Assembly: GCA_025499625.1 (NCBI GenBank)
Contig: JAFMVD010000047.1
Span: 1-47,009 of the forward strand
Length of the DNA stretch: 47,009 bases
Reading direction: 5' to 3'
From: Carboxylicivirga fragile
GTDB lineage: Bacteria; Bacteroidota; Bacteroidia; Bacteroidales; Marinilabiliaceae
The position numbers were made by a program, and so were the translations under genes. Position 1 is the first letter of the stretch; each line of letters opens with the position of its first letter. Shown here piece by piece: positions 1-47,009 of this stretch. Below the pieces are notes generated by a model, which was not told the DNA's origin, did no database searches, and saw only the letters and a program-made list of their open reading frames with translations.

Positions 1-84
1 TGATAAATCATTTTGCTAATTACAATGGTTAATGCCGATACAAAAGCACAGATTGATTTTTTTATCAATCGTTTTGGTTTGTAA
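1..84 (+). pseudogene. 3' end of an upstream gene, possibly frameshifted
   Basis: From base 3 the frame reads INHFANYNG and stops at TAA 30-32. The frame beginning at 25 continues as VNADTKAQIDFFINRFGL and stops at 82-84. Both peptides look coding and would join into one C-terminus if one T in the GGTT at 27-30 were absent. This suggests the end of a plus-strand gene with a one-base frameshift or a sequence error. The family is not recognisable from so little. Confidence 0.3.
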
Positions 85-96
85 ACGGTATTATTC

Positions 97-151
97 TAAT
101 CAGGATCGCATCTCTGATAATGGCCTCATAAAAGAGATGCGATCCCGATTA
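97..151. repeat. long inverted repeat (hairpin)
   Basis: A perfect 13-bp inverted repeat, 103-115 against 133-145 (GGATCGCATCTCT), extends to about 18 bp with one mismatch, with a 17-nt loop. It lies between convergent genes just before a second hairpin. It has no T-run of its own, so it may be an RNA stabiliser or a palindromic insertion rather than a terminator. Confidence 0.6.
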
Positions 152-157
152 GATTTA

Positions 158-195
158 AAAAAATAGGCTACCTAATAAAAGACAGCCTATTTTTT
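158..195. terminator. bidirectional rho-independent terminator
   Basis: The stem AAAAAATAGGCT/AGCCTATTTTT with a 14-nt loop has an A-run on one side and a T-run on the other. It can therefore end both the rightward gene at the window edge and the leftward gene whose stop is at 224. Confidence 0.8.
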
Positions 196-223
196 AACTA
201 AAGGTTTAAACTAATAAATGCAA

Positions 224-1276
224 CTAAATTGCTTTTATTAATATTATATAAACAGGAAAGTGATCGCTATAACCACCTCTGTAGCTAGTTCTTCCTACAT
301 AGGTACGATAAGGGTATCCCTTGTATCGTCCGTCTGGAACTAGTAGTTTTTTCCTATTGTAGATATGTGCCGACTTAAACTGATAACTTGAATATTTCTT
401 TCCTACCAGGCTTGGTGTCACAATTATCTGATCAAATAAATTCCACTTATCGCGATATGCTAAAGTCCCAATACCATTACGATACAATACATCCATGGTA
501 TTAAATAAATTCTCTTTTCCCAATTCATCCTTATCACCTACAGCATTTAAGTGAACAGCTACACTTTCGTTTATTGGATCATCATTTAAATCACCCATTA
601 ATATCACCTTGGCTTTTTTATCCTTTGCCTGAATAGAATCTATAATCGAACGACTTAGTTTAGCAGCCTCATTTCGCATTGGTCTGCTTCGCATTTCACC
701 ACCGGAACGCGACGGCCAGTGATTGACAATAAAATGCATTGGTTCTCCGTCGAATATTCCTGAAACCAACAACTGATCTCTCGTATACAAACGCTCATCC
801 ACTTCTTCCTTATAAATGATTAAAGGAAGGGATTTACTATTGGTTACCTGAAAATACTTTGGTTGATAAATCATACAAACATCAACCCCTCGTTCATCAG
901 GCGAATCGTAATGCACAATTTGATAGTTATAAGGTTTCAACTTCGGATCATTGACCAGGTCTTCAATAACCATTCTATTTTCCATTTCACACAAGCCAAC
1001 AACAGCCGGTGCACCTATTCCTTCATCAGCACCAATGTCAGAAATCACATCTGCCATCATACTTATCTTTCTCCAATACCTTTCTCCAGTCCATTTATTT
1101 GATCCTTCCGGAGTAAATTCCGTGTCACGCACATCTGGCGTATCAATGGTGTCAAATAAATTCTCAAGGTTATAGAAAGCAACGATGCCAGCCTTGTAGG
1201 TTTGCCCATTCGCACCTAAGCCACTTAGTGCAATAATGCTAACAAATAATACAAATGAAATTCTCTTATTTAACAT
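224..1276 (-). CDS. secreted endonuclease/exonuclease/phosphatase (EEP) family protein
   Basis: A 350-residue protein with an N-terminal signal peptide (hydrophobic residues 5-20, GANGQ near the cleavage point), so it acts outside the cytoplasm. EEP-superfamily (DNase I-like) landmarks run in order: FYNLENLFD (about 34-42), the metal-ligand region CEMENR, YDSPDERGVDV, the catalytic-His segment IVNHWPSR, MGDLNDDP, and the terminal SDHFPV. All catalytic motifs are present and the length is usual for Bacteroidota members. The family cleaves phosphodiesters in nucleic acids or other phosphate esters; the substrate cannot be read from sequence. It is divergent from the TonB receptor operon at 1518, which also encodes a nuclease, suggesting a shared role in extracellular nucleic-acid breakdown (inference). 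Confidence 0.9.
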   Translation of the reverse strand: MLNKRISFVLFVSIIALSGLGANGQTYKAGIVAFYNLENLFDTIDTPDVRDTEFTPEGSNKWTGERYWRKISMMADVISDIGADEGIGAPAVVGLCEMENRMVIEDLVNDPKLKPYNYQIVHYDSPDERGVDVCMIYQPKYFQVTNSKSLPLIIYKEEVDERLYTRDQLLVSGIFDGEPMHFIVNHWPSRSGGEMRSRPMRNEAAKLSRSIIDSIQAKDKKAKVILMGDLNDDPINESVAVHLNAVGDKDELGKENLFNTMDVLYRNGIGTLAYRDKWNLFDQIIVTPSLVGKKYSSYQFKSAHIYNRKKLLVPDGRYKGYPYRTYVGRTSYRGGYSDHFPVYIILIKAI

Positions 1277-1420
1277 ACTATTATATTATTTTTCAGGCAA
1301 GATAGTATTTTTTAATCAAACTACACAAATACTCTAAATCATTAACAGGCCTAACAGCTATAACACATCACTTCATCAACAAATCATTAAATTTACCTTA
1401 GTTCTATCAAAAAACAATCT

Positions 1421-1434
1421 AGACCGTCCGGTCT
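1421..1434. promoter_or_regulatory. TetR-type operator palindrome
   Basis: AGACCG-TC-CGGTCT is a palindrome with perfect 6-nt arms in the 241-bp gap between the divergent EEP gene (starts 1276) and the TonB receptor (starts 1518). AGACCG/CGGTCT arms are typical of some TetR-family operators. No TetR gene is in the window, so the regulator is unknown and the site is inferred from symmetry and position. Confidence 0.5.
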
Positions 1435-1517
1435 GTTCAAATATTTTCCTAAATTGCGCCTTATTATTTTAATTATAAGTGTTAAATTTATAATACCAAA
1501 AATCTAAAGAATCATCT

Positions 1518-4217
1518 ATGTTAGCTAAAATCTCATTGCTACTTGGCTTGTTACTTATAACAATTACAGGGTCAGCGCAAGAGGCAGTCATCTCGGGGCT
1601 CATTAAAGATGCCGAATCCAATCAACTAATCGAAGGAGTTAGTGTATCAGCTTCTGACAAAACCACCACAAGTAATAGCGATGGTTATTTCTCCATTGAG
1701 CTTAAAGGTGGCGAAACTTATGAAATAGCTTTTTCAAAAGAGGGCTTCCGAAGCTTTACTATGATGGTAAGTACCGATCCAGATTCTCAAATTGAAATAG
1801 GCCCAATCTTTTTGGTTAATTTATCTACCGGCTCACAGGAGGTACCAACTATTACCATAACCGAATCGGGAAGTGACAATTCTTTAGAGTCGCAAACCAT
1901 TCATGGCTTATTAAGTTCCTCACGCGATGTTTTCGTATCAGCGGCAGCCTATACTTTTGGCCCTGCTCGTTTTAGAATCAGAGGTTATGAATCGGAGCTT
2001 CAATCGGTGATGATCAATGGTTTTATCATGAATGAAGTTGAATCAGGTCGTCCATACTGGTCGAATTGGGGAGGTTTAAATGATGTAATGCGTAATACAG
2101 CTATTACAACCGATGCTGATCCAACGGGTGCCATGTATGAACCCATTGGAGGATTAACAAATGTATTAACTACAGCTTCAGAATATCGACCAGGCACTAA
2201 GCTTGTTTATTCCAATTCGAATCGTTCGTACCAAAATAGAGCAATGATAACCCACTCCACTGGTTTAATGGATAACAATTGGGCCTTTACAGTTTCAGGT
2301 TCACGCCGTTGGAGTCAGGAAGGTTATAAAGAAGCAACTTTTTACGATGCGAATAGTTTCTTTATTGCTGCTGAAAAAGTATTTAACCAAAAGCACCGCA
2401 TTAACTTCACCGGATTAACAGCCATGTACTCCAGAGGTGTTGGTGGTGGAGCCATGCAAGAAGTATATGACTTAGTAGATGATAATTACTATAACCCATA
2501 TTGGGGCTATCAGAATGGCGAAAAACGTAATGCCAGAGTAAGAAGTGGTAACAAACCGTTGTTTACTTTACAACACACCTGGACACCAACGCCTTCAACT
2601 AAAGTAAGAAGTACTGTTGGTTATTGGTTTGGTAAAGGTGGTTATACCTCTTTGAACTGGAACAACGCTAAAGACCCTCGACCAGATTATTACAGATATC
2701 TTCCGAGTTACTACACTAACGCTGAAGATCAAGAACGTGTAGCTGAGATGTGGAGAACAGATCCATCGGTTAGACAAATTGATTGGGATGGACTTTATAG
2801 AGCTAACCGCAACAATGGTTATTTTGAAGTACCTAATGCCAATGGAATTGAAGGCAATACCTATAAAGGAAACCGCTCCTTCTACATCGTAGAAGATCGT
2901 AGAAACGATATTTCGCAATTTCAATTCAACACCAATTTCGAGCACGATTTTGAAGAAAGCCCATGGGGATTAAACGGCGGGTTAAATGTAGATTTATACA
3001 CCGGAGATATCTTTAATGTTGTTGATGATCTATTAGGCGGTGATTATTGGTTAGACATTGATCAATTTGCAGAACGCGATTTCCCTAACGACATCGATAT
3101 TATTCAAAATGATTTAAATAACCCTAACCGCATTGTGAAAGAGGGTGATATTTATTCGCACCACTACAAGTCGCATGTAAATACTTACAACCTATGGTTA
3201 ATGACCAACTTCGAGGGAGATAAGTACAAGGTATATTTTGGAGGCCATTATAAATACAATGAATTCTGGCGTGAAGGTCTAATGAAAAAGGGATTATTTC
3301 CAGATGACTCCTATGGCAATTCAGAAAAACAACAATTTCATACTTTTGGACTACGTGCAGGTGGTGAATACCGTTTTTCAGGACGCCACATCGTTAAGGC
3401 CAATGCCAGCTTTGGCAAACAGCCTCCACTTTTCCGTAATGTATATGTTTCTCCTCGAACAAGAGATCATGTTATTCCAAACCTAAAGGAAGAAACACAC
3501 ATATCGGTTGACGCAGGTTATTTTTACAGTTCGCCAAATCTAACTATGCGAGCAAGTGGCTACTATACAAGATTAAATGACCAGGCCAAAAACATGAACT
3601 TCTATCACGAAGAATTACGTTCTTTTGTGAATTACTCTCAATCAAATATCGACAAACAATACATGGGATTTGAATTTGGTGCTGAATACAAAATCACAAC
3701 TTCACTTAGTGCTAACGTTGTAGCATCCGTAGGAGATTATACTTACCAATCAAATCCTAACGTGATTGTTACCCAGGATAATAATCAAGAATTATTAGAA
3801 ACCGGAACCGTCTATTCGCAAGGATTCAAAATTAGTGGAACACCACAACATGCTTATTCAATTGGCTTAAAATACAATTCACAAAAATACTGGTGGGCAG
3901 GTGTAACAGCTTCCTATTTCGACCAAATGTACATGGATTTTAACCCAATTCCCAGAGCCTCTATTGAATTCTGGAGTTTACCTGAGCAATTGGATGCAGC
4001 CTATACAATAGATGCTTTTGCAGGTAAAAGCTGGCGTTTAGATGACTTCTACATCTCTTTAAGCGCTAACTTAAGCAATGTAACCAACAACCAAAGTTTT
4101 ATTACAGGCGGTTACGAACAATTGCGTTTCAGTCCCGAGCGACCAGAACTATTTCAGCCTAAATATTATTACTATTATGGCTTCAACTATTTCATTAACC
4201 TAAGTGTAAGCTTCTAA
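1518..4217 (+). CDS. TonB-dependent outer membrane receptor with carboxypeptidase-regulatory-like N-domain
   Basis: An 899-residue outer-membrane transporter. A signal peptide (about 1-20, ending GSAQ) is followed by a CarboxypepD_reg-like domain (about 24-100: ISGLIKDAESNQLIEGVSV), a plug domain (about 125-230, with RFRIRGYESE), and a 22-strand-type barrel ending in aromatic-rich strands with terminal Phe (NLSVSF), the signal for BAM assembly. It is first in a tight operon: the next genes follow after 10, 15 and 67 bp and encode two DUF5689 lipoproteins and an endonuclease I. No SusD partner is present; a DUF5689 lipoprotein sits in the SusD position. Substrate is not shown by sequence; the nuclease neighbours suggest nucleic-acid fragments. 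Confidence 0.92.
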   Translation: MLAKISLLLGLLLITITGSAQEAVISGLIKDAESNQLIEGVSVSASDKTTTSNSDGYFSIELKGGETYEIAFSKEGFRSFTMMVSTDPDSQIEIGPIFLVNLSTGSQEVPTITITESGSDNSLESQTIHGLLSSSRDVFVSAAAYTFGPARFRIRGYESELQSVMINGFIMNEVESGRPYWSNWGGLNDVMRNTAITTDADPTGAMYEPIGGLTNVLTTASEYRPGTKLVYSNSNRSYQNRAMITHSTGLMDNNWAFTVSGSRRWSQEGYKEATFYDANSFFIAAEKVFNQKHRINFTGLTAMYSRGVGGGAMQEVYDLVDDNYYNPYWGYQNGEKRNARVRSGNKPLFTLQHTWTPTPSTKVRSTVGYWFGKGGYTSLNWNNAKDPRPDYYRYLPSYYTNAEDQERVAEMWRTDPSVRQIDWDGLYRANRNNGYFEVPNANGIEGNTYKGNRSFYIVEDRRNDISQFQFNTNFEHDFEESPWGLNGGLNVDLYTGDIFNVVDDLLGGDYWLDIDQFAERDFPNDIDIIQNDLNNPNRIVKEGDIYSHHYKSHVNTYNLWLMTNFEGDKYKVYFGGHYKYNEFWREGLMKKGLFPDDSYGNSEKQQFHTFGLRAGGEYRFSGRHIVKANASFGKQPPLFRNVYVSPRTRDHVIPNLKEETHISVDAGYFYSSPNLTMRASGYYTRLNDQAKNMNFYHEELRSFVNYSQSNIDKQYMGFEFGAEYKITTSLSANVVASVGDYTYQSNPNVIVTQDNNQELLETGTVYSQGFKISGTPQHAYSIGLKYNSQKYWWAGVTASYFDQMYMDFNPIPRASIEFWSLPEQLDAAYTIDAFAGKSWRLDDFYISLSANLSNVTNNQSFITGGYEQLRFSPERPELFQPKYYYYYGFNYFINLSVSF

Positions 4218-4227
4218 CCATATCATC

Positions 4228-5610
4228 ATGACTAGTAAAATATTAAATACACTAACACTCTCAATTGCAATACTGCTATTGGTTTCATCCTGTGTTACCA
4301 ATAACGACGATGCACCACCTGTAATACCGTTTACACCTGGAACAACAAAAACCATTGCAGAAGTCAAGGCATTATATGATTCACAATTATTCGATGACGA
4401 AGGGAAAGAAATCCCTTGGTACGATAGGGTTCCTGTCGAAATAACAGAAGATATCAGTATAAAAGGAATAATTAGTGCTGATGATAAAACCTCCAACGGT
4501 AACTTATACAAAGAAGGCTACGTTCAGGATAAAACTTCCGGTCTACGAATGACTTTTCAATCCTCAGGCGGACTATTTGTTAATGACTCTGTAATAATAA
4601 ATTGCAAAGGATTATACCTAAGTGACTATGGGGACTTCATCCAATTAGGTGGCGATCCATACTTAGATGACAATGGCAATAACCGCGTTGCTGGTATCGA
4701 CAAGCACAAATACCTAAAACGTAAAGTAATTGAAGGTCAGAAATTACAGCCCATTATTACCACTATTGATCAAGTTGGCGAAGAACATATGGCTATGTTA
4801 ATCCAATTGAATGATGTACAATTCGCCGATAATGAACTTGGTAAGACCTATGCTGTAGCCAAAGATGAAGGTCAGGACCCACAAAGTGCAAATCGTGACT
4901 TGGTGGATTGCAATGGCAATAAAATAATCGTTCGTTCGAGTGGTTACTCAAATTTCGCAGGCACCTTGCTACCAGAAGGGAAAGGTACTTTTATAGGAAT
5001 AGTATCGAAGTTTAACACTACTCTTCAATTAACCATCCGTCATTTTGACGAAATTATACTTGAAGGAGAGCGTTGTAGTGAAAATAATGAGATTATACTA
5101 GGCGAACCTGTTGAAACAATTGATGAAGATTTCTCAAGTGTTGGCGATAATCAGAACATCAACTTAAATGGCTGGAATAATTTCACCACATCAGGCAGTA
5201 GGAAATGGCAAGGCAAACATTTTGATGCGGATCGCTACGCCCAGGCAACAGGCTATAAATCAGGCGAAACCACAATGACTTCTTGGATAATGCTTCCTCC
5301 AATCATTGTAAAAACGCAAAAATCAATGTCGTTCATAAGTGCCAAAGCATATTGGGAACATACAGGTGTAAACAAACCACTCGAAGTCGTCTACTCAAGT
5401 GACTTTAATGGATCAAATATGGAATCTGCAACCTGGACAGAACTTACATTCAGACTGCCAATCGAAAGCTCTACTGATCATGAGTGGATTACCTCTGGGA
5501 ATGTTGAATTACCTGTAATGAATGATAAAAATATTGTAATTGCGTTTAAGTATAATGGATCTGATACTGAAAGCACCTCAATACGAATTGATGACATTAT
5601 TATTAACTAG
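4228..5610 (+). CDS. DUF5689-domain lipoprotein with C-terminal beta-sandwich
   Basis: A 460-residue protein with a lipoprotein signal (hydrophobic 5-20, lipobox LVSSC at about 18-22), so probably anchored in the outer membrane. Residues about 35-280 match DUF5689, an OB-fold-like domain (TIAEVKALYDS, IKGIISADDK, YVQDKTSGLRM). Residues about 290-460 resemble a choice-of-anchor/DUF5017-like jelly roll (FSSVGDNQNINLNGWNNF, VIAFKYNGSD, SIRIDDI). It starts 10 bp after the TonB receptor stop, so it is cotranscribed and may act as surface partner or lid of that transporter in place of SusD. The binding role is inference. Confidence 0.8.
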   Translation: MTSKILNTLTLSIAILLLVSSCVTNNDDAPPVIPFTPGTTKTIAEVKALYDSQLFDDEGKEIPWYDRVPVEITEDISIKGIISADDKTSNGNLYKEGYVQDKTSGLRMTFQSSGGLFVNDSVIINCKGLYLSDYGDFIQLGGDPYLDDNGNNRVAGIDKHKYLKRKVIEGQKLQPIITTIDQVGEEHMAMLIQLNDVQFADNELGKTYAVAKDEGQDPQSANRDLVDCNGNKIIVRSSGYSNFAGTLLPEGKGTFIGIVSKFNTTLQLTIRHFDEIILEGERCSENNEIILGEPVETIDEDFSSVGDNQNINLNGWNNFTTSGSRKWQGKHFDADRYAQATGYKSGETTMTSWIMLPPIIVKTQKSMSFISAKAYWEHTGVNKPLEVVYSSDFNGSNMESATWTELTFRLPIESSTDHEWITSGNVELPVMNDKNIVIAFKYNGSDTESTSIRIDDIIIN

Positions 5611-5625
5611 TTTAAATAAATATCA

Positions 5626-6972
5626 ATGAAAAACTTAAAGAATTTATTTTTATTACTCGTAGCTGGACTACTAATTTTTAGCTGTAGTGACGATGCAGAA
5701 GCTCCAAAAGAACCAGAAGCTCCTGGTGTAACAAATACTATTGCTGAAATTAAGGCATTAGCGACTGGTGATGTTGCCGTTGAAATTACAGAAGAAAAAT
5801 CTTTCGATGGTGTAGTTATATCTAATCAGGGTGAATCTGGAAATTTTTATAAAGCCATCTATGTTCAAGACGAAACTGGCGCAATAAAAATCTCGTGCGA
5901 TAAAGGTGAATACGAAACTTACACAATTGGACAGAAAGTTATTGTACACCTTCAAGGTTTATTTGTAGCAAACAACAATAACACTTATTTATTGGGTTCA
6001 GCTGCTGATCCTGATTACAAAGTAGCCTTAATTGCTGATGCTGATGTTGCTGCCACTGTTGAAAAGGTTGATGGCGGTGTTGCTATTGAGCCAACAACCG
6101 TTACTATTGACAACATTAGTGCAGACATGGTTGGTAGTCTTATTAAACTAGAAGAAGTTCAAGTTTTAACCGAAGATTTACAGAAAGGAATAACAAGTGG
6201 TTTAATGCTTTCTGATAAAAGCCTAAACCGCATTAAATTATATGTTTCATCTTATGCCGACGGATTAAAAGAGATTGAAACTCCTCAGTTAAGTGGATCT
6301 ATCGCAGCTATTCTTTATCAAGACTACGATGGTAACTATAGTTTGACGCTTCGTTTAGAATCAGAGATTGTAATGGCTGATGCACGTTTCGACGACGGAA
6401 CTACAGCTCCAGAAGCTGCTGCTGGTGTTAATGAAGGAACATATACGGGAGATGCAGCAAGTGACCTATTCTTTTCTGAATATATTGAAGGTGGATCAAA
6501 CAACAAGTATCTTGAGATTTTTAATGGAACTGGCGCTGAAGTTGATTTAGCTGACTACGCTATCAAAGTGGCTTCAAATGGCAAACAATTCTCAGAAGTT
6601 GACTTTGTTACATTAAGCGGAAAACTTCCAAACGGTGCTAATTTTGTTATTGCTAACTCAGGAGCAACTCTAACTCTTCCTGACGGGAAAACTGCTTCTG
6701 TAGAATTTTCAACAGCTACCTATTTTAATGGCGACGATGCATTAGGATTGTTTAAGAACGAGACTCTTATTGATATCTTTGGTGTTGTAGGTGAAGATCC
6801 AGGTTCAGGTTGGGAAATCGATGGCACTGCTGATGCTACCAAAGATCACACATTGATCAGAAAATCTACAGTACAAAATCCAGCAACCACTTGGAATACT
6901 TCCGAATGGGAAATTAAAGATAAAGATGATGTTTCTAACATTGGTTCTCACACCTATGCACCAGCAAACTAA
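5626..6972 (+). CDS. DUF5689 and lamin-tail-domain lipoprotein
   Basis: A 448-residue protein with lipobox LLIFSC near residue 20. Residues about 36-255 form a second DUF5689 domain (NTIAEIKALATGDVAVEI, GVVISNQGES, IYVQDETGAIKI). Residues about 283-440 form a lamin tail domain (SEYIEGGSNNKYLEIFNG, VDLADYAIKV, FVIANSG, GDDALGLFKN, DIFGVVGEDPGSGW). Lamin tail plus OB-fold modules are the accessory domains of large secreted DNases of the ExeM/NucH type. Here they are on a lipoprotein with no catalytic EEP domain, while an EEP protein is encoded divergently at 224-1276. The gene starts 15 bp after its neighbour. A surface nucleic-acid binding role is inference. Confidence 0.85.
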   Translation: MKNLKNLFLLLVAGLLIFSCSDDAEAPKEPEAPGVTNTIAEIKALATGDVAVEITEEKSFDGVVISNQGESGNFYKAIYVQDETGAIKISCDKGEYETYTIGQKVIVHLQGLFVANNNNTYLLGSAADPDYKVALIADADVAATVEKVDGGVAIEPTTVTIDNISADMVGSLIKLEEVQVLTEDLQKGITSGLMLSDKSLNRIKLYVSSYADGLKEIETPQLSGSIAAILYQDYDGNYSLTLRLESEIVMADARFDDGTTAPEAAAGVNEGTYTGDAASDLFFSEYIEGGSNNKYLEIFNGTGAEVDLADYAIKVASNGKQFSEVDFVTLSGKLPNGANFVIANSGATLTLPDGKTASVEFSTATYFNGDDALGLFKNETLIDIFGVVGEDPGSGWEIDGTADATKDHTLIRKSTVQNPATTWNTSEWEIKDKDDVSNIGSHTYAPAN

Positions 6973-6995
6973 TTCATAGTTTATTTTTTAAATAT

Positions 6996-7023
6996 AAGGC
7001 TACCTACCTAAGGTAGCCTTTTT
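6996..7023 (+). terminator. intra-operon terminator/attenuator
   Basis: The perfect 10-bp stem AAGGCTACCT/AGGTAGCCTT with a 5-nt loop is followed by TTT. It lies in the 67-bp gap between the lamin-tail lipoprotein and endonuclease I. The short T-run suggests partial read-through, or the nuclease is expressed separately. Confidence 0.7.
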
Positions 7024-7039
7024 CATAAAAAAATTAAAA

Positions 7040-7948
7040 ATGAAAGCGATATTCAGCACTCTACTATTTTGTCTAGTCCTTATGGCCTGCAGCAAGGACG
7101 ATACCACTGCAGATCAGAAAAAGGATGATGACCTTATTAATCTCGACAAAGCCAATCACCTAAGCCCAAATGTAGATGGCAATGGCAAAATCATTGTTGA
7201 ATATTCACCAAAGGACTATGTTGTTCAAGTTGACGATGGCCAACACATGCTTTCTGTTCGCATACCTGATGATTATTATTCATCAGCTTCAACACTTTCT
7301 GGAAGCGAGTTAAAGTCGACACTTTCTCAAATAGTCAATTCCGGAGCGATAAAACTGCAATACTCAAGCAGCTCTAGTAATGATGTGTGGGACATGTGCG
7401 AAGCCGGTGATCAAAACCCGTCTAACAGCAATGAGGTTTACTTAATCTACACCGAAAAAAGCATGGACAAAACAGAACACAGTACCGGATCCAATGGCTG
7501 GAATCGCGAACATGTTTGGGCTAAATCACATGGTGATTTTGGTACCAGCCCAGGTCCAGGCACCGACGGCCATCACCTTAGAGCTTCAGATGCCGGAGAA
7601 AACGGCAACAGAGGAAATCTGGATTTTGATGACGTTAATGGGCCACGTACAAAAAATGGCAGCTATTACGAACCTCCTTTAAGTGCTAAAGGCGATGTGG
7701 CACGTTCTATTTTTTATATGGCCTTACGTTATGGTTATACGGTAGATAATGGAACTGGCCTAGGTGCTCGCCATGGTAAATTAGAAACCTTGCTTGAATG
7801 GAATGAATTGGATCCAGTTGATCCATATGAAATACGCCGAAATAATATCATTTACGATTTCCAAAAAAACAGAAATCCTTTTATCGATCATCCAGAATTG
7901 GTAAAATATGTATTTGGCAGTAAAAAATCGGAGGAATGGGTTAACTAG
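7040..7948 (+). CDS. lipoprotein endonuclease I (EndoI/NucM family)
   Basis: A 302-residue protein with lipobox LVLMAC (about 12-17), so it is exported and lipid-anchored. The family core of endonuclease I (beta-beta-alpha metal type nucleases) is clear: WNREHVWAKSHGDF (about 154-167), the DGHHLRASDAGENGNRGN segment with catalytic His and metal-binding Asn, and a C-terminal YEIRRNNIIYDFQ NRNPFIDHPE region. Family members degrade DNA or RNA non-specifically. It is last in the TonB receptor operon, behind a weak hairpin, and ended by a strong terminator. It probably cuts extracellular nucleic acid at the cell surface for import or phosphate release (inference). Confidence 0.9.
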   Translation: MKAIFSTLLFCLVLMACSKDDTTADQKKDDDLINLDKANHLSPNVDGNGKIIVEYSPKDYVVQVDDGQHMLSVRIPDDYYSSASTLSGSELKSTLSQIVNSGAIKLQYSSSSSNDVWDMCEAGDQNPSNSNEVYLIYTEKSMDKTEHSTGSNGWNREHVWAKSHGDFGTSPGPGTDGHHLRASDAGENGNRGNLDFDDVNGPRTKNGSYYEPPLSAKGDVARSIFYMALRYGYTVDNGTGLGARHGKLETLLEWNELDPVDPYEIRRNNIIYDFQKNRNPFIDHPELVKYVFGSKKSEEWVN

Positions 7949-7970
7949 TACCCTCAAATTGTAAATTCTA

Positions 7971-8023
7971 AAGGAACGGTTCTCTTATGTATTTTAATAC
8001 AGAGAGAACCGTTCCTTTTTTTT
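7971..8023 (+). terminator. strong rho-independent terminator
   Basis: The 15-bp stem AAGGAACGGTTCTCT (7971-7985) pairs with 8003-8017 and is followed by eight Ts. It ends the TonB receptor/nuclease operon. Confidence 0.9.
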
Positions 8024-8029
8024 ATAAAA

Positions 8030-8071
8030 GGATGACATCTTTATTAAAATGTAGGACAAAAGATGTCATCC
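8030..8071. repeat. second hairpin after the nuclease operon
   Basis: GGATGACATCTT (8030-8041) pairs with AAGATGTCATCC (8060-8071), a perfect 12-bp stem with an 18-nt loop and no T-run. It lies between the terminator and the asnB promoter; its role is unknown. Confidence 0.6.
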
Positions 8072-8157
8072 ATTGTTACAAACATCATATTTTTCTGTCA
8101 CGAAATAACCAATTCGAAACAATTTATTAATTTTTACTTATTTATTCTCACTTTTTA

Positions 8158-8187
8158 TTGCGATTTAGTTTCTATTTATTACTTTTG
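8158..8187 (+). promoter_or_regulatory. Bacteroidota-type promoter of asnB
   Basis: TTG (8158-8160), 19 nt, then TACTTTTG (8180-8187) fits the Bacteroidota primary-sigma consensus (TTTG-N19-TAnnTTTG). It predicts a start near 8194 and a leader of about 45 nt. Confidence 0.65.
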
Positions 8188-8240
8188 AATCAGATTAAGA
8201 AACAAATTAACTCCATTACTATATTAAAAATTAAAAAGTC

Positions 8241-9827
8241 ATGTGTGGATTTGCAGTGTATACAGGAAGTGACAAGATGGACAAACTAAGGTTTGCGAGT
8301 GAGTTTAAAAAGATTCAATACCGCGGACCAGATAATTCCATCACCAGGGATTTTGAAGATGAAGGCTGGATGGGTTTTCACCGCTTAAGCATTATGGATG
8401 TTTCGGCAGCTGGTAACCAGCCATTGATTTATAAGCACATTAATTTGGTATGTAATGGAGAAGTATACAATTACGATGCGCTACGAAATCAATACGAATC
8501 ATCATTCGAATTCAAATCAAGCAGCGACTGTGAAGTGATCATTCCCCTATTTCTCGAAAAAGGGATTGAAGAAACTGCACAATCTTTAGATGCCGAATTT
8601 GTTTTTGTGATCTATGATTCGGTTGCTAAAAAATATTTTGCAGCTCGTGATCCAATTGGCATTCGTCCTTTATTCTATGGTTATTCTGATGAAGGCGAAA
8701 TAATGTTTGCCAGCGAAATGAAAAGTTTACACAGTTTATGCAAAGAGGTCAAAGCCTTCCCTCCAGGACATTATTACGATGGAGAAAGCATCAAACAATA
8801 CCGAGATATTTCAGCAGTTAAAGAATATGTAGATCATGATATTGAGGAGGTATACCAAAACATCAATGAAAAATTAACAGCAGGTATTGAAAAACGCTTA
8901 CATGCAGACGTTCCAGTTGGATTCCTTTTAAGTGGAGGTCTCGATTCAAGCTTAGTTTGTGCTGTTGGCGCCAAAATGCTTGATAAACCAATCCGCACAT
9001 TTGCGGTGGGTATTGAAGACGATCCTATCGACACTAAATATGCAAGAGTGGTAGCTGATTACTTGGGAGCCGATCATACCGAAGTACTTTTTAAACGACA
9101 GGATATTTTTGACTCATTAAGTCATCTGATTTTTTGTCTTGAAACATACGATATCACCACTATACGTGCCGCAATGGGCATGTACATGATTTGTAAATAT
9201 GTGGGCGAAAACACAGACATTAAGGTATTAATGACAGGCGAAATCAGTGATGAGATATTTGGTTATAAATACACCGACTATGCGCCCTCGCCCGAAGCCT
9301 TTCAACAAGAAGCTGAGAAGCGATTGAAAGAGATTTATATGTACGATGTATTACGTGCCGACAGAAGTATTTCTTGCCATGGACTGGAAGCTCGTGTTCC
9401 TTTCGGAGATCTTGATTTTGTTGAATATGTAATGAGTATTCCTCCTGAAAAAAAGATGAATTATACAGGTGTAGGGAAATACATCCTTCGCAAAGCCTTC
9501 GAAGATGACTACCTTCCTAAGGATATTCTTTATAGAGAAAAGGCAGCCTTTTCAGATGCAGTAGGTCATAGCTGTGTTGATTATTTAAAAGCATATGCCG
9601 AAGAAATGTATAGTGATGAGGATTTGCAAAAGGCAAGGTTCAAATACTCGCATGCCACGCCAATATCAAAGGAATCGTTGATGTATCGCGAAATTTTCGA
9701 GCAACACTTTGAAGGTAGAAGCAAAAATGTTAAAGATTTTTGGATGCCAAACAAGGAATGGGAAAACTGCGATGTTGATGATCCTAGTGCAAGGGTATTA
9801 CCAAACTATGGAAAGAGTGGAAGTTAA
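8241..9827 (+). CDS. asnB: asparagine synthetase B, glutamine-hydrolysing
   Basis: A 528-residue class II asparagine synthetase that makes asparagine from aspartate, ATP and glutamine. The N-terminal Ntn glutaminase domain starts with the catalytic Cys2 (MCGF) and has RGPD (28-31), NGEVYN (72-77) and RDPIGIRPLFY (136-146). The synthetase domain carries the PP-loop SGGLDSS (231-237), then TGEISDEIFGYKY and LEARVPFGD. All expected catalytic elements are present and length is close to the usual 510-555. Monocistronic: own promoter upstream, terminator 28 bp downstream. Confidence 0.95.
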   Translation: MCGFAVYTGSDKMDKLRFASEFKKIQYRGPDNSITRDFEDEGWMGFHRLSIMDVSAAGNQPLIYKHINLVCNGEVYNYDALRNQYESSFEFKSSSDCEVIIPLFLEKGIEETAQSLDAEFVFVIYDSVAKKYFAARDPIGIRPLFYGYSDEGEIMFASEMKSLHSLCKEVKAFPPGHYYDGESIKQYRDISAVKEYVDHDIEEVYQNINEKLTAGIEKRLHADVPVGFLLSGGLDSSLVCAVGAKMLDKPIRTFAVGIEDDPIDTKYARVVADYLGADHTEVLFKRQDIFDSLSHLIFCLETYDITTIRAAMGMYMICKYVGENTDIKVLMTGEISDEIFGYKYTDYAPSPEAFQQEAEKRLKEIYMYDVLRADRSISCHGLEARVPFGDLDFVEYVMSIPPEKKMNYTGVGKYILRKAFEDDYLPKDILYREKAAFSDAVGHSCVDYLKAYAEEMYSDEDLQKARFKYSHATPISKESLMYREIFEQHFEGRSKNVKDFWMPNKEWENCDVDDPSARVLPNYGKSGS

Positions 9828-9854
9828 GACAAAACATTAACCATGATAAACGAG

Positions 9855-9888
9855 AAAGCCGAATTACCTCTTAGGTAGTTCGGCTTTT
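9855..9888 (+). terminator. rho-independent terminator of asnB
   Basis: AAAGCCGAA..TACC / GGTA..TTCGGCTTT with a short loop, followed by TTTTAA. Confidence 0.8.
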
Positions 9889-9941
9889 AAATACATTAGG
9901 CTATGTCACTATCAATGGTAGAGACACTCAAAAAGATAGTT

Positions 9942-10026
9942 CAACCCCTATCAGGGTTGTTTTACCATGATCCTATTTCCACGGGTTTGAATCCGTGGCT
10001 ATGAATGTTGAACCATTTCATGGTTC
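9942..10026. repeat. cluster of three short GC-rich hairpins (REP-like)
   Basis: Three back-to-back palindromes lie within 85 bp: CAACCC-CTATCA-GGGTTG (9942-9959), CCACGG-GTTTGAAT-CCGTGG (9979-9998) and GAACCA-TTTCA-TGGTTC (10010-10026). TTCAACCC and GTTGAACC flank them. This layout resembles REP/BIME-like elements mobilised by IS200-type (RAYT) transposases. The remaining sequence to 10129 shows no coding potential. Confidence 0.55.
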
Positions 10027-10129
10027 TTTGTATTCTTAAAATCCGGAAAGGATCTAATGATGACATGGCCATATAGACACTGTATCACAAAGTGTGTAAA
10101 TCAATAATATCCTGAGGGCTCAATTTTCT

Positions 10130-10516
10130 TTAATCTTCCTCAAGAAATTCCTTTATAGCACCTAAATAATACTCATTCCAGCCTTCAGAAATTTCTTCCA
10201 ACGCTTCGTCTGGAATATTGGTATGAATAACATCAATCTGCACTTTACTGGCACCTTGGGGGAAAAACTTGATGGTTACAAGAGATTGTTCTTCCTGATC
10301 GCCAAAGTACCATTCCTGAACAATTTGTTTTTGTTCTTCAACTTCAACGATTCGCCCAACAATATCGCCCTCCCACATCGAAAATTCAAAACCTGATTCA
10401 GTACTCATTGTAGCAGGATAACCACTCCACAATGCAATTGTGAAAGGATTAGTAAAAGCGGCATAGACATCCTCTAACTCAGCCTTTATTTTTATACGGG
10501 TTTTAAAATCTTTCAT
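10130..10516 (-). CDS. SRPBCC/AHSA1-like domain protein
   Basis: A 128-residue cytoplasmic protein without a signal peptide. The START-like fold signature of the AHSA1 group is visible: an N-terminal strand (IKIKAELEDVYAAFTNP), the helix and strand around LWSGYPATMS, the loop EFSMWEGDIVGRIVEVEE, WYFGDQEEQSLVTIKF, and a long C-terminal helix ending AIKEFLEED. Such proteins bind hydrophobic ligands or partner proteins; no specific role can be assigned. It is separated from the upstream gene on the same strand by a hairpin terminator. Confidence 0.75.
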   Translation of the reverse strand: MKDFKTRIKIKAELEDVYAAFTNPFTIALWSGYPATMSTESGFEFSMWEGDIVGRIVEVEEQKQIVQEWYFGDQEEQSLVTIKFFPQGASKVQIDVIHTNIPDEALEEISEGWNEYYLGAIKEFLEED

Positions 10517-10546
10517 CTCATATCTTTATTTCTTCAAAGAAACAAA

Positions 10547-10575
10547 AAAGATCTTGCATATCCTGCAAGATCTTT
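10547..10575. terminator. bidirectional-looking terminator hairpin
   Basis: The perfect 13-bp stem AAAAGATCTTGCA/TGCAAGATCTTTT has a 3-nt loop and an A-run on the left, so it reads as a terminator on the minus strand. It ends the 10597-10968 gene. Confidence 0.75.
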
Positions 10576-10596
10576 TAATCCAAAGCCAAAATCTAA

Positions 10597-10968
10597 TTAA
10601 ATACCTAAGGCTGTTATTAAATCTGCCACCCGATTGAGATGTATGCTTGAAATACCATTCATTTGCTTACGCAATTCAATATGCTCCGCATAATATTTGT
10701 GAGCTGTTGTAATCGGAAAATCCTTATTATAAAACTGCATTTCATTTTCCTGCACCTTTATTCGATTCGATAATTTTTGAAGCTGCTCAACATGTTCATC
10801 CAGCACCATTAATTCAACCGTATTTAATTCTTCAATGTATTCTTCAGTTTTTACCTCTTCGTTTCGCTCCTTTAAGAGATGAATTTCCTTAACAAACAAA
10901 AGCAAACGATTTTTCCACATCTTATACTCAAAGTCAAGATCTACCAAGTTAATTTTCCCATTTTTCAT
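10597..10968 (-). CDS. small helical protein of unknown function
   Basis: The reading frame is open from 11010, but Met at 10968 (MKNGKINLVDLDFEYKMW) is the better start: the 14 residues before it look unlike the rest. This gives 123 residues, predicted mostly alpha-helical and rich in Glu and Lys, with likely coiled-coil stretches (LLLFVKEIHLLKERNEEVK and LDEHVEQLQKLSNRIKVQENE). No signal peptide or transmembrane segment. The family is not recognised; a Bacteroidota stress-type helical protein is possible but unproven. Confidence 0.65.
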   Translation of the reverse strand: MKNGKINLVDLDFEYKMWKNRLLLFVKEIHLLKERNEEVKTEEYIEELNTVELMVLDEHVEQLQKLSNRIKVQENEMQFYNKDFPITTAHKYYAEHIELRKQMNGISSIHLNRVADLITALGI

Positions 10969-11135
10969 AGCAATGTGTATTAGATTGTACGACCTAAATA
11001 AGATAGCCAATTAATTACTAATTAACTAGGAATTCAGCCCTCTTTTTTGAACATTTTGCTAGTTGATTCTATTCTCTTGGGTTTTTAGTCGACTAAATCA
11101 ACACTTAAATAATACCATGTAATCGCTGAATAGAT

Positions 11136-11233
11136 ATGGAACGAGTTATGAGAAAAGTTTTCTCACACCGGAGAAACGTGAGATAGACGAAGTCAATGAC
11201 TAATCCCGATGGCTATCGGGAGGCGAGTTCCAT
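11136..11233 (+). other. candidate structured element upstream of HU
   Basis: A 98-bp block closed by ATGGAAC (11136-11142) and GTTCCAT (11227-11233) contains three further pairings: TGAGAAAAGTTTTCTCA (11149-11165), CTCAC/GTGAG (11162-11166 with 11178-11182, an alternative to the former), and CCCGAT/ATCGGG (11205-11220). The rest of the 424-bp gap between 11010 and 11435 shows no gene. It could be a structured RNA, a leader, or a dispersed palindromic repeat. Confidence 0.4.
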
Positions 11234-11351
11234 GTGCCCATTGAAAAATAAAATATAGACACATGAAACTAAAATGATTGCGTGAAAAATAATTTTCTCT
11301 TCTTACACAATATAAAAGCTTATAACTTTTTTACATTTTTTTTTACACACA

Positions 11352-11382
11352 TTTGGTAAACACTAGAAATACTCTATATTTG
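11352..11382 (+). promoter_or_regulatory. Bacteroidota-type promoter of the HU gene
   Basis: TTTG (11352-11355), exactly 19 nt, TATATTTG (11375-11382). A textbook match to the Bacteroidota consensus, predicting a leader of about 45 nt before the start codon at 11435. Confidence 0.75.
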
Positions 11383-11434
11383 TAGAGGAAAGTTTAAGAA
11401 TTTTTAGTATTTAACCCTATAATTAAGGAGTATT

Positions 11435-11707
11435 ATGAACAAGGCTCAATTAATCGATGCAATTGCTGGTGAAGCAGGTTTAACTAAAGCTGACGCTAAA
11501 AAAGCGCTTGATGCTTTTATCAAAGTAACAGGTGATTCATTGAAAACAGGTGGTCGTGTTGCATTAGTAGGATTTGGTTCTTTTGGTGTTTCTGAAAGAA
11601 GTGCTCGCACAGGTAGAAACCCACAAACTGGAAAAGAAATTGAAATTCCTGCTAAGAAAGTTGTTAAATTTAAGGCTGGTAGTGAGTTAAGCGACTCTAT
11701 CAACTAA
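11435..11707 (+). CDS. HU family DNA-binding protein
   Basis: A 90-residue histone-like protein that bends and wraps DNA as a dimer. The helical N-terminal half ([28 protein letters not shown]) is followed by the DNA-contacting arm [24 protein letters not shown] with the conserved RNPQTG, and the C-terminal helix. Preceded by AAGGAG ten bases upstream, a strong ribosome binding site for this phylum. Distinct in sequence from the two HU copies at 25149 and 26228. Canonical promoter and terminator make it a separate, probably highly expressed unit. Confidence 0.95.
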
Positions 11708-11735
11708 TTTAAGTAAGGCAACCAAAAAAATATTT

Positions 11736-11763
11736 AGAGAGTACATTTGTACTCTCTTTTTTT
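11736..11763 (+). terminator. rho-independent terminator of HU gene
   Basis: AGAGAGTAC-ATTT-GTACTCTCT with a run of Ts. Confidence 0.88.
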
Positions 11764-11795
11764 GTTAATATAGATTACGATATCATTAACTATCA

Positions 11796-12476
11796 ATGAT
11801 AAAAGAGCTCATAAAGTTTTTGGAACCTTGCGTTACTGATGAAAGAAGGGATCAGATGCTGGCCGTGCTGTCTGAGAGAACTAAATACCTAACAGTTGTT
11901 CTTGAAGACATTTACCAGGCACAGAATGCAAGTGCTGTGCTTCGTACCTGCGATGGTTTCGGCATTCAAGATGTGCATATCATAGAAAACAGAAACACCT
12001 ACGACATTAATCCCAAAGTGGTTATTGGAGCCAGCAAATGGTTAGATCTTAACAAGTACAACACCAAATCAAATAATACACTTGACGCCATCAAGCATTT
12101 AAAAGCTCAAGGCTACCGAATTGTTGCAACCACTCCCCACGACAATGACACTAATCTGGAAGATTACGATTTAAGCAAAGGTAAAACAGCTTTGGTTTTC
12201 GGAACAGAAAAAACAGGTGTTTCGAAAGAGGTAATGGACGAAGCTGATGAATTTATTAAAATTCCTATGTTCGGCTATTCCGAAAGCTTTAATATTTCTG
12301 TGGCAGCCGCTGTTACTTTACACCACCTCTCCTATCAACTAAGACAAAGCGAATTACCCTGGCAATTGACCGAAAATGAAGCTGACAAACTATATGTTGA
12401 TTGGTTAAAAGAGACCATAAAAAAGAGTGATTTACTAGTTCAAGAGTTCTACCAACGTAATGAAGATTACAAATAA
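11796..12476 (+). CDS. TrmH-family tRNA/rRNA 2'-O-methyltransferase
   Basis: A 226-residue SpoU/TrmH-fold enzyme. The knotted-fold motifs are clear: motif 1 ALED..QAQNASAVLRTCDGFG (about 36-55, with the catalytic Arg), motif 2 ALVFGTEKTGVSKEVMD (about 129-145), and motif 3 IPMFGYSESFNISVAAAVTL (about 151-170). The N-terminal helical extension and the C-terminal tail (SDLLVQEFYQRNEDYK) fit TrmH, which makes Gm18 in tRNA, better than the rRNA enzyme RlmB, but target identity is inferred. It uses S-adenosylmethionine in the cytoplasm. It follows the HU terminator by 33 bp and appears monocistronic. Confidence 0.85.
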   Translation: MIKELIKFLEPCVTDERRDQMLAVLSERTKYLTVVLEDIYQAQNASAVLRTCDGFGIQDVHIIENRNTYDINPKVVIGASKWLDLNKYNTKSNNTLDAIKHLKAQGYRIVATTPHDNDTNLEDYDLSKGKTALVFGTEKTGVSKEVMDEADEFIKIPMFGYSESFNISVAAAVTLHHLSYQLRQSELPWQLTENEADKLYVDWLKETIKKSDLLVQEFYQRNEDYK

Positions 12477-12544
12477 TTAAACTTTTTTATTAGCTTAGGG
12501 ATTAAATGGCGATATTTTTTTAAATTTGGCAAAAAACATAGTCT

Positions 12545-13258
12545 ATGAATTGCATTATTATTGATGACGATAAGCTTTCTACAAAAATAATTCAGGAGTT
12601 TGTTGAAAAGACTGACGGCTTAACCTTAGTTGGAAGTTTTGACAGTGCGGTGAGTGCAATCAATTTCCTTTCCAAACCTGACAAAGAGCATATCGATTTA
12701 ATATTTCTAGATATTGAAATGCCTGAAATGAGTGGCATTGATTTCCTTAAGTCTTTAGATGAATTACCACAAGTTATTGTTTATTCTTCGCAAGAAAAAT
12801 ATGCAATTGAGTCGTATGAGTATGATGTAACTGACTATCTTCTAAAGCCTGTTCAGTATGGTCGTTTCATTAAGGCCGTGAAAAGAGCTAGAGAAAAGAA
12901 TGAGGAAACAGAAACAGTATCGAGAGAAAGTAGTGAAATATTCATCAAGAATAATAGTTCGTTAGTACGCGTTAAGTACGATGATATTCTTTGGATTGAA
13001 GCGCTTGAAAATTACGTAGTACTAAATACGTTTAAAGATAAATACACCATTCACTTTACCATGAAGGCCATTTCGGAGAAAATGCCACCGGATCGTTACG
13101 TACGCGTACATCGTTCATTCATTGTAAATATCAATAAGATTAAAGTGATTGAAGATAATTCAGTTGTAATCCTTCACGAAGGAGGTTCTAAGATTATCCC
13201 GATTGGAAAATCGTACAAAGATAAGTTGATGGACGACATTAACTTGATTACAAAATAA
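12545..13258 (+). CDS. LytTR-family response regulator
   Basis: A 237-residue protein. Receiver domain (1-120) with acidic pocket IIDDDK, phosphoacceptor Asp56 (LIFLDIEMP), Ser81 and Lys101 (LLKP). LytTR DNA-binding domain (about 135-235) with IEALENYVVLNT, YVRVHRSFIVNINKIK and IPIGKSYKDKL. LytTR regulators bind direct repeats upstream of targets. No histidine kinase is adjacent, so it is an orphan here; the kinase at 22961-24772 is of the wrong class (HisKA) and far away. TAAATTTG at 12521-12528 could be its -7 element, though no good -33 box is seen. Confidence 0.92.
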   Translation: MNCIIIDDDKLSTKIIQEFVEKTDGLTLVGSFDSAVSAINFLSKPDKEHIDLIFLDIEMPEMSGIDFLKSLDELPQVIVYSSQEKYAIESYEYDVTDYLLKPVQYGRFIKAVKRAREKNEETETVSRESSEIFIKNNSSLVRVKYDDILWIEALENYVVLNTFKDKYTIHFTMKAISEKMPPDRYVRVHRSFIVNINKIKVIEDNSVVILHEGGSKIIPIGKSYKDKLMDDINLITK

Positions 13259-13261
13259 ATA

Positions 13262-13287
13262 AAAAGGCCATCTCACGATGGCCTTTT
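13262..13287. terminator. rho-independent terminator between convergent genes
   Basis: AAAAGGCCATC / GATGGCCTTTT with a short loop, flanked by A-run and T-run. It can serve both the LytTR regulator and the convergent DUF6599 gene. Confidence 0.85.
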
Positions 13288-13295
13288 CTTTTACA

Positions 13296-14069
13296 CTAAA
13301 ATTTATCAAGCAAGTCTTTTGCAATGAAAGAATTCAACGGTGTTTGAAGATAAAATGAGTAATCGCCTTTTTGTTTATACAACCATTGGTATTTTTCTTC
13401 CACGGGTAAAAACATTTTCTCATCAACATTAGCACTATCCACCAACTTAACAACTAACAACGTTGCCTTGTGCTTTTTCCACTTGGCTACATAACATTGT
13501 TTCACACCAAGCATTTCATAAAAATAAGAACAAGTACTTGCCCTATTTTCAAATCCCAGTCTACCGTTCATTAAAAGTAAATCATCGGCACCAAGATCAT
13601 TATACCAATCGGGTACTTCTCGATTAGACAAGGGCTGATTATTGTCTATAAATGCTTGCACTATTTCATTGGATATCGATTGCGCTTCGGCACTTCCGGT
13701 TGTATTTATGAGAGATAAATAATACGACCCAATAGCAACTTGTATTTGATAGGGATTGCTACATACGTGATGTAGATCTGCTAACTCATTACCTTGGCAC
13801 CTATAAGTATTGACGGAATAAATACCAAAGGCCATATCCGAATCTTTCATCTCATAAACTTCAAACTTCAGCTCTCCATCGTCATATTTAATACTTTGTA
13901 CGGTCAAAGAGATAAAATCATACTCACGATATAATTCTGATCCTCCATTCATATATCCGTACAAGGCTCCGGCATCATACCTCTGTTCTGACTCAACTTC
14001 ATAATCAGATTGTCCTTTTACTTCTATAAACAACAAGAAAAAAGTTATCACTAGAAAAATCTTACTCAT
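13296..14069 (-). CDS. secreted DUF6599-family protein
   Basis: A 257-residue protein with a signal peptide (about 1-19, ending VKGQ). The body carries DUF6599-type features: YDAGALYGYMNGGSELYREYDF, FEVYEMKDSDMAFGIYS, and VAKWKKHKATLLVVKLVD. The molecular function of the family is not established. Its start lies 3 bp after the stop of the DUF362 gene, so the two are cotranscribed and probably work together in the periplasm. Confidence 0.7.
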   Translation of the reverse strand: MSKIFLVITFFLLFIEVKGQSDYEVESEQRYDAGALYGYMNGGSELYREYDFISLTVQSIKYDDGELKFEVYEMKDSDMAFGIYSVNTYRCQGNELADLHHVCSNPYQIQVAIGSYYLSLINTTGSAEAQSISNEIVQAFIDNNQPLSNREVPDWYNDLGADDLLLMNGRLGFENRASTCSYFYEMLGVKQCYVAKWKKHKATLLVVKLVDSANVDEKMFLPVEEKYQWLYKQKGDYSFYLQTPLNSFIAKDLLDKF

Positions 14070-14072
14070 ATA

Positions 14073-15242
14073 TTATCCTATTAATGATTCGATTTCAATT
14101 TTGGTGATATCGGCCACCCCTAACTCCAATTCTTCAGCCAATTCAACAAAATGCAAATATTTTGGATCATCCTCTTCCTGTACCCCCTCTGCAATTCGTT
14201 TTTTAACAACTATATCATGTCCTATTCTGTCAATGGCAACCGCATCGGAACCAATCATAATGGTATTATAATTACAAATAAATTGCGGATTAGCAGCCGG
14301 CCCCCCATTGTAACAACCACGTAAGCCATCTACAATATTGAGAACTACCTTATCACGAATAGGCGGAAAAGCACAAACTTCGGCACAAGTCTCGCTCCAT
14401 AGTTGTTTGTGCAAACGTCCAGTATTACTAACCGATCCATAGGCCAGGTTTTTTAGACATAAAGTAGTAGTTGCCCCTGCATTTTTAAGAATAGGCACGT
14501 TTATTATTTTATCAATTTGCTGCGTACATATCTTTGTGAAGTATGAATACTTGCCGCCATTTACCATATATGGCATGGTATATTCATCGTACTCACCTTC
14601 CACTTCGGCGTAATAATACCATTCCTTATCAATCATCTTCTCACCGTACAACTTTCCATCTTCACCGTAAAATCCACCATCCTTATCTTGCTGCTCGGTA
14701 CCAGCGATCTCAACACCCGGATAATTATCAGAAGTAAATCCGGTCTCATGTAATTGCATCAAACGTCGGTCCCAAATCACAATGTTTTCACGCTTAACCC
14801 CAGCTGCTTCAAGCTGCTTAACAATGGATTGAACCACAGCATGACTAGTAGTTAGGAGTTTGCCTGCAACAGGGTTAACCTTTAAACCAATCACCTCATC
14901 GCTTCCAACAAAATGTTTCCAAGCCTTATTAATGTCAGACTCTCCTGTTAATTGTAACAAACCTTTTTCAATCATCTGAAAAGCTACATCCTCTTGTATT
15001 TGATTGTCAACAACACTTTTCTCATTCACAACTTTAATGACTTTACCCGGATATTTACCCGGCATCGATTTTTCATTTCGTGGATACTTTAAAGCATCTG
15101 CAATATTAGTTGCTGGTTTCACTGCAGCTTCCTCTTTTTGAGGTGCAGCCAATATCGATTTTGGATGTGCTAAAAGAGCACCAGCACCAGCAACTGAAGC
15201 TAACTTAAAAAAGGAACGTCGATTAAAGTTTACTTTACTCAT
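14073..15242 (-). CDS. Tat-exported DUF362-domain protein
   Basis: The start is set at 15242 (MSKVNFNRRSFFKLASVAG); the frame is open to 15284 but only the downstream Met gives a proper twin-arginine signal. About 389 residues. NRRSFFK plus a hydrophobic stretch indicates folded export by Tat. The mature part matches DUF362 (DEVIGLKVNP, NIVIWDRR, IINVPILKNAGATTTLCLKNLAYG, VVLNIVDGLRGCYNGGP, DAVAIDRIGHDIV). DUF362 proteins often carry or accompany iron-sulfur domains, but no ferredoxin cysteine motif is present here. First gene of a two-gene operon with the DUF6599 gene; substrate unknown. Confidence 0.85.
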   Translation of the reverse strand: MSKVNFNRRSFFKLASVAGAGALLAHPKSILAAPQKEEAAVKPATNIADALKYPRNEKSMPGKYPGKVIKVVNEKSVVDNQIQEDVAFQMIEKGLLQLTGESDINKAWKHFVGSDEVIGLKVNPVAGKLLTTSHAVVQSIVKQLEAAGVKRENIVIWDRRLMQLHETGFTSDNYPGVEIAGTEQQDKDGGFYGEDGKLYGEKMIDKEWYYYAEVEGEYDEYTMPYMVNGGKYSYFTKICTQQIDKIINVPILKNAGATTTLCLKNLAYGSVSNTGRLHKQLWSETCAEVCAFPPIRDKVVLNIVDGLRGCYNGGPAANPQFICNYNTIMIGSDAVAIDRIGHDIVVKKRIAEGVQEEDDPKYLHFVELAEELELGVADITKIEIESLIG

Positions 15243-15557
15243 AACTAATGGATTTATGTACACACCAAAATAACCATAATGCACGACTATTTCATCAAAA
15301 CAAACTAGAAATACTGATTTTCAATTCACTTTTTTCATACAAACTCATCATTATTGCGATATCAGAATAACGACCTATTTCGTCAGACGTCAACAAAGGG
15401 AATAGTTAGTCATTTTATTAATACACAAAACCTCACATAAAACTCACATTTCACCAATTCATTAAGAATTAAGCCTAAAAATCGCTAATTTAATGAACTG
15501 ATAATAAGATTTCAATAGAAACAAGCGCACACCTAAACTATCAAAGACAAATCACAC

Positions 15558-16040
15558 ATGAGAATACAGAACAAGCTCAACAAAACTCAACTCTTCTTAT
15601 TACTAACCGTTCGCGTTTTATTGGGATGGTACTTCTTATACGAAGGTTGTAGTAAATTACTGCATCCACACTGGACAGCCATTGGCTTTCTTAAAAGTTC
15701 AGAGGGTTGGTTTTCCTCCTTTTTTATATCAATAAGTGAAAACCCCAATACAGTAGACATTATTAACTTTCTTAATATTTGGGGACTTATAGCCATAGGA
15801 CTTGGTTTAATACTTGGTGCTTTATCACAAGTGGCAAGTATCGCTGCAATATGCATACTCACTCTTTACTACCTGGCTCATCCGCCATTGATAAATACGA
15901 GCCAACAAATGCTAATGGAAAATACCTTATGGGTGGATAAAAACTTAATATTCATCGCCATACTTTTGTTACTTTATAGCCTACCCACCAGCCACATAAT
16001 TGGCATTGATCGCTTCTTATTTAAAAACAAACGCAACTAA
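15558..16040 (+). CDS. DoxX-family membrane protein
   Basis: A 160-residue inner-membrane protein with four predicted helices (about 10-30, 62-85, 88-108, 130-150). DoxX signature: TVRVLLGWYFLYEGCSKLLHP near the N-terminus, then GLIAIGLGLILGALSQVASIAAICILTLYYLAHP. DoxX was first described as a subunit of a thiosulfate:quinone oxidoreductase and is widely used as a membrane electron-transfer-linked protein. It starts an operon, 5 bp before the first oxidoreductase, so it may pass electrons from the exported Gfo/Idh/MocA enzymes to quinone (inference). Confidence 0.85.
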   Translation: MRIQNKLNKTQLFLLLTVRVLLGWYFLYEGCSKLLHPHWTAIGFLKSSEGWFSSFFISISENPNTVDIINFLNIWGLIAIGLGLILGALSQVASIAAICILTLYYLAHPPLINTSQQMLMENTLWVDKNLIFIAILLLLYSLPTSHIIGIDRFLFKNKRN

Positions 16041-16045
16041 GTAGT

Positions 16046-17605
16046 ATGGACGATAATAAAACTCCCAAAAATAAATTCAGCAGACGAGACGTACTGAAAA
16101 CTTTGGCCACAGTACCGGTATTAGGTGCATTCGGCTATGGTTTGGCTAAGAAACTCAATTTTCAACAAGAAAAGACCTATAACATAGCCGATGAACTGGG
16201 GCTTAACCTTTATGATGCACCGAGCAACATTCAGTCATCAAGTGGTGCTACCATAAAAGTGGGAATAATTGGATGCGGAAGCAGAGGTAAATATTTATTG
16301 GAATCGGCCGGCTTTGCACATCCCGATACCCTCAAAAACTGGGAAGAAAACAACCATAACAATTCGAATGACAAACGTTTAGAGGATTTTAGGAATCAGG
16401 ATGATTTAAATATGGAGATAACGGCTATCTGCGATATATTCGATCATCATGCCGATCAAGCACTTCAGGCATCAGCCAATGAAAACAAACTAACAGATAC
16501 GAAACAAATCCATCCTAAAGCCAAACGGTATAAGCGTTACACCGATTTATTAGCTTCAAAAGATGTGGATGCGGTTATTATTGCCACACCCGACCATTGG
16601 CATGCTCAAATGTGTATTGACGCTGCAAAAGCAGGTAAACACATTTATGTTGAGAAAGGATTTACACGAACGGTGGAAGAAACCTTCGCCATAAGAGAAG
16701 CCATTGCTCAATCAAGTATTGTGATGCAACTGGGCCATCAGGGACGACAAACTGCCAGCTTCAACAAAGCCAAAGAATTAATTGACAAAAATGTGCTTGG
16801 TAAAATATCTCTAATTGAGGTTTGCACCAACCGTAATGATCCCAATGGCGCATGGGTCTATCCTATTCATCCAGATGCAAATGCCAATACCATAGACTGG
16901 CAGCAATTCATTGAACCAACAAACTCACACGCTTTCAGTGCTGAACGTTTTTTTAGATGGCGCTGCTGGTGGGACTATGGTACCGGATTGAGCGGAGACT
17001 TGTTAACACATGAATACGATGCCATCAATCAAGTTTTACAATTGGGCATTCCACATTCCGCAGTAGCATCTGGTGGTGTGTATTATTTCAAAGATGGCCG
17101 TGAAGTACCTGATGTTTTTCAGTCCGTTTTTGAATATCCCGATCGCGACTTAACATTTATGTATAGCGCTTCATTGGCAAATGATCATTATCGAGGAAAA
17201 GTAATTATGGGACATGATGCGACCATGAAAATGGAAAACACCTTAAGCATTTATCCTGATAGCCGATCGACTCAATACAAAAAACAATTAGATGCCGGAT
17301 GGATAAATCCAAATAAAGCCATGATAACATATGCGCCAGGGCAAAACAGCCTTGACGTGGTTAGTTCGGCCACCGAGCAATATTTTGCCAGTCGAGGTTT
17401 GCTTTATACACATGTTGAAGGCAAACGTGTAAATACCGCTCATCTGCATATCAAAGAATGGCTCGAATGCATTCGCCAAAACAAGAAACCAAGTTGCGAT
17501 ATCGATCAAGCCTTCGAAGAAGCCATTACAGCACATATGGCCACCATTGCTTATCGCGAAAACAGAAAGGTTTATTGGGACGCTGACAGAGAAAAGATCA
17601 TATAA
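16046..17605 (+). CDS. Tat-exported Gfo/Idh/MocA-family oxidoreductase
   Basis: A 519-residue protein. The twin-arginine signal SRRDVLKTLATVPVLG (about 12-28) places it in the periplasm. The Rossmann nucleotide-binding start is VGIIGCGSRGKYLLE (about 74-88), followed by DVDAVIIATPDHWHAQMCIDAAKAGKHIYVEKGF, the usual EKP-type site (here EKG instead of EKP). The C-terminal Gfo/Idh/MocA domain contains WRCWWDYGTGLSGDLLTHEYDAI. These enzymes oxidise sugar hydroxyls with NAD(P) bound tightly. Lies 5 bp after DoxX and 47 bp before a second family member. A role in making or reducing 3-keto sugars is inferred from the cluster. Confidence 0.88.
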   Translation: MDDNKTPKNKFSRRDVLKTLATVPVLGAFGYGLAKKLNFQQEKTYNIADELGLNLYDAPSNIQSSSGATIKVGIIGCGSRGKYLLESAGFAHPDTLKNWEENNHNNSNDKRLEDFRNQDDLNMEITAICDIFDHHADQALQASANENKLTDTKQIHPKAKRYKRYTDLLASKDVDAVIIATPDHWHAQMCIDAAKAGKHIYVEKGFTRTVEETFAIREAIAQSSIVMQLGHQGRQTASFNKAKELIDKNVLGKISLIEVCTNRNDPNGAWVYPIHPDANANTIDWQQFIEPTNSHAFSAERFFRWRCWWDYGTGLSGDLLTHEYDAINQVLQLGIPHSAVASGGVYYFKDGREVPDVFQSVFEYPDRDLTFMYSASLANDHYRGKVIMGHDATMKMENTLSIYPDSRSTQYKKQLDAGWINPNKAMITYAPGQNSLDVVSSATEQYFASRGLLYTHVEGKRVNTAHLHIKEWLECIRQNKKPSCDIDQAFEEAITAHMATIAYRENRKVYWDADREKII

Positions 17606-17652
17606 GTAGAAAGAACAAAATATAGCACATTTATTCATCAAACACATCCATT

Positions 17653-19137
17653 ATGACACACAAAAAATCAAGCTTAGAAATGAGTCGACGCCGATTCTTG
17701 AGCAACGCCGCATTGGCTGCTGCCGGATTAACCATTCTCCCTTCTAATGTAGTGAGTGGCCTTGGTCACCGTGCACCAAGCGACAAGCTAAATATAGCAG
17801 GCGTTGGAATTGGTGGGCGTGGTTTTGGTGTACTCAAAGCCATGGAAAGCGAAAACATTGTTGCCTTATGTGATGTGGATTGGAAATATGCCAAGGGCTG
17901 TTTCGATTATTTTCCAAAAGCTAAAAAATATTGGGACTGGCGAAAGATGTTAGATGAAATGGGTGACTCCATAGATGCTGTTGTGGTAGCAAGCGCAGAT
18001 CATACACACGCCATAATTGCGGCTACTGCTATTACAATGGGTAAGCATGTGTATGTAGAAAAGCCATTAACCCATACAGTTTATGAATCACGCCTACTTA
18101 CTAATTTAGCAGCACATTATAAAGTTGCCACACAAATGGGTAACCAAGGTGCTTCTCTTGAAGGAGTTGCTCAATCTACCGAATGGATTCAAAATGGTGA
18201 GATTGGTGAAGTACGAAAAGTAGAAGCATTCACCGATAGACCAATATGGCCACAAGGTTTAAACAGACCTGAAGAGGTACAGAAAATACCGGAAACGTTC
18301 AATTGGGATTTATTCGTTGGACCTGCAAAAATGCGACCTTACAATGAAATCTATACCCCATGGAATTTCAGAGGCTGGTGGGATTTTGGAACAGGTGCTT
18401 TGGGTGATATGGCCTGCCACATCTTGCACCCTGTTTTCAAAGGTTTAAACCTGGGCTATCCGACAAAAGCGCAAGGCAGCTCGACCTTGTTATTGACAGA
18501 TGCCGCACCTACAGCTCAAAAAGTTAAGATGGTTTTCCCGGAACGTAAGAAAGTAGGTAAATTAAAAATGCCTGAAGTAGATGTGCATTGGTACGATGGT
18601 GGTTTACAACCTTTAAAACCCGAAGGGTGGCCTGCAGGAAAAGACATGAATAACAGTGGAGGCGGCGTTCTTTTCCACGGTTCAAAAGACACCTTGGTAT
18701 GTGGTTGTTACGGCAAAGATCCTTGGTTATTATCGGGTAATGTGCCAAAAGTTGCTAAAACATTACCTCGTATAAACACCAGTCACGAAATGGATTGGGT
18801 GCGAGCTTGTAAGGAATCAGCAGACAACAGAACGGAAACCTTATCTCCTTTCAGCGAAGCCGGGCCATTCAACGAAATGGTGGTAATGGGCGTATTAGCC
18901 GTTCGTTTACAAGCCCTCAATAAAGAATTGGAATGGGATGGCGCCAACATGCGATTCACCAACATTGGTAATGATGAAACCATTAAAACAGTGATTAAAG
19001 ATGGATTTAAGATTCATGACGGGCATCCTACTTTTAGTAAGGAGTGGACTGATCCAATTAACGCCAACGCTTTTGCTGCAGAATTAATCAAACACAATTA
19101 TCGCGATGGATGGACTTTACCTCCAATGCCGAAATAA
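17653..19137 (+). CDS. second Tat-exported Gfo/Idh/MocA-family oxidoreductase
   Basis: A 494-residue protein with a canonical Tat signal MSRRRFLSNAALAAAGL (10-26). Nucleotide-binding motif IAGVGIGGRGFGVLKAM (about 48-64), DAVVVASADHTHAIIAATAITMGKHVYVEKPL with the conserved EKP, and a C-terminal domain with RGWWDFGTGALGDMACHILHP. It differs from the first paralogue in keeping EKP, so the two may catalyse different steps (oxidation and reduction) on the same glycoside. Next gene's annotated start lies about 40 bp downstream. Confidence 0.9.
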   Translation: MTHKKSSLEMSRRRFLSNAALAAAGLTILPSNVVSGLGHRAPSDKLNIAGVGIGGRGFGVLKAMESENIVALCDVDWKYAKGCFDYFPKAKKYWDWRKMLDEMGDSIDAVVVASADHTHAIIAATAITMGKHVYVEKPLTHTVYESRLLTNLAAHYKVATQMGNQGASLEGVAQSTEWIQNGEIGEVRKVEAFTDRPIWPQGLNRPEEVQKIPETFNWDLFVGPAKMRPYNEIYTPWNFRGWWDFGTGALGDMACHILHPVFKGLNLGYPTKAQGSSTLLLTDAAPTAQKVKMVFPERKKVGKLKMPEVDVHWYDGGLQPLKPEGWPAGKDMNNSGGGVLFHGSKDTLVCGCYGKDPWLLSGNVPKVAKTLPRINTSHEMDWVRACKESADNRTETLSPFSEAGPFNEMVVMGVLAVRLQALNKELEWDGANMRFTNIGNDETIKTVIKDGFKIHDGHPTFSKEWTDPINANAFAAELIKHNYRDGWTLPPMPK

Positions 19138-19176
19138 ACTATGTATTACCTTATTGAACACTTAAATATTAAAGAC

Positions 19177-19926
19177 ATGACAAACAAACTAATTTTAATT
19201 ATAGCTACAGCCATGCTAACACTTGGTTCATGTACCGAAAAATCAGGCCCGAATACTCTTACAAGCGAAGAAAAAGCCGATGGCTGGGTGCTTTTATTTG
19301 ATGGCAAAACATCAGACGGCTGGCGCAACTATGCGAAAACAACCTTCCCTGACGGGTGGGATATTACAGAAGACGGTACCATTCATTGCCCTGGCTCGGG
19401 ACGTGGCGAAGCAGGTGGTAAAGACCGTGGTGATATTCTCTATGGCGAGAAAATGTTTAGTAATTTTCATCTAAAATTGGAATGGAAAATTTCGGAAGGT
19501 GGTAACTCCGGTATTTTCTATCTGGGACAAGAAAATGAAAATTACGATTACATCTGGATGACGGCACCCGAAATGCAGATATTGGATAATGAGAAACACC
19601 CTGATGCCAAAGCTGGTATTGATGGTAACCGTAAGGCAGGATCCTTGTACGATTTATATTCTGCTACGCCACAAAATGCGAAACCTGCAGGCCAATGGAA
19701 TACCGTAGAAATTAAAGTTTATAAGGGCTCCGTATGGCACATCCAAAATGGTAAAACTGTAGTTGAATATCATTTATGGACTCCAGAATGGAACGAATTA
19801 GTGGCTGGCAGTAAATTCCCTGGCTTAAACCCAACTTGGGCCGATGTGGCTTCTGAAGGTTATATCGGACTTCAGGATCACGGTGATGATGTATGGTTTC
19901 GTAACATTAAAATTAAGGAATTATGA
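19177..19926 (+). CDS. DUF1080-domain lipoprotein (3-keto-disaccharide hydrolase family)
   Basis: The start is set at 19177 because the Met there opens a lipoprotein signal (MTNKLILIIATAMLTLGSC, lipobox LGSC); the open frame extends back to 19141 but that lead is polar. About 249 residues. DUF1080 (concanavalin-like fold) runs from about 30 to the end: WVLLFDGKTSDGWRNY, FHLKLEWKISEGGNSGIFYL, PEMQILDNEKHPDA, AGQWNTVEIKV, and the terminal WFRNIKIKEL. Some family members hydrolyse 3-keto-glycosides. Its stop overlaps the next start by 4 bp (ATGA), so translation is coupled. Confidence 0.85.
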   Translation: MTNKLILIIATAMLTLGSCTEKSGPNTLTSEEKADGWVLLFDGKTSDGWRNYAKTTFPDGWDITEDGTIHCPGSGRGEAGGKDRGDILYGEKMFSNFHLKLEWKISEGGNSGIFYLGQENENYDYIWMTAPEMQILDNEKHPDAKAGIDGNRKAGSLYDLYSATPQNAKPAGQWNTVEIKVYKGSVWHIQNGKTVVEYHLWTPEWNELVAGSKFPGLNPTWADVASEGYIGLQDHGDDVWFRNIKIKEL

Positions 19927-20774
19927 GAATCCTAAATTCAAAAAACATATTAATTGTAATTGTAACTACCATGTTATTTAATGCCTGCGCACAACCGGTT
20001 AAAAAGGACATTGGTCTTCAACTATGGTCGGTACGCGACGACATGAAAAAAGATGTAAGTGGCACCATTGAGCAAATAGGCCAGATGGGTTACACCTTTG
20101 TGGAAACAGCTGGTTATAACAATGGGCAGTTTTATGGCATGGAGCCGACAGACTTCAAACAACTATTAAACGATAATGGTCTGGCCTTTATTTCATCTCA
20201 TACAGGCCAACCTTTACCTGATTCAAGCTCGTGGGAAAGAACCATGAATTGGTGGGATACATGCATAGAGGCTCATGTTAAAGCTGGCGTTAGATACATT
20301 GTGCAACCATCAATGGATAAACATGGCTATGGTTCGTTAGAAGACCTGAAACGTTATTGTGACTATTTCAATGTTGTTGGTGAAAAATGTAATGCAAAGG
20401 GTATTCGTTTTGGATACCACAATCACGACAAGGAATTTTTAGCTGAAGATGGTCAGATACGTTACGACTTTATGCTTCAAAATACCGACCCTGAAAAAGT
20501 GATGTTCCAACTCGATTTATATTGGATTATGAAAGGTGGTAAGAATGCACTTAAATATTTTGAGAAATACCCAAAGCGATTTGAACTGTGGCATGTGAAA
20601 GATGAAAAAGAACTGGGAGAAAGTGGTTTAATGAACTTCGAACCGATTTTTAAAGCCTCAGAGAAAGCCGGCATGCAATACATTATTGTAGAAGTAGAAC
20701 GATACAACTATACACCACTTGAAAGTGTGAAAAAAAGTCTCGACTTTTTAACGGCTGCGAGCTATGTGAAATAG
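19923..20774 (+). CDS. exported sugar phosphate isomerase/epimerase-like TIM barrel
   Basis: A 283-residue protein with a short lipoprotein-like leader (MLFNAC, Cys near residue 22). AP-endonuclease-2/xylose-isomerase-like barrel: DIGLQLWSVRDDMKKD, YTFVETAGY, ISSHTGQPLP, YIVQPSM, IRFGYHNHDKEF (metal-binding His), VMFQLDLYWIMKGG, RFELWHVKDEK, and IIVEVERY. All metal-ligand positions look intact. Coupled by a 4-bp overlap to the DUF1080 gene. In this cluster such barrels may act as 3-keto-glycoside lyases or epimerases; that is inference from neighbours. Confidence 0.85.
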   Translation: MRILNSKNILIVIVTTMLFNACAQPVKKDIGLQLWSVRDDMKKDVSGTIEQIGQMGYTFVETAGYNNGQFYGMEPTDFKQLLNDNGLAFISSHTGQPLPDSSSWERTMNWWDTCIEAHVKAGVRYIVQPSMDKHGYGSLEDLKRYCDYFNVVGEKCNAKGIRFGYHNHDKEFLAEDGQIRYDFMLQNTDPEKVMFQLDLYWIMKGGKNALKYFEKYPKRFELWHVKDEKELGESGLMNFEPIFKASEKAGMQYIIVEVERYNYTPLESVKKSLDFLTAASYVK

Positions 20775-20790
20775 GCACAAGATTAATAAA

Positions 20791-20827
20791 AAAGCAAGGA
20801 CAACTTTAATTGCTGTCCTTGCTTTTT
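20791..20827 (+). terminator. rho-independent terminator of the DoxX-isomerase cluster
   Basis: AAAGCAAGGACA / TGTCCTTGCTTT stem of 12 bp followed by Ts, 16 bp after the isomerase stop. Confidence 0.88.
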
Positions 20828-20867
20828 TAATATGTCTGCTTAATTAGAGCACCGGTTTTACAAAAAA

Positions 20868-21485
20868 CTAAAAATAATAGCTTGCTCCTAAACCAAAAGA
20901 ATCCATACTAAAATCAAGCCTAAAATCATTAGACTTACTTTTAAACTCTTCCTCTTGCTCAATCACCTTAACAGTAGCGTAATTATAGTATAGTGCGCCA
21001 AAATACGTTTTAATAGCGAATTTCTCCGAAATAAAATAGCTTATTCCAGGTAAAACAGCCAAACGATATTCTCTTGATTTGTAATCAGTGTCATCATTAG
21101 TTACTCCTTTTTTAAAACTAAATGTTAAATTGACAGTGGTGGTAAAATAAAACTTTTCACTTAGTTTGCTATAGTTTCGAAAATAAGGATTTATTGAAAA
21201 GGCATTAGTTTTTAGTATATCATTGTGGTTAGTATACTTATTAAACTCATAACCTAAACCCAAACCCAACACTGATGATTCATTAAGAAACCAGCCTACT
21301 TTTGGTCTTATTGCAAATCTCTCACTTTTACTTTCAACATTAGTAGAAAGGTAATGCACCCATTCATCATTACTTTCTGAACTATACCAAAAACTTCCAC
21401 CAAGTTCTCTCAATCCTTTTTGTCCTTGTGCATTGCCACAAATAGCGCATAATACTAAAGTAAATAAAATCAGTGTTTTTTTCAT
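20868..21485 (-). CDS. outer-membrane beta-barrel protein
   Basis: A 205-residue protein with a clear signal peptide (MKKTLILFTLVLCAICGNAQ). The mature part alternates short polar turns with amphipathic strands (FAIRPKVGWFLNESSVLGLGLGYEF, FYFTTTVNLTFSF, YRLAVLPGISYFISEKFAIKTYFG) and ends GLGASYYF with a terminal Phe, as in eight-stranded OmpA/OmpW-like barrels. Function is not evident. It stands alone between the sugar cluster terminator and the VOC gene. Confidence 0.8.
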   Translation of the reverse strand: MKKTLILFTLVLCAICGNAQGQKGLRELGGSFWYSSESNDEWVHYLSTNVESKSERFAIRPKVGWFLNESSVLGLGLGYEFNKYTNHNDILKTNAFSINPYFRNYSKLSEKFYFTTTVNLTFSFKKGVTNDDTDYKSREYRLAVLPGISYFISEKFAIKTYFGALYYNYATVKVIEQEEEFKSKSNDFRLDFSMDSFGLGASYYF

Positions 21486-21620
21486 AATAATTAGGTTAGG
21501 TATTAGATAAATAATCTTTAAAATTTCAAAACTATTAAAATGCTAATATAATAAATATTACTAATCCGTATCTAAACTCACAAAAATCCTTTCTAATTCT
21601 TCTGAAACAACCTAGTCAAT

Positions 21621-22010
21621 TCATTCCGTAATTTCAATCCTATTCCCTTCTGTATCCTCAACCACACTCTCGTAGAAACCATCGCCAGTGGTTCGGGGCT
21701 CTCCAACAATTCGATAACCATCTGCTCTTAATGTCTCAGTTAATTCGTCTACTAAACTCTTACCACCAACAGAAAAAGCCATATGCGTTAAGCCAATTGA
21801 GTAAGCTTTCTGCTCAACATCTTCTATAATATCAGGATTGTGCATTAACTCAAGCTTTGTTCCTTCACCCTTAAAAGTCAAGAAATAGGAAGTGAAATGC
21901 TTTTTTTCGTTGACATATTTCTCACCACAACTTGCATTAAAATATTTTTCGTAAAATTCTTTTGCTTTCTCTATATCACGAACCCAAATGGCAATATGAT
22001 GGATTTTCAT
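21621..22010 (-). CDS. VOC (glyoxalase/bleomycin resistance) family protein
   Basis: A 129-residue protein with two beta-alpha-beta-beta-beta modules. Metal-ligand-type residues are His5 (KIHHIAIWVRD), Glu in LELMHN, His in GLTHMAFSV, and the terminal Glu region VVEDTEGNRIEI. YEKYFNASCGEKY and TGDGFYESVVED resemble lactoylglutathione-lyase-like proteins of this phylum. Substrate cannot be told. No operon partner is clear. Confidence 0.85.
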   Translation of the reverse strand: MKIHHIAIWVRDIEKAKEFYEKYFNASCGEKYVNEKKHFTSYFLTFKGEGTKLELMHNPDIIEDVEQKAYSIGLTHMAFSVGGKSLVDELTETLRADGYRIVGEPRTTGDGFYESVVEDTEGNRIEITE

Positions 22011-22084
22011 AAACTTTTCTTTAAGTACAAATACTTTTATTGATCAAAACACCCAATAGCCTCTAACTAAACTCAAATCCACCA

Positions 22085-22573
22085 TCAGACAGCTTGCTCC
22101 TCAAGCAAAATAGCGGTATCTAGTTGCTTGCGCTTGGTATACCCCCAGTAGGCGGTAGTTGGAATAATAAAACACGTTGGAAGAGTTGATGCCAATGGTT
22201 CAGGTGTACCTTTTATATTATGTAGACTAAAGGTAAGCAGCAAAGTAACAATGGACGGTATAATAATTGATGCCACTATCGCCCAAACAGGTTTCTTTAT
22301 TGATGTAGCAAGATACTCACAAGCTTTCATTAAACTTCCACCAAAAAGAAAAGTATAGGCAGCCTGTTTTAATGCAGCTATTGACGATGGATATATTTCA
22401 TTGGTAGCGGAATAGTTTATCCAAAAGACAATGATAGCCATAGCTAGTGCCCCATAACTACCCAAACGTAGATCGAAACATCTATGACATACAAGCTTTA
22501 TTTGCCTTGAAACTTTCACCAATCTTACAACTTGAATTATAGTTAAAACATAATAATATGTTTTAATTATCAA
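22085..22573 (-). CDS. small integral membrane protein of unknown function
   Basis: A 162-residue frame with three or four predicted helices (about 40-56, 66-84, 96-116, 128-142). The first 35 residues (polar, with VCHRCF) look unlike the rest, so translation may start further in; no better ribosome binding site is visible. The family is not recognised, and no signal for a partner is seen in the neighbours. Confidence 0.55.
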   Translation of the reverse strand: MIIKTYYYVLTIIQVVRLVKVSRQIKLVCHRCFDLRLGSYGALAMAIIVFWINYSATNEIYPSSIAALKQAAYTFLFGGSLMKACEYLATSIKKPVWAIVASIIIPSIVTLLLTFSLHNIKGTPEPLASTLPTCFIIPTTAYWGYTKRKQLDTAILLEEQAV

Positions 22574-22697
22574 AAAGCAAAATTATGAGAGACTTTTAAT
22601 TCAATTTATAAGCTGTGAATCACAATTATTAATGTAAATATTGCATACGGATTAATTACAAATTGTACTTTTATACTTCCAAATAATTGAAAATAAA

Positions 22698-22958
22698 ATG
22701 TCAGAAAACTATAAATTCTCACAGCATAAAAAATGTGAATATTTCCCTTGCCATTCAGTTAAAAACGAAGCCGATTTCAACTGCTTATTCTGTTATTGCC
22801 CATTGTACATGTTGAAAGATAAATGCGGCGGTAACTTTAAATATTCAAACAATGTGAAAGATTGTAGCGACTGCACCATACCTCATACTAGAAAAGCGCA
22901 CGATTATGTAATGAGTAAAATGGGTGTGGTTATAAAAATTGGAAGTGAAAGAGAATAA
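22698..22958 (+). CDS. cysteine-rich small domain protein
   Basis: An 86-residue protein with eight cysteines in a compact pattern (C..C, CLFCYCPLY, C near KDKCGG, CSDCTIP) and a C-terminal HTRKAHDYV, matching the small cysteine-rich domain family (Pfam Cys-rich small domain). It probably binds a metal. The biochemical role of the family is not established. It stops 3 bp before the convergent histidine kinase stop. Confidence 0.8.
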   Translation: MSENYKFSQHKKCEYFPCHSVKNEADFNCLFCYCPLYMLKDKCGGNFKYSNNVKDCSDCTIPHTRKAHDYVMSKMGVVIKIGSERE

Positions 22959-22960
22959 AA

Positions 22961-24772
22961 TTACACTTTGAATGGCAGTAAAAAAAAGAAAGTACTACCT
23001 TCATCTTCTGCACTTTCCACCCAAATATCACCATCCAACATTTCGATAAAGGCTTTTGAAATAGACAAGCCTAAACCAGCTCCTTGGTGTGGCATCTTAT
23101 TGATCAAATCAGCTTGAATAAATCGTTCGAAAATTGCTTTCTGTCGATTGTCTGCAATTCCAATGCCTGTGTCTTTAACGAAGAATTTAAGCTTCAACCT
23201 ATCATACTCATATCCAAACTCAATACTTCCATCATCCGTATATTTAATCGCATTCTTAACTAAGTTTATTAGAACTGCATATAATTTCTCCCTATCAGTT
23301 TTAATTATTAGGGGTTGTTTCAATTCAGGCTCTACTGCAGAAAGTTTCAAACCCTTGCTTTCAGCTTCCAATTTAAAGAAGGAGAACACGTAATCAATCA
23401 GATGCTTAATGTCAACTTTCTCAATATTAATCTCCATCAGCCCAGCTTCAATCTTTGATATATCAACAATATCATTAATAATACCAAGCATTCTGTTTCC
23501 ACTCTTTTCAATTATCTCAATGTATTGTCGCTGCTCTTCACCGCTTAGTGAAGGTTCCTTTAATAACTCAGAAAAGCCTAAAATACCATTCATTGGCGTA
23601 CGTATTTCATGACTCATATTCGCTAAAAAAGCTGACTTTAAACGATCACTTTCTTCGGCTTTCTCCTTTGCCTCAATTATCTCAAGTTCCGCTAGTTTCT
23701 TAAATGTTATATCGCGCCCAAAACAAGAACCGCCTACTACTTTCCCTTGTCTAATAATTGGATTAAACCCAACTTGAATATATACTATTCCTCCCTCGGT
23801 TTGAACAGCATCTTCAACGGTAAATTGCTCATTCTCTAAAACACGATCATATCTTGACTTCCAGATAGCTTGCAATGGCTCTGGTAAGGATTCTATCAAA
23901 TTAACTCCAGGTTCTAATCTTACGCCAAAACTCTCAAAAAACTCGCGTTGAAACGTTTGATTTATATACAATATTCTGAAACCTGTATCAAAGGCCCAAA
24001 TACTCTCAAAAGTTCCTTCAATAATTGCAGCAATGTTGGCACTTACTTCTTCTGCAATATTTTTAGATTCGATTAATTCCTTGGTTCGTTTCTCAATCTT
24101 TTTCTCCAAATCAACATTCAACTCTTCAACAGTTACCTTCTCTTCATCCAATTTCTGATTAAGAAAAAAGTTCTGTCGTATTTTAAGTTCCATAAAATAC
24201 GCGGCAAACATCCCAACAAGATTAGCACTTACAAAAAAGAAGTTATTACTGATAATTACAATGGATGATGCTTTCACGTAAAAAAGCGCTATTAAATTAA
24301 ATATTAAAATCATTGACCATCCACCAATGGCGGCTACAAAAAAGCGAATTTTTAGAAAAAGGTAACCCGAAAAAATAACCAACATCATACCTGCATAGTA
24401 AGCATAATTTTCAGGCTCAAACATCGTCATGGCAATGATACCACTTCCCCCGACTATAAAACATACTAACAATAAAAACTGCCATACTTTTTGAAATACC
24501 TTAGTATATGACAACAGAATCACAACTATGGATAAAGGTATTACTACGAAAAAGCGAATCGCGAAAAAGTAATGTGCATACTGTGGAAATATCATCGAGT
24601 CGAGTATCCCAAACATTCCGTATAGAAACATTACCAACAATAGTGCAATACGAACCTGAGCAATAGAATCAATATAATACTTGGTTCGAAATAGCTTCTC
24701 AATCTGCTCAGGAAATGATAACGTTATTTTATTGTATATCATTTCAGAACTCTTTATTTCACTCTTCTCCAT
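22961..24772 (-). CDS. membrane-bound PAS histidine kinase
   Basis: A 603-residue protein. Six predicted transmembrane helices (about 40-60, 66-86, 97-117, 123-142, 145-166, 172-195), a coiled coil (about 203-245), a PAS domain (about 245-365, FESIWAFDTGFRILYINQTF, VVGGSCFGRDIT), HisKA with the phospho-His388 (NMSHEIRTPMNG) and HATPase_c with NLVKNAIKYT (N box), DTGIGI (G1) and GAGLGLSISKAFIEM (G2). No receiver domain follows, so it needs a separate response regulator; none is adjacent. The membrane sensor region has no extracytoplasmic domain, suggesting an intramembrane or redox signal. Confidence 0.92.
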   Translation of the reverse strand: MEKSEIKSSEMIYNKITLSFPEQIEKLFRTKYYIDSIAQVRIALLLVMFLYGMFGILDSMIFPQYAHYFFAIRFFVVIPLSIVVILLSYTKVFQKVWQFLLLVCFIVGGSGIIAMTMFEPENYAYYAGMMLVIFSGYLFLKIRFFVAAIGGWSMILIFNLIALFYVKASSIVIISNNFFFVSANLVGMFAAYFMELKIRQNFFLNQKLDEEKVTVEELNVDLEKKIEKRTKELIESKNIAEEVSANIAAIIEGTFESIWAFDTGFRILYINQTFQREFFESFGVRLEPGVNLIESLPEPLQAIWKSRYDRVLENEQFTVEDAVQTEGGIVYIQVGFNPIIRQGKVVGGSCFGRDITFKKLAELEIIEAKEKAEESDRLKSAFLANMSHEIRTPMNGILGFSELLKEPSLSGEEQRQYIEIIEKSGNRMLGIINDIVDISKIEAGLMEINIEKVDIKHLIDYVFSFFKLEAESKGLKLSAVEPELKQPLIIKTDREKLYAVLINLVKNAIKYTDDGSIEFGYEYDRLKLKFFVKDTGIGIADNRQKAIFERFIQADLINKMPHQGAGLGLSISKAFIEMLDGDIWVESAEDEGSTFFFLLPFKV

Positions 24773-25148
24773 TCAACCTTTTTAATTTTCACCCTTATGA
24801 ACTCTTCAATATAACAATATTACTTCCCCAATGTTATGATTTTTAAATATTATGCTTCTAACCTTTATAGACAGGTGCAACAACATTATTATATACGAAC
24901 ATCATCTTAATAACAGACTGTTTTTTCCTACATATATAGATATAAATTTATTCTAGATACTTAAGTCGAATCCTCAATTTTACTTCATAATTACGTGAAT
25001 ACGATAAATAGTTTTACCACAGCATCCCAGGACTAGAAAAGTGACATTACTAAAGTGGGCAGATGACTTAATTATTCCAATTTATTTGCAATGACCTATT
25101 TTATCTAGAATTTTTTATACTTTAGTAAAAGATAAATATTATAACGAT
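24773..25148. other. 376-bp gap without a recognisable gene
   Basis: AT-rich sequence upstream of the kinase and of the first HU copy. I see no ORF, tRNA or strong hairpin. TACTTTAG near 25118 is in a position shared with the second HU copy (TAATTTAG) and may be part of its promoter. Confidence 0.4.
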
Positions 25149-25421
25149 ATGAATAAACAAGAATTAGTTTCTGCGATTGCAGAGAAAGCAGGTCTAACAA
25201 AAGCTGATGCTGAAAAAGCAGTTAATGCATTTGTTGAAACAACAAAAGAAACCCTAGCTAAAAAAGAAAGCATCCAATTAATTGGATTTGGTACATTTTC
25301 AATTTCTGAACGTTCTGCAAGAACTGGTAGAAATCCGCAAACAGGTAAAGAAATTCAGATTGCTGCTAAAAACGTAGCTAAATTTAAGGCTGGTAAAGCT
25401 TTAGATGAAAGTGTAAATTAA
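25149..25421 (+). CDS. HU family DNA-binding protein, copy A of a tandem pair
   Basis: A 90-residue HU with all family features (helical N-terminus, [21 protein letters not shown] arm with RNPQTG). It differs from copy B at 26228 in three residues only: Leu16/Ile, Ala19/Val and Ala37/Thr. Similarity continues about 45 bp upstream of the start (TTTAGTA.AAG.TAAATATTAT), so promoter region and gene were duplicated together. It is clearly different from the HU at 11435. In CTnDOT an HU-like host factor assists integrase, which gives the location next to a conjugative element possible meaning. Confidence 0.95.
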
Positions 25422-25478
25422 GAATTGGATATGTGAATAGTTCTAGATAAATAGACTAATTCAATAACATTCTAAGCG

Positions 25479-25509
25479 GTCCTCAAGAAAATTCTTGAGG
25501 ACTGTTTTA
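25479..25509 (+). terminator. rho-independent terminator of HU copy A
   Basis: GTCCTCAAGAA-AA-TTCTTGAGGAC, an 11-bp perfect stem followed by TGTTTTA. Confidence 0.85.
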
Positions 25510-25619
25510 GTTTATAACATTTCAATATCAGGACTCATTTCAAATCAAAGCATGAAGCATGCTGACATCTGCTAACTATCGAGGATAACAATTTAATTAT
25601 AGCCACTGTAAAAAGAAGA

Positions 25620-25646
25620 AAGCCGAATCTCAAAAGAAATTCGGCT
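25620..25646 (-). terminator. terminator attached to the tRNA remnant
   Basis: AAGCCGAAT / ATTCGGCTT hairpin with a T-run on the minus strand (CTTTCTTCTTTTT). It sits directly 3' of the tRNA end in minus orientation, as expected for a native tRNA terminator. Confidence 0.8.
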
Positions 25647-25647
25647 T

Positions 25648-25673
25648 CTGTGCCCAGAGCGGGACTCGAACCC
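25648..25673 (-). tRNA. 3' remnant of a tRNA (probable attachment-site scar)
   Basis: Minus strand reads GGGTTCGAGTCCC then GCTCTGGGCACA: the T-arm (GGG-TTCGAGT-CCC), the 3' acceptor strand TCTGGGC and discriminator A, without encoded CCA. Homology ends inside the T-stem: the next bases (ATT) do not pair with GC, and no anticodon or D arm can be built upstream, so this is not a whole tRNA. TCTGGGC requires a 5' GCCCAGA, compatible with tRNA-Leu (inference). A tRNA 3' end with its terminator is the usual footprint of tyrosine-integrase attachment. Confidence 0.7.
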
Positions 25674-25930
25674 AATCTCTGACGCTCTTTATTATTAATC
25701 CACTACGAACATCATAATTTAAATGGTACCTTAAAGCTTGTAATGCATCCAAATGACCACAAGCAAAGTTAAATGATATTAGCGAAATAATAAAGATTAA
25801 TAATCACTAATTTACGAATTTTTAGTAATTTACAAAGAACCATACAGACGTTTTTTATAACATGCTGTTGCAAAGAGCAGATCCTAAGAAAATTTCTATT
25901 ATATTATTTTTAACGCATTTACAAAAAAAC

Positions 25931-26008
25931 TATATTTGAGGAGACAACTCAAAATTGTCTAAAGTTCAGATTACCTCGTCATTTTTATTTTAATGGCGAG
26001 GTATTTTT
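25931..26008 (+). ncRNA. candidate small RNA (promoter, hairpin, terminator)
   Basis: TATATTTG at 25931-25938 is a perfect -7 box. Shortly after come AGACAA-CTCAAAA-TTGTCT (25942-25960) and a terminator TACCTCGTCAT/ATGGCGAGGTA (25972-26003) with a T-run. No ORF of note is inside, so the transcript would be about 65 nt. The -33 region is weak (ATTTTTA rather than TTTG). The rest of the 25674-26227 gap, about 550 bp, shows no gene. Confidence 0.4.
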
Positions 26009-26227
26009 ATATATTCAAATTTCATAACAACCATTTAAATTAATTATTTACCTATTTCATATTTGTATAGTAGATATAAACTTACTTTTTTATGAATTTT
26101 CTAATAACGTACTAAATAGTTAGAACTATTAGTGGCCGTTGAAGGATTTACAAATTATTTAATTACATACAACCCCAATTTATATGATTTTTTTAATAAT
26201 TTAGTACAAGCTAAATATTATTAAGGT

Positions 26228-26500
26228 ATGAATAAACAAGAATTAGTTTCTGCAATAGCAGAAAAGGCAGGGATTACAAAAGTAGATGCAGAAAAAGCAG
26301 TTAATGCATTTGTTGAAACAACAAAAGAAACTCTTACTAAAAAGGAAAGCATCCAATTAATTGGATTCGGTACATTCTCAATTTCAGAACGTTCAGCAAG
26401 AACTGGCAGAAACCCACAAACAGGGAAAGAAATTCAGATAGCAGCAAAGAATGTAGCTAAATTCAAGGCAGGAAAAGCTTTGGATGAAAGTGTAAATTAG
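26228..26500 (+). CDS. HU family DNA-binding protein, copy B of a tandem pair
   Basis: A 90-residue HU nearly identical to copy A (three substitutions), with mostly synonymous differences at the DNA level, so the duplication is not brand new and both copies are under purifying selection. All DNA-binding arm residues are intact. It lies between the tRNA remnant and the relaxase gene, so it may belong to the conjugative element or be its chromosomal border gene; the window does not decide. The gene has its own terminator. Confidence 0.95.
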   Translation: MNKQELVSAIAEKAGITKVDAEKAVNAFVETTKETLTKKESIQLIGFGTFSISERSARTGRNPQTGKEIQIAAKNVAKFKAGKALDESVN

Positions 26501-26526
26501 GAATTTTCATTAGGCCTAAATAATAG

Positions 26527-26556
26527 AAGGCTATCTGTTGCGATAGCCTTTTTTTA
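26527..26556 (+). terminator. rho-independent terminator of HU copy B
   Basis: AAGGCTATC-TGTTGC-GATAGCCTT followed by seven Ts. Confidence 0.88.
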
Positions 26557-26604
26557 GTTACAATAAAACAACTCTCAAAGACAACTTACAATTTTACAAA
26601 AACA

Positions 26605-26680
26605 CATTCACAAGAAAATATCGTGAATGCAAAAACTGCCAAAAACATTTATGGTCAGACTTTATTACACCCTGGTCTGA
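26605..26680. repeat. two inverted repeats beyond the relaxase stop
   Basis: CATTCAC/GTGAATG (26605-26611 with 26623-26629) and TCAGAC/GTCTGA (26655-26660 with 26675-26680), the second also containing CTTTAT...ATAAAG. They lie between HU copy B and the relaxase stop at 26689. They may be relaxase operon terminators or protein-binding sites near an element end. Confidence 0.4.
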
Positions 26681-26688
26681 TAAAGATT

Positions 26689-28134
26689 TCATAACCGCCT
26701 ACCTTTTCTTTTATTAAACCGATGGCTCTTCCCTTGTTTTTTCAATTTATTTCGACCCTCCTCCCTACGCCAATAATTCGTTAGTTCAAGTAAAAACTGC
26801 CGATTAATCTTATCCCAACATCCTGATTGATTAGTCAGGTAGCGTTTTTCTGTGTTCGTCGTGACTCCTTCTAAATCCATCTTGGAAAAGAGGTATTCAA
26901 AATGAGCTTTAACTGCATTTTGAATGGCTTTTTTAGCCTTTTCATCATGACTTGACACTATCGCACTAAATTCATTACTAGAGCTTAAATCAAGCTTTTC
27001 AAAGCTAATATTTGGCTTTTTATTTCTTTCAGTTTTATTCATCTTATCCTTGTCGATCAATGCATCAACAATACTTTGACCTTTACCTTTAAGGTCTTGT
27101 GTATATTCTCTAATAATAGTATAAAACTGGTCATTACTGAGGGCAAAATCTTTTAATCGAACACTATATTTCTTTAAGATGAATTGAGCATCCACCACCA
27201 TTTTATCATTGGGCGAATAGATATTATAATTGCCATTTTTCGTTACTTTATAAAGGATCAGATCGTTTTTCAAAAAGGCTTTTCGAAGTTCCTCCTCTGT
27301 GTAAAAGCGATAGTTCTTTATCAGTCCTTTTATTGTTTGCTCTGTCTTTGACTTAAGTGCATTCTGCCTCTCTAAATTTAATTCTGTTTTATTGAATTGC
27401 ACCTTTTCCAAAGCCGCCTTCTCATTAAAATCAGACATATTGATGGGATGACGTAGCGTGACTCCTTCTTGATCCTTTACCAACACAGATTGTCCATTAG
27501 CCGATTCATAAATCTCCAGATTAGAGGCCTTGAGTATATCTAAGTACTCTTGTTTAGAAACAATATTAGAGCGATTCAATAGGCTAAATACTTGTTGAAT
27601 AGATTCCTTTAATTCAGCACTCTTTGAAGATGAAATTAAATTAAGAGCCATTTTTTTGCTTTGGGCTGTTTCCAACTGATATTTCAAATTAAGTTCCTTG
27701 ATAAAATCCTTAATAATATATCGGTCATTACTATTCTTAATCTGCCTTCGTGTATTCACATCAATGCGAGTTGACACCACATGATAATGTTCCCGCTTAA
27801 TATCCTGATGTCGATAGACGTAATAAGGTTGCTGTCCATATCCCAGCTTGCACATTAACGCATCTATTTCTGCTTTTAAACTGCTTGGCTCAATTCGATC
27901 CAAATCAGAACTAGCAGGGTTAATTGATAGGTGAAAACATTTGTGTTTGGCTCTGTTATTTCCGTCTTCAATCTGAGTTAAGATGTTCAGACGAAATGCC
28001 TTTTCATACATAAAAGGATTCGCGCAATTAGCATTGGCAAAAGCAAAGAAAAGGGCCTCATTCTTCTCTACCTTTTCTTCATTATAGTAAAAGACTCTTT
28101 CCGTGTTAAGTGATTGATGAATCTTAATGATCAT
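26689..28134 (-). CDS. relaxase / mobilisation nuclease (MOBP-like)
   Basis: A 481-residue protein that would nick and covalently lead the transferred strand at oriT. Residues 1-130 form the relaxase domain: FHLSINP (about 67-73) and the metal site H109-x-D111...H116-x-H118 (RHQDIKREHYHVV), matching the HxD-x4-HxH pattern of MOBP relaxases in this phylum. The candidate catalytic Tyr (Tyr43 of FMYEKAFRLN or nearby) cannot be fixed by eye. The rest is a long charged helical tail ending in a basic KKQGKSHRFNKRKGRRL. Start codon directly abuts the MobC stop (TAA-ATG), so the two are translationally coupled. Confidence 0.88.
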   Translation of the reverse strand: MIIKIHQSLNTERVFYYNEEKVEKNEALFFAFANANCANPFMYEKAFRLNILTQIEDGNNRAKHKCFHLSINPASSDLDRIEPSSLKAEIDALMCKLGYGQQPYYVYRHQDIKREHYHVVSTRIDVNTRRQIKNSNDRYIIKDFIKELNLKYQLETAQSKKMALNLISSSKSAELKESIQQVFSLLNRSNIVSKQEYLDILKASNLEIYESANGQSVLVKDQEGVTLRHPINMSDFNEKAALEKVQFNKTELNLERQNALKSKTEQTIKGLIKNYRFYTEEELRKAFLKNDLILYKVTKNGNYNIYSPNDKMVVDAQFILKKYSVRLKDFALSNDQFYTIIREYTQDLKGKGQSIVDALIDKDKMNKTERNKKPNISFEKLDLSSSNEFSAIVSSHDEKAKKAIQNAVKAHFEYLFSKMDLEGVTTNTEKRYLTNQSGCWDKINRQFLLELTNYWRREEGRNKLKKQGKSHRFNKRKGRRL

Positions 28135-28515
28135 TTAAAGACGTATTACCTTCAAGTAATTAGAAAGAACAGAAACCGCTTCCTTATGCAGTTGATAGCA
28201 TTCTTGAATTTTCATCTTATCCTCTTCGCTTAGCATATAGGTGTTATAGGCATTTAACTTATGGGCAACCTGGTTCATGTTATTACCCACTTTTGCCAGT
28301 TGATAATCCAATCGTCTAAACACTTGAAAGTATTCTTCACTGACTGTAATGTGTTTAACAAGTCTTTTTTTCAATAGTCGATTTCTTGCAAAATCGCTTA
28401 AGGTGGAAAATCGTTCATGCCGAAATTGCTTCTGAATATCTTTTTTCTCTCTTTCACTTACACGGATAATTATAAAACTTGATAGCTTTTCCTGAGGGAT
28501 GATTTTCGGTCGCAT
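28135..28515 (-). CDS. MobC-like relaxosome accessory protein
   Basis: A 126-residue protein. The N-terminal half resembles a ribbon-helix-helix DNA-binding segment (FIIIRVSEREKKDIQKQFRHERFSTLSDFARNRLL), and the C-terminal half has the family signature LAKVGNNMNQVAHKLNAY. Such proteins bind near nic and help the relaxase melt oriT. It is immediately upstream of the relaxase gene with no gap, and the candidate oriT lies 52-91 bp ahead of its start. Confidence 0.85.
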   Translation of the reverse strand: MRPKIIPQEKLSSFIIIRVSEREKKDIQKQFRHERFSTLSDFARNRLLKKRLVKHITVSEEYFQVFRRLDYQLAKVGNNMNQVAHKLNAYNTYMLSEEDKMKIQECYQLHKEAVSVLSNYLKVIRL

Positions 28516-28566
28516 TGGTTATTTTTGGCTTTCACTAATGAATCATTTTTTTTATCACCTCGTAGA

Positions 28567-28606
28567 GCAAGAACAAGCGTTTTTGTATCACAAAAACATA
28601 TCTTGC
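28567..28606 (+). other. candidate oriT: hairpin plus nic-like sequence
   Basis: GTTTTTGT-ATC-ACAAAAAC (28579-28597) is a perfect 8-bp hairpin nested inside GCAAGA...TCTTGC (28567-28572 with 28601-28606). Just beyond it TATCTTG/C (28599-28606) fits the MOBP/IncP nic consensus YATCYTG^Y, with nicking predicted between 28605 and 28606. It lies in the 202-bp gap ahead of the mobC-relaxase pair, the usual oriT place. Not tested against a known Bacteroidota oriT. Confidence 0.5.
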
Positions 28607-28717
28607 CTGTACTTCGTTAGAGATATCCTTCATCTATTTCTAAAAAGAAAAAAGCAACTAATAAAAAAGGAAAAGGGGACATACCTCTTTTCCTTTTACG
28701 TTTTGGATTAGGCATAA

Positions 28718-29401
28718 TCAGCCTCCCACTTTAGCAGCCTTACTTTGCTTTTGTGTTTCCGATTTCTCTTGTTTTTGCCCTGCCTTTTTCTCCTGCTTAA
28801 AATCAGAAAAGCGAATATTTCGTTCTGCCGGATCAATTTGAAGCGCTGCTGAAAATTTCTTATCATTCCGACCCGTCATGCCTTTCAATTGCACCTTCTC
28901 ACCATTGCTTAGTTTCTCCTTCTGAGAGGCTGTCAGTGTAACTCCCTTAATTCTATCAGCCACCTGGATGTTCTTTTGCTTAAGGGGTATGATCTCATTG
29001 GTTTTTGAATCAATACCAATGTAGTATTTATCCTTCTTGCCGTTAAAGTCTTGCATTTCTAAAGCCTTACCTAAATTACGATCATTAATCAAAGCTGATT
29101 TTTCATCTTTGGTGAAGGTATGGCCCATGAAACTATCTGGAATATGCAGGCGCTGAATGGGATGAATCCTCACCTTCATCTCCCCTTCTTCCTTTTGAAG
29201 GCGTATTTTAGCCGGTATACGATAGCTTTCATCATTGATTTTGGCATTAACGGTATAAAGCTTTTGTGAGCGAAAACCGTTCAAAAAATCAGTTAATTCC
29301 TTTTGCTCCATCTTGGTGATAAAATCTCGTTTAACACCTGCCTTTTCAAGCTTATCCAAGGGTACCTCTTCTAATTTGTAACGTGTGTTTTGTTCCATCA
29401 T
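28718..29401 (-). CDS. DUF4099/DUF3945-type element protein
   Basis: A 227-residue basic protein. DUF4099-like start (YKLEEVPLDKLEKAGVKRDFI) and DUF3945-like repeats: HTFTKDEKSALINDRNLGKALEM, GVTLTASQKEKLSNGEKVQLKGMTGR, and FSAALQIDPAERNIRFSDF, then a Lys/Gln/Glu-rich tail. Proteins of this kind are common beside mobilisation genes in Bacteroidota elements; their role is not known. It lies 29 bp downstream of the coupling protein gene in the same direction. Confidence 0.75.
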   Translation of the reverse strand: MMEQNTRYKLEEVPLDKLEKAGVKRDFITKMEQKELTDFLNGFRSQKLYTVNAKINDESYRIPAKIRLQKEEGEMKVRIHPIQRLHIPDSFMGHTFTKDEKSALINDRNLGKALEMQDFNGKKDKYYIGIDSKTNEIIPLKQKNIQVADRIKGVTLTASQKEKLSNGEKVQLKGMTGRNDKKFSAALQIDPAERNIRFSDFKQEKKAGQKQEKSETQKQSKAAKVGG

Positions 29402-29430
29402 ATCTGTATTTATGGTTCAACATTAAATGC

Positions 29431-31353
29431 TTAGTTATGGCCGTTTATTCGCTTTTGACAAATGGCTTGAATGTCATTGTAGATGCGGGTTCTATTTCGC
29501 TGAAGAATAAGTGCTTTGTTATCAAAATGGTAGTAGACTGGCATCGATACAGTTGGCTTATATCCCTTCGTATCAACTTTAATTAGCGCATTGAAATTTT
29601 TTCGCTCGATGGGGTACTTAAAACTATCAGCCACCTGTCCAATCATATGACCTTGTGGCAAAGTGGCCATCTTTCCCTCAGGCACTAAAAAATCCATCTG
29701 TGTTGAAAAGGTAGAGGACTGTGTGCTTCTATTGATACTGAGAGATTGCCGCTCTTGCAGTACTTTGCCCATACGATTCTGCATGTATCTGGCTGTTTCC
29801 CCAGAGGCTTGACCCGAGAACACATTGCCAATATTGGTCAGTATCGCATTGGCGGCTTCTTTGCCGTAATCTCGAATAAGTTGATCTATGGTTTGTATAC
29901 CAAGTAATGTTGAAATACGATTACTTCTGGCTGTTGCAATCAATGTGTCCAACCCCCTAAAATAAATAGTCGGTAACTCATCAAATATTAGTGAAGACGC
30001 TTGTTGATCTTTTTTATTGATGATCTTCAGCATACGCGTAATAAACAATGACAAGACTGCTCCATATATTTCAATACGCAATGGGTTATTGGCCAGACAA
30101 AGCACCTTTGGGGATAATGGATTATTAATGTCTAATGAAAAGTCATCTCCCGAGCATATCCAGTAAATTTCTGGAGTAATAATTTTCGAAATGGCAATCT
30201 TCAAACTACCCAACTGCCCTTCCAGCTGTTCCTGAGCTCCACGGTGATAGGCATTGATAAAAGGATTAATAATATTAACCACATCTTGTTCTGTCCCCAT
30301 GACATCAAAAAGTTCTTCATAATCCAACTGCAAAAGTTCGATAGCATGCGGCAGAGTGCAGAAACGTCCACCTTCATAGCGTTTTAAAAACCAAATGACA
30401 GCTGCAAAAAAGGTCACGGCTGATTCTGAGAAAAACTCACCTTGTTTACGAATCCATTCACGGTTCAGGTTATACAAGATGGTACGAGATGCTTCAAAGG
30501 CATCTATTGGACTATCCATGAGTTCAGGTGCCAAGGGGTTGCACCTTAGGCTTTTTTCAATGTCATCTAGATTGATTACGCAAAACTGGGTTTTCATTGG
30601 CAAACTACCATTAACCCTTTCACGCAAGAAGCGACTATAGGCCAATTGGGATAGATCAGGGAACTTAAAATCATAGACACACATAGCAAAACCTTTTTGC
30701 AGATGCTGGGTAATGAAAGGCTGAACTACGCTATATGACTTCCCCGATCCTGGTGTTCCAATTACCATGCTCGCCCGAAAGGGATTAACCACATTAATCC
30801 AGCCTTGTCTTTCTTTTTGTTGATGCACATAGCTAATGGGAAGATTAACCGACCAATGATTGTATTTCAAGTCTTCTTCTTGCAGAAAGCTTTCATTGCC
30901 TTCATTAAACCGATCTTTCATCAGGTTTACATTGATCAACTTAGATACATTGTCAAAGCCAACATTTAGCATCACAAAAGACCCCACTGAGAGAATGATA
31001 TAGGCCAATACTTGAGAAGGCAAAAGCAGTATGCTAATCCAATAAAAAAACAAGCCTGTCAATATCTGAAGTACAATGGTGGTAACACTTAAGTCTGGTT
31101 TCTTCTGCGCTTTGGTTCCCATACAAGTTACTAGCAGTATCAGTGAGCAGACTAGTTTTGACAAGGTGATATCGGATAAAAAACGCAGTTTCAACAAGCG
31201 TTCAAATACCACATCCAATCCTTTGAGGTAAAATTTATGCGCCACAAAGTAATCCAAACAGGTAAGGTAGATAGATAAAAAAAGCAGCATATAACTCATA
31301 AAGCGAAAGGCTTCATGCAGGCGTATAAGTTGTGTTCCCTCTGTTTGAGACAT
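29431..31353 (-). CDS. type IV coupling protein (VirD4/TraG-type ATPase)
   Basis: A 640-residue inner-membrane ATPase that links the relaxosome to the secretion channel. N-terminal membrane helices at about 18-40, 62-80, 90-115 and 116-140. Walker A GTPGSGKS at 199-206 (VIGTPGSGKSYSVVQPFI), a Walker B type segment ASSLIFDELPTIYF, and ATARSNRISTLLGIQTIDQL with the TraM-recognition region downstream (GNVFSGQASGETARYMQNRMG). In CTnDOT-like elements this gene is often called mobC or traG-like; I leave the symbol empty. It is downstream of traN with a 38-bp gap. Confidence 0.9.
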   Translation of the reverse strand: MSQTEGTQLIRLHEAFRFMSYMLLFLSIYLTCLDYFVAHKFYLKGLDVVFERLLKLRFLSDITLSKLVCSLILLVTCMGTKAQKKPDLSVTTIVLQILTGLFFYWISILLLPSQVLAYIILSVGSFVMLNVGFDNVSKLINVNLMKDRFNEGNESFLQEEDLKYNHWSVNLPISYVHQQKERQGWINVVNPFRASMVIGTPGSGKSYSVVQPFITQHLQKGFAMCVYDFKFPDLSQLAYSRFLRERVNGSLPMKTQFCVINLDDIEKSLRCNPLAPELMDSPIDAFEASRTILYNLNREWIRKQGEFFSESAVTFFAAVIWFLKRYEGGRFCTLPHAIELLQLDYEELFDVMGTEQDVVNIINPFINAYHRGAQEQLEGQLGSLKIAISKIITPEIYWICSGDDFSLDINNPLSPKVLCLANNPLRIEIYGAVLSLFITRMLKIINKKDQQASSLIFDELPTIYFRGLDTLIATARSNRISTLLGIQTIDQLIRDYGKEAANAILTNIGNVFSGQASGETARYMQNRMGKVLQERQSLSINRSTQSSTFSTQMDFLVPEGKMATLPQGHMIGQVADSFKYPIERKNFNALIKVDTKGYKPTVSMPVYYHFDNKALILQRNRTRIYNDIQAICQKRINGHN

Positions 31354-31391
31354 GACAATTAGTTAATTGATTTAGTATTGTGATCTTTTAC

Positions 31392-32192
31392 TTATTGAAG
31401 GTAAGCCGCTTTGACAATGGCTTTATTATTAAAATTTAGGGTTAAATCGCGCCCTGTGTAACCCGAGGTTTGCTCTTTTAACAAGACTTCCACTTCTTTA
31501 TGTTTTGGGATGCTAAAGGATTTAAAAACCAGGATAACAATACTTGTATATTGAGGCTTAATGAAAAGTATCTTCTGAGAAACCTGGATTGGTTCAAGCA
31601 TATATTCCTGTACATTGGCTGCTTTCTTTGGGCGTTTGTCTCGCATTAAAAAAACCGGGCACTCCCCTCGATAGATCAGGTTAGAGTTATTCTTCACGTT
31701 TAGTTTCATAAAAAGTAAATCATGCTTAACACAAATACCTTCCAATACCAACTCAATATCATTTTCTTTAACCTTGCTAATTGAACGTTTCAATTCCATT
31801 GTCTGCATTCTATTAATAGCACTTTGAATCTTATGAAGGGGCATCGCTGATTGTGACAATCCTAAGAAGGCTTCACCCTTAAAATCATTAAGGTTTATCT
31901 TCAAAGCACTCGTTTTATGATAACTCACTTCAAATGCATAGAGTTTATCCTGACATACAAGGGTCAAAGAAGACGTATCCGTAAATATCTCAAGTGCTTT
32001 CAATCGAACTATATTGGGATAATCGTCAATCGTTTCGGCTATTAGTTTTTCTGCATTACCCACCTGCACATAACTAACGGCAGCTGGACAAAGCAGGTGA
32101 ACAACCGTTTGCTCATTGACTTTAATTAGGTTATTTGCCGATACTAAGGCACTAATCAAAAGGGCTTGTATAAGAATTATAGATACTTTCAT
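31392..32192 (-). CDS. traN: conjugative transposon TraN-like protein
   Basis: A 266-residue protein with a signal peptide (about 1-19). It matches the DUF4138/TraN family: VNEQTVVHLLCPAAVSYVQVGN, VRLKALE, LYAFEVSY, LVLEGICVKHDLLFMKLNVKNNSNLIYRGE, and IVILVFKSFSIPKHKEVEVLLKE. TraN is a periplasmic or outer-membrane part of the mating channel, comparable to VirB9. It lies 27 bp downstream of traM on the same strand. Confidence 0.85.
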   Translation of the reverse strand: MKVSIILIQALLISALVSANNLIKVNEQTVVHLLCPAAVSYVQVGNAEKLIAETIDDYPNIVRLKALEIFTDTSSLTLVCQDKLYAFEVSYHKTSALKINLNDFKGEAFLGLSQSAMPLHKIQSAINRMQTMELKRSISKVKENDIELVLEGICVKHDLLFMKLNVKNNSNLIYRGECPVFLMRDKRPKKAANVQEYMLEPIQVSQKILFIKPQYTSIVILVFKSFSIPKHKEVEVLLKEQTSGYTGRDLTLNFNNKAIVKAAYLQ

Positions 32193-32219
32193 AATGTGGC
32201 TTTTACTGGTCTAGATTGA

Positions 32220-33353
32220 TTAATCATTTTGAAGAATGACAACGGTGTTTTTTCTGAGGTTCACCTTTTTTAACCTGACTCGTTTCATCATGTTTTTACT
32301 TAGATCATTGGCGGCATTTATTCCCATATAAGCCATTGGATCGTCTGTTGGTGTCAGCAAAACAGATGGATTAATATCACCTGCCACATCCTGATAGACT
32401 TTTCGTGCTACATTATCCGGCACATACAAACCTTTAATACCATCCATATCATAGACACTAAGTTTAACTGCTAGGAAATTATCTCGTTTGGGAATACTGC
32501 TAATGTATATCTGCAATCGTTCATTATCTGTCTTACACAGTCCATACACCAGGGTATTGGCTTTGATTTGCTGGCCATTTATTTCTGTATCGTTTAAAAG
32601 GCGCAACATGATACGATTGCCTGTCATGACTTTACTATCTTCTACTATTTGAGCTTTTAGGGATTGATGAGCATTGCTATTCTTGTTAAAACCAGATGTC
32701 GTTTTAATCTTTACTTCAAAGCCTTTCTGTTTTCTCCTATGTAGCTTTTCATATTGGTTTAGCACCATTTGCTTTTCTTGCAACTGCATTTGCATGGAGT
32801 CTTTCTGGCGGATCAGCTGTTCATGCTCGCTCAATAGATCTTGTAATTCCTCCAGCTCAATTGGTTGGCTACGAGCGTGTCTTTTCTGTTTAGCCTTCGG
32901 GGGCCGTTGACCGCTTATTCGTTTGGCATCACTTATATTTTGGGCATTTTGACTCTCATGACTGACGCTTCCTTGTGCTTCATTCAAAGCTTGTCTTGAT
33001 CGCTCCTCTTGTATTTTAATACGCTCCATCAAGACCTCTGTAGCGCCTTGTTTATCAAGATTCTTCACCTGCTGAATGGTTGCATCACTTATTGTCGTAT
33101 CCACATTGAGTTCAACAATAGTTGGTGTTTCCACCGTTTCCATCTGCTGATAGGCTTCTTTTTTATCCATTATTTTGATATTCCGATTTGCATCGGGTAA
33201 TTGATAATTGGCCCCATTGAATGTTTTGTTTGCAGATTTAATGCTTGCTTGTCCTTGACCTCCTCCAAGGATGTAAAAAATTAGCACCACAAAGGGCAAT
33301 GCCAATAAGGGTAGAATAAACAAGCCTTTATTTTTTTTGATGAGTGTCTTCAT
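32220..33353 (-). CDS. traM: conjugative transposon TraM-like protein
   Basis: A 377-residue protein: short cytoplasmic start, one transmembrane helix (about 11-31), a Gln/Lys-rich linker with a long coiled coil (about 165-210, LEELQDLLSEHEQLIRQKDSMQMQLQEK in overlapping heptads), then a C-terminal beta domain (NRIMLRLLNDTEINGQQIKANTLVYGLCK, YVPDNVARKVYQDVAGD) as in VirB10-like TraM proteins. The start codon lies 26 bp inside the end of traL, so translation is coupled. Role: scaffold of the mating channel across the envelope. Confidence 0.88.
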   Translation of the reverse strand: MKTLIKKNKGLFILPLLALPFVVLIFYILGGGQGQASIKSANKTFNGANYQLPDANRNIKIMDKKEAYQQMETVETPTIVELNVDTTISDATIQQVKNLDKQGATEVLMERIKIQEERSRQALNEAQGSVSHESQNAQNISDAKRISGQRPPKAKQKRHARSQPIELEELQDLLSEHEQLIRQKDSMQMQLQEKQMVLNQYEKLHRRKQKGFEVKIKTTSGFNKNSNAHQSLKAQIVEDSKVMTGNRIMLRLLNDTEINGQQIKANTLVYGLCKTDNERLQIYISSIPKRDNFLAVKLSVYDMDGIKGLYVPDNVARKVYQDVAGDINPSVLLTPTDDPMAYMGINAANDLSKNMMKRVRLKKVNLRKNTVVILQND

Positions 33354-33624
33354 GGATTTGCTGATTTAAAAGTTGTTCAAACGAATCGACTGGCAGTTCA
33401 AATGGACTGTCCATCTTTAAACTATCTTCTTGATGCCTCAAGGTGTCTAATTGTAAAACTCCTTGATGGCCAAGTCCCATTTTATCACCTATGAAAAAGG
33501 ACAGTAAAAACAAGACAAAGAATACTCCCAGAATACTCAGCCATTTAATTTGGCGTTTACCCTTACTTAAAGTCTTGTCCTTCTGTTCCACTCTGATGAG
33601 CCACTGTTTAATCTTCTTATTCAT
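33328..33624 (-). CDS. conjugative transposon TraL-like (DUF3989) protein
   Basis: The start is chosen at 33624 (MNKKIKQWLIRVEQKDKTLSKG), just after the traK stop at 33644; the open frame extends back to 33687 but the extra 21 residues overlap traK and look unlike family members. This gives 98 residues with one transmembrane helix (about 30-47, WLSILGVFFVLFLLSFFIG) and a soluble C-terminal tail. It lies in the traK-traL-traM order seen in CTnDOT. TraL assignment rests on size, membrane topology and order. Confidence 0.65.
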   Translation of the reverse strand: MNKKIKQWLIRVEQKDKTLSKGKRQIKWLSILGVFFVLFLLSFFIGDKMGLGHQGVLQLDTLRHQEDSLKMDSPFELPVDSFEQLLNQQIHEDTHQKK

Positions 33625-33643
33625 CACTTGTGTTTTTAATGAA

Positions 33644-34270
33644 TTAAAAGTTGCTTCGCTTTCGGGTTTCGATGTCACTGTTATCATTAATAATCCAGCC
33701 TTCGATTAAAAAGCCATGGGTATTATTATCGGTTCGTGAGATATTGCGCAAATGACCACTTGTTGATAATTGGCGTATCGTAATATTGGACTTACGCACA
33801 ATCTTTTGCTTACCGTGGAGTTGGAAGGTGTATGGATAAGATGAAAAATCCACCTGCACCGAATCACTACTTAAAGTCATGCTGATATCAGAGGCTATCA
33901 CCCGATTATAAAGGTTATTCTCCTTATAAGTACGGTATTGTTTCATAGCACTTTTATCTGCCAGATAGAGCGCCTCTCGTATGTTATTTTCGATATAATC
34001 CTTATCCGGCTCCAGAGTGAAGAAGAGCTCATGAAAACGTTTAACATGGTTCTTGGCTTCTGCGCTTCGATTCTCCGATATATCCGCTCTTAAGGCCAGC
34101 AAGAGCGATTGCCCATTATCCAAGACATATATCTTCTGGCGAGATTCCTTTACCATTTGTAATGAGGTGATGTAAGTATAAAGGCCGGCACCAAGGCTTA
34201 AAATTGTCGTTACCAAAAGCACATAGACGGTGTATCGAAACTGCCGTTGTATCTGAATAAGTTGTTGCAT
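33644..34270 (-). CDS. traK: conjugative transposon TraK-like protein
   Basis: A 208-residue inner-membrane protein with one N-terminal transmembrane helix (about 13-33) and a periplasmic domain; its features FHELFFTLEPDKDYIENNIREALYLAD and VDFSSYPYTFQLHGKQKIVRKSNITIRQLSTSG match TraK (VirB8-like) proteins. These nucleate channel assembly. 140 bp separate it from traJ, in which I see no gene. Confidence 0.85.
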   Translation of the reverse strand: MQQLIQIQRQFRYTVYVLLVTTILSLGAGLYTYITSLQMVKESRQKIYVLDNGQSLLLALRADISENRSAEAKNHVKRFHELFFTLEPDKDYIENNIREALYLADKSAMKQYRTYKENNLYNRVIASDISMTLSSDSVQVDFSSYPYTFQLHGKQKIVRKSNITIRQLSTSGHLRNISRTDNNTHGFLIEGWIINDNSDIETRKRSNF

Positions 34271-34410
34271 AATTAGACATTAGATTGTTAGACCTTTAGA
34301 TATCAACACTAAGAGGCTGAAGTTTTTTTACTATTGACTATTCGAGGCATAATGAGCTCATGTGTTTTCGCACATCATGTCAATCAGCATTTGGCCGGGG
34401 CGTCACTCTA

Positions 34411-35346
34411 CTATTTCAGTGCACCTTTAGAAACAGCCATCATAGCAGCTGTTCTGAGCATTCGACCACCTCCTGTATTAGTTCCTGAAGCATTCACAAT
34501 CCAGGTCGCTATCTTAGGTACCATCACCAAACCACAGATACCACAGACCGGAACAATCAAACCCGAGACAAAAAACATGGATGCTTGATAAACGCCCATC
34601 TGATTAATCAGGTTGATCTCTATATCGAGCACATAGATCAGCAACTGTTGGGTCAATGACAAAATGATTAAAGCAATGGGCAAATAAAGATTAACATTGA
34701 TAAAACGAGCTATCCATTGTAGGTAGTTATCCTGAAAACCATCAAAAATAGAAATGGAAAAAACCAGGGGGCCAAAGATGATCAGAAGCACACAAAAGAT
34801 GGTGCGTAAAAAAGCAATCAGATAGACCACCACTTCAAATGCCACTTCGGTCACTTGGCGTAATCCTTCCATAATGTAATAACCTATTTGATTGCCTAGG
34901 GCACGACCACTGACAATATTGTAGGTAGTAAGAATGACGTTAATGCCCCTGTCCCAAAGATCGGCTTCCTTGTCCCCATTCTCCTGAAAACTTGGCATAT
35001 CAGTTAATAAAATGGACATCTGCTTTTCTTCTAATTTTTCTTTTACGTGTTCTTGTTGATTGCTATAGATCTCTTCTGACAAATAGGTTAAGCCTTTTGT
35101 TGGACTCAATAAAAGATGAACAAATGGCCCCCAGAAAGTAATGACTAACACGAAAGCAAAAGGTCTTAACAATGGTAATATAAGGATGGGATTATCTGCA
35201 ATGAGTTGTTCAAATATACGCTTGGCTATAAATAAAAAAGCTGCTATCCCACCAATGGCACGAGCCATATCCACTAATAAACGCGCATGCTCAATGCCTA
35301 TCTGAATCAAGTTATCTGTAAATACAAAGAAGTTTTCAATATTCAT
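34411..35346 (-). CDS. traJ: conjugative transposon TraJ-like (VirB6/TrbL-type) membrane protein
   Basis: A 311-residue polytopic membrane protein with about six helices (around 30-45, 55-85, 175-200, 205-225, 240-262 and 265-290). Family features: ARAIGGIAAFLFIAKRIFEQL near the start, FLRTIFCVLLIIFGPLVFSISIFDGF, WIARFINVNLYLPIALIILSLTQQLL. VirB6-like proteins form the inner-membrane part of the channel. It is 51 bp after the unrecognised secreted gene at 35398. Confidence 0.88.
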   Translation of the reverse strand: MNIENFFVFTDNLIQIGIEHARLLVDMARAIGGIAAFLFIAKRIFEQLIADNPILILPLLRPFAFVLVITFWGPFVHLLLSPTKGLTYLSEEIYSNQQEHVKEKLEEKQMSILLTDMPSFQENGDKEADLWDRGINVILTTYNIVSGRALGNQIGYYIMEGLRQVTEVAFEVVVYLIAFLRTIFCVLLIIFGPLVFSISIFDGFQDNYLQWIARFINVNLYLPIALIILSLTQQLLIYVLDIEINLINQMGVYQASMFFVSGLIVPVCGICGLVMVPKIATWIVNASGTNTGGGRMLRTAAMMAVSKGALK

Positions 35347-35397
35347 GGTGCTAAAATGTTTGGTATTAGTGGTTTCGTTGATGTGCCAATGCTGTAT

Positions 35398-36102
35398 CTA
35401 TTGCCCCATAAAGTCAAGATTATTACCCGATTGATTCAACATCTGGTAATAACTAAACTTTTGAGTGGAATAAGTGATTGATCCCAATAGGTTTTTTAGT
35501 TCTTGCTGAACTTCACCCATTGCCTTTATTTTATCTGCTTGCTCAGCATCCAAGTGGTTAATCATCAGATAAGCTTCCATTTGTTGTCTAATGGCATTTT
35601 CAAAGATTTCTGTTATCTCAGAAGGCACATTTTGCTGCTTGAGGTAATCCAAAGCTTGCAGGTTTAATTGAAAATTCTGCGTTAAACCATATACATCAGG
35701 AATATTCATAAGTCTACTATCTCGCAAAAAGCCTTCAATAATCTCGTGTGCCTCCTGATTGAGCATTATACCGCCCACTGCATCCAAACACTTACCCAGA
35801 GTTTTCTTATCCAGACTTTTTAATATCAATTTGATCGCATCATTAACCCCCATATGTAAATAGCCTTTAACATCATAAACAGGTTCTGAATTCGCATAAT
35901 AGTAATAGTGACTTGGATAAAGGCGAACAAAACTATGCGCTACAGGTGGTAACCAACCCTTCCAGCAAACAAAACTTAAGGGATAATCATTGTTCATGGT
36001 GGGATAGCGTCCTTTCCATTTTTTAGTATCAAAGACGCTTTGAGAATAAACTTCAATACTCAAAAGTGAAATACATGTTAGTACTATAAATAGACGTTTC
36101 AT
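35398..36102 (-). CDS. secreted protein of unknown function in the tra operon
   Basis: The start is chosen at 36102 (MKRLFIVLTCISLLSIEVYSQ), which opens a signal peptide; the open frame extends back to 36147 but overlaps traI and is not signal-like. About 234 residues: an N-terminal region rich in Trp/Tyr/Pro (SFVCWKGWLPPVAHSFVRLYPSHYYYY), then a helical part with Gln-rich heptads (YLKQQNVPSEITEIFENAIRQQMEAY). No family recognised. It sits between traI and traJ, where the element may carry an extra channel or surface component. Confidence 0.7.
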   Translation of the reverse strand: MKRLFIVLTCISLLSIEVYSQSVFDTKKWKGRYPTMNNDYPLSFVCWKGWLPPVAHSFVRLYPSHYYYYANSEPVYDVKGYLHMGVNDAIKLILKSLDKKTLGKCLDAVGGIMLNQEAHEIIEGFLRDSRLMNIPDVYGLTQNFQLNLQALDYLKQQNVPSEITEIFENAIRQQMEAYLMINHLDAEQADKIKAMGEVQQELKNLLGSITYSTQKFSYYQMLNQSGNNLDFMGQ

Positions 36103-36112
36103 GGATTCAAGA

Positions 36113-36757
36113 TTAGTTGGTTTCATAAAGGCTATAATAAAAAGCAAAGGTCTTCAGATCTCCCATGCTATAGCTTTTCATATAGGAAGCATACAGAATC
36201 TTGTTATAGAGGTAACAAATGGTGCCATAATGCTGGTGCACCTGACGGTAGATGCCATTGATGACATCATAACGTGCTTTGTCATCCATGATGAAGGCTT
36301 TGTCAATGGTGATGGTACTTAGTACCTTCGTGACCAAATCGCGACTATCGGTCAGTATAATATCAAATGCTTGTAGGATGGCTGCCGCTTGCTGGGGCGT
36401 GAAATTATTATCCTGAATCAGCTTGGGTACTTTAGTGGTATAGATATCCAATATCTTATTCAACATATCACGCGTTTCCTCAATGCGTTTATAGTCTTTA
36501 ATAAGTCCTGAGACATTCTCTACGGCATCCAATAACTGCTGATCAATACCCAGTAAATCACCGGTTAATCCTTTGATATCTCCATTCAAGGCTTTAATAA
36601 GAATGTTATACCAACTCATCTTACTGAGAATACCTTTTTCTTGTATCCACAATGCTTCTCGCTGAATCCCTGCTCCCACATCAGTAACAGGTGCCTGAGA
36701 TAAAACCGTAGCTGAAAACATGATAATGAGTAGTGATAAATAAATTTGCTTTTTCAT
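36113..36757 (-). CDS. traI: conjugative transposon TraI-like (DUF4141) protein
   Basis: A 214-residue protein with a signal peptide (about 1-20, ATVLSQ). Mature part largely helical, with ALWIQEKGILSKMSWYNILIKALNGD, LDAVENVSGLIKDYKRIEETRDMLNKIL, and a C-terminal ILYASYMKSYSMGDLKTFAFYYSLYETN. This matches the VirB5-like TraI position and pattern, next to traG with a 2-bp gap. Probable periplasmic channel or pilus-tip component. Confidence 0.75.
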   Translation of the reverse strand: MKKQIYLSLLIIMFSATVLSQAPVTDVGAGIQREALWIQEKGILSKMSWYNILIKALNGDIKGLTGDLLGIDQQLLDAVENVSGLIKDYKRIEETRDMLNKILDIYTTKVPKLIQDNNFTPQQAAAILQAFDIILTDSRDLVTKVLSTITIDKAFIMDDKARYDVINGIYRQVHQHYGTICYLYNKILYASYMKSYSMGDLKTFAFYYSLYETN

Positions 36758-36759
36758 GG

Positions 36760-39162
36760 TTATAGCGTTTTAAGTAGTTTGATAAATGAGTTATGTTCTT
36801 GCATTTGTTGTAGCAAGACTTGCTTTTCTTTCTCTTCTGAGGTATAACAGTGGTATTCTTGCTTACTCACTTCCAAAGCAAAGACTCTGGAATAACTGCC
36901 CAGACCTACAAAACATTCTTTGAGTTTCCGTCCTGTGGGCAGGTTGCGGTTCACCGATAAGATCTGCTCCTTTTGGAAGTCTGTCAGCCCCAATACCTGA
37001 CTTATCTTATCGAACTTATTGGCAAACTTGCGCATGTCCAATAGAATCTTGGTATCGGCATTATTAATGATGGCATCGCGTATTATGGGACTGGAGATCA
37101 CATCCTCAATCTCCTGGGTGACCACCAAGGCTTCGCCAAAGAATTTACGTATGGTCTTGAAAAAGTATTTGATGTAATCCGCCATCTGAGGCGTGGCGAT
37201 GGCTTTCCAGGCTTCTTCAATACAGATGACTTTTCGTGTGCCTTTCAAAAGACGCATTTTCTGCATGAAGATGTCAATGATGATGAGTGTGGCCACAGGA
37301 AAAATTACAGGGTGGTCTTTGATATTATCCAGCTCAAAAACAATGAAGGGACATTGAAAAAACTCATCTGTCTGCATCTGTTTATTCAAGAGGTAATCAT
37401 ATTCTCCTCCCACGTAGTATTTGCTCAGTATAAAGAAGAATTCTCCGGTGTTAAAACACAAGCCTTTATCACCCACCAAAGCAGGTATCCATTGCTGAAC
37501 AAACTCATAGTAGCTATTGAAGCTATGTCCTTCTTGGTGCTTTTTGTAATAAGCTGTTACCGATTGGGCAATCACATCCTTATCAATTTCACTAAGCTGT
37601 GGTTTATAAATGGTGTAGAGCACCGATAAGATGGTTTGTTTTCGTTCGGTAGAAAGGCCATTATTCAGCACAAAGGGATTAAATGAAATGGGTGTCTCTT
37701 CGGTAAATTCCACATGCATGGCACCTCCTTTATCTTTCAGGTACTCATCAAGGTACTTCACCAACAACTCATAACTTCTACCCACATCAAGAAGTACCGT
37801 ATGGCAGTTATCACTCTCGGCATAATGCCTTAGAAGATGATTGGTTAAAAATGACTTGCCCGAACCGGAGCCCCCAATAATGATTTTATTACGGTTATGT
37901 ATCTGATGCTTTTCCATGGGTTCATCCGAGATATCCACTTTAACTGGACATCCATTTTGGCGATCTGAGAATTGAATAAAAAAAGGAGATTGGCTATTTT
38001 GTATGGCGCCTTCAAAATTCAGGAAACAACAAGCCTCAGGAGATTGCATCAGCATTAATTCTGTTTCGGGCAGTTGCGTGCTAGCTGGCATATTAGCCCA
38101 ATACATGAGTGGTAGGTCAAAGCTATGGCGATAGGGCAAACAGTTCATTTTGGAAAAGCTGGTGAGCACTTCACTCCTTTTTTGCTTTAAGCCATTTAAA
38201 GACTCATCAAAAAGCATCAGGTTATAATGCATTTGCACAATGGGCTCACTGCCTTGCTGAACGATTTCCAGAAAATGCTCTATCAATTCTGCATTGAGTT
38301 TATTTTCTGTAGAGAATTTTGAGAGGGAATAAATCTTTTTGTGAGCACTCTCCAACTGGCTCTTGATGACCGTTTGATTACCTACATACAAAAAGCAATT
38401 GGTGATGTGGGAAAATGGTAAACCGAAGCTAAGTGGATAAACCATTGAGACTGGCAGGTTGGTCATAGGTTCTTCCCCGCAAGGGCTCACCTCTCCTGGT
38501 ACATGATCATAATTACTCAGACTAAAGGTCTCAACAAAACTATTCATCACTTTTAAATGATCCCTAAAGTCAAGACTACCTAAAACACTCGTCTTATCCT
38601 GAAAGTTCATGCTTAGGTAACGCTGCATCAGGTGCATCATCTCATCTCTAGATAGCAGACTGCTTTGTATTCCACCTTGAAGTAATTGCGCCATTACATT
38701 GGTGCTAATTTCTTCCAGTTGGTCTTGCTCATGTTTTGCTTTCCTACGATTTACAGCTGGTTTGAAAAGGCTGGTACCTAAGAAATTTTTTAACAGGCCT
38801 GTGTTCATAAGCGAAATAAACAAATAGGCTTCATGCTGCAGGTGACTTCTGCCCTCAAAATGATTGAGGTACGCTTTATCCAAAAAGGACACTTCTACTT
38901 GATCTGTGCTTGCGTCTTGCTCCTTTGATTTAAACGATCTCTGGAGGAAATAATCCTGACGATGAAGAAGGGTTCCAGCAGGTAACATAGCAATAAGCCG
39001 CCGGAAAATATCGTGTAGCTCATTTAATGTTTCCGCACTGCAAGAAAACAATTCGGGTAGTTGCAAACGAATTCCAATGGTCATATCCAAATTACTGGAT
39101 AATAGAATATCTCCATCAAAACCCAAGACGGGCATACTTTCCTCGATGCTTTTTATCTTCAT
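36760..39162 (-). CDS. traG: conjugative transposon TraG-like (VirB4-type) ATPase
   Basis: An 800-residue ATPase that drives mating-channel assembly and pilus work. Walker A GGSGSGKS at 430-437 (KIIIGGSGSGKSFLTNHLLRHY), Walker B IEEAWKAIA near 650, and the family C-terminal segment TRKVICIEEAWKAIATPQM, KKYFKTIRKFFGEALVVTQEIED-type (read KYFFKTIRKFFGEALVV) and DKISQVLGLTDFQKEQILSVN. Length about the family norm. The N-terminal 400 residues form the TraG N-domain (GFDGDILLSSNLDMTIG, NCLPYRHSFDLPLMYWANMP). Preceded by traF with a 24-bp gap. Confidence 0.92.
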   Translation of the reverse strand: MKIKSIEESMPVLGFDGDILLSSNLDMTIGIRLQLPELFSCSAETLNELHDIFRRLIAMLPAGTLLHRQDYFLQRSFKSKEQDASTDQVEVSFLDKAYLNHFEGRSHLQHEAYLFISLMNTGLLKNFLGTSLFKPAVNRRKAKHEQDQLEEISTNVMAQLLQGGIQSSLLSRDEMMHLMQRYLSMNFQDKTSVLGSLDFRDHLKVMNSFVETFSLSNYDHVPGEVSPCGEEPMTNLPVSMVYPLSFGLPFSHITNCFLYVGNQTVIKSQLESAHKKIYSLSKFSTENKLNAELIEHFLEIVQQGSEPIVQMHYNLMLFDESLNGLKQKRSEVLTSFSKMNCLPYRHSFDLPLMYWANMPASTQLPETELMLMQSPEACCFLNFEGAIQNSQSPFFIQFSDRQNGCPVKVDISDEPMEKHQIHNRNKIIIGGSGSGKSFLTNHLLRHYAESDNCHTVLLDVGRSYELLVKYLDEYLKDKGGAMHVEFTEETPISFNPFVLNNGLSTERKQTILSVLYTIYKPQLSEIDKDVIAQSVTAYYKKHQEGHSFNSYYEFVQQWIPALVGDKGLCFNTGEFFFILSKYYVGGEYDYLLNKQMQTDEFFQCPFIVFELDNIKDHPVIFPVATLIIIDIFMQKMRLLKGTRKVICIEEAWKAIATPQMADYIKYFFKTIRKFFGEALVVTQEIEDVISSPIIRDAIINNADTKILLDMRKFANKFDKISQVLGLTDFQKEQILSVNRNLPTGRKLKECFVGLGSYSRVFALEVSKQEYHCYTSEEKEKQVLLQQMQEHNSFIKLLKTL

Positions 39163-39186
39163 GATGCGTATTGGATATTCAGTTGA

Positions 39187-39501
39187 CTATTGCTTGATAA
39201 TTTTCTTTAAAGGATGTTTCATGCTGATAAACTGTGGTAGCTGTTTGGCTATCTTTTGCTTTTGATAGGCTTCGGGTCCCATGGTACGTTGAATCTTACT
39301 CAATCGATAAAGTACAAAAAGAAGCAATGGAACCGTTAAAAAGACAGCTAACAAAGGGCTTGTCAGCAGGTAAATCACAGTGAACCCGCCAAAAGAAATC
39401 AAAACAGCGTACAGGGCTTTGTAAACTAATACACCGGAGAATCCTTTGACATAGAGTTTTGTATCTACCTTGCTGATGCGATAGTGTTTTTTGCCCTTCA
39501 T
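39187..39501 (-). CDS. traF: conjugative transposon TraF-like (DUF4133) protein
   Basis: A 104-residue membrane protein with two transmembrane helices (about 28-46 and 48-66, VLISFGGFTVIYLLTSPLLAVFLTVPLLLFVLYRL as overlapping segments) and a basic C-terminal tail. This matches the VirB3-like TraF proteins in size, topology and position directly between traE and traG. It starts 3 bp after the traE stop. Confidence 0.85.
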   Translation of the reverse strand: MKGKKHYRISKVDTKLYVKGFSGVLVYKALYAVLISFGGFTVIYLLTSPLLAVFLTVPLLLFVLYRLSKIQRTMGPEAYQKQKIAKQLPQFISMKHPLKKIIKQ

Positions 39502-39504
39502 TTC

Positions 39505-39816
39505 TTAACCAAAGAAAGCTCGGATAACAACTCCTACCAAGACTAAAAAGAGGCAAGCCCCAAACCAGCCCATCAAGGCTTTCTGGGTGTCTTGATCACC
39601 ACTTTGCCACTTGATGTATACCCGAATACCGCCAATGAGACCAACAACAGCTCCTATGGCAATTATTAAATTGGCAACGGGATCTACATAGGATTGCACC
39701 TCCGTTGTGGCTTGGTCAATACCGTCTGCAGATTGCGCAAATAGCCTTGGAAGAATATAAAGCAATCCTATGAGGATAAATAAGGATTTTCGAATGATAA
39801 CTTGCTTGTGTTTCAT
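39505..39816 (-). CDS. traE: conjugative transposon TraE-like (DUF4134) pilin-like protein
   Basis: A 103-residue protein with a signal peptide (about 1-28, LPRLFAQSADG) and two transmembrane helices (about 50-68 and 84-102) separated by KWQSGDQDTQK. DUF4134/TraE is comparable to VirB2 pilins: ANLIIAIGAVVGLIGGIRVYIKW and KALMGWFGACLFLVLVGVVIRAFFG are characteristic. It lies 12 bp downstream of an unrecognised single-helix protein gene. Confidence 0.88.
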   Translation of the reverse strand: MKHKQVIIRKSLFILIGLLYILPRLFAQSADGIDQATTEVQSYVDPVANLIIAIGAVVGLIGGIRVYIKWQSGDQDTQKALMGWFGACLFLVLVGVVIRAFFG

Positions 39817-39828
39817 GTCTTGGTATTT

Positions 39829-40203
39829 TTATGAATTAGGTATTTCTTGATTGGCGGCATAGGCCAATTGTTGGCTCATTTGAACATTGCTCATCTTAGA
39901 TGGAAGCATCATATCGTCCAGTTTAATGCCTGTTTCATCAACACCATTATCTGGTTTCAACACAAAACTATCCTCCGTATTTTCAACGGCACAAACACGT
40001 TCCTGAGGTAGTTCATCGGCTTTGACAAACTGGGTCTTCAATAGCTCTTTTGGAGCAAGGGCTTCTGACTCGAAACTTTGTTGCTTTTCCTTTCCTGTTT
40101 GTTTAACCAATAGATACAGAACAACTACTAGATAATAGATAAATAAACACAGTGCTATTAATTGAATGAACTGCAAATGGGATATCTTTTCTAATCCAAA
40201 CAT
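39829..40203 (-). CDS. single-pass membrane protein of unknown function
   Basis: A 124-residue protein with one N-terminal transmembrane helix (about 12-33, LQFIQLIALCLFIYYLVVVLYLL as segments) and a long acidic cytoplasmic or periplasmic tail (SFESEALAPKELLK, ENTEDSFVLKPDNGVDETGIKLDDMMLP). It is first in the traE-F-G operon on the minus strand and overlaps the end of the frameshifted upstream remnant by 13 bp. No family recognised; a membrane regulator or channel accessory is possible. Confidence 0.7.
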   Translation of the reverse strand: MFGLEKISHLQFIQLIALCLFIYYLVVVLYLLVKQTGKEKQQSFESEALAPKELLKTQFVKADELPQERVCAVENTEDSFVLKPDNGVDETGIKLDDMMLPSKMSNVQMSQQLAYAANQEIPNS

Positions 40204-40451
40204 GTGTTTTGTTTTAGTTCAACTTCCTTAACCAACTCAAATGCTTTGGCTTCTTTTGAATGACCTCCCAAAGTTCTGAAGGCTTTCTGGATTTCATTCC
40301 ACAGTCGTTCCCAAGTGGGATTCAGTTTGCATCACTTTGACATATTTTGATGCATTTTCATAACGCGTAAACCACTTTTCTAATAGGGATTGGTGTGTTT
40401 TGCAAAAGGAAACGGAATAAAACTTTGCAGTTGGCAATTATTGATGGGCAT
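40191..40451 (-). pseudogene. frameshifted small gene ahead of the tra operon
   Basis: Three overlapping frames on the minus strand join into a coding-looking peptide of about 85 residues: MPINNCQLQSFIPFPFAKHTNP from ATG at 40451, then KWFTRYENASKYVKVMQT in a second frame, then LNPTWERLWNEIQKAFRTLG and GHSKEAKAFELVKEVELKQN in a third, stopping at 40191. No single frame has both a start and the conserved body, so two frameshifts (or sequence errors) are implied. The family is not recognised. The final overlap with the next gene is typical of an operon member. Confidence 0.45.
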
Positions 40452-40614
40452 GACCTAAAAAGGTGGGAAACTTAGGTGTTTTTGTTCACTGATTACAACT
40501 ATTTGACCTTGTCACTATAAGCTATTTAGAAAAACACCTGTGTTTCACCCGCAAATAAGAAAAGCATGCGCATCAAGTGCGGTGGGTTTATGCCGAACGC
40601 TTTTGCAAAACACA
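40394..40614. repeat. 15-bp inverted repeats, each containing TTTTGCAAAA
   Basis: TGTGTTTTGCAAAAG (40394-40408) and CTTTTGCAAAACACA (40600-40614) are perfect inverse copies about 190 bp apart, each centred on the palindrome TTTTGCAAAA. They frame part of the long non-coding segment before the tra operon and are likely binding sites for a regulatory or replication protein. Confidence 0.5.
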
Positions 40615-40943
40615 GCTCCCGATTACACCTTTGTGGCGCGATATGGCAATGCTTAACTAATAGCATCACTAATGGCTAATAATAATTCATTTATTGAAAT
40701 ATGGAAGGTCGTATGTGATAGCTCTTTTACCTTCCAAAAGGGCATCTTAGGTGAAGCGCCGAGCTTAGTATGGTTCGGATGGGCTTTGGGCAACTAAGCG
40801 AGGCGATGAAGCCTGTGATGCCTTTAAGGAGTGAGCGGATGCGAAACGGCTTGTTTGAAAAAGGTAACTCCTAATAGTTTGATTTAACCTCTAATTTTTA
40901 CCGTCTCTTTTTCAAATGTGCCGGGCTCAATATCTCATATACA
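40452..40943. other. 492-bp non-coding segment between tra and replication modules
   Basis: I see no ORF of note. The stretch has locally higher GC (for example 40560-40640 and 40745-40850) than its surroundings, the right-hand TTTTGCAAAA site, and a 17-nt imperfect inverted repeat at 40847-40923. It separates the tra genes from the replication genes and probably holds the tra promoter and control region. Confidence 0.5.
40847..40923. promoter_or_regulatory. 17-nt inverted repeat before the tra genes
   Basis: CGGC-TTG-TTTGAAAAAG (40847-40863) pairs with CTTTTTCAAA-TGT-GCCG (40907-40923), 14 of 17 positions, with a 43-nt loop. It lies just downstream of the nucleotidyltransferase-like gene on the minus strand and could be an attenuator, a terminator or an operator pair. 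Confidence 0.45.
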
Positions 40944-41252
40944 TTAAAGAACAATGCCTTCTGTATTCACTTTATGGTAGATGGGGGTATTGCTAAATTG
41001 CTTATGCCAGTCTTCCTTGGAATACACATAAAGCGATAATGAATGACCTGAATGGAGCTCTACTTGATAACGTGCGTTCAAATACTTCTGTTCCAATCCA
41101 AAATCAACCCTATTGGGCGATAAAACATAAACCTGTAGTTCTTCATCACGTCCTTTACCTTGTGGAAACAACAAAGTTATCTCCGCGTAAGGATCCAATG
41201 ACTGTACATGTTCTTTTAGCAACTCTGTAATATCTCCAGGCTGTTTATTCAT
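40944..41252 (-). CDS. nucleotidyltransferase-fold protein lacking catalytic residues
   Basis: A 102-residue protein that aligns by eye along its whole length with small stand-alone nucleotidyltransferases of Bacteroidota: LDPYAEITLLF, RVDFGLEQKYLNARYQVEL, and the C-terminal LYVYSKEDWHKQFSNTPIYHKV..EGI. Where those enzymes have the GS-x-ARG and D-x-D metal-binding motif, this one has PQGKGRDEELQVYV and is about three residues shorter, so it should be catalytically inactive. It lies 30 bp after the helicase-loader gene. A binding or regulatory role is inference. Confidence 0.65.
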   Translation of the reverse strand: MNKQPGDITELLKEHVQSLDPYAEITLLFPQGKGRDEELQVYVLSPNRVDFGLEQKYLNARYQVELHSGHSLSLYVYSKEDWHKQFSNTPIYHKVNTEGIVL

Positions 41253-41282
41253 AGCTCAAAAATAGTAACTATAATCCATAGT

Positions 41283-41960
41283 TCACTGCCTTTTATCACC
41301 TACCTGTTTATCAAAACTGATAAGATTAAACATCTCACGCATCCGGCTTCTAAGGCGATTACCATAGATACGTTCCAATTCCGAGGCCGACAAATTACTT
41401 GTTAGGTGTGTTAACATTTTTCGATTGACAAAATGATCGTAACGACTCAATAGTATCTCTGCCATGACATTACATTCATTGCCAAAATAATGAACGGGAC
41501 GCTCCACTCCTACATCATCAAAACAGTAAACTTTTGGACAATAATTATTCGATAGAAACTGATAGGAGGAAGTGGTATATTTTGAGATTAGCTGGTAGCC
41601 TTGTTGCACAAAACTAAAGGTTATTTCTCTCGATGAGTGAATGATGTAACGTTTCTCCTTGGGGAAAAAGTTATTCAAAAGGTACATCAAACTGGTTTTT
41701 CCACAGCCCACAGGACCAACTACTAAAAGTCCTTTATCGGGGTTTAAGCCAAGTCGAATCATGTTCTCTTTATCACCGATGGCATAAACCAATAGTTTGT
41801 ATAATACACCATGGTCTTTTGTCTGCACCTTAAAGTGCATGCCATACCGTTTCTGTCCAGCATGTTCTAACCATGTCAAACAAGCTGGAAAACTATAATT
41901 CATCCAACCATTTTTCTCCCAACGCATGGTTTTATAGGGGCTCATCATAGTCTTTGTCAT
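41283..41960 (-). CDS. DnaC/IstB-like AAA+ ATPase, probable helicase loader
   Basis: A 225-residue AAA+ protein: Walker A VVGPVGCGKTS (about 78-88), Walker B YCFDDVGVE (about 145-153), sensor-1 THLTSNLS and an arginine-rich box ELERIYGNRLRSRMREMFN, all as in DnaC/DnaI-type loaders. The start overlaps the end of the upstream initiator-like gene by 29 bp, so translation is coupled. It would load the host DnaB helicase on the element's origin. An IstB transposition role is less likely because no IstA partner exists. Confidence 0.82.
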   Translation of the reverse strand: MTKTMMSPYKTMRWEKNGWMNYSFPACLTWLEHAGQKRYGMHFKVQTKDHGVLYKLLVYAIGDKENMIRLGLNPDKGLLVVGPVGCGKTSLMYLLNNFFPKEKRYIIHSSREITFSFVQQGYQLISKYTTSSYQFLSNNYCPKVYCFDDVGVERPVHYFGNECNVMAEILLSRYDHFVNRKMLTHLTSNLSASELERIYGNRLRSRMREMFNLISFDKQVGDKRQ

Positions 41961-42744
41961 TTTTTGTGGATAGATAATCTATACCATTCTCTTTTGATTT
42001 GTCAGCATATCTGGAAATGTTAAGTATCCAGTTTCTGGCAGCTGCACTCCAGTCTTTCATGGGACTCTTACCTCCTACCTTCCAACCATTGGATTCAAAA
42101 TAATTAAAAAAACGAACAGCTTCCATCTCATTAATTTCTTTCTCTTGGAAATAACTTTTAACATCTATCAGCTCAGGTTTCTTAAATCCTACTGTTTTCT
42201 TTTCTAACGGTTTTTGACCAGCTTTATCTTTGGCTTCCTCTTGCGCGCGTGCTCCATTTGTTTGTAATAGTTTATTATTGTTTTCTTTGTTTAATAATGT
42301 TTTATAGTTATTTATTAAAGGCGTATCACTTGTTTTATCACCACTATGATCAGGGGTGTTACCATCACTTATAGCACTTGTTTTATCAGTGGTTTTATCA
42401 GTGATAAAACCACCAGTATTACCATCTGAATTATCAGTACTATTATCACCGGTATTATCAAAAGTGATAATAGTGACTTTTGAACCTTGATACATGCTTT
42501 TTGATGGTTTGTATTTCACATATCCCCATGCGTCCAACTCTTTGATGGTGCGAGTATAGGTATTTATAGAACCTATCTTGGATAGCGGCATCACTTCTTG
42601 TCTGGCGATCTGCATTCCTTCAATGAACGTCAACTTATTCCAGATATGAAATAAGGCCATGTACAAGCTGATATGCCTTGGTAACACACGTTGGTCCTTA
42701 GCTAAACGATCCAAAACACTGTTTAGATGTCTAATGTAATTCAT
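41932..42744 (-). CDS. replication initiator-like protein with internal tandem repeats
   Basis: A 270-residue protein. N-terminal winged-helix-like domain (about 1-95: HISLYMALFHIWNKLTF, ARQEVMPLSKIGSINTYTRTIKELDAWGYVKY), a tetrapeptide-repeat linker (about 95-140; xD[NK][ST] units such as GDNS, TDNS, TDKT, TDKT, GDKT), an Asn/Lys/Leu-rich part, and a C-terminal phage replisome-organiser/DnaD-like segment (EAVRFFNYFESNGWKVGG, WSAAARNWILNI). It overlaps the HTH gene by 1 bp and the helicase loader by 29 bp. Domain order and neighbours resemble phage O/P-type initiation proteins; the exact family is uncertain. Confidence 0.72.
   Translation of the reverse strand: MNYIRHLNSVLDRLAKDQRVLPRHISLYMALFHIWNKLTFIEGMQIARQEVMPLSKIGSINTYTRTIKELDAWGYVKYKPSKSMYQGSKVTIITFDNTGDNSTDNSDGNTGGFITDKTTDKTSAISDGNTPDHSGDKTSDTPLINNYKTLLNKENNNKLLQTNGARAQEEAKDKAGQKPLEKKTVGFKKPELIDVKSYFQEKEINEMEAVRFFNYFESNGWKVGGKSPMKDWSAAARNWILNISRYADKSKENGIDYLSTKNDKDYDEPL
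42256..42466. repeat. twelve 12-bp tandem repeats beside an AT-rich tract (putative origin)
   Basis: Units of 12 bp start at 42323 and repeat to 42466: TTATCA is exact at 42335, 42383, 42395, 42431, 42443 and 42455, with near-matches (GTATCA, TGATCA, TTACCA) in the same register. Two opposite copies (TGATAA at 42402 and 42465) form TTATCA-G-TGATAA at 42395-42407. Directly adjacent, 42256-42320 has 9 G/C in 65 bases (86 percent AT), like a DNA-unwinding element. All of this lies within the initiator-like gene. Confidence 0.6.
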
Positions 42745-43079
42745 TACTTGAATCTGTCGGGAGTGGAAATTTTATTACTCTTCAACATTTTTTGAATGTC
42801 AGCGTATTCGTAAAACAACATACCTCCTACTCTCGTGTATGGTAAATCACCTTTAACCCTGAAATTCTGGAGTGTACCTGGTGAAATGCCCAACAGCTCT
42901 CTTACTTCAAAGCTTTTCAACCACTTTTTCGGGTTTGAACTATAGTTCTCAGCAATAATCTTTGTTAAATCTTTTAGCAAAACTTCTTTGAAATGGTTAA
43001 GATCATAAGTGGTAACAATCTGCTCCCGGTACAATTTCTCATGTCCATAACTCGCTTCCCGTTCTGATTTGAGTGCCAT
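42744..43079 (-). CDS. helix-turn-helix (excisionase/MerR-like HTH_17) protein
   Basis: A 111-residue protein with a C-terminal winged HTH of the HTH_17 type: WLKSFEVRELLGISPGTLQNFRVKGDLPYTRVGGMLFYEYADIQKML. N-terminal half helical. Such proteins act as excisionases or DNA-binding regulators of Bacteroidota elements. First gene of the replication group on the minus strand, overlapping the initiator gene by 1 bp (TAATG), and divergent from the RteC-like gene. Confidence 0.85.
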   Translation of the reverse strand: MALKSEREASYGHEKLYREQIVTTYDLNHFKEVLLKDLTKIIAENYSSNPKKWLKSFEVRELLGISPGTLQNFRVKGDLPYTRVGGMLFYEYADIQKMLKSNKISTPDRFK

Positions 43080-43302
43080 AATAATTTGATTTGGTGAAAA
43101 ATGAATCCTTCAAAGTTTAAGACCTTTTTTGGATTTCATTCACAAGTCAAACCCAAGTTGGTATCACTTTTAAAAAAATTACCATGATTGCTAAATAATT
43201 TAATCGAATGCTACGATAAACTTCCTAATCAAACTCACAATAATTATAAACCCATCATATAAATAGATAGAACTAACTCTTTTTACCAAACAAAAATATA
43301 AC

Positions 43303-43310
43303 TACTTTTG
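43303..43310 (+). promoter_or_regulatory. -7 element of the RteC-like gene
   Basis: TACTTTTG matches the Bacteroidota -7 consensus. No strong -33 TTTG lies 19 nt ahead. If used, transcription would start near 43317, after the ATG at 43312, which supports the downstream start at 43375. Confidence 0.5.
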
Positions 43311-43374
43311 AATGCTAGTTATTTTTTTTACTGTCGAATCTCTTTTTTTAAATGGTTTAACCAATACTTATGTG

Positions 43375-44238
43375 ATGAAGAATGAATCGCCAGATGTTAT
43401 CCAAGCTATTTTAACAGAATACGAACAGCAAATTAGCCAAATTAAACTGAATGAATTTAATCCTCTATCTGATATTGAAAAGGGCATTCAAATCAGCAAA
43501 ATATTTATTCAACGTCTAAGAATTAAAGTGCAAGAAGGTTGCCTTACTTCTAAGGAGCATGAAATCAATTTTTTCAAGTACATTAAGCCACGAATAGTAG
43601 GAGACCTTCTCTACTATTGCTACTTAAAGGAAATTACCCACCATCGTCCTGTATGCACCATCTATGTCTTACAAGAATTTTTAGAGAAAAAACTGGAAAG
43701 ATTTAGTCATTTTTTAAAGAAGAACTTTAAATGCTATGCCTATTACAATTCTGAAGGGAATAAGAAATGTGATGAATATTATTTTGTAAGGTGTTATCTA
43801 AAAGTAGAAGACTATCATTATCATCCCTATTCAATGATAGATACGAATTTTGCCACTAGTAAGGATTATCTCTTCGCCGAATTCAGAGCTCATGAAAAGG
43901 TGATTAAATATCTGGAAGATGAATTATTAAAACTAAAAGCACAGAAGAAAAAAACCTTTAAATCACTTGAACAGTGGTTATCCCATTCACCTTTTTATTG
44001 GACCGACACCAAAGTAGCGGCCACAGAATTAATTTATGCCTTGGCAAGCTCTGGGAGTATTAATAATGGCAACGTAGATATTAAAGAACTGGCGAAGTAT
44101 GTTTGTCTGTTCTTTAACATTGATAAACTAGAGTTTTATCGTATTTATTCTGACTTGAAAATTAGGGAGAACCCCGCGGCTTTTATTGATAAGCTAAAAG
44201 CAAATTTAAGGAAGCGTATTGATGGTGATATGAGTTAG
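43375..44238 (+). CDS. RteC-like regulatory protein
   Basis: The start is chosen at 43375 (MKNESPDVIQAILTEYEQQI); the open frame extends back to 43312 but its first 21 residues are hydrophobic filler ahead of a likely transcription start. About 287 residues. RteC-family features: FIQRLRIKVQEGCLTSKEHEINFFKYIKPRIVGDLLYY, FKCYAYYNSEGNKKCDEYYF, and a C-terminal segment LYWTDTKVAATELIYAL-type (read PFYWTDTKVAATELIYALASSG) with LFFNIDKLEFYRIYSDLKIR. In CTnDOT RteC activates the excision genes; here RteA/RteB are absent from the window. Confidence 0.85.
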   Translation: MKNESPDVIQAILTEYEQQISQIKLNEFNPLSDIEKGIQISKIFIQRLRIKVQEGCLTSKEHEINFFKYIKPRIVGDLLYYCYLKEITHHRPVCTIYVLQEFLEKKLERFSHFLKKNFKCYAYYNSEGNKKCDEYYFVRCYLKVEDYHYHPYSMIDTNFATSKDYLFAEFRAHEKVIKYLEDELLKLKAQKKKTFKSLEQWLSHSPFYWTDTKVAATELIYALASSGSINNGNVDIKELAKYVCLFFNIDKLEFYRIYSDLKIRENPAAFIDKLKANLRKRIDGDMS

Positions 44239-44415
44239 GATTATTATAATACCTTAAGATGTATTGTACTTTCATTAGATAAAAGCAATCACTTTAAGAC
44301 ATTATAAATTAACCACAGTATACTAATAATCAATGATTTACATAGCGACTAGAATGTTTGAAAGTCATTATTCTTGAGCTCTATTCAACAATTTTATGAT
44401 AAAATTTGAGATATT

Positions 44416-44793
44416 TTAATCTTTGAGCTTTCTATGATGCTCCAATTATGCTTTATCCATTTCATCAGTTATAATTACTGTACTCCAACAACCAAAACCT
44501 ATTGCCAAAATGCCACACCAATATTTTTCCCTAGTTCAGGAAGTTCCTGCTGCAACTTTCGAGAAGTTATACCATTGAATTTCTTTACAAGTTCACTAAT
44601 ATTTTGTGATGGTCAACAGTTGATATGCGTGTGAATATCATCCAATGACACATCGCCTTTCAATATAAGAACATCCTCTACTTCACATATCTGAATCAGC
44701 AATGTTCGAGACCTTATTTTTATTTCTCCTTGAAGAACGGAGTATTGATATTTCGTAGACCACACGATGTATAACATTAGTTATTTGCACCAT
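44416..44793 (-). pseudogene. IS200/IS605-type TnpA (Y1 transposase) pseudogene
   Basis: Minus-strand translation shows VWSTKYQYSVLQGEIKIRSR, LLIQICEVEDVLILKGDVSL, the HUH metal-binding motif in DDIHTHI, SELVKKFNGITSRKLQQELP, and ITDEMDKA-LEHHRKLKD near the end, the typical Y1_Tnp order. It is broken by a frameshift near the start (HR/VWS), an in-frame stop just after the HUH motif (INC-stop), a stop after GVAFWQ, and one in the C-terminal Tyr region. No intact copy is in the window. Confidence 0.8.
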
Positions 44794-45187
44794 AATTTCA
44801 AAGATACCTTTTTAAAAGCTAGAGCAAGATGCACTAAAGTGCATACTATTAATTACAATTGAGACCAATAAATTTATTTCTACTAAACTACATACATTAT
44901 TAGTTGATTAATTTTTCCGTCTTCTAAATTTCTCACATGTTAATAAAAAACACCCTCCACCAAGACTACTTCACTAGTTATATACTCATTAAGACAAACA
45001 AAATGCAAATCCATAACTATTGAGTGATGAAGATTTAGAACCTGAAAAATAACTATTAAAGAGAGTATTACGTTACTAATAGTTTATTAAGTCAGTCAAT
45101 ATTGTTAATTTTCTAATTTCTAAATATTTTTACATATAAAAAATTACCTAATGTTATTCACTATATTTTCCTCAGCTGTGGTTTCTT
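44794..45187. other. 394-bp degenerate AT-rich gap
   Basis: No ORF, RNA gene or clear hairpin is recognisable. It lies between two decaying genes and may contain the eroded right end of the conjugative element. Confidence 0.4.
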
Positions 45188-45647
45188 GTAATCATATACA
45201 TATTAAAAATAAGAATCGCACTCAAATAATAAGCTTACCAGACAAATACTTGCACTTCTAAATATCAATAGTAAAATCAATTACAGTAAATATATTAATG
45301 AACAAATAGTAGAGCATCAAGGTGAAGGAATTTTTGTATAAAACCAAAGAGCAACAATTCATTGTTCAAACTAATCACGGTAAAATTTGTGTTTTAGGAA
45401 CTCATTTAATGTAGAAAGCAAAAAAGACGAGCTAATTATTTAAGTCGATGATGGTGAAGTTGGTGTCATCGCTAATAGCAAAAAAAGGAAGTTACATATA
45501 TGGAGAACGCATTATATATAATGATGCTAAACAATTTTTTAATAAAAGAAAAGCAGAATTTAAGTATCACATATGGACAAAGGGAATCAAAAATGATATG
45601 CGTTACTTAAGTAACGAAATGGAAAAGAATGGAAAAAAAACACATTA
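45188..45647 (+). pseudogene. FecR-type anti-sigma factor pseudogene
   Basis: Successive frames give the C-terminal half of a FecR: NRTQIISLPDK, then LNINSKINYSKYINEQIVEH and QGEGIF, then TKEQQFIVQTNHGKICVLGT (the hallmark VxTxxGxIxVLGT), then ESKKDELII..VDDGEVGVI, and finally YGERIIYNDAKQFFNKRKAE and FKYHIWTKGI. At least four frame changes and several stops separate them. FecR proteins bind ECF sigma factors and TonB receptors; neither is nearby. Confidence 0.75.
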
Positions 45648-45692
45648 AAAATTAAAAAAAAGCACGAACTAATACTGTTCCCAAAGCTGCTC

Positions 45693-46679
45693 CTAATATG
45701 CTTCAGAATGTTCATTTTTATATTCAGTTGGAGACATTTTAAACGTATCTTTGAAATTTCTCCTGAATGTTTTGACTTCATTGTAGCCAACTTTATAAGC
45801 AATCTCAGAGATTGTATCAGATGATTCCGTTAAATAACGAGCTGCTAGTTCTATTTTAACTGAAATAATAAACTCATGCGACGTTTTATTGGTAATTTTC
45901 TTTAAACGTCGATTTAAGGTTGACAAACTTAATGCCATCTTTTTTGCAATATATTCGGAATTTAAATTAGGATCACTTATATTTTCTTCAATAAGATTAA
46001 TTGCTTGTTCAATAAGTACAGCATCTTGGTTTGATATTTCAATATTCTTAGCTGCCAAATGAATCTGTTTGGAATATTTTTTACTTAACGTTTTTCGGCT
46101 TGAAATTAACATTCGTACTTTTTCGAGTAATAAATCTGGATGAAAAGGTTTTGAAATATATAAATCAGCTCCTTTTTTTGTACCAAACAATTCATCCTCA
46201 GGTAAACCTTTTGCTGTCAATAATAGTATCGGTATATGTCCCGTCTCAAGATTTGATTTAACCTTCTCACATAACTCAAAGCCATCCATTTCTGGCATCA
46301 TAACATCTGAAATTATCAAATCAGGTATATGTTCAACAACAGCCTCAAAGCCTGCAATCCCGTTCGCTGCTTCGATAACAACGAAAAATTGACTTAATAA
46401 GTCTTTTAAATATGTTCTTATTTCCTTATCATCTTCAACAACAACAATATTGGCTCCACTTCCTTTCGTATTAGTAGATTTAACTTGAACATTTGTGCTA
46501 TTAAGAACAACGATCTCTCGTTTATAATTACTTTCAGAATCACTGTTACAGCTATTACTATCAAGCAAATGTTCTGTGCCAATTTTCAGCGTTATCCTAA
46601 AAGTTGTTAGCTCATTTTGTACACTTTCAAAATCAATTGTTCCTTCGTGAAGCTCAATGTAAGCTTTAGCTAGGCAATT
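45693..46679 (-). pseudogene. hybrid two-component regulator, kinase part truncated
   Basis: The frame is open beyond the first Met (46568) up to about 46679 and reads LAKAYIELHEGTIDFESV and LTTFRITLKIGTEHLL, the end of a HATPase_c domain (region after the G2 box). It continues into a receiver domain (IVVVEDDKEI, phosphoacceptor in DLIISDVMMPEMDG, LLLTAKG, YISKPF) and a C-terminal AraC HTH (SEYIAKKMALSLSTLNRRLKKIT, ISEIAYKVGYNEVKTFRRNFKDTF, KMSPTEYKNE). This is the tail of a hybrid sensor kinase-regulator of the kind controlling polysaccharide loci. The sensor and most of the kinase are missing; a stop lies just past the junction at 46681-46683. Confidence 0.82.
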
Positions 46680-46709
46680 TCAGAAGTAACAAGATTTTAA
46701 ATAAAATTT

Positions 46710-46737
46710 AGAGGTTAATCATTTATGGTTAGCCTCT
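46710..46737 (-). terminator. terminator of the IS1182-like transposase
   Basis: AGAGGTTAA / TTAGCCTCT hairpin with one mismatch, followed on the minus strand by TAAATTTT. It lies about 100 bp after the transposase stop. Confidence 0.6.
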
Positions 46738-46834
46738 TTGCTTTTCATAACTATTAATGAGTATATAATTGGCTTTGTTCCGATTATTAAAGAGCATACC
46801 AATCCCAGGTGGACTATGTTATTTTCATAAATTC

Positions 46835-47009
46835 CTAGGCTGCTAAAGATAGGTGATCTTGCATCCGCCGACCTATCTCAAGTGCATTGCTAACATGTAT
46901 ACCAAAGAATATCAAGAGGATTTCATTCTGCTTGGTTCGAGCTTTGATGCGATTCAGATAGTAATGTTGTTTATCCTTTCCAAAACTGCCTTCCAGCTTG
47001 GTTGCCCGC
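46835..47009 (-). mobile_element. IS1182-like transposase, 3' end (runs off the window)
   Basis: Minus-strand translation from the window edge: RATKLEGSFGKDKQHYYLNR, IKARTKQNEILLIFFGIHVS, NALEIGRRMQDHLSLAA, stop at 46835. The pattern TKLEGSFG-x3-HY..R.KARTK..EIL.IFFGIH..NA..I..RR is the C-terminal end of IS1182-family (DDE) transposases. Only the last 57 residues are inside the window; the left end of the IS is likely near 46680 where the regulator homology stops. Confidence 0.75.

What the first reader, a model, noticed from the sequence alone, without database searches (positions are those of the whole stretch)
41283..42744. Lambda O-ori-P-like replication module in a conjugative element, with the origin inside the initiator gene
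Seen: the initiator-like gene carries twelve 12-bp tandem repeats (42323-42466, core TTATCA, exact in six units, near in most others) with two inverted copies forming TTATCA-G-TGATAA, directly beside a 65-bp tract of 86 percent AT (42256-42320). The next gene overlaps by 29 bp and is a DnaC-like AAA+ loader. Known: in phage lambda, iterons and an AT-rich unwinding element lie within gene O, followed by the helicase loader P. Inference: the element replicates autonomously after excision from an intragenic origin. The repeat length keeps the reading frame, giving an xD[NK][ST] linker.
Basis: partly seen in the sequence, partly recalled or inferred. Interest (0 to 1): 0.75.

Follow-up and report, generated by a model that had tools for sequence, protein, structure and literature searches.

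The report
Replication origin inside its initiator gene
A mobile DNA element in a marine bacterium appears to carry its own copying start site written inside the gene for the protein that recognises it, next to a gene for a helper that loads the copying machinery; the same arrangement recurs in related elements, a plasmid and a phage.

Summary
In detail: six exact TTATCA cores in twelve 12-bp units, two inverted copies, an adjacent 65-bp tract of 86% AT, and a 29-bp gene overlap. Comparison makes the origin reading much stronger. The gene belongs to a Bacteroidota family without a Pfam or NCBIfam match: predicted winged-helix N-domain, disordered linker, compact C-domain. A P-loop ORF (DnaC-like in the window) follows it in 78 of 81 loci. 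Linker DNA is repetitive beyond what the protein demands in 49 of 82 genes at p<0.05, against 5 and 8 for the flanking domains. Repeat sequence differs between relatives and tracks one residue of the predicted recognition helix: N61 goes with TGATA repeats in 29 of 29 genes, and column 61 ranks first of 141 in an unsupervised test. N-domain plus repeats were exchanged as one cassette in one clear case, with the breakpoint just before the AT tract. The module also sits on a circular plasmid record and, in part, in Polaribacter phages. It works like lambda O-P, SPP1 gp38 and above all pSK41 RepA_N. Origin activity and replication after excision remain untested.

The parts
41932..42744 (-). initiator-type gene, 270 aa, holding the proposed origin
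   Evidence: ORF; model with two ordered domains; family; no Pfam/NCBIfam hit
42460..42744 (-). N-terminal winged-helix domain, residues 1-95
   Evidence: pLDDT mostly above 90; Foldseek match to 4pql (prob 1.00, E 0.087, rmsd 2.3) and 5kbj among many other winged helices
42526..42567 (-). predicted recognition helix, residues 60-73, with N61 (codon 42562-42564)
   Evidence: helices 48-55 and 60-73; residue 61 covaries with repeat class
42323..42466 (.). twelve 12-bp iteron-like units, core TTATCA (TGATAA on the coding strand), proposed initiator binding sites
   Evidence: shuffle test; 12-bp spacing in relatives
42395..42407 (.). inverted pair TTATCA-G-TGATAA
   Evidence: inverted-word excess
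42455..42470 (.). second inverted pair TTATCA-AAAG-TGATAA at the edge of the array
42256..42320 (.). AT-rich tract (86%), proposed DNA unwinding element
   Evidence: in 35 of 41 representative genes the most AT-rich 60 bp of the gene lies in the linker
42245..42254 (-). GAGCACGCGC motif just after the AT tract, read in a different frame from near relatives
   Evidence: few independent sequences; suggestive only
41989..42186 (-). C-terminal domain, residues 187-252, of unknown fold family
   Evidence: phrog_15768 and phrog_28809 (unknown function); no PDB fold match
41283..41960 (-). DnaC-like AAA+ helicase loader
   Evidence: phrog_50 E 9e-17 and phrog_3277 E 5e-11; PRK08116 E 6e-10, below its cut-off
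42744..43079 (-). HTH_17 DNA-binding protein, first gene of the three-gene cluster
   Evidence: PF12728 E 3e-8; same order in the Marivirga plasmid
43312..44238 (+). RteC regulator, divergent
   Evidence: PF09357 E 7e-55
26689..40203 (-). mobilisation and conjugation block of the element (relaxase, MobC/NikA-like, T4CP, TraM, TraG, DUF4134 and others)
   Evidence: syntenic next to the module in two other genomes

Best explanation
The three-gene cluster is a theta-type replication module. The initiator's N-terminal winged helix binds a repeat array that lies in the DNA coding for its own disordered linker. Binding opens the adjacent AT-rich tract, and the C-terminal domain together with the DnaC-like loader brings the host replicative helicase onto the opened strand. 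The linker protein itself is mainly a tether, so the DNA is free to evolve as an origin. Because the sites are in the same gene as the domain that reads them, domain and sites change, and can be exchanged, together; this would let an element change replication specificity in one step. The module most likely keeps the element copied while it is excised. Shown: gene order, DNA-level repeats, correlation between recognition-helix residue and repeat sequence, a cassette exchange, presence on a circular plasmid record. Inferred: physical binding, unwinding, helicase loading and replication after excision.
For: P-loop ORF next door in 78 of 81 loci; the window's is DnaC-like. Linker direct-repeat excess over synonymous shuffles: 49 of 82 genes at p<0.05 and 40 at p<0.01, against 5 and 0 (N-domain) and 8 and 2 (C-domain); inverted 17 against 7 and 5. 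59 of 68 successive TGATA spacings in 29 TGATA-class genes are multiples of 12. N61 goes with TGATA repeats in 29 of 29; 17 of 22 genes without N61 have another class. Unsupervised: column 61 first (0.429) and 58 second (0.415) of 141 columns; largest value over all columns in 1000 permutations 0.287. The dyad of a sub-family covaries: 66 of 88 paired cells, reached by 5 of 5000 whole-arm shuffles. TAAACA in linkers of 41 representatives 92 against 29.1 expected from protein and codon use, in two reading frames. L082 against L130: 38-69% DNA identity through N-domain and repeats, 87-100% from the AT tract on. Marivirga plasmid p1 (25.3 kb, circular) has HTH_17, initiator and loader in order; of its 64 listed ORFs ten were scanned, and none of these has a known Rep domain. 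Polaribacter phage Freya_1 has the N-domain, repeats, AT tract and then a DnaC-like gene. Fold matches to phage initiators and replisome organizers among 25 viral matches at E 0.001 or better.
Against: No experiment. The AT richness is mostly an amino-acid effect: only 9 of 41 linkers exceed synonymous resampling at the 5% level, and the window does not (28 of 200). 20 of 41 representatives, the window among them, lack two TAAACA words within 12 bp. 33 of 82 genes show no significant direct-repeat excess, and short-linker relatives L115, L119 and L120 have little or nothing. Shuffles and the Fisher test do not correct for relatedness. In 2 of 11 independent pairs residue 61 changed without a change of repeat class, 5 were ambiguous, 4 agreed; and a C-domain column (226, 0.276) also passes the 95% line of 0.236 in the unsupervised test. 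The Marivirga initiator has N61 but mostly ACAAG-type repeats (read by eye). PDB fold matches are below significance and led by other winged helices; the C-domain matched nothing. The Marivirga record also carries an integrase, so it may be an excised element rather than a plasmid.
Confidence: 0.82

Rival explanations
1. The protein is a transcription factor of the element and the repeats are its own operators inside the gene; the loader-like ATPase does something else.
For: Phage relatives are annotated 'transcriptional regulator'; winged-helix folds match MarR and CodY in the PDB as well as Rep proteins; the covariation shows only that the N-domain and the repeats go together.
Against: A P-loop ORF next door in 78 of 81 loci, DnaC-like in the window and in Freya_1; an AT-rich tract in the linker in 35 of 41, on the C-domain side of the repeats in linkers read by eye; a conserved second domain; some relatives matching phage replication initiators; and the plasmid with no other recognised Rep among ten of 64 ORFs. 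Autoregulation could coexist with origin function.
Confidence: 0.08
2. The module is a primosome-loading site used during conjugation (for example complementary-strand synthesis in the recipient) rather than an origin for vegetative replication.
For: In this window and in G004 and G006 the cluster is beside the transfer genes; in the window it reads in the same direction.
Against: In G012 it occurs near an integrase and MobC, with no hit to the window's TraG or coupling protein in the 40 kb fetched around each of two copies; it occurs in a circular plasmid record typed non-mobilizable and, in part, in tailed phages.
Confidence: 0.07
3. The repeats are only a low-complexity protein linker that expands by slippage; the DNA has no role.
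For: In the window's array, direct repeats are not clearly beyond what the protein sequence gives; the array keeps frame and encodes a linker predicted disordered; recent duplication alone can raise direct-repeat counts above a synonymous shuffle.
Against: Inverted copies, synonymous-level excess in most relatives but not in flanking domains, covarying dyad arms, the same word in two frames, and correlation with a residue outside the linker.
Confidence: 0.03

Closest known systems
RepA_N initiators, type pSK41 Rep (PMC5703833, section 14 read, other passages seen)
   Same: N-terminal winged helix binds Rep boxes centrally within its own rep gene; the central part encoded by the origin is a linker that can be deleted when an origin is supplied; N-domain and origin are found exchanged as a unit while the C-domain stays (pPR9).
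   Different: No RepA_N Pfam match; the initiator gene is followed by a DnaC-like loader gene; C-domain unrelated by the searches made; Bacteroidota rather than Firmicutes; array of 12-bp units with TGATA, or ACAAG or GTCCC cores in other members.
Phage lambda O/P and Stx relatives (PMC7466680, passages seen)
   Same: Iterons and an AT-rich tract in the middle of the initiator gene, replication gene P next.
   Different: No lambda O Pfam match; the loader is DnaC-like (that lambda P differs from DnaC is recalled, not tested); more and shorter repeats (repeat length of lambda recalled); carried by a conjugative element.
Phage SPP1 gp38/oriL and gp39 (PMC6316719, passages seen)
   Same: Direct repeats plus an AT-rich unwinding element positioned within initiator gene 38, with helicase loader gp39.
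   Different: No direct sequence comparison was made; SPP1 has a second origin and its own DnaB-family helicase, whereas this module shows no helicase gene in the cluster.
IMEs and ICEs with phage-type replisome organizer and DnaC genes, such as Tn6104 and streptococcal IMEs, and theta-replicating TnGBS1/2 (PMC5704250, section 2.2 read)
   Same: Integrated mobile elements carrying a replisome-organizer plus DnaC-type pair, or a theta system, proposed to maintain the excised form.
   Different: Different phylum and initiator family; no intragenic origin is described for them in the section read.

Membership tests
RepA_N plasmid initiators | match to the curated sequence family (RepA_N Pfam model) | tested here: not met
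   No Pfam family at E 0.1 for the window protein; 45 family members scanned at E 0.01, no replication family
RepA_N plasmid initiators | N-terminal winged helix of the Rep NTD type | tested here: inconclusive
   Foldseek to 4pql and 5kbj with prob 0.97-1.00 and rmsd 2.3-2.9, but E 0.087-0.19 and behind other winged helices; that 4pql is the pSK41-type NTD is recalled
RepA_N plasmid initiators | binding sites and origin within the rep gene, in the linker | tested here: inconclusive
   Anatomy and covariation fit; binding and origin activity not assayed
RepA_N plasmid initiators | DnaD-like C-terminal domain | tested here: inconclusive
   C-domain alone: no PDB fold match, no meaningful profile match; single relatives match DnaD-like phrogs
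Lambda O-P replication module | repeats and AT-rich tract inside the initiator gene | tested here: met
Lambda O-P replication module | helicase loader encoded immediately downstream | tested here: met
   (loader by homology, not by assay)
Lambda O-P replication module | initiator homologous to O | tested here: not met
   no Pfam match; O-like phrog matches only in the Freya_1 C-terminal part
Integrative and conjugative element | relaxase, coupling protein and mating-pair genes | tested here: met
Integrative and conjugative element | integrase and attachment sites | tested here: inconclusive
   No PF13102 hit on the window's contig C82; relatives have one 2-4 kb from the module (G004 C9; G012 C3, C4, C5) or about 26 kb away (G006 C44); no att repeats established
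Functional replication origin | initiator-dependent autonomous replication | not testable with these tools
   needs a bench test

The most novel reading that the evidence does not exclude
A Bacteroidota initiator family without a name, shared by conjugative elements, mobilizable elements, plasmids and phages, carries its replication identity as one exchangeable cassette: a winged helix whose residue 61 (with neighbours 58, 60, 64) sets which repeat it reads, followed in the same gene by those repeats, then an unwinding tract (often TAAACA-rich) and a C-domain that stay behind. Changing the cassette changes the replicon's compatibility while keeping the loader interface.
Probability: 0.55. Interest if true: 0.75.

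Novelty: new variant of a known kind. Interest (0 to 1): 0.6.

Why it matters
It offers a candidate answer to how excised mobile elements of Bacteroidota keep themselves copied. For a Bacteroides element, CTn214, an amplified circular part has been reported, and the passages seen name no initiator (PMC10865816). I saw no description of this initiator family in the capped listings of the full-text searches made, though an unnamed family is hard to search for. The family gives a candidate origin to the base pair, a candidate initiator and loader, and a natural series of matched helix-and-repeat pairs that makes the recognition code directly testable. It would also let annotators name proteins now called 'hypothetical' or 'transcriptional regulator' and give a basis for typing compatibility of such elements.

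Tried and rejected
Low-complexity linker without DNA role: made unlikely. AT tract as a DNA-level selected feature in itself: not supported, since AT content mostly follows from the amino acids; the TAAACA word excess is beyond codon choice. TTATCA as a universal signal: rejected; it is one class of three. A second TTATCA cluster at the loader's 3' end (41293-41323, three sites): noted, not clearly beyond chance (three-site places also exist at 36721 and at the start of the window). DnaD fold of the C-domain: looked for, not found. Viral contigs with the single protein: nothing confirmed; with the alignment: 80 kept loci of 559 confirmed, of which only L136 was used in the counts. Polaribacter phage literature: listing only.

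Rows dropped before counts: L062 (truncated N-terminus) left out; the 8 of 92 genes with tied repeat class dropped before the table (84 left, 51 after removing near-identical ones); one search used 29 of the 34 non-redundant TGATA-class genes, because the unnamed same-genus dyad rows were not in that script; L060, whose open frame runs on into the loader, was cut at residue 253. Eleven unnamed same-genus relatives were added, with L093 and L098 (Saccharicrinis) also. The repeat classes were chosen after looking at the sequences; the column test does not use them. The upstream-HTH and loader censuses use loose motifs.

Full report
What is there. The window is contig C82 of a 5.6-Mb genome. Same-genus relatives are Carboxylicivirga by their record titles (contig lengths agree with those of G002, G004, G006 and G012), so the window's genus is inferred from them. 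Positions 26689-40203 hold a mobilisation and conjugation block: relaxase, MobC/NikA-like protein, coupling protein, TraM, TraG, DUF4134. Then come three genes on the minus strand, HTH_17 (42744-43079), the gene of the finding (41932-42744) and a P-loop ATPase (41283-41960), and a divergent RteC. Genes before about 25 kb look chromosomal (inference).

Check of the observation. All stated features are present: six exact TTATCA cores in one 12-bp phase, two inverted copies, a 65-bp tract at 86.2% AT and a 29-bp overlap. Eight of 77 TTATCA sites of the window fall in 136 bp. With the protein held fixed and synonymous codons shuffled, inverted words in codons 91-165 are in excess (6, 3 and 5 of 5000 shuffles for 6-, 7- and 8-mers). 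Direct words over the array alone are not (500, 641, 1496 of 5000), because the protein itself repeats.

The family. Counting the window's own genome, relatives were found in 11 of 14 same-genus genomes, 23 of 71 family genomes at E 1e-20 and 13 of 393 order genomes at E 1e-15. Further: 206 confirmed genome loci of which the best 80 were kept, one plasmid record and 38 phage records, none covering 80% of the query. The protein matches no Pfam family (45 members) and no NCBIfam family. It matches phrogs of unknown function, and single relatives match replication-initiation or DnaD-like phrogs. AlphaFold gives an ordered winged-helix N-domain (1-95), a linker below pLDDT 50 (102-178) and an ordered C-domain. 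Foldseek lists Rep N-domains 4pql and 5kbj in the PDB behind and among other winged helices, none significant, and phage replication initiators and replisome organizers among 25 viral matches at E 0.001 or better. The C-domain alone matches nothing in the PDB.

Gene order. A P-loop ORF follows the initiator in 78 of 81 loci, starting between 109 bp before and 560 bp after its stop. In the window it is DnaC-like (phrog_50, E 9e-17). A loosely defined upstream HTH motif was listed for 74 of 81. In G004 and G006 the module is syntenic with the same transfer block; in G012 two fetched copies lie near MobC without that block. PF13102 integrase domains lie 2-4 kb away in G004 and in three places in G012, and about 26 kb away in G006. 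The Marivirga plasmid p1 has HTH_17, initiator and loader, the last across its record start; ten of its 64 listed ORFs were scanned, showing an integrase and no recognised Rep. Polaribacter phage Freya_1 has the N-domain (43.5% over 92 residues), repeats and AT tract, a different DnaD/O-like C-terminal part, and a DnaC-like gene next.

DNA-level signal across the family. In 82 genes (81 loci and the window), linker direct repeats exceed synonymous shuffles at p<0.05 in 49 (0.01: 40); the N-domain control gives 5 (0) and the C-domain control 8 (2). Inverted repeats: 17 against 7 and 5. In 41 representatives the word TAAACA occurs 92 times in linkers against 29.1 expected from protein and codon use, in two reading frames (66 and 26), with 31 of 53 gaps at 8-10 bp; Ile is ATA in 109 of 187 linker codons against 96 of 457 elsewhere. 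The most AT-rich 60 bp of the gene lies in the linker in 35 of 41, yet AT content itself exceeds synonymous resampling in only 9 of 41, and 20 of 41, the window included, lack two close TAAACA words. In 29 TGATA-class genes, 59 of 68 successive spacings are multiples of 12. A sub-family (11 same-genus and two Saccharicrinis rows, 11 distinct sequences) has instead a 35-bp dyad whose arms covary, 66 of 88 cells, reached by 5 of 5000 whole-arm shuffles. These shuffles do not correct for relatedness.

The domain and the repeats go together. Repeats fall into TGATA, ACAAG and GTCCC classes. In 51 non-redundant genes N61 goes with TGATA in 29 of 29; of 22 without N61, 17 are of another class (Fisher 1.8e-9, not corrected for relatedness). 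Column 61 has the highest excess mutual information of 233 columns, 0.85 bits against means of 0.07 (N-domain) and 0.03 (C-domain); several of the next columns lie in the linker itself and follow from the repeats. Without classes, correlating shared linker 6-mers with residue identity after removing overall N and C identity, column 61 is first (0.429) and 58 second (0.415) of 141; over 1000 permutations the highest value at any column was 0.287. Column 226 of the C-domain (0.276) also passes the 95% line of 0.236. Residue 61 sits at the start of the predicted recognition helix 60-73. Of 11 phylogenetically independent pairs, 4 agree, 2 do not, 5 are ambiguous. The Marivirga protein, outside the test set, is an exception by eye; Freya_1 fits.

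Cassette exchange. L082 and L130 are 38-69% identical in DNA through N-domain and repeats, then 87-100% from the AT tract to the end, with TGATA and ACAAG repeats respectively. Among gene pairs with C-domain identity of at least 0.8, the repeat class is the same in 81 of 81 when N identity is 0.8 or more, in 4 of 12 at 0.6-0.8, and in 0 of 3 below 0.6; pairs share members, so these are not independent. The same exchange is described for pPR9 against pSK41 (PMC5703833, section 14 read).

Interpretation. The N-domain most likely binds the intragenic repeats, the AT tract opens, and C-domain plus loader deliver the host helicase. Binding is inferred from covariation, unwinding and loading from analogy with lambda, SPP1 and pSK41. 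Replication of the excised element is a further inference; [quoted passage not shown]

Verdict. It is a new variant of a known kind, the intragenic-origin initiator, in an unnamed Bacteroidota family closer in design to RepA_N than to lambda O. Its special value is the built-in, testable match between one helix residue and the repeat sequence.

Noticed in passing
window 25149-25421 and 26228-26500: Two HU-like genes (name by eye) in a 300-nt direct repeat, 85% identical, at the edge between chromosomal genes and the transfer block; possibly related to the element's boundary.
   Followed up: no
window 41293-41323: Three further TTATCA sites (one inverted) within 31 bp at the 3' end of the loader gene; not clearly beyond chance.
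   Followed up: partly
window 42245-42254: GAGCACGCGC after the AT tract is kept in near relatives but read in another reading frame in the window.
   Followed up: partly
L035 24560-24960 (Marivirga plasmid p1): Intergenic region between initiator and loader with recurring GCGGGCCAGC-type blocks, seen by eye.
   Followed up: no
L060 3001-4380: Initiator and loader are fused in one open frame in one of three similar modules of the same genome; assembly error or real fusion unknown.
   Followed up: no
L036 3989-4879 (Polaribacter phage Freya_1): Same N-domain, repeats and AT tract joined to a different, DnaD/O-like C-terminal part.
   Followed up: partly
window 26002-26100 and 45077-45170: Other AT-rich places (86% or more) near both ends of the presumed element.
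   Followed up: no
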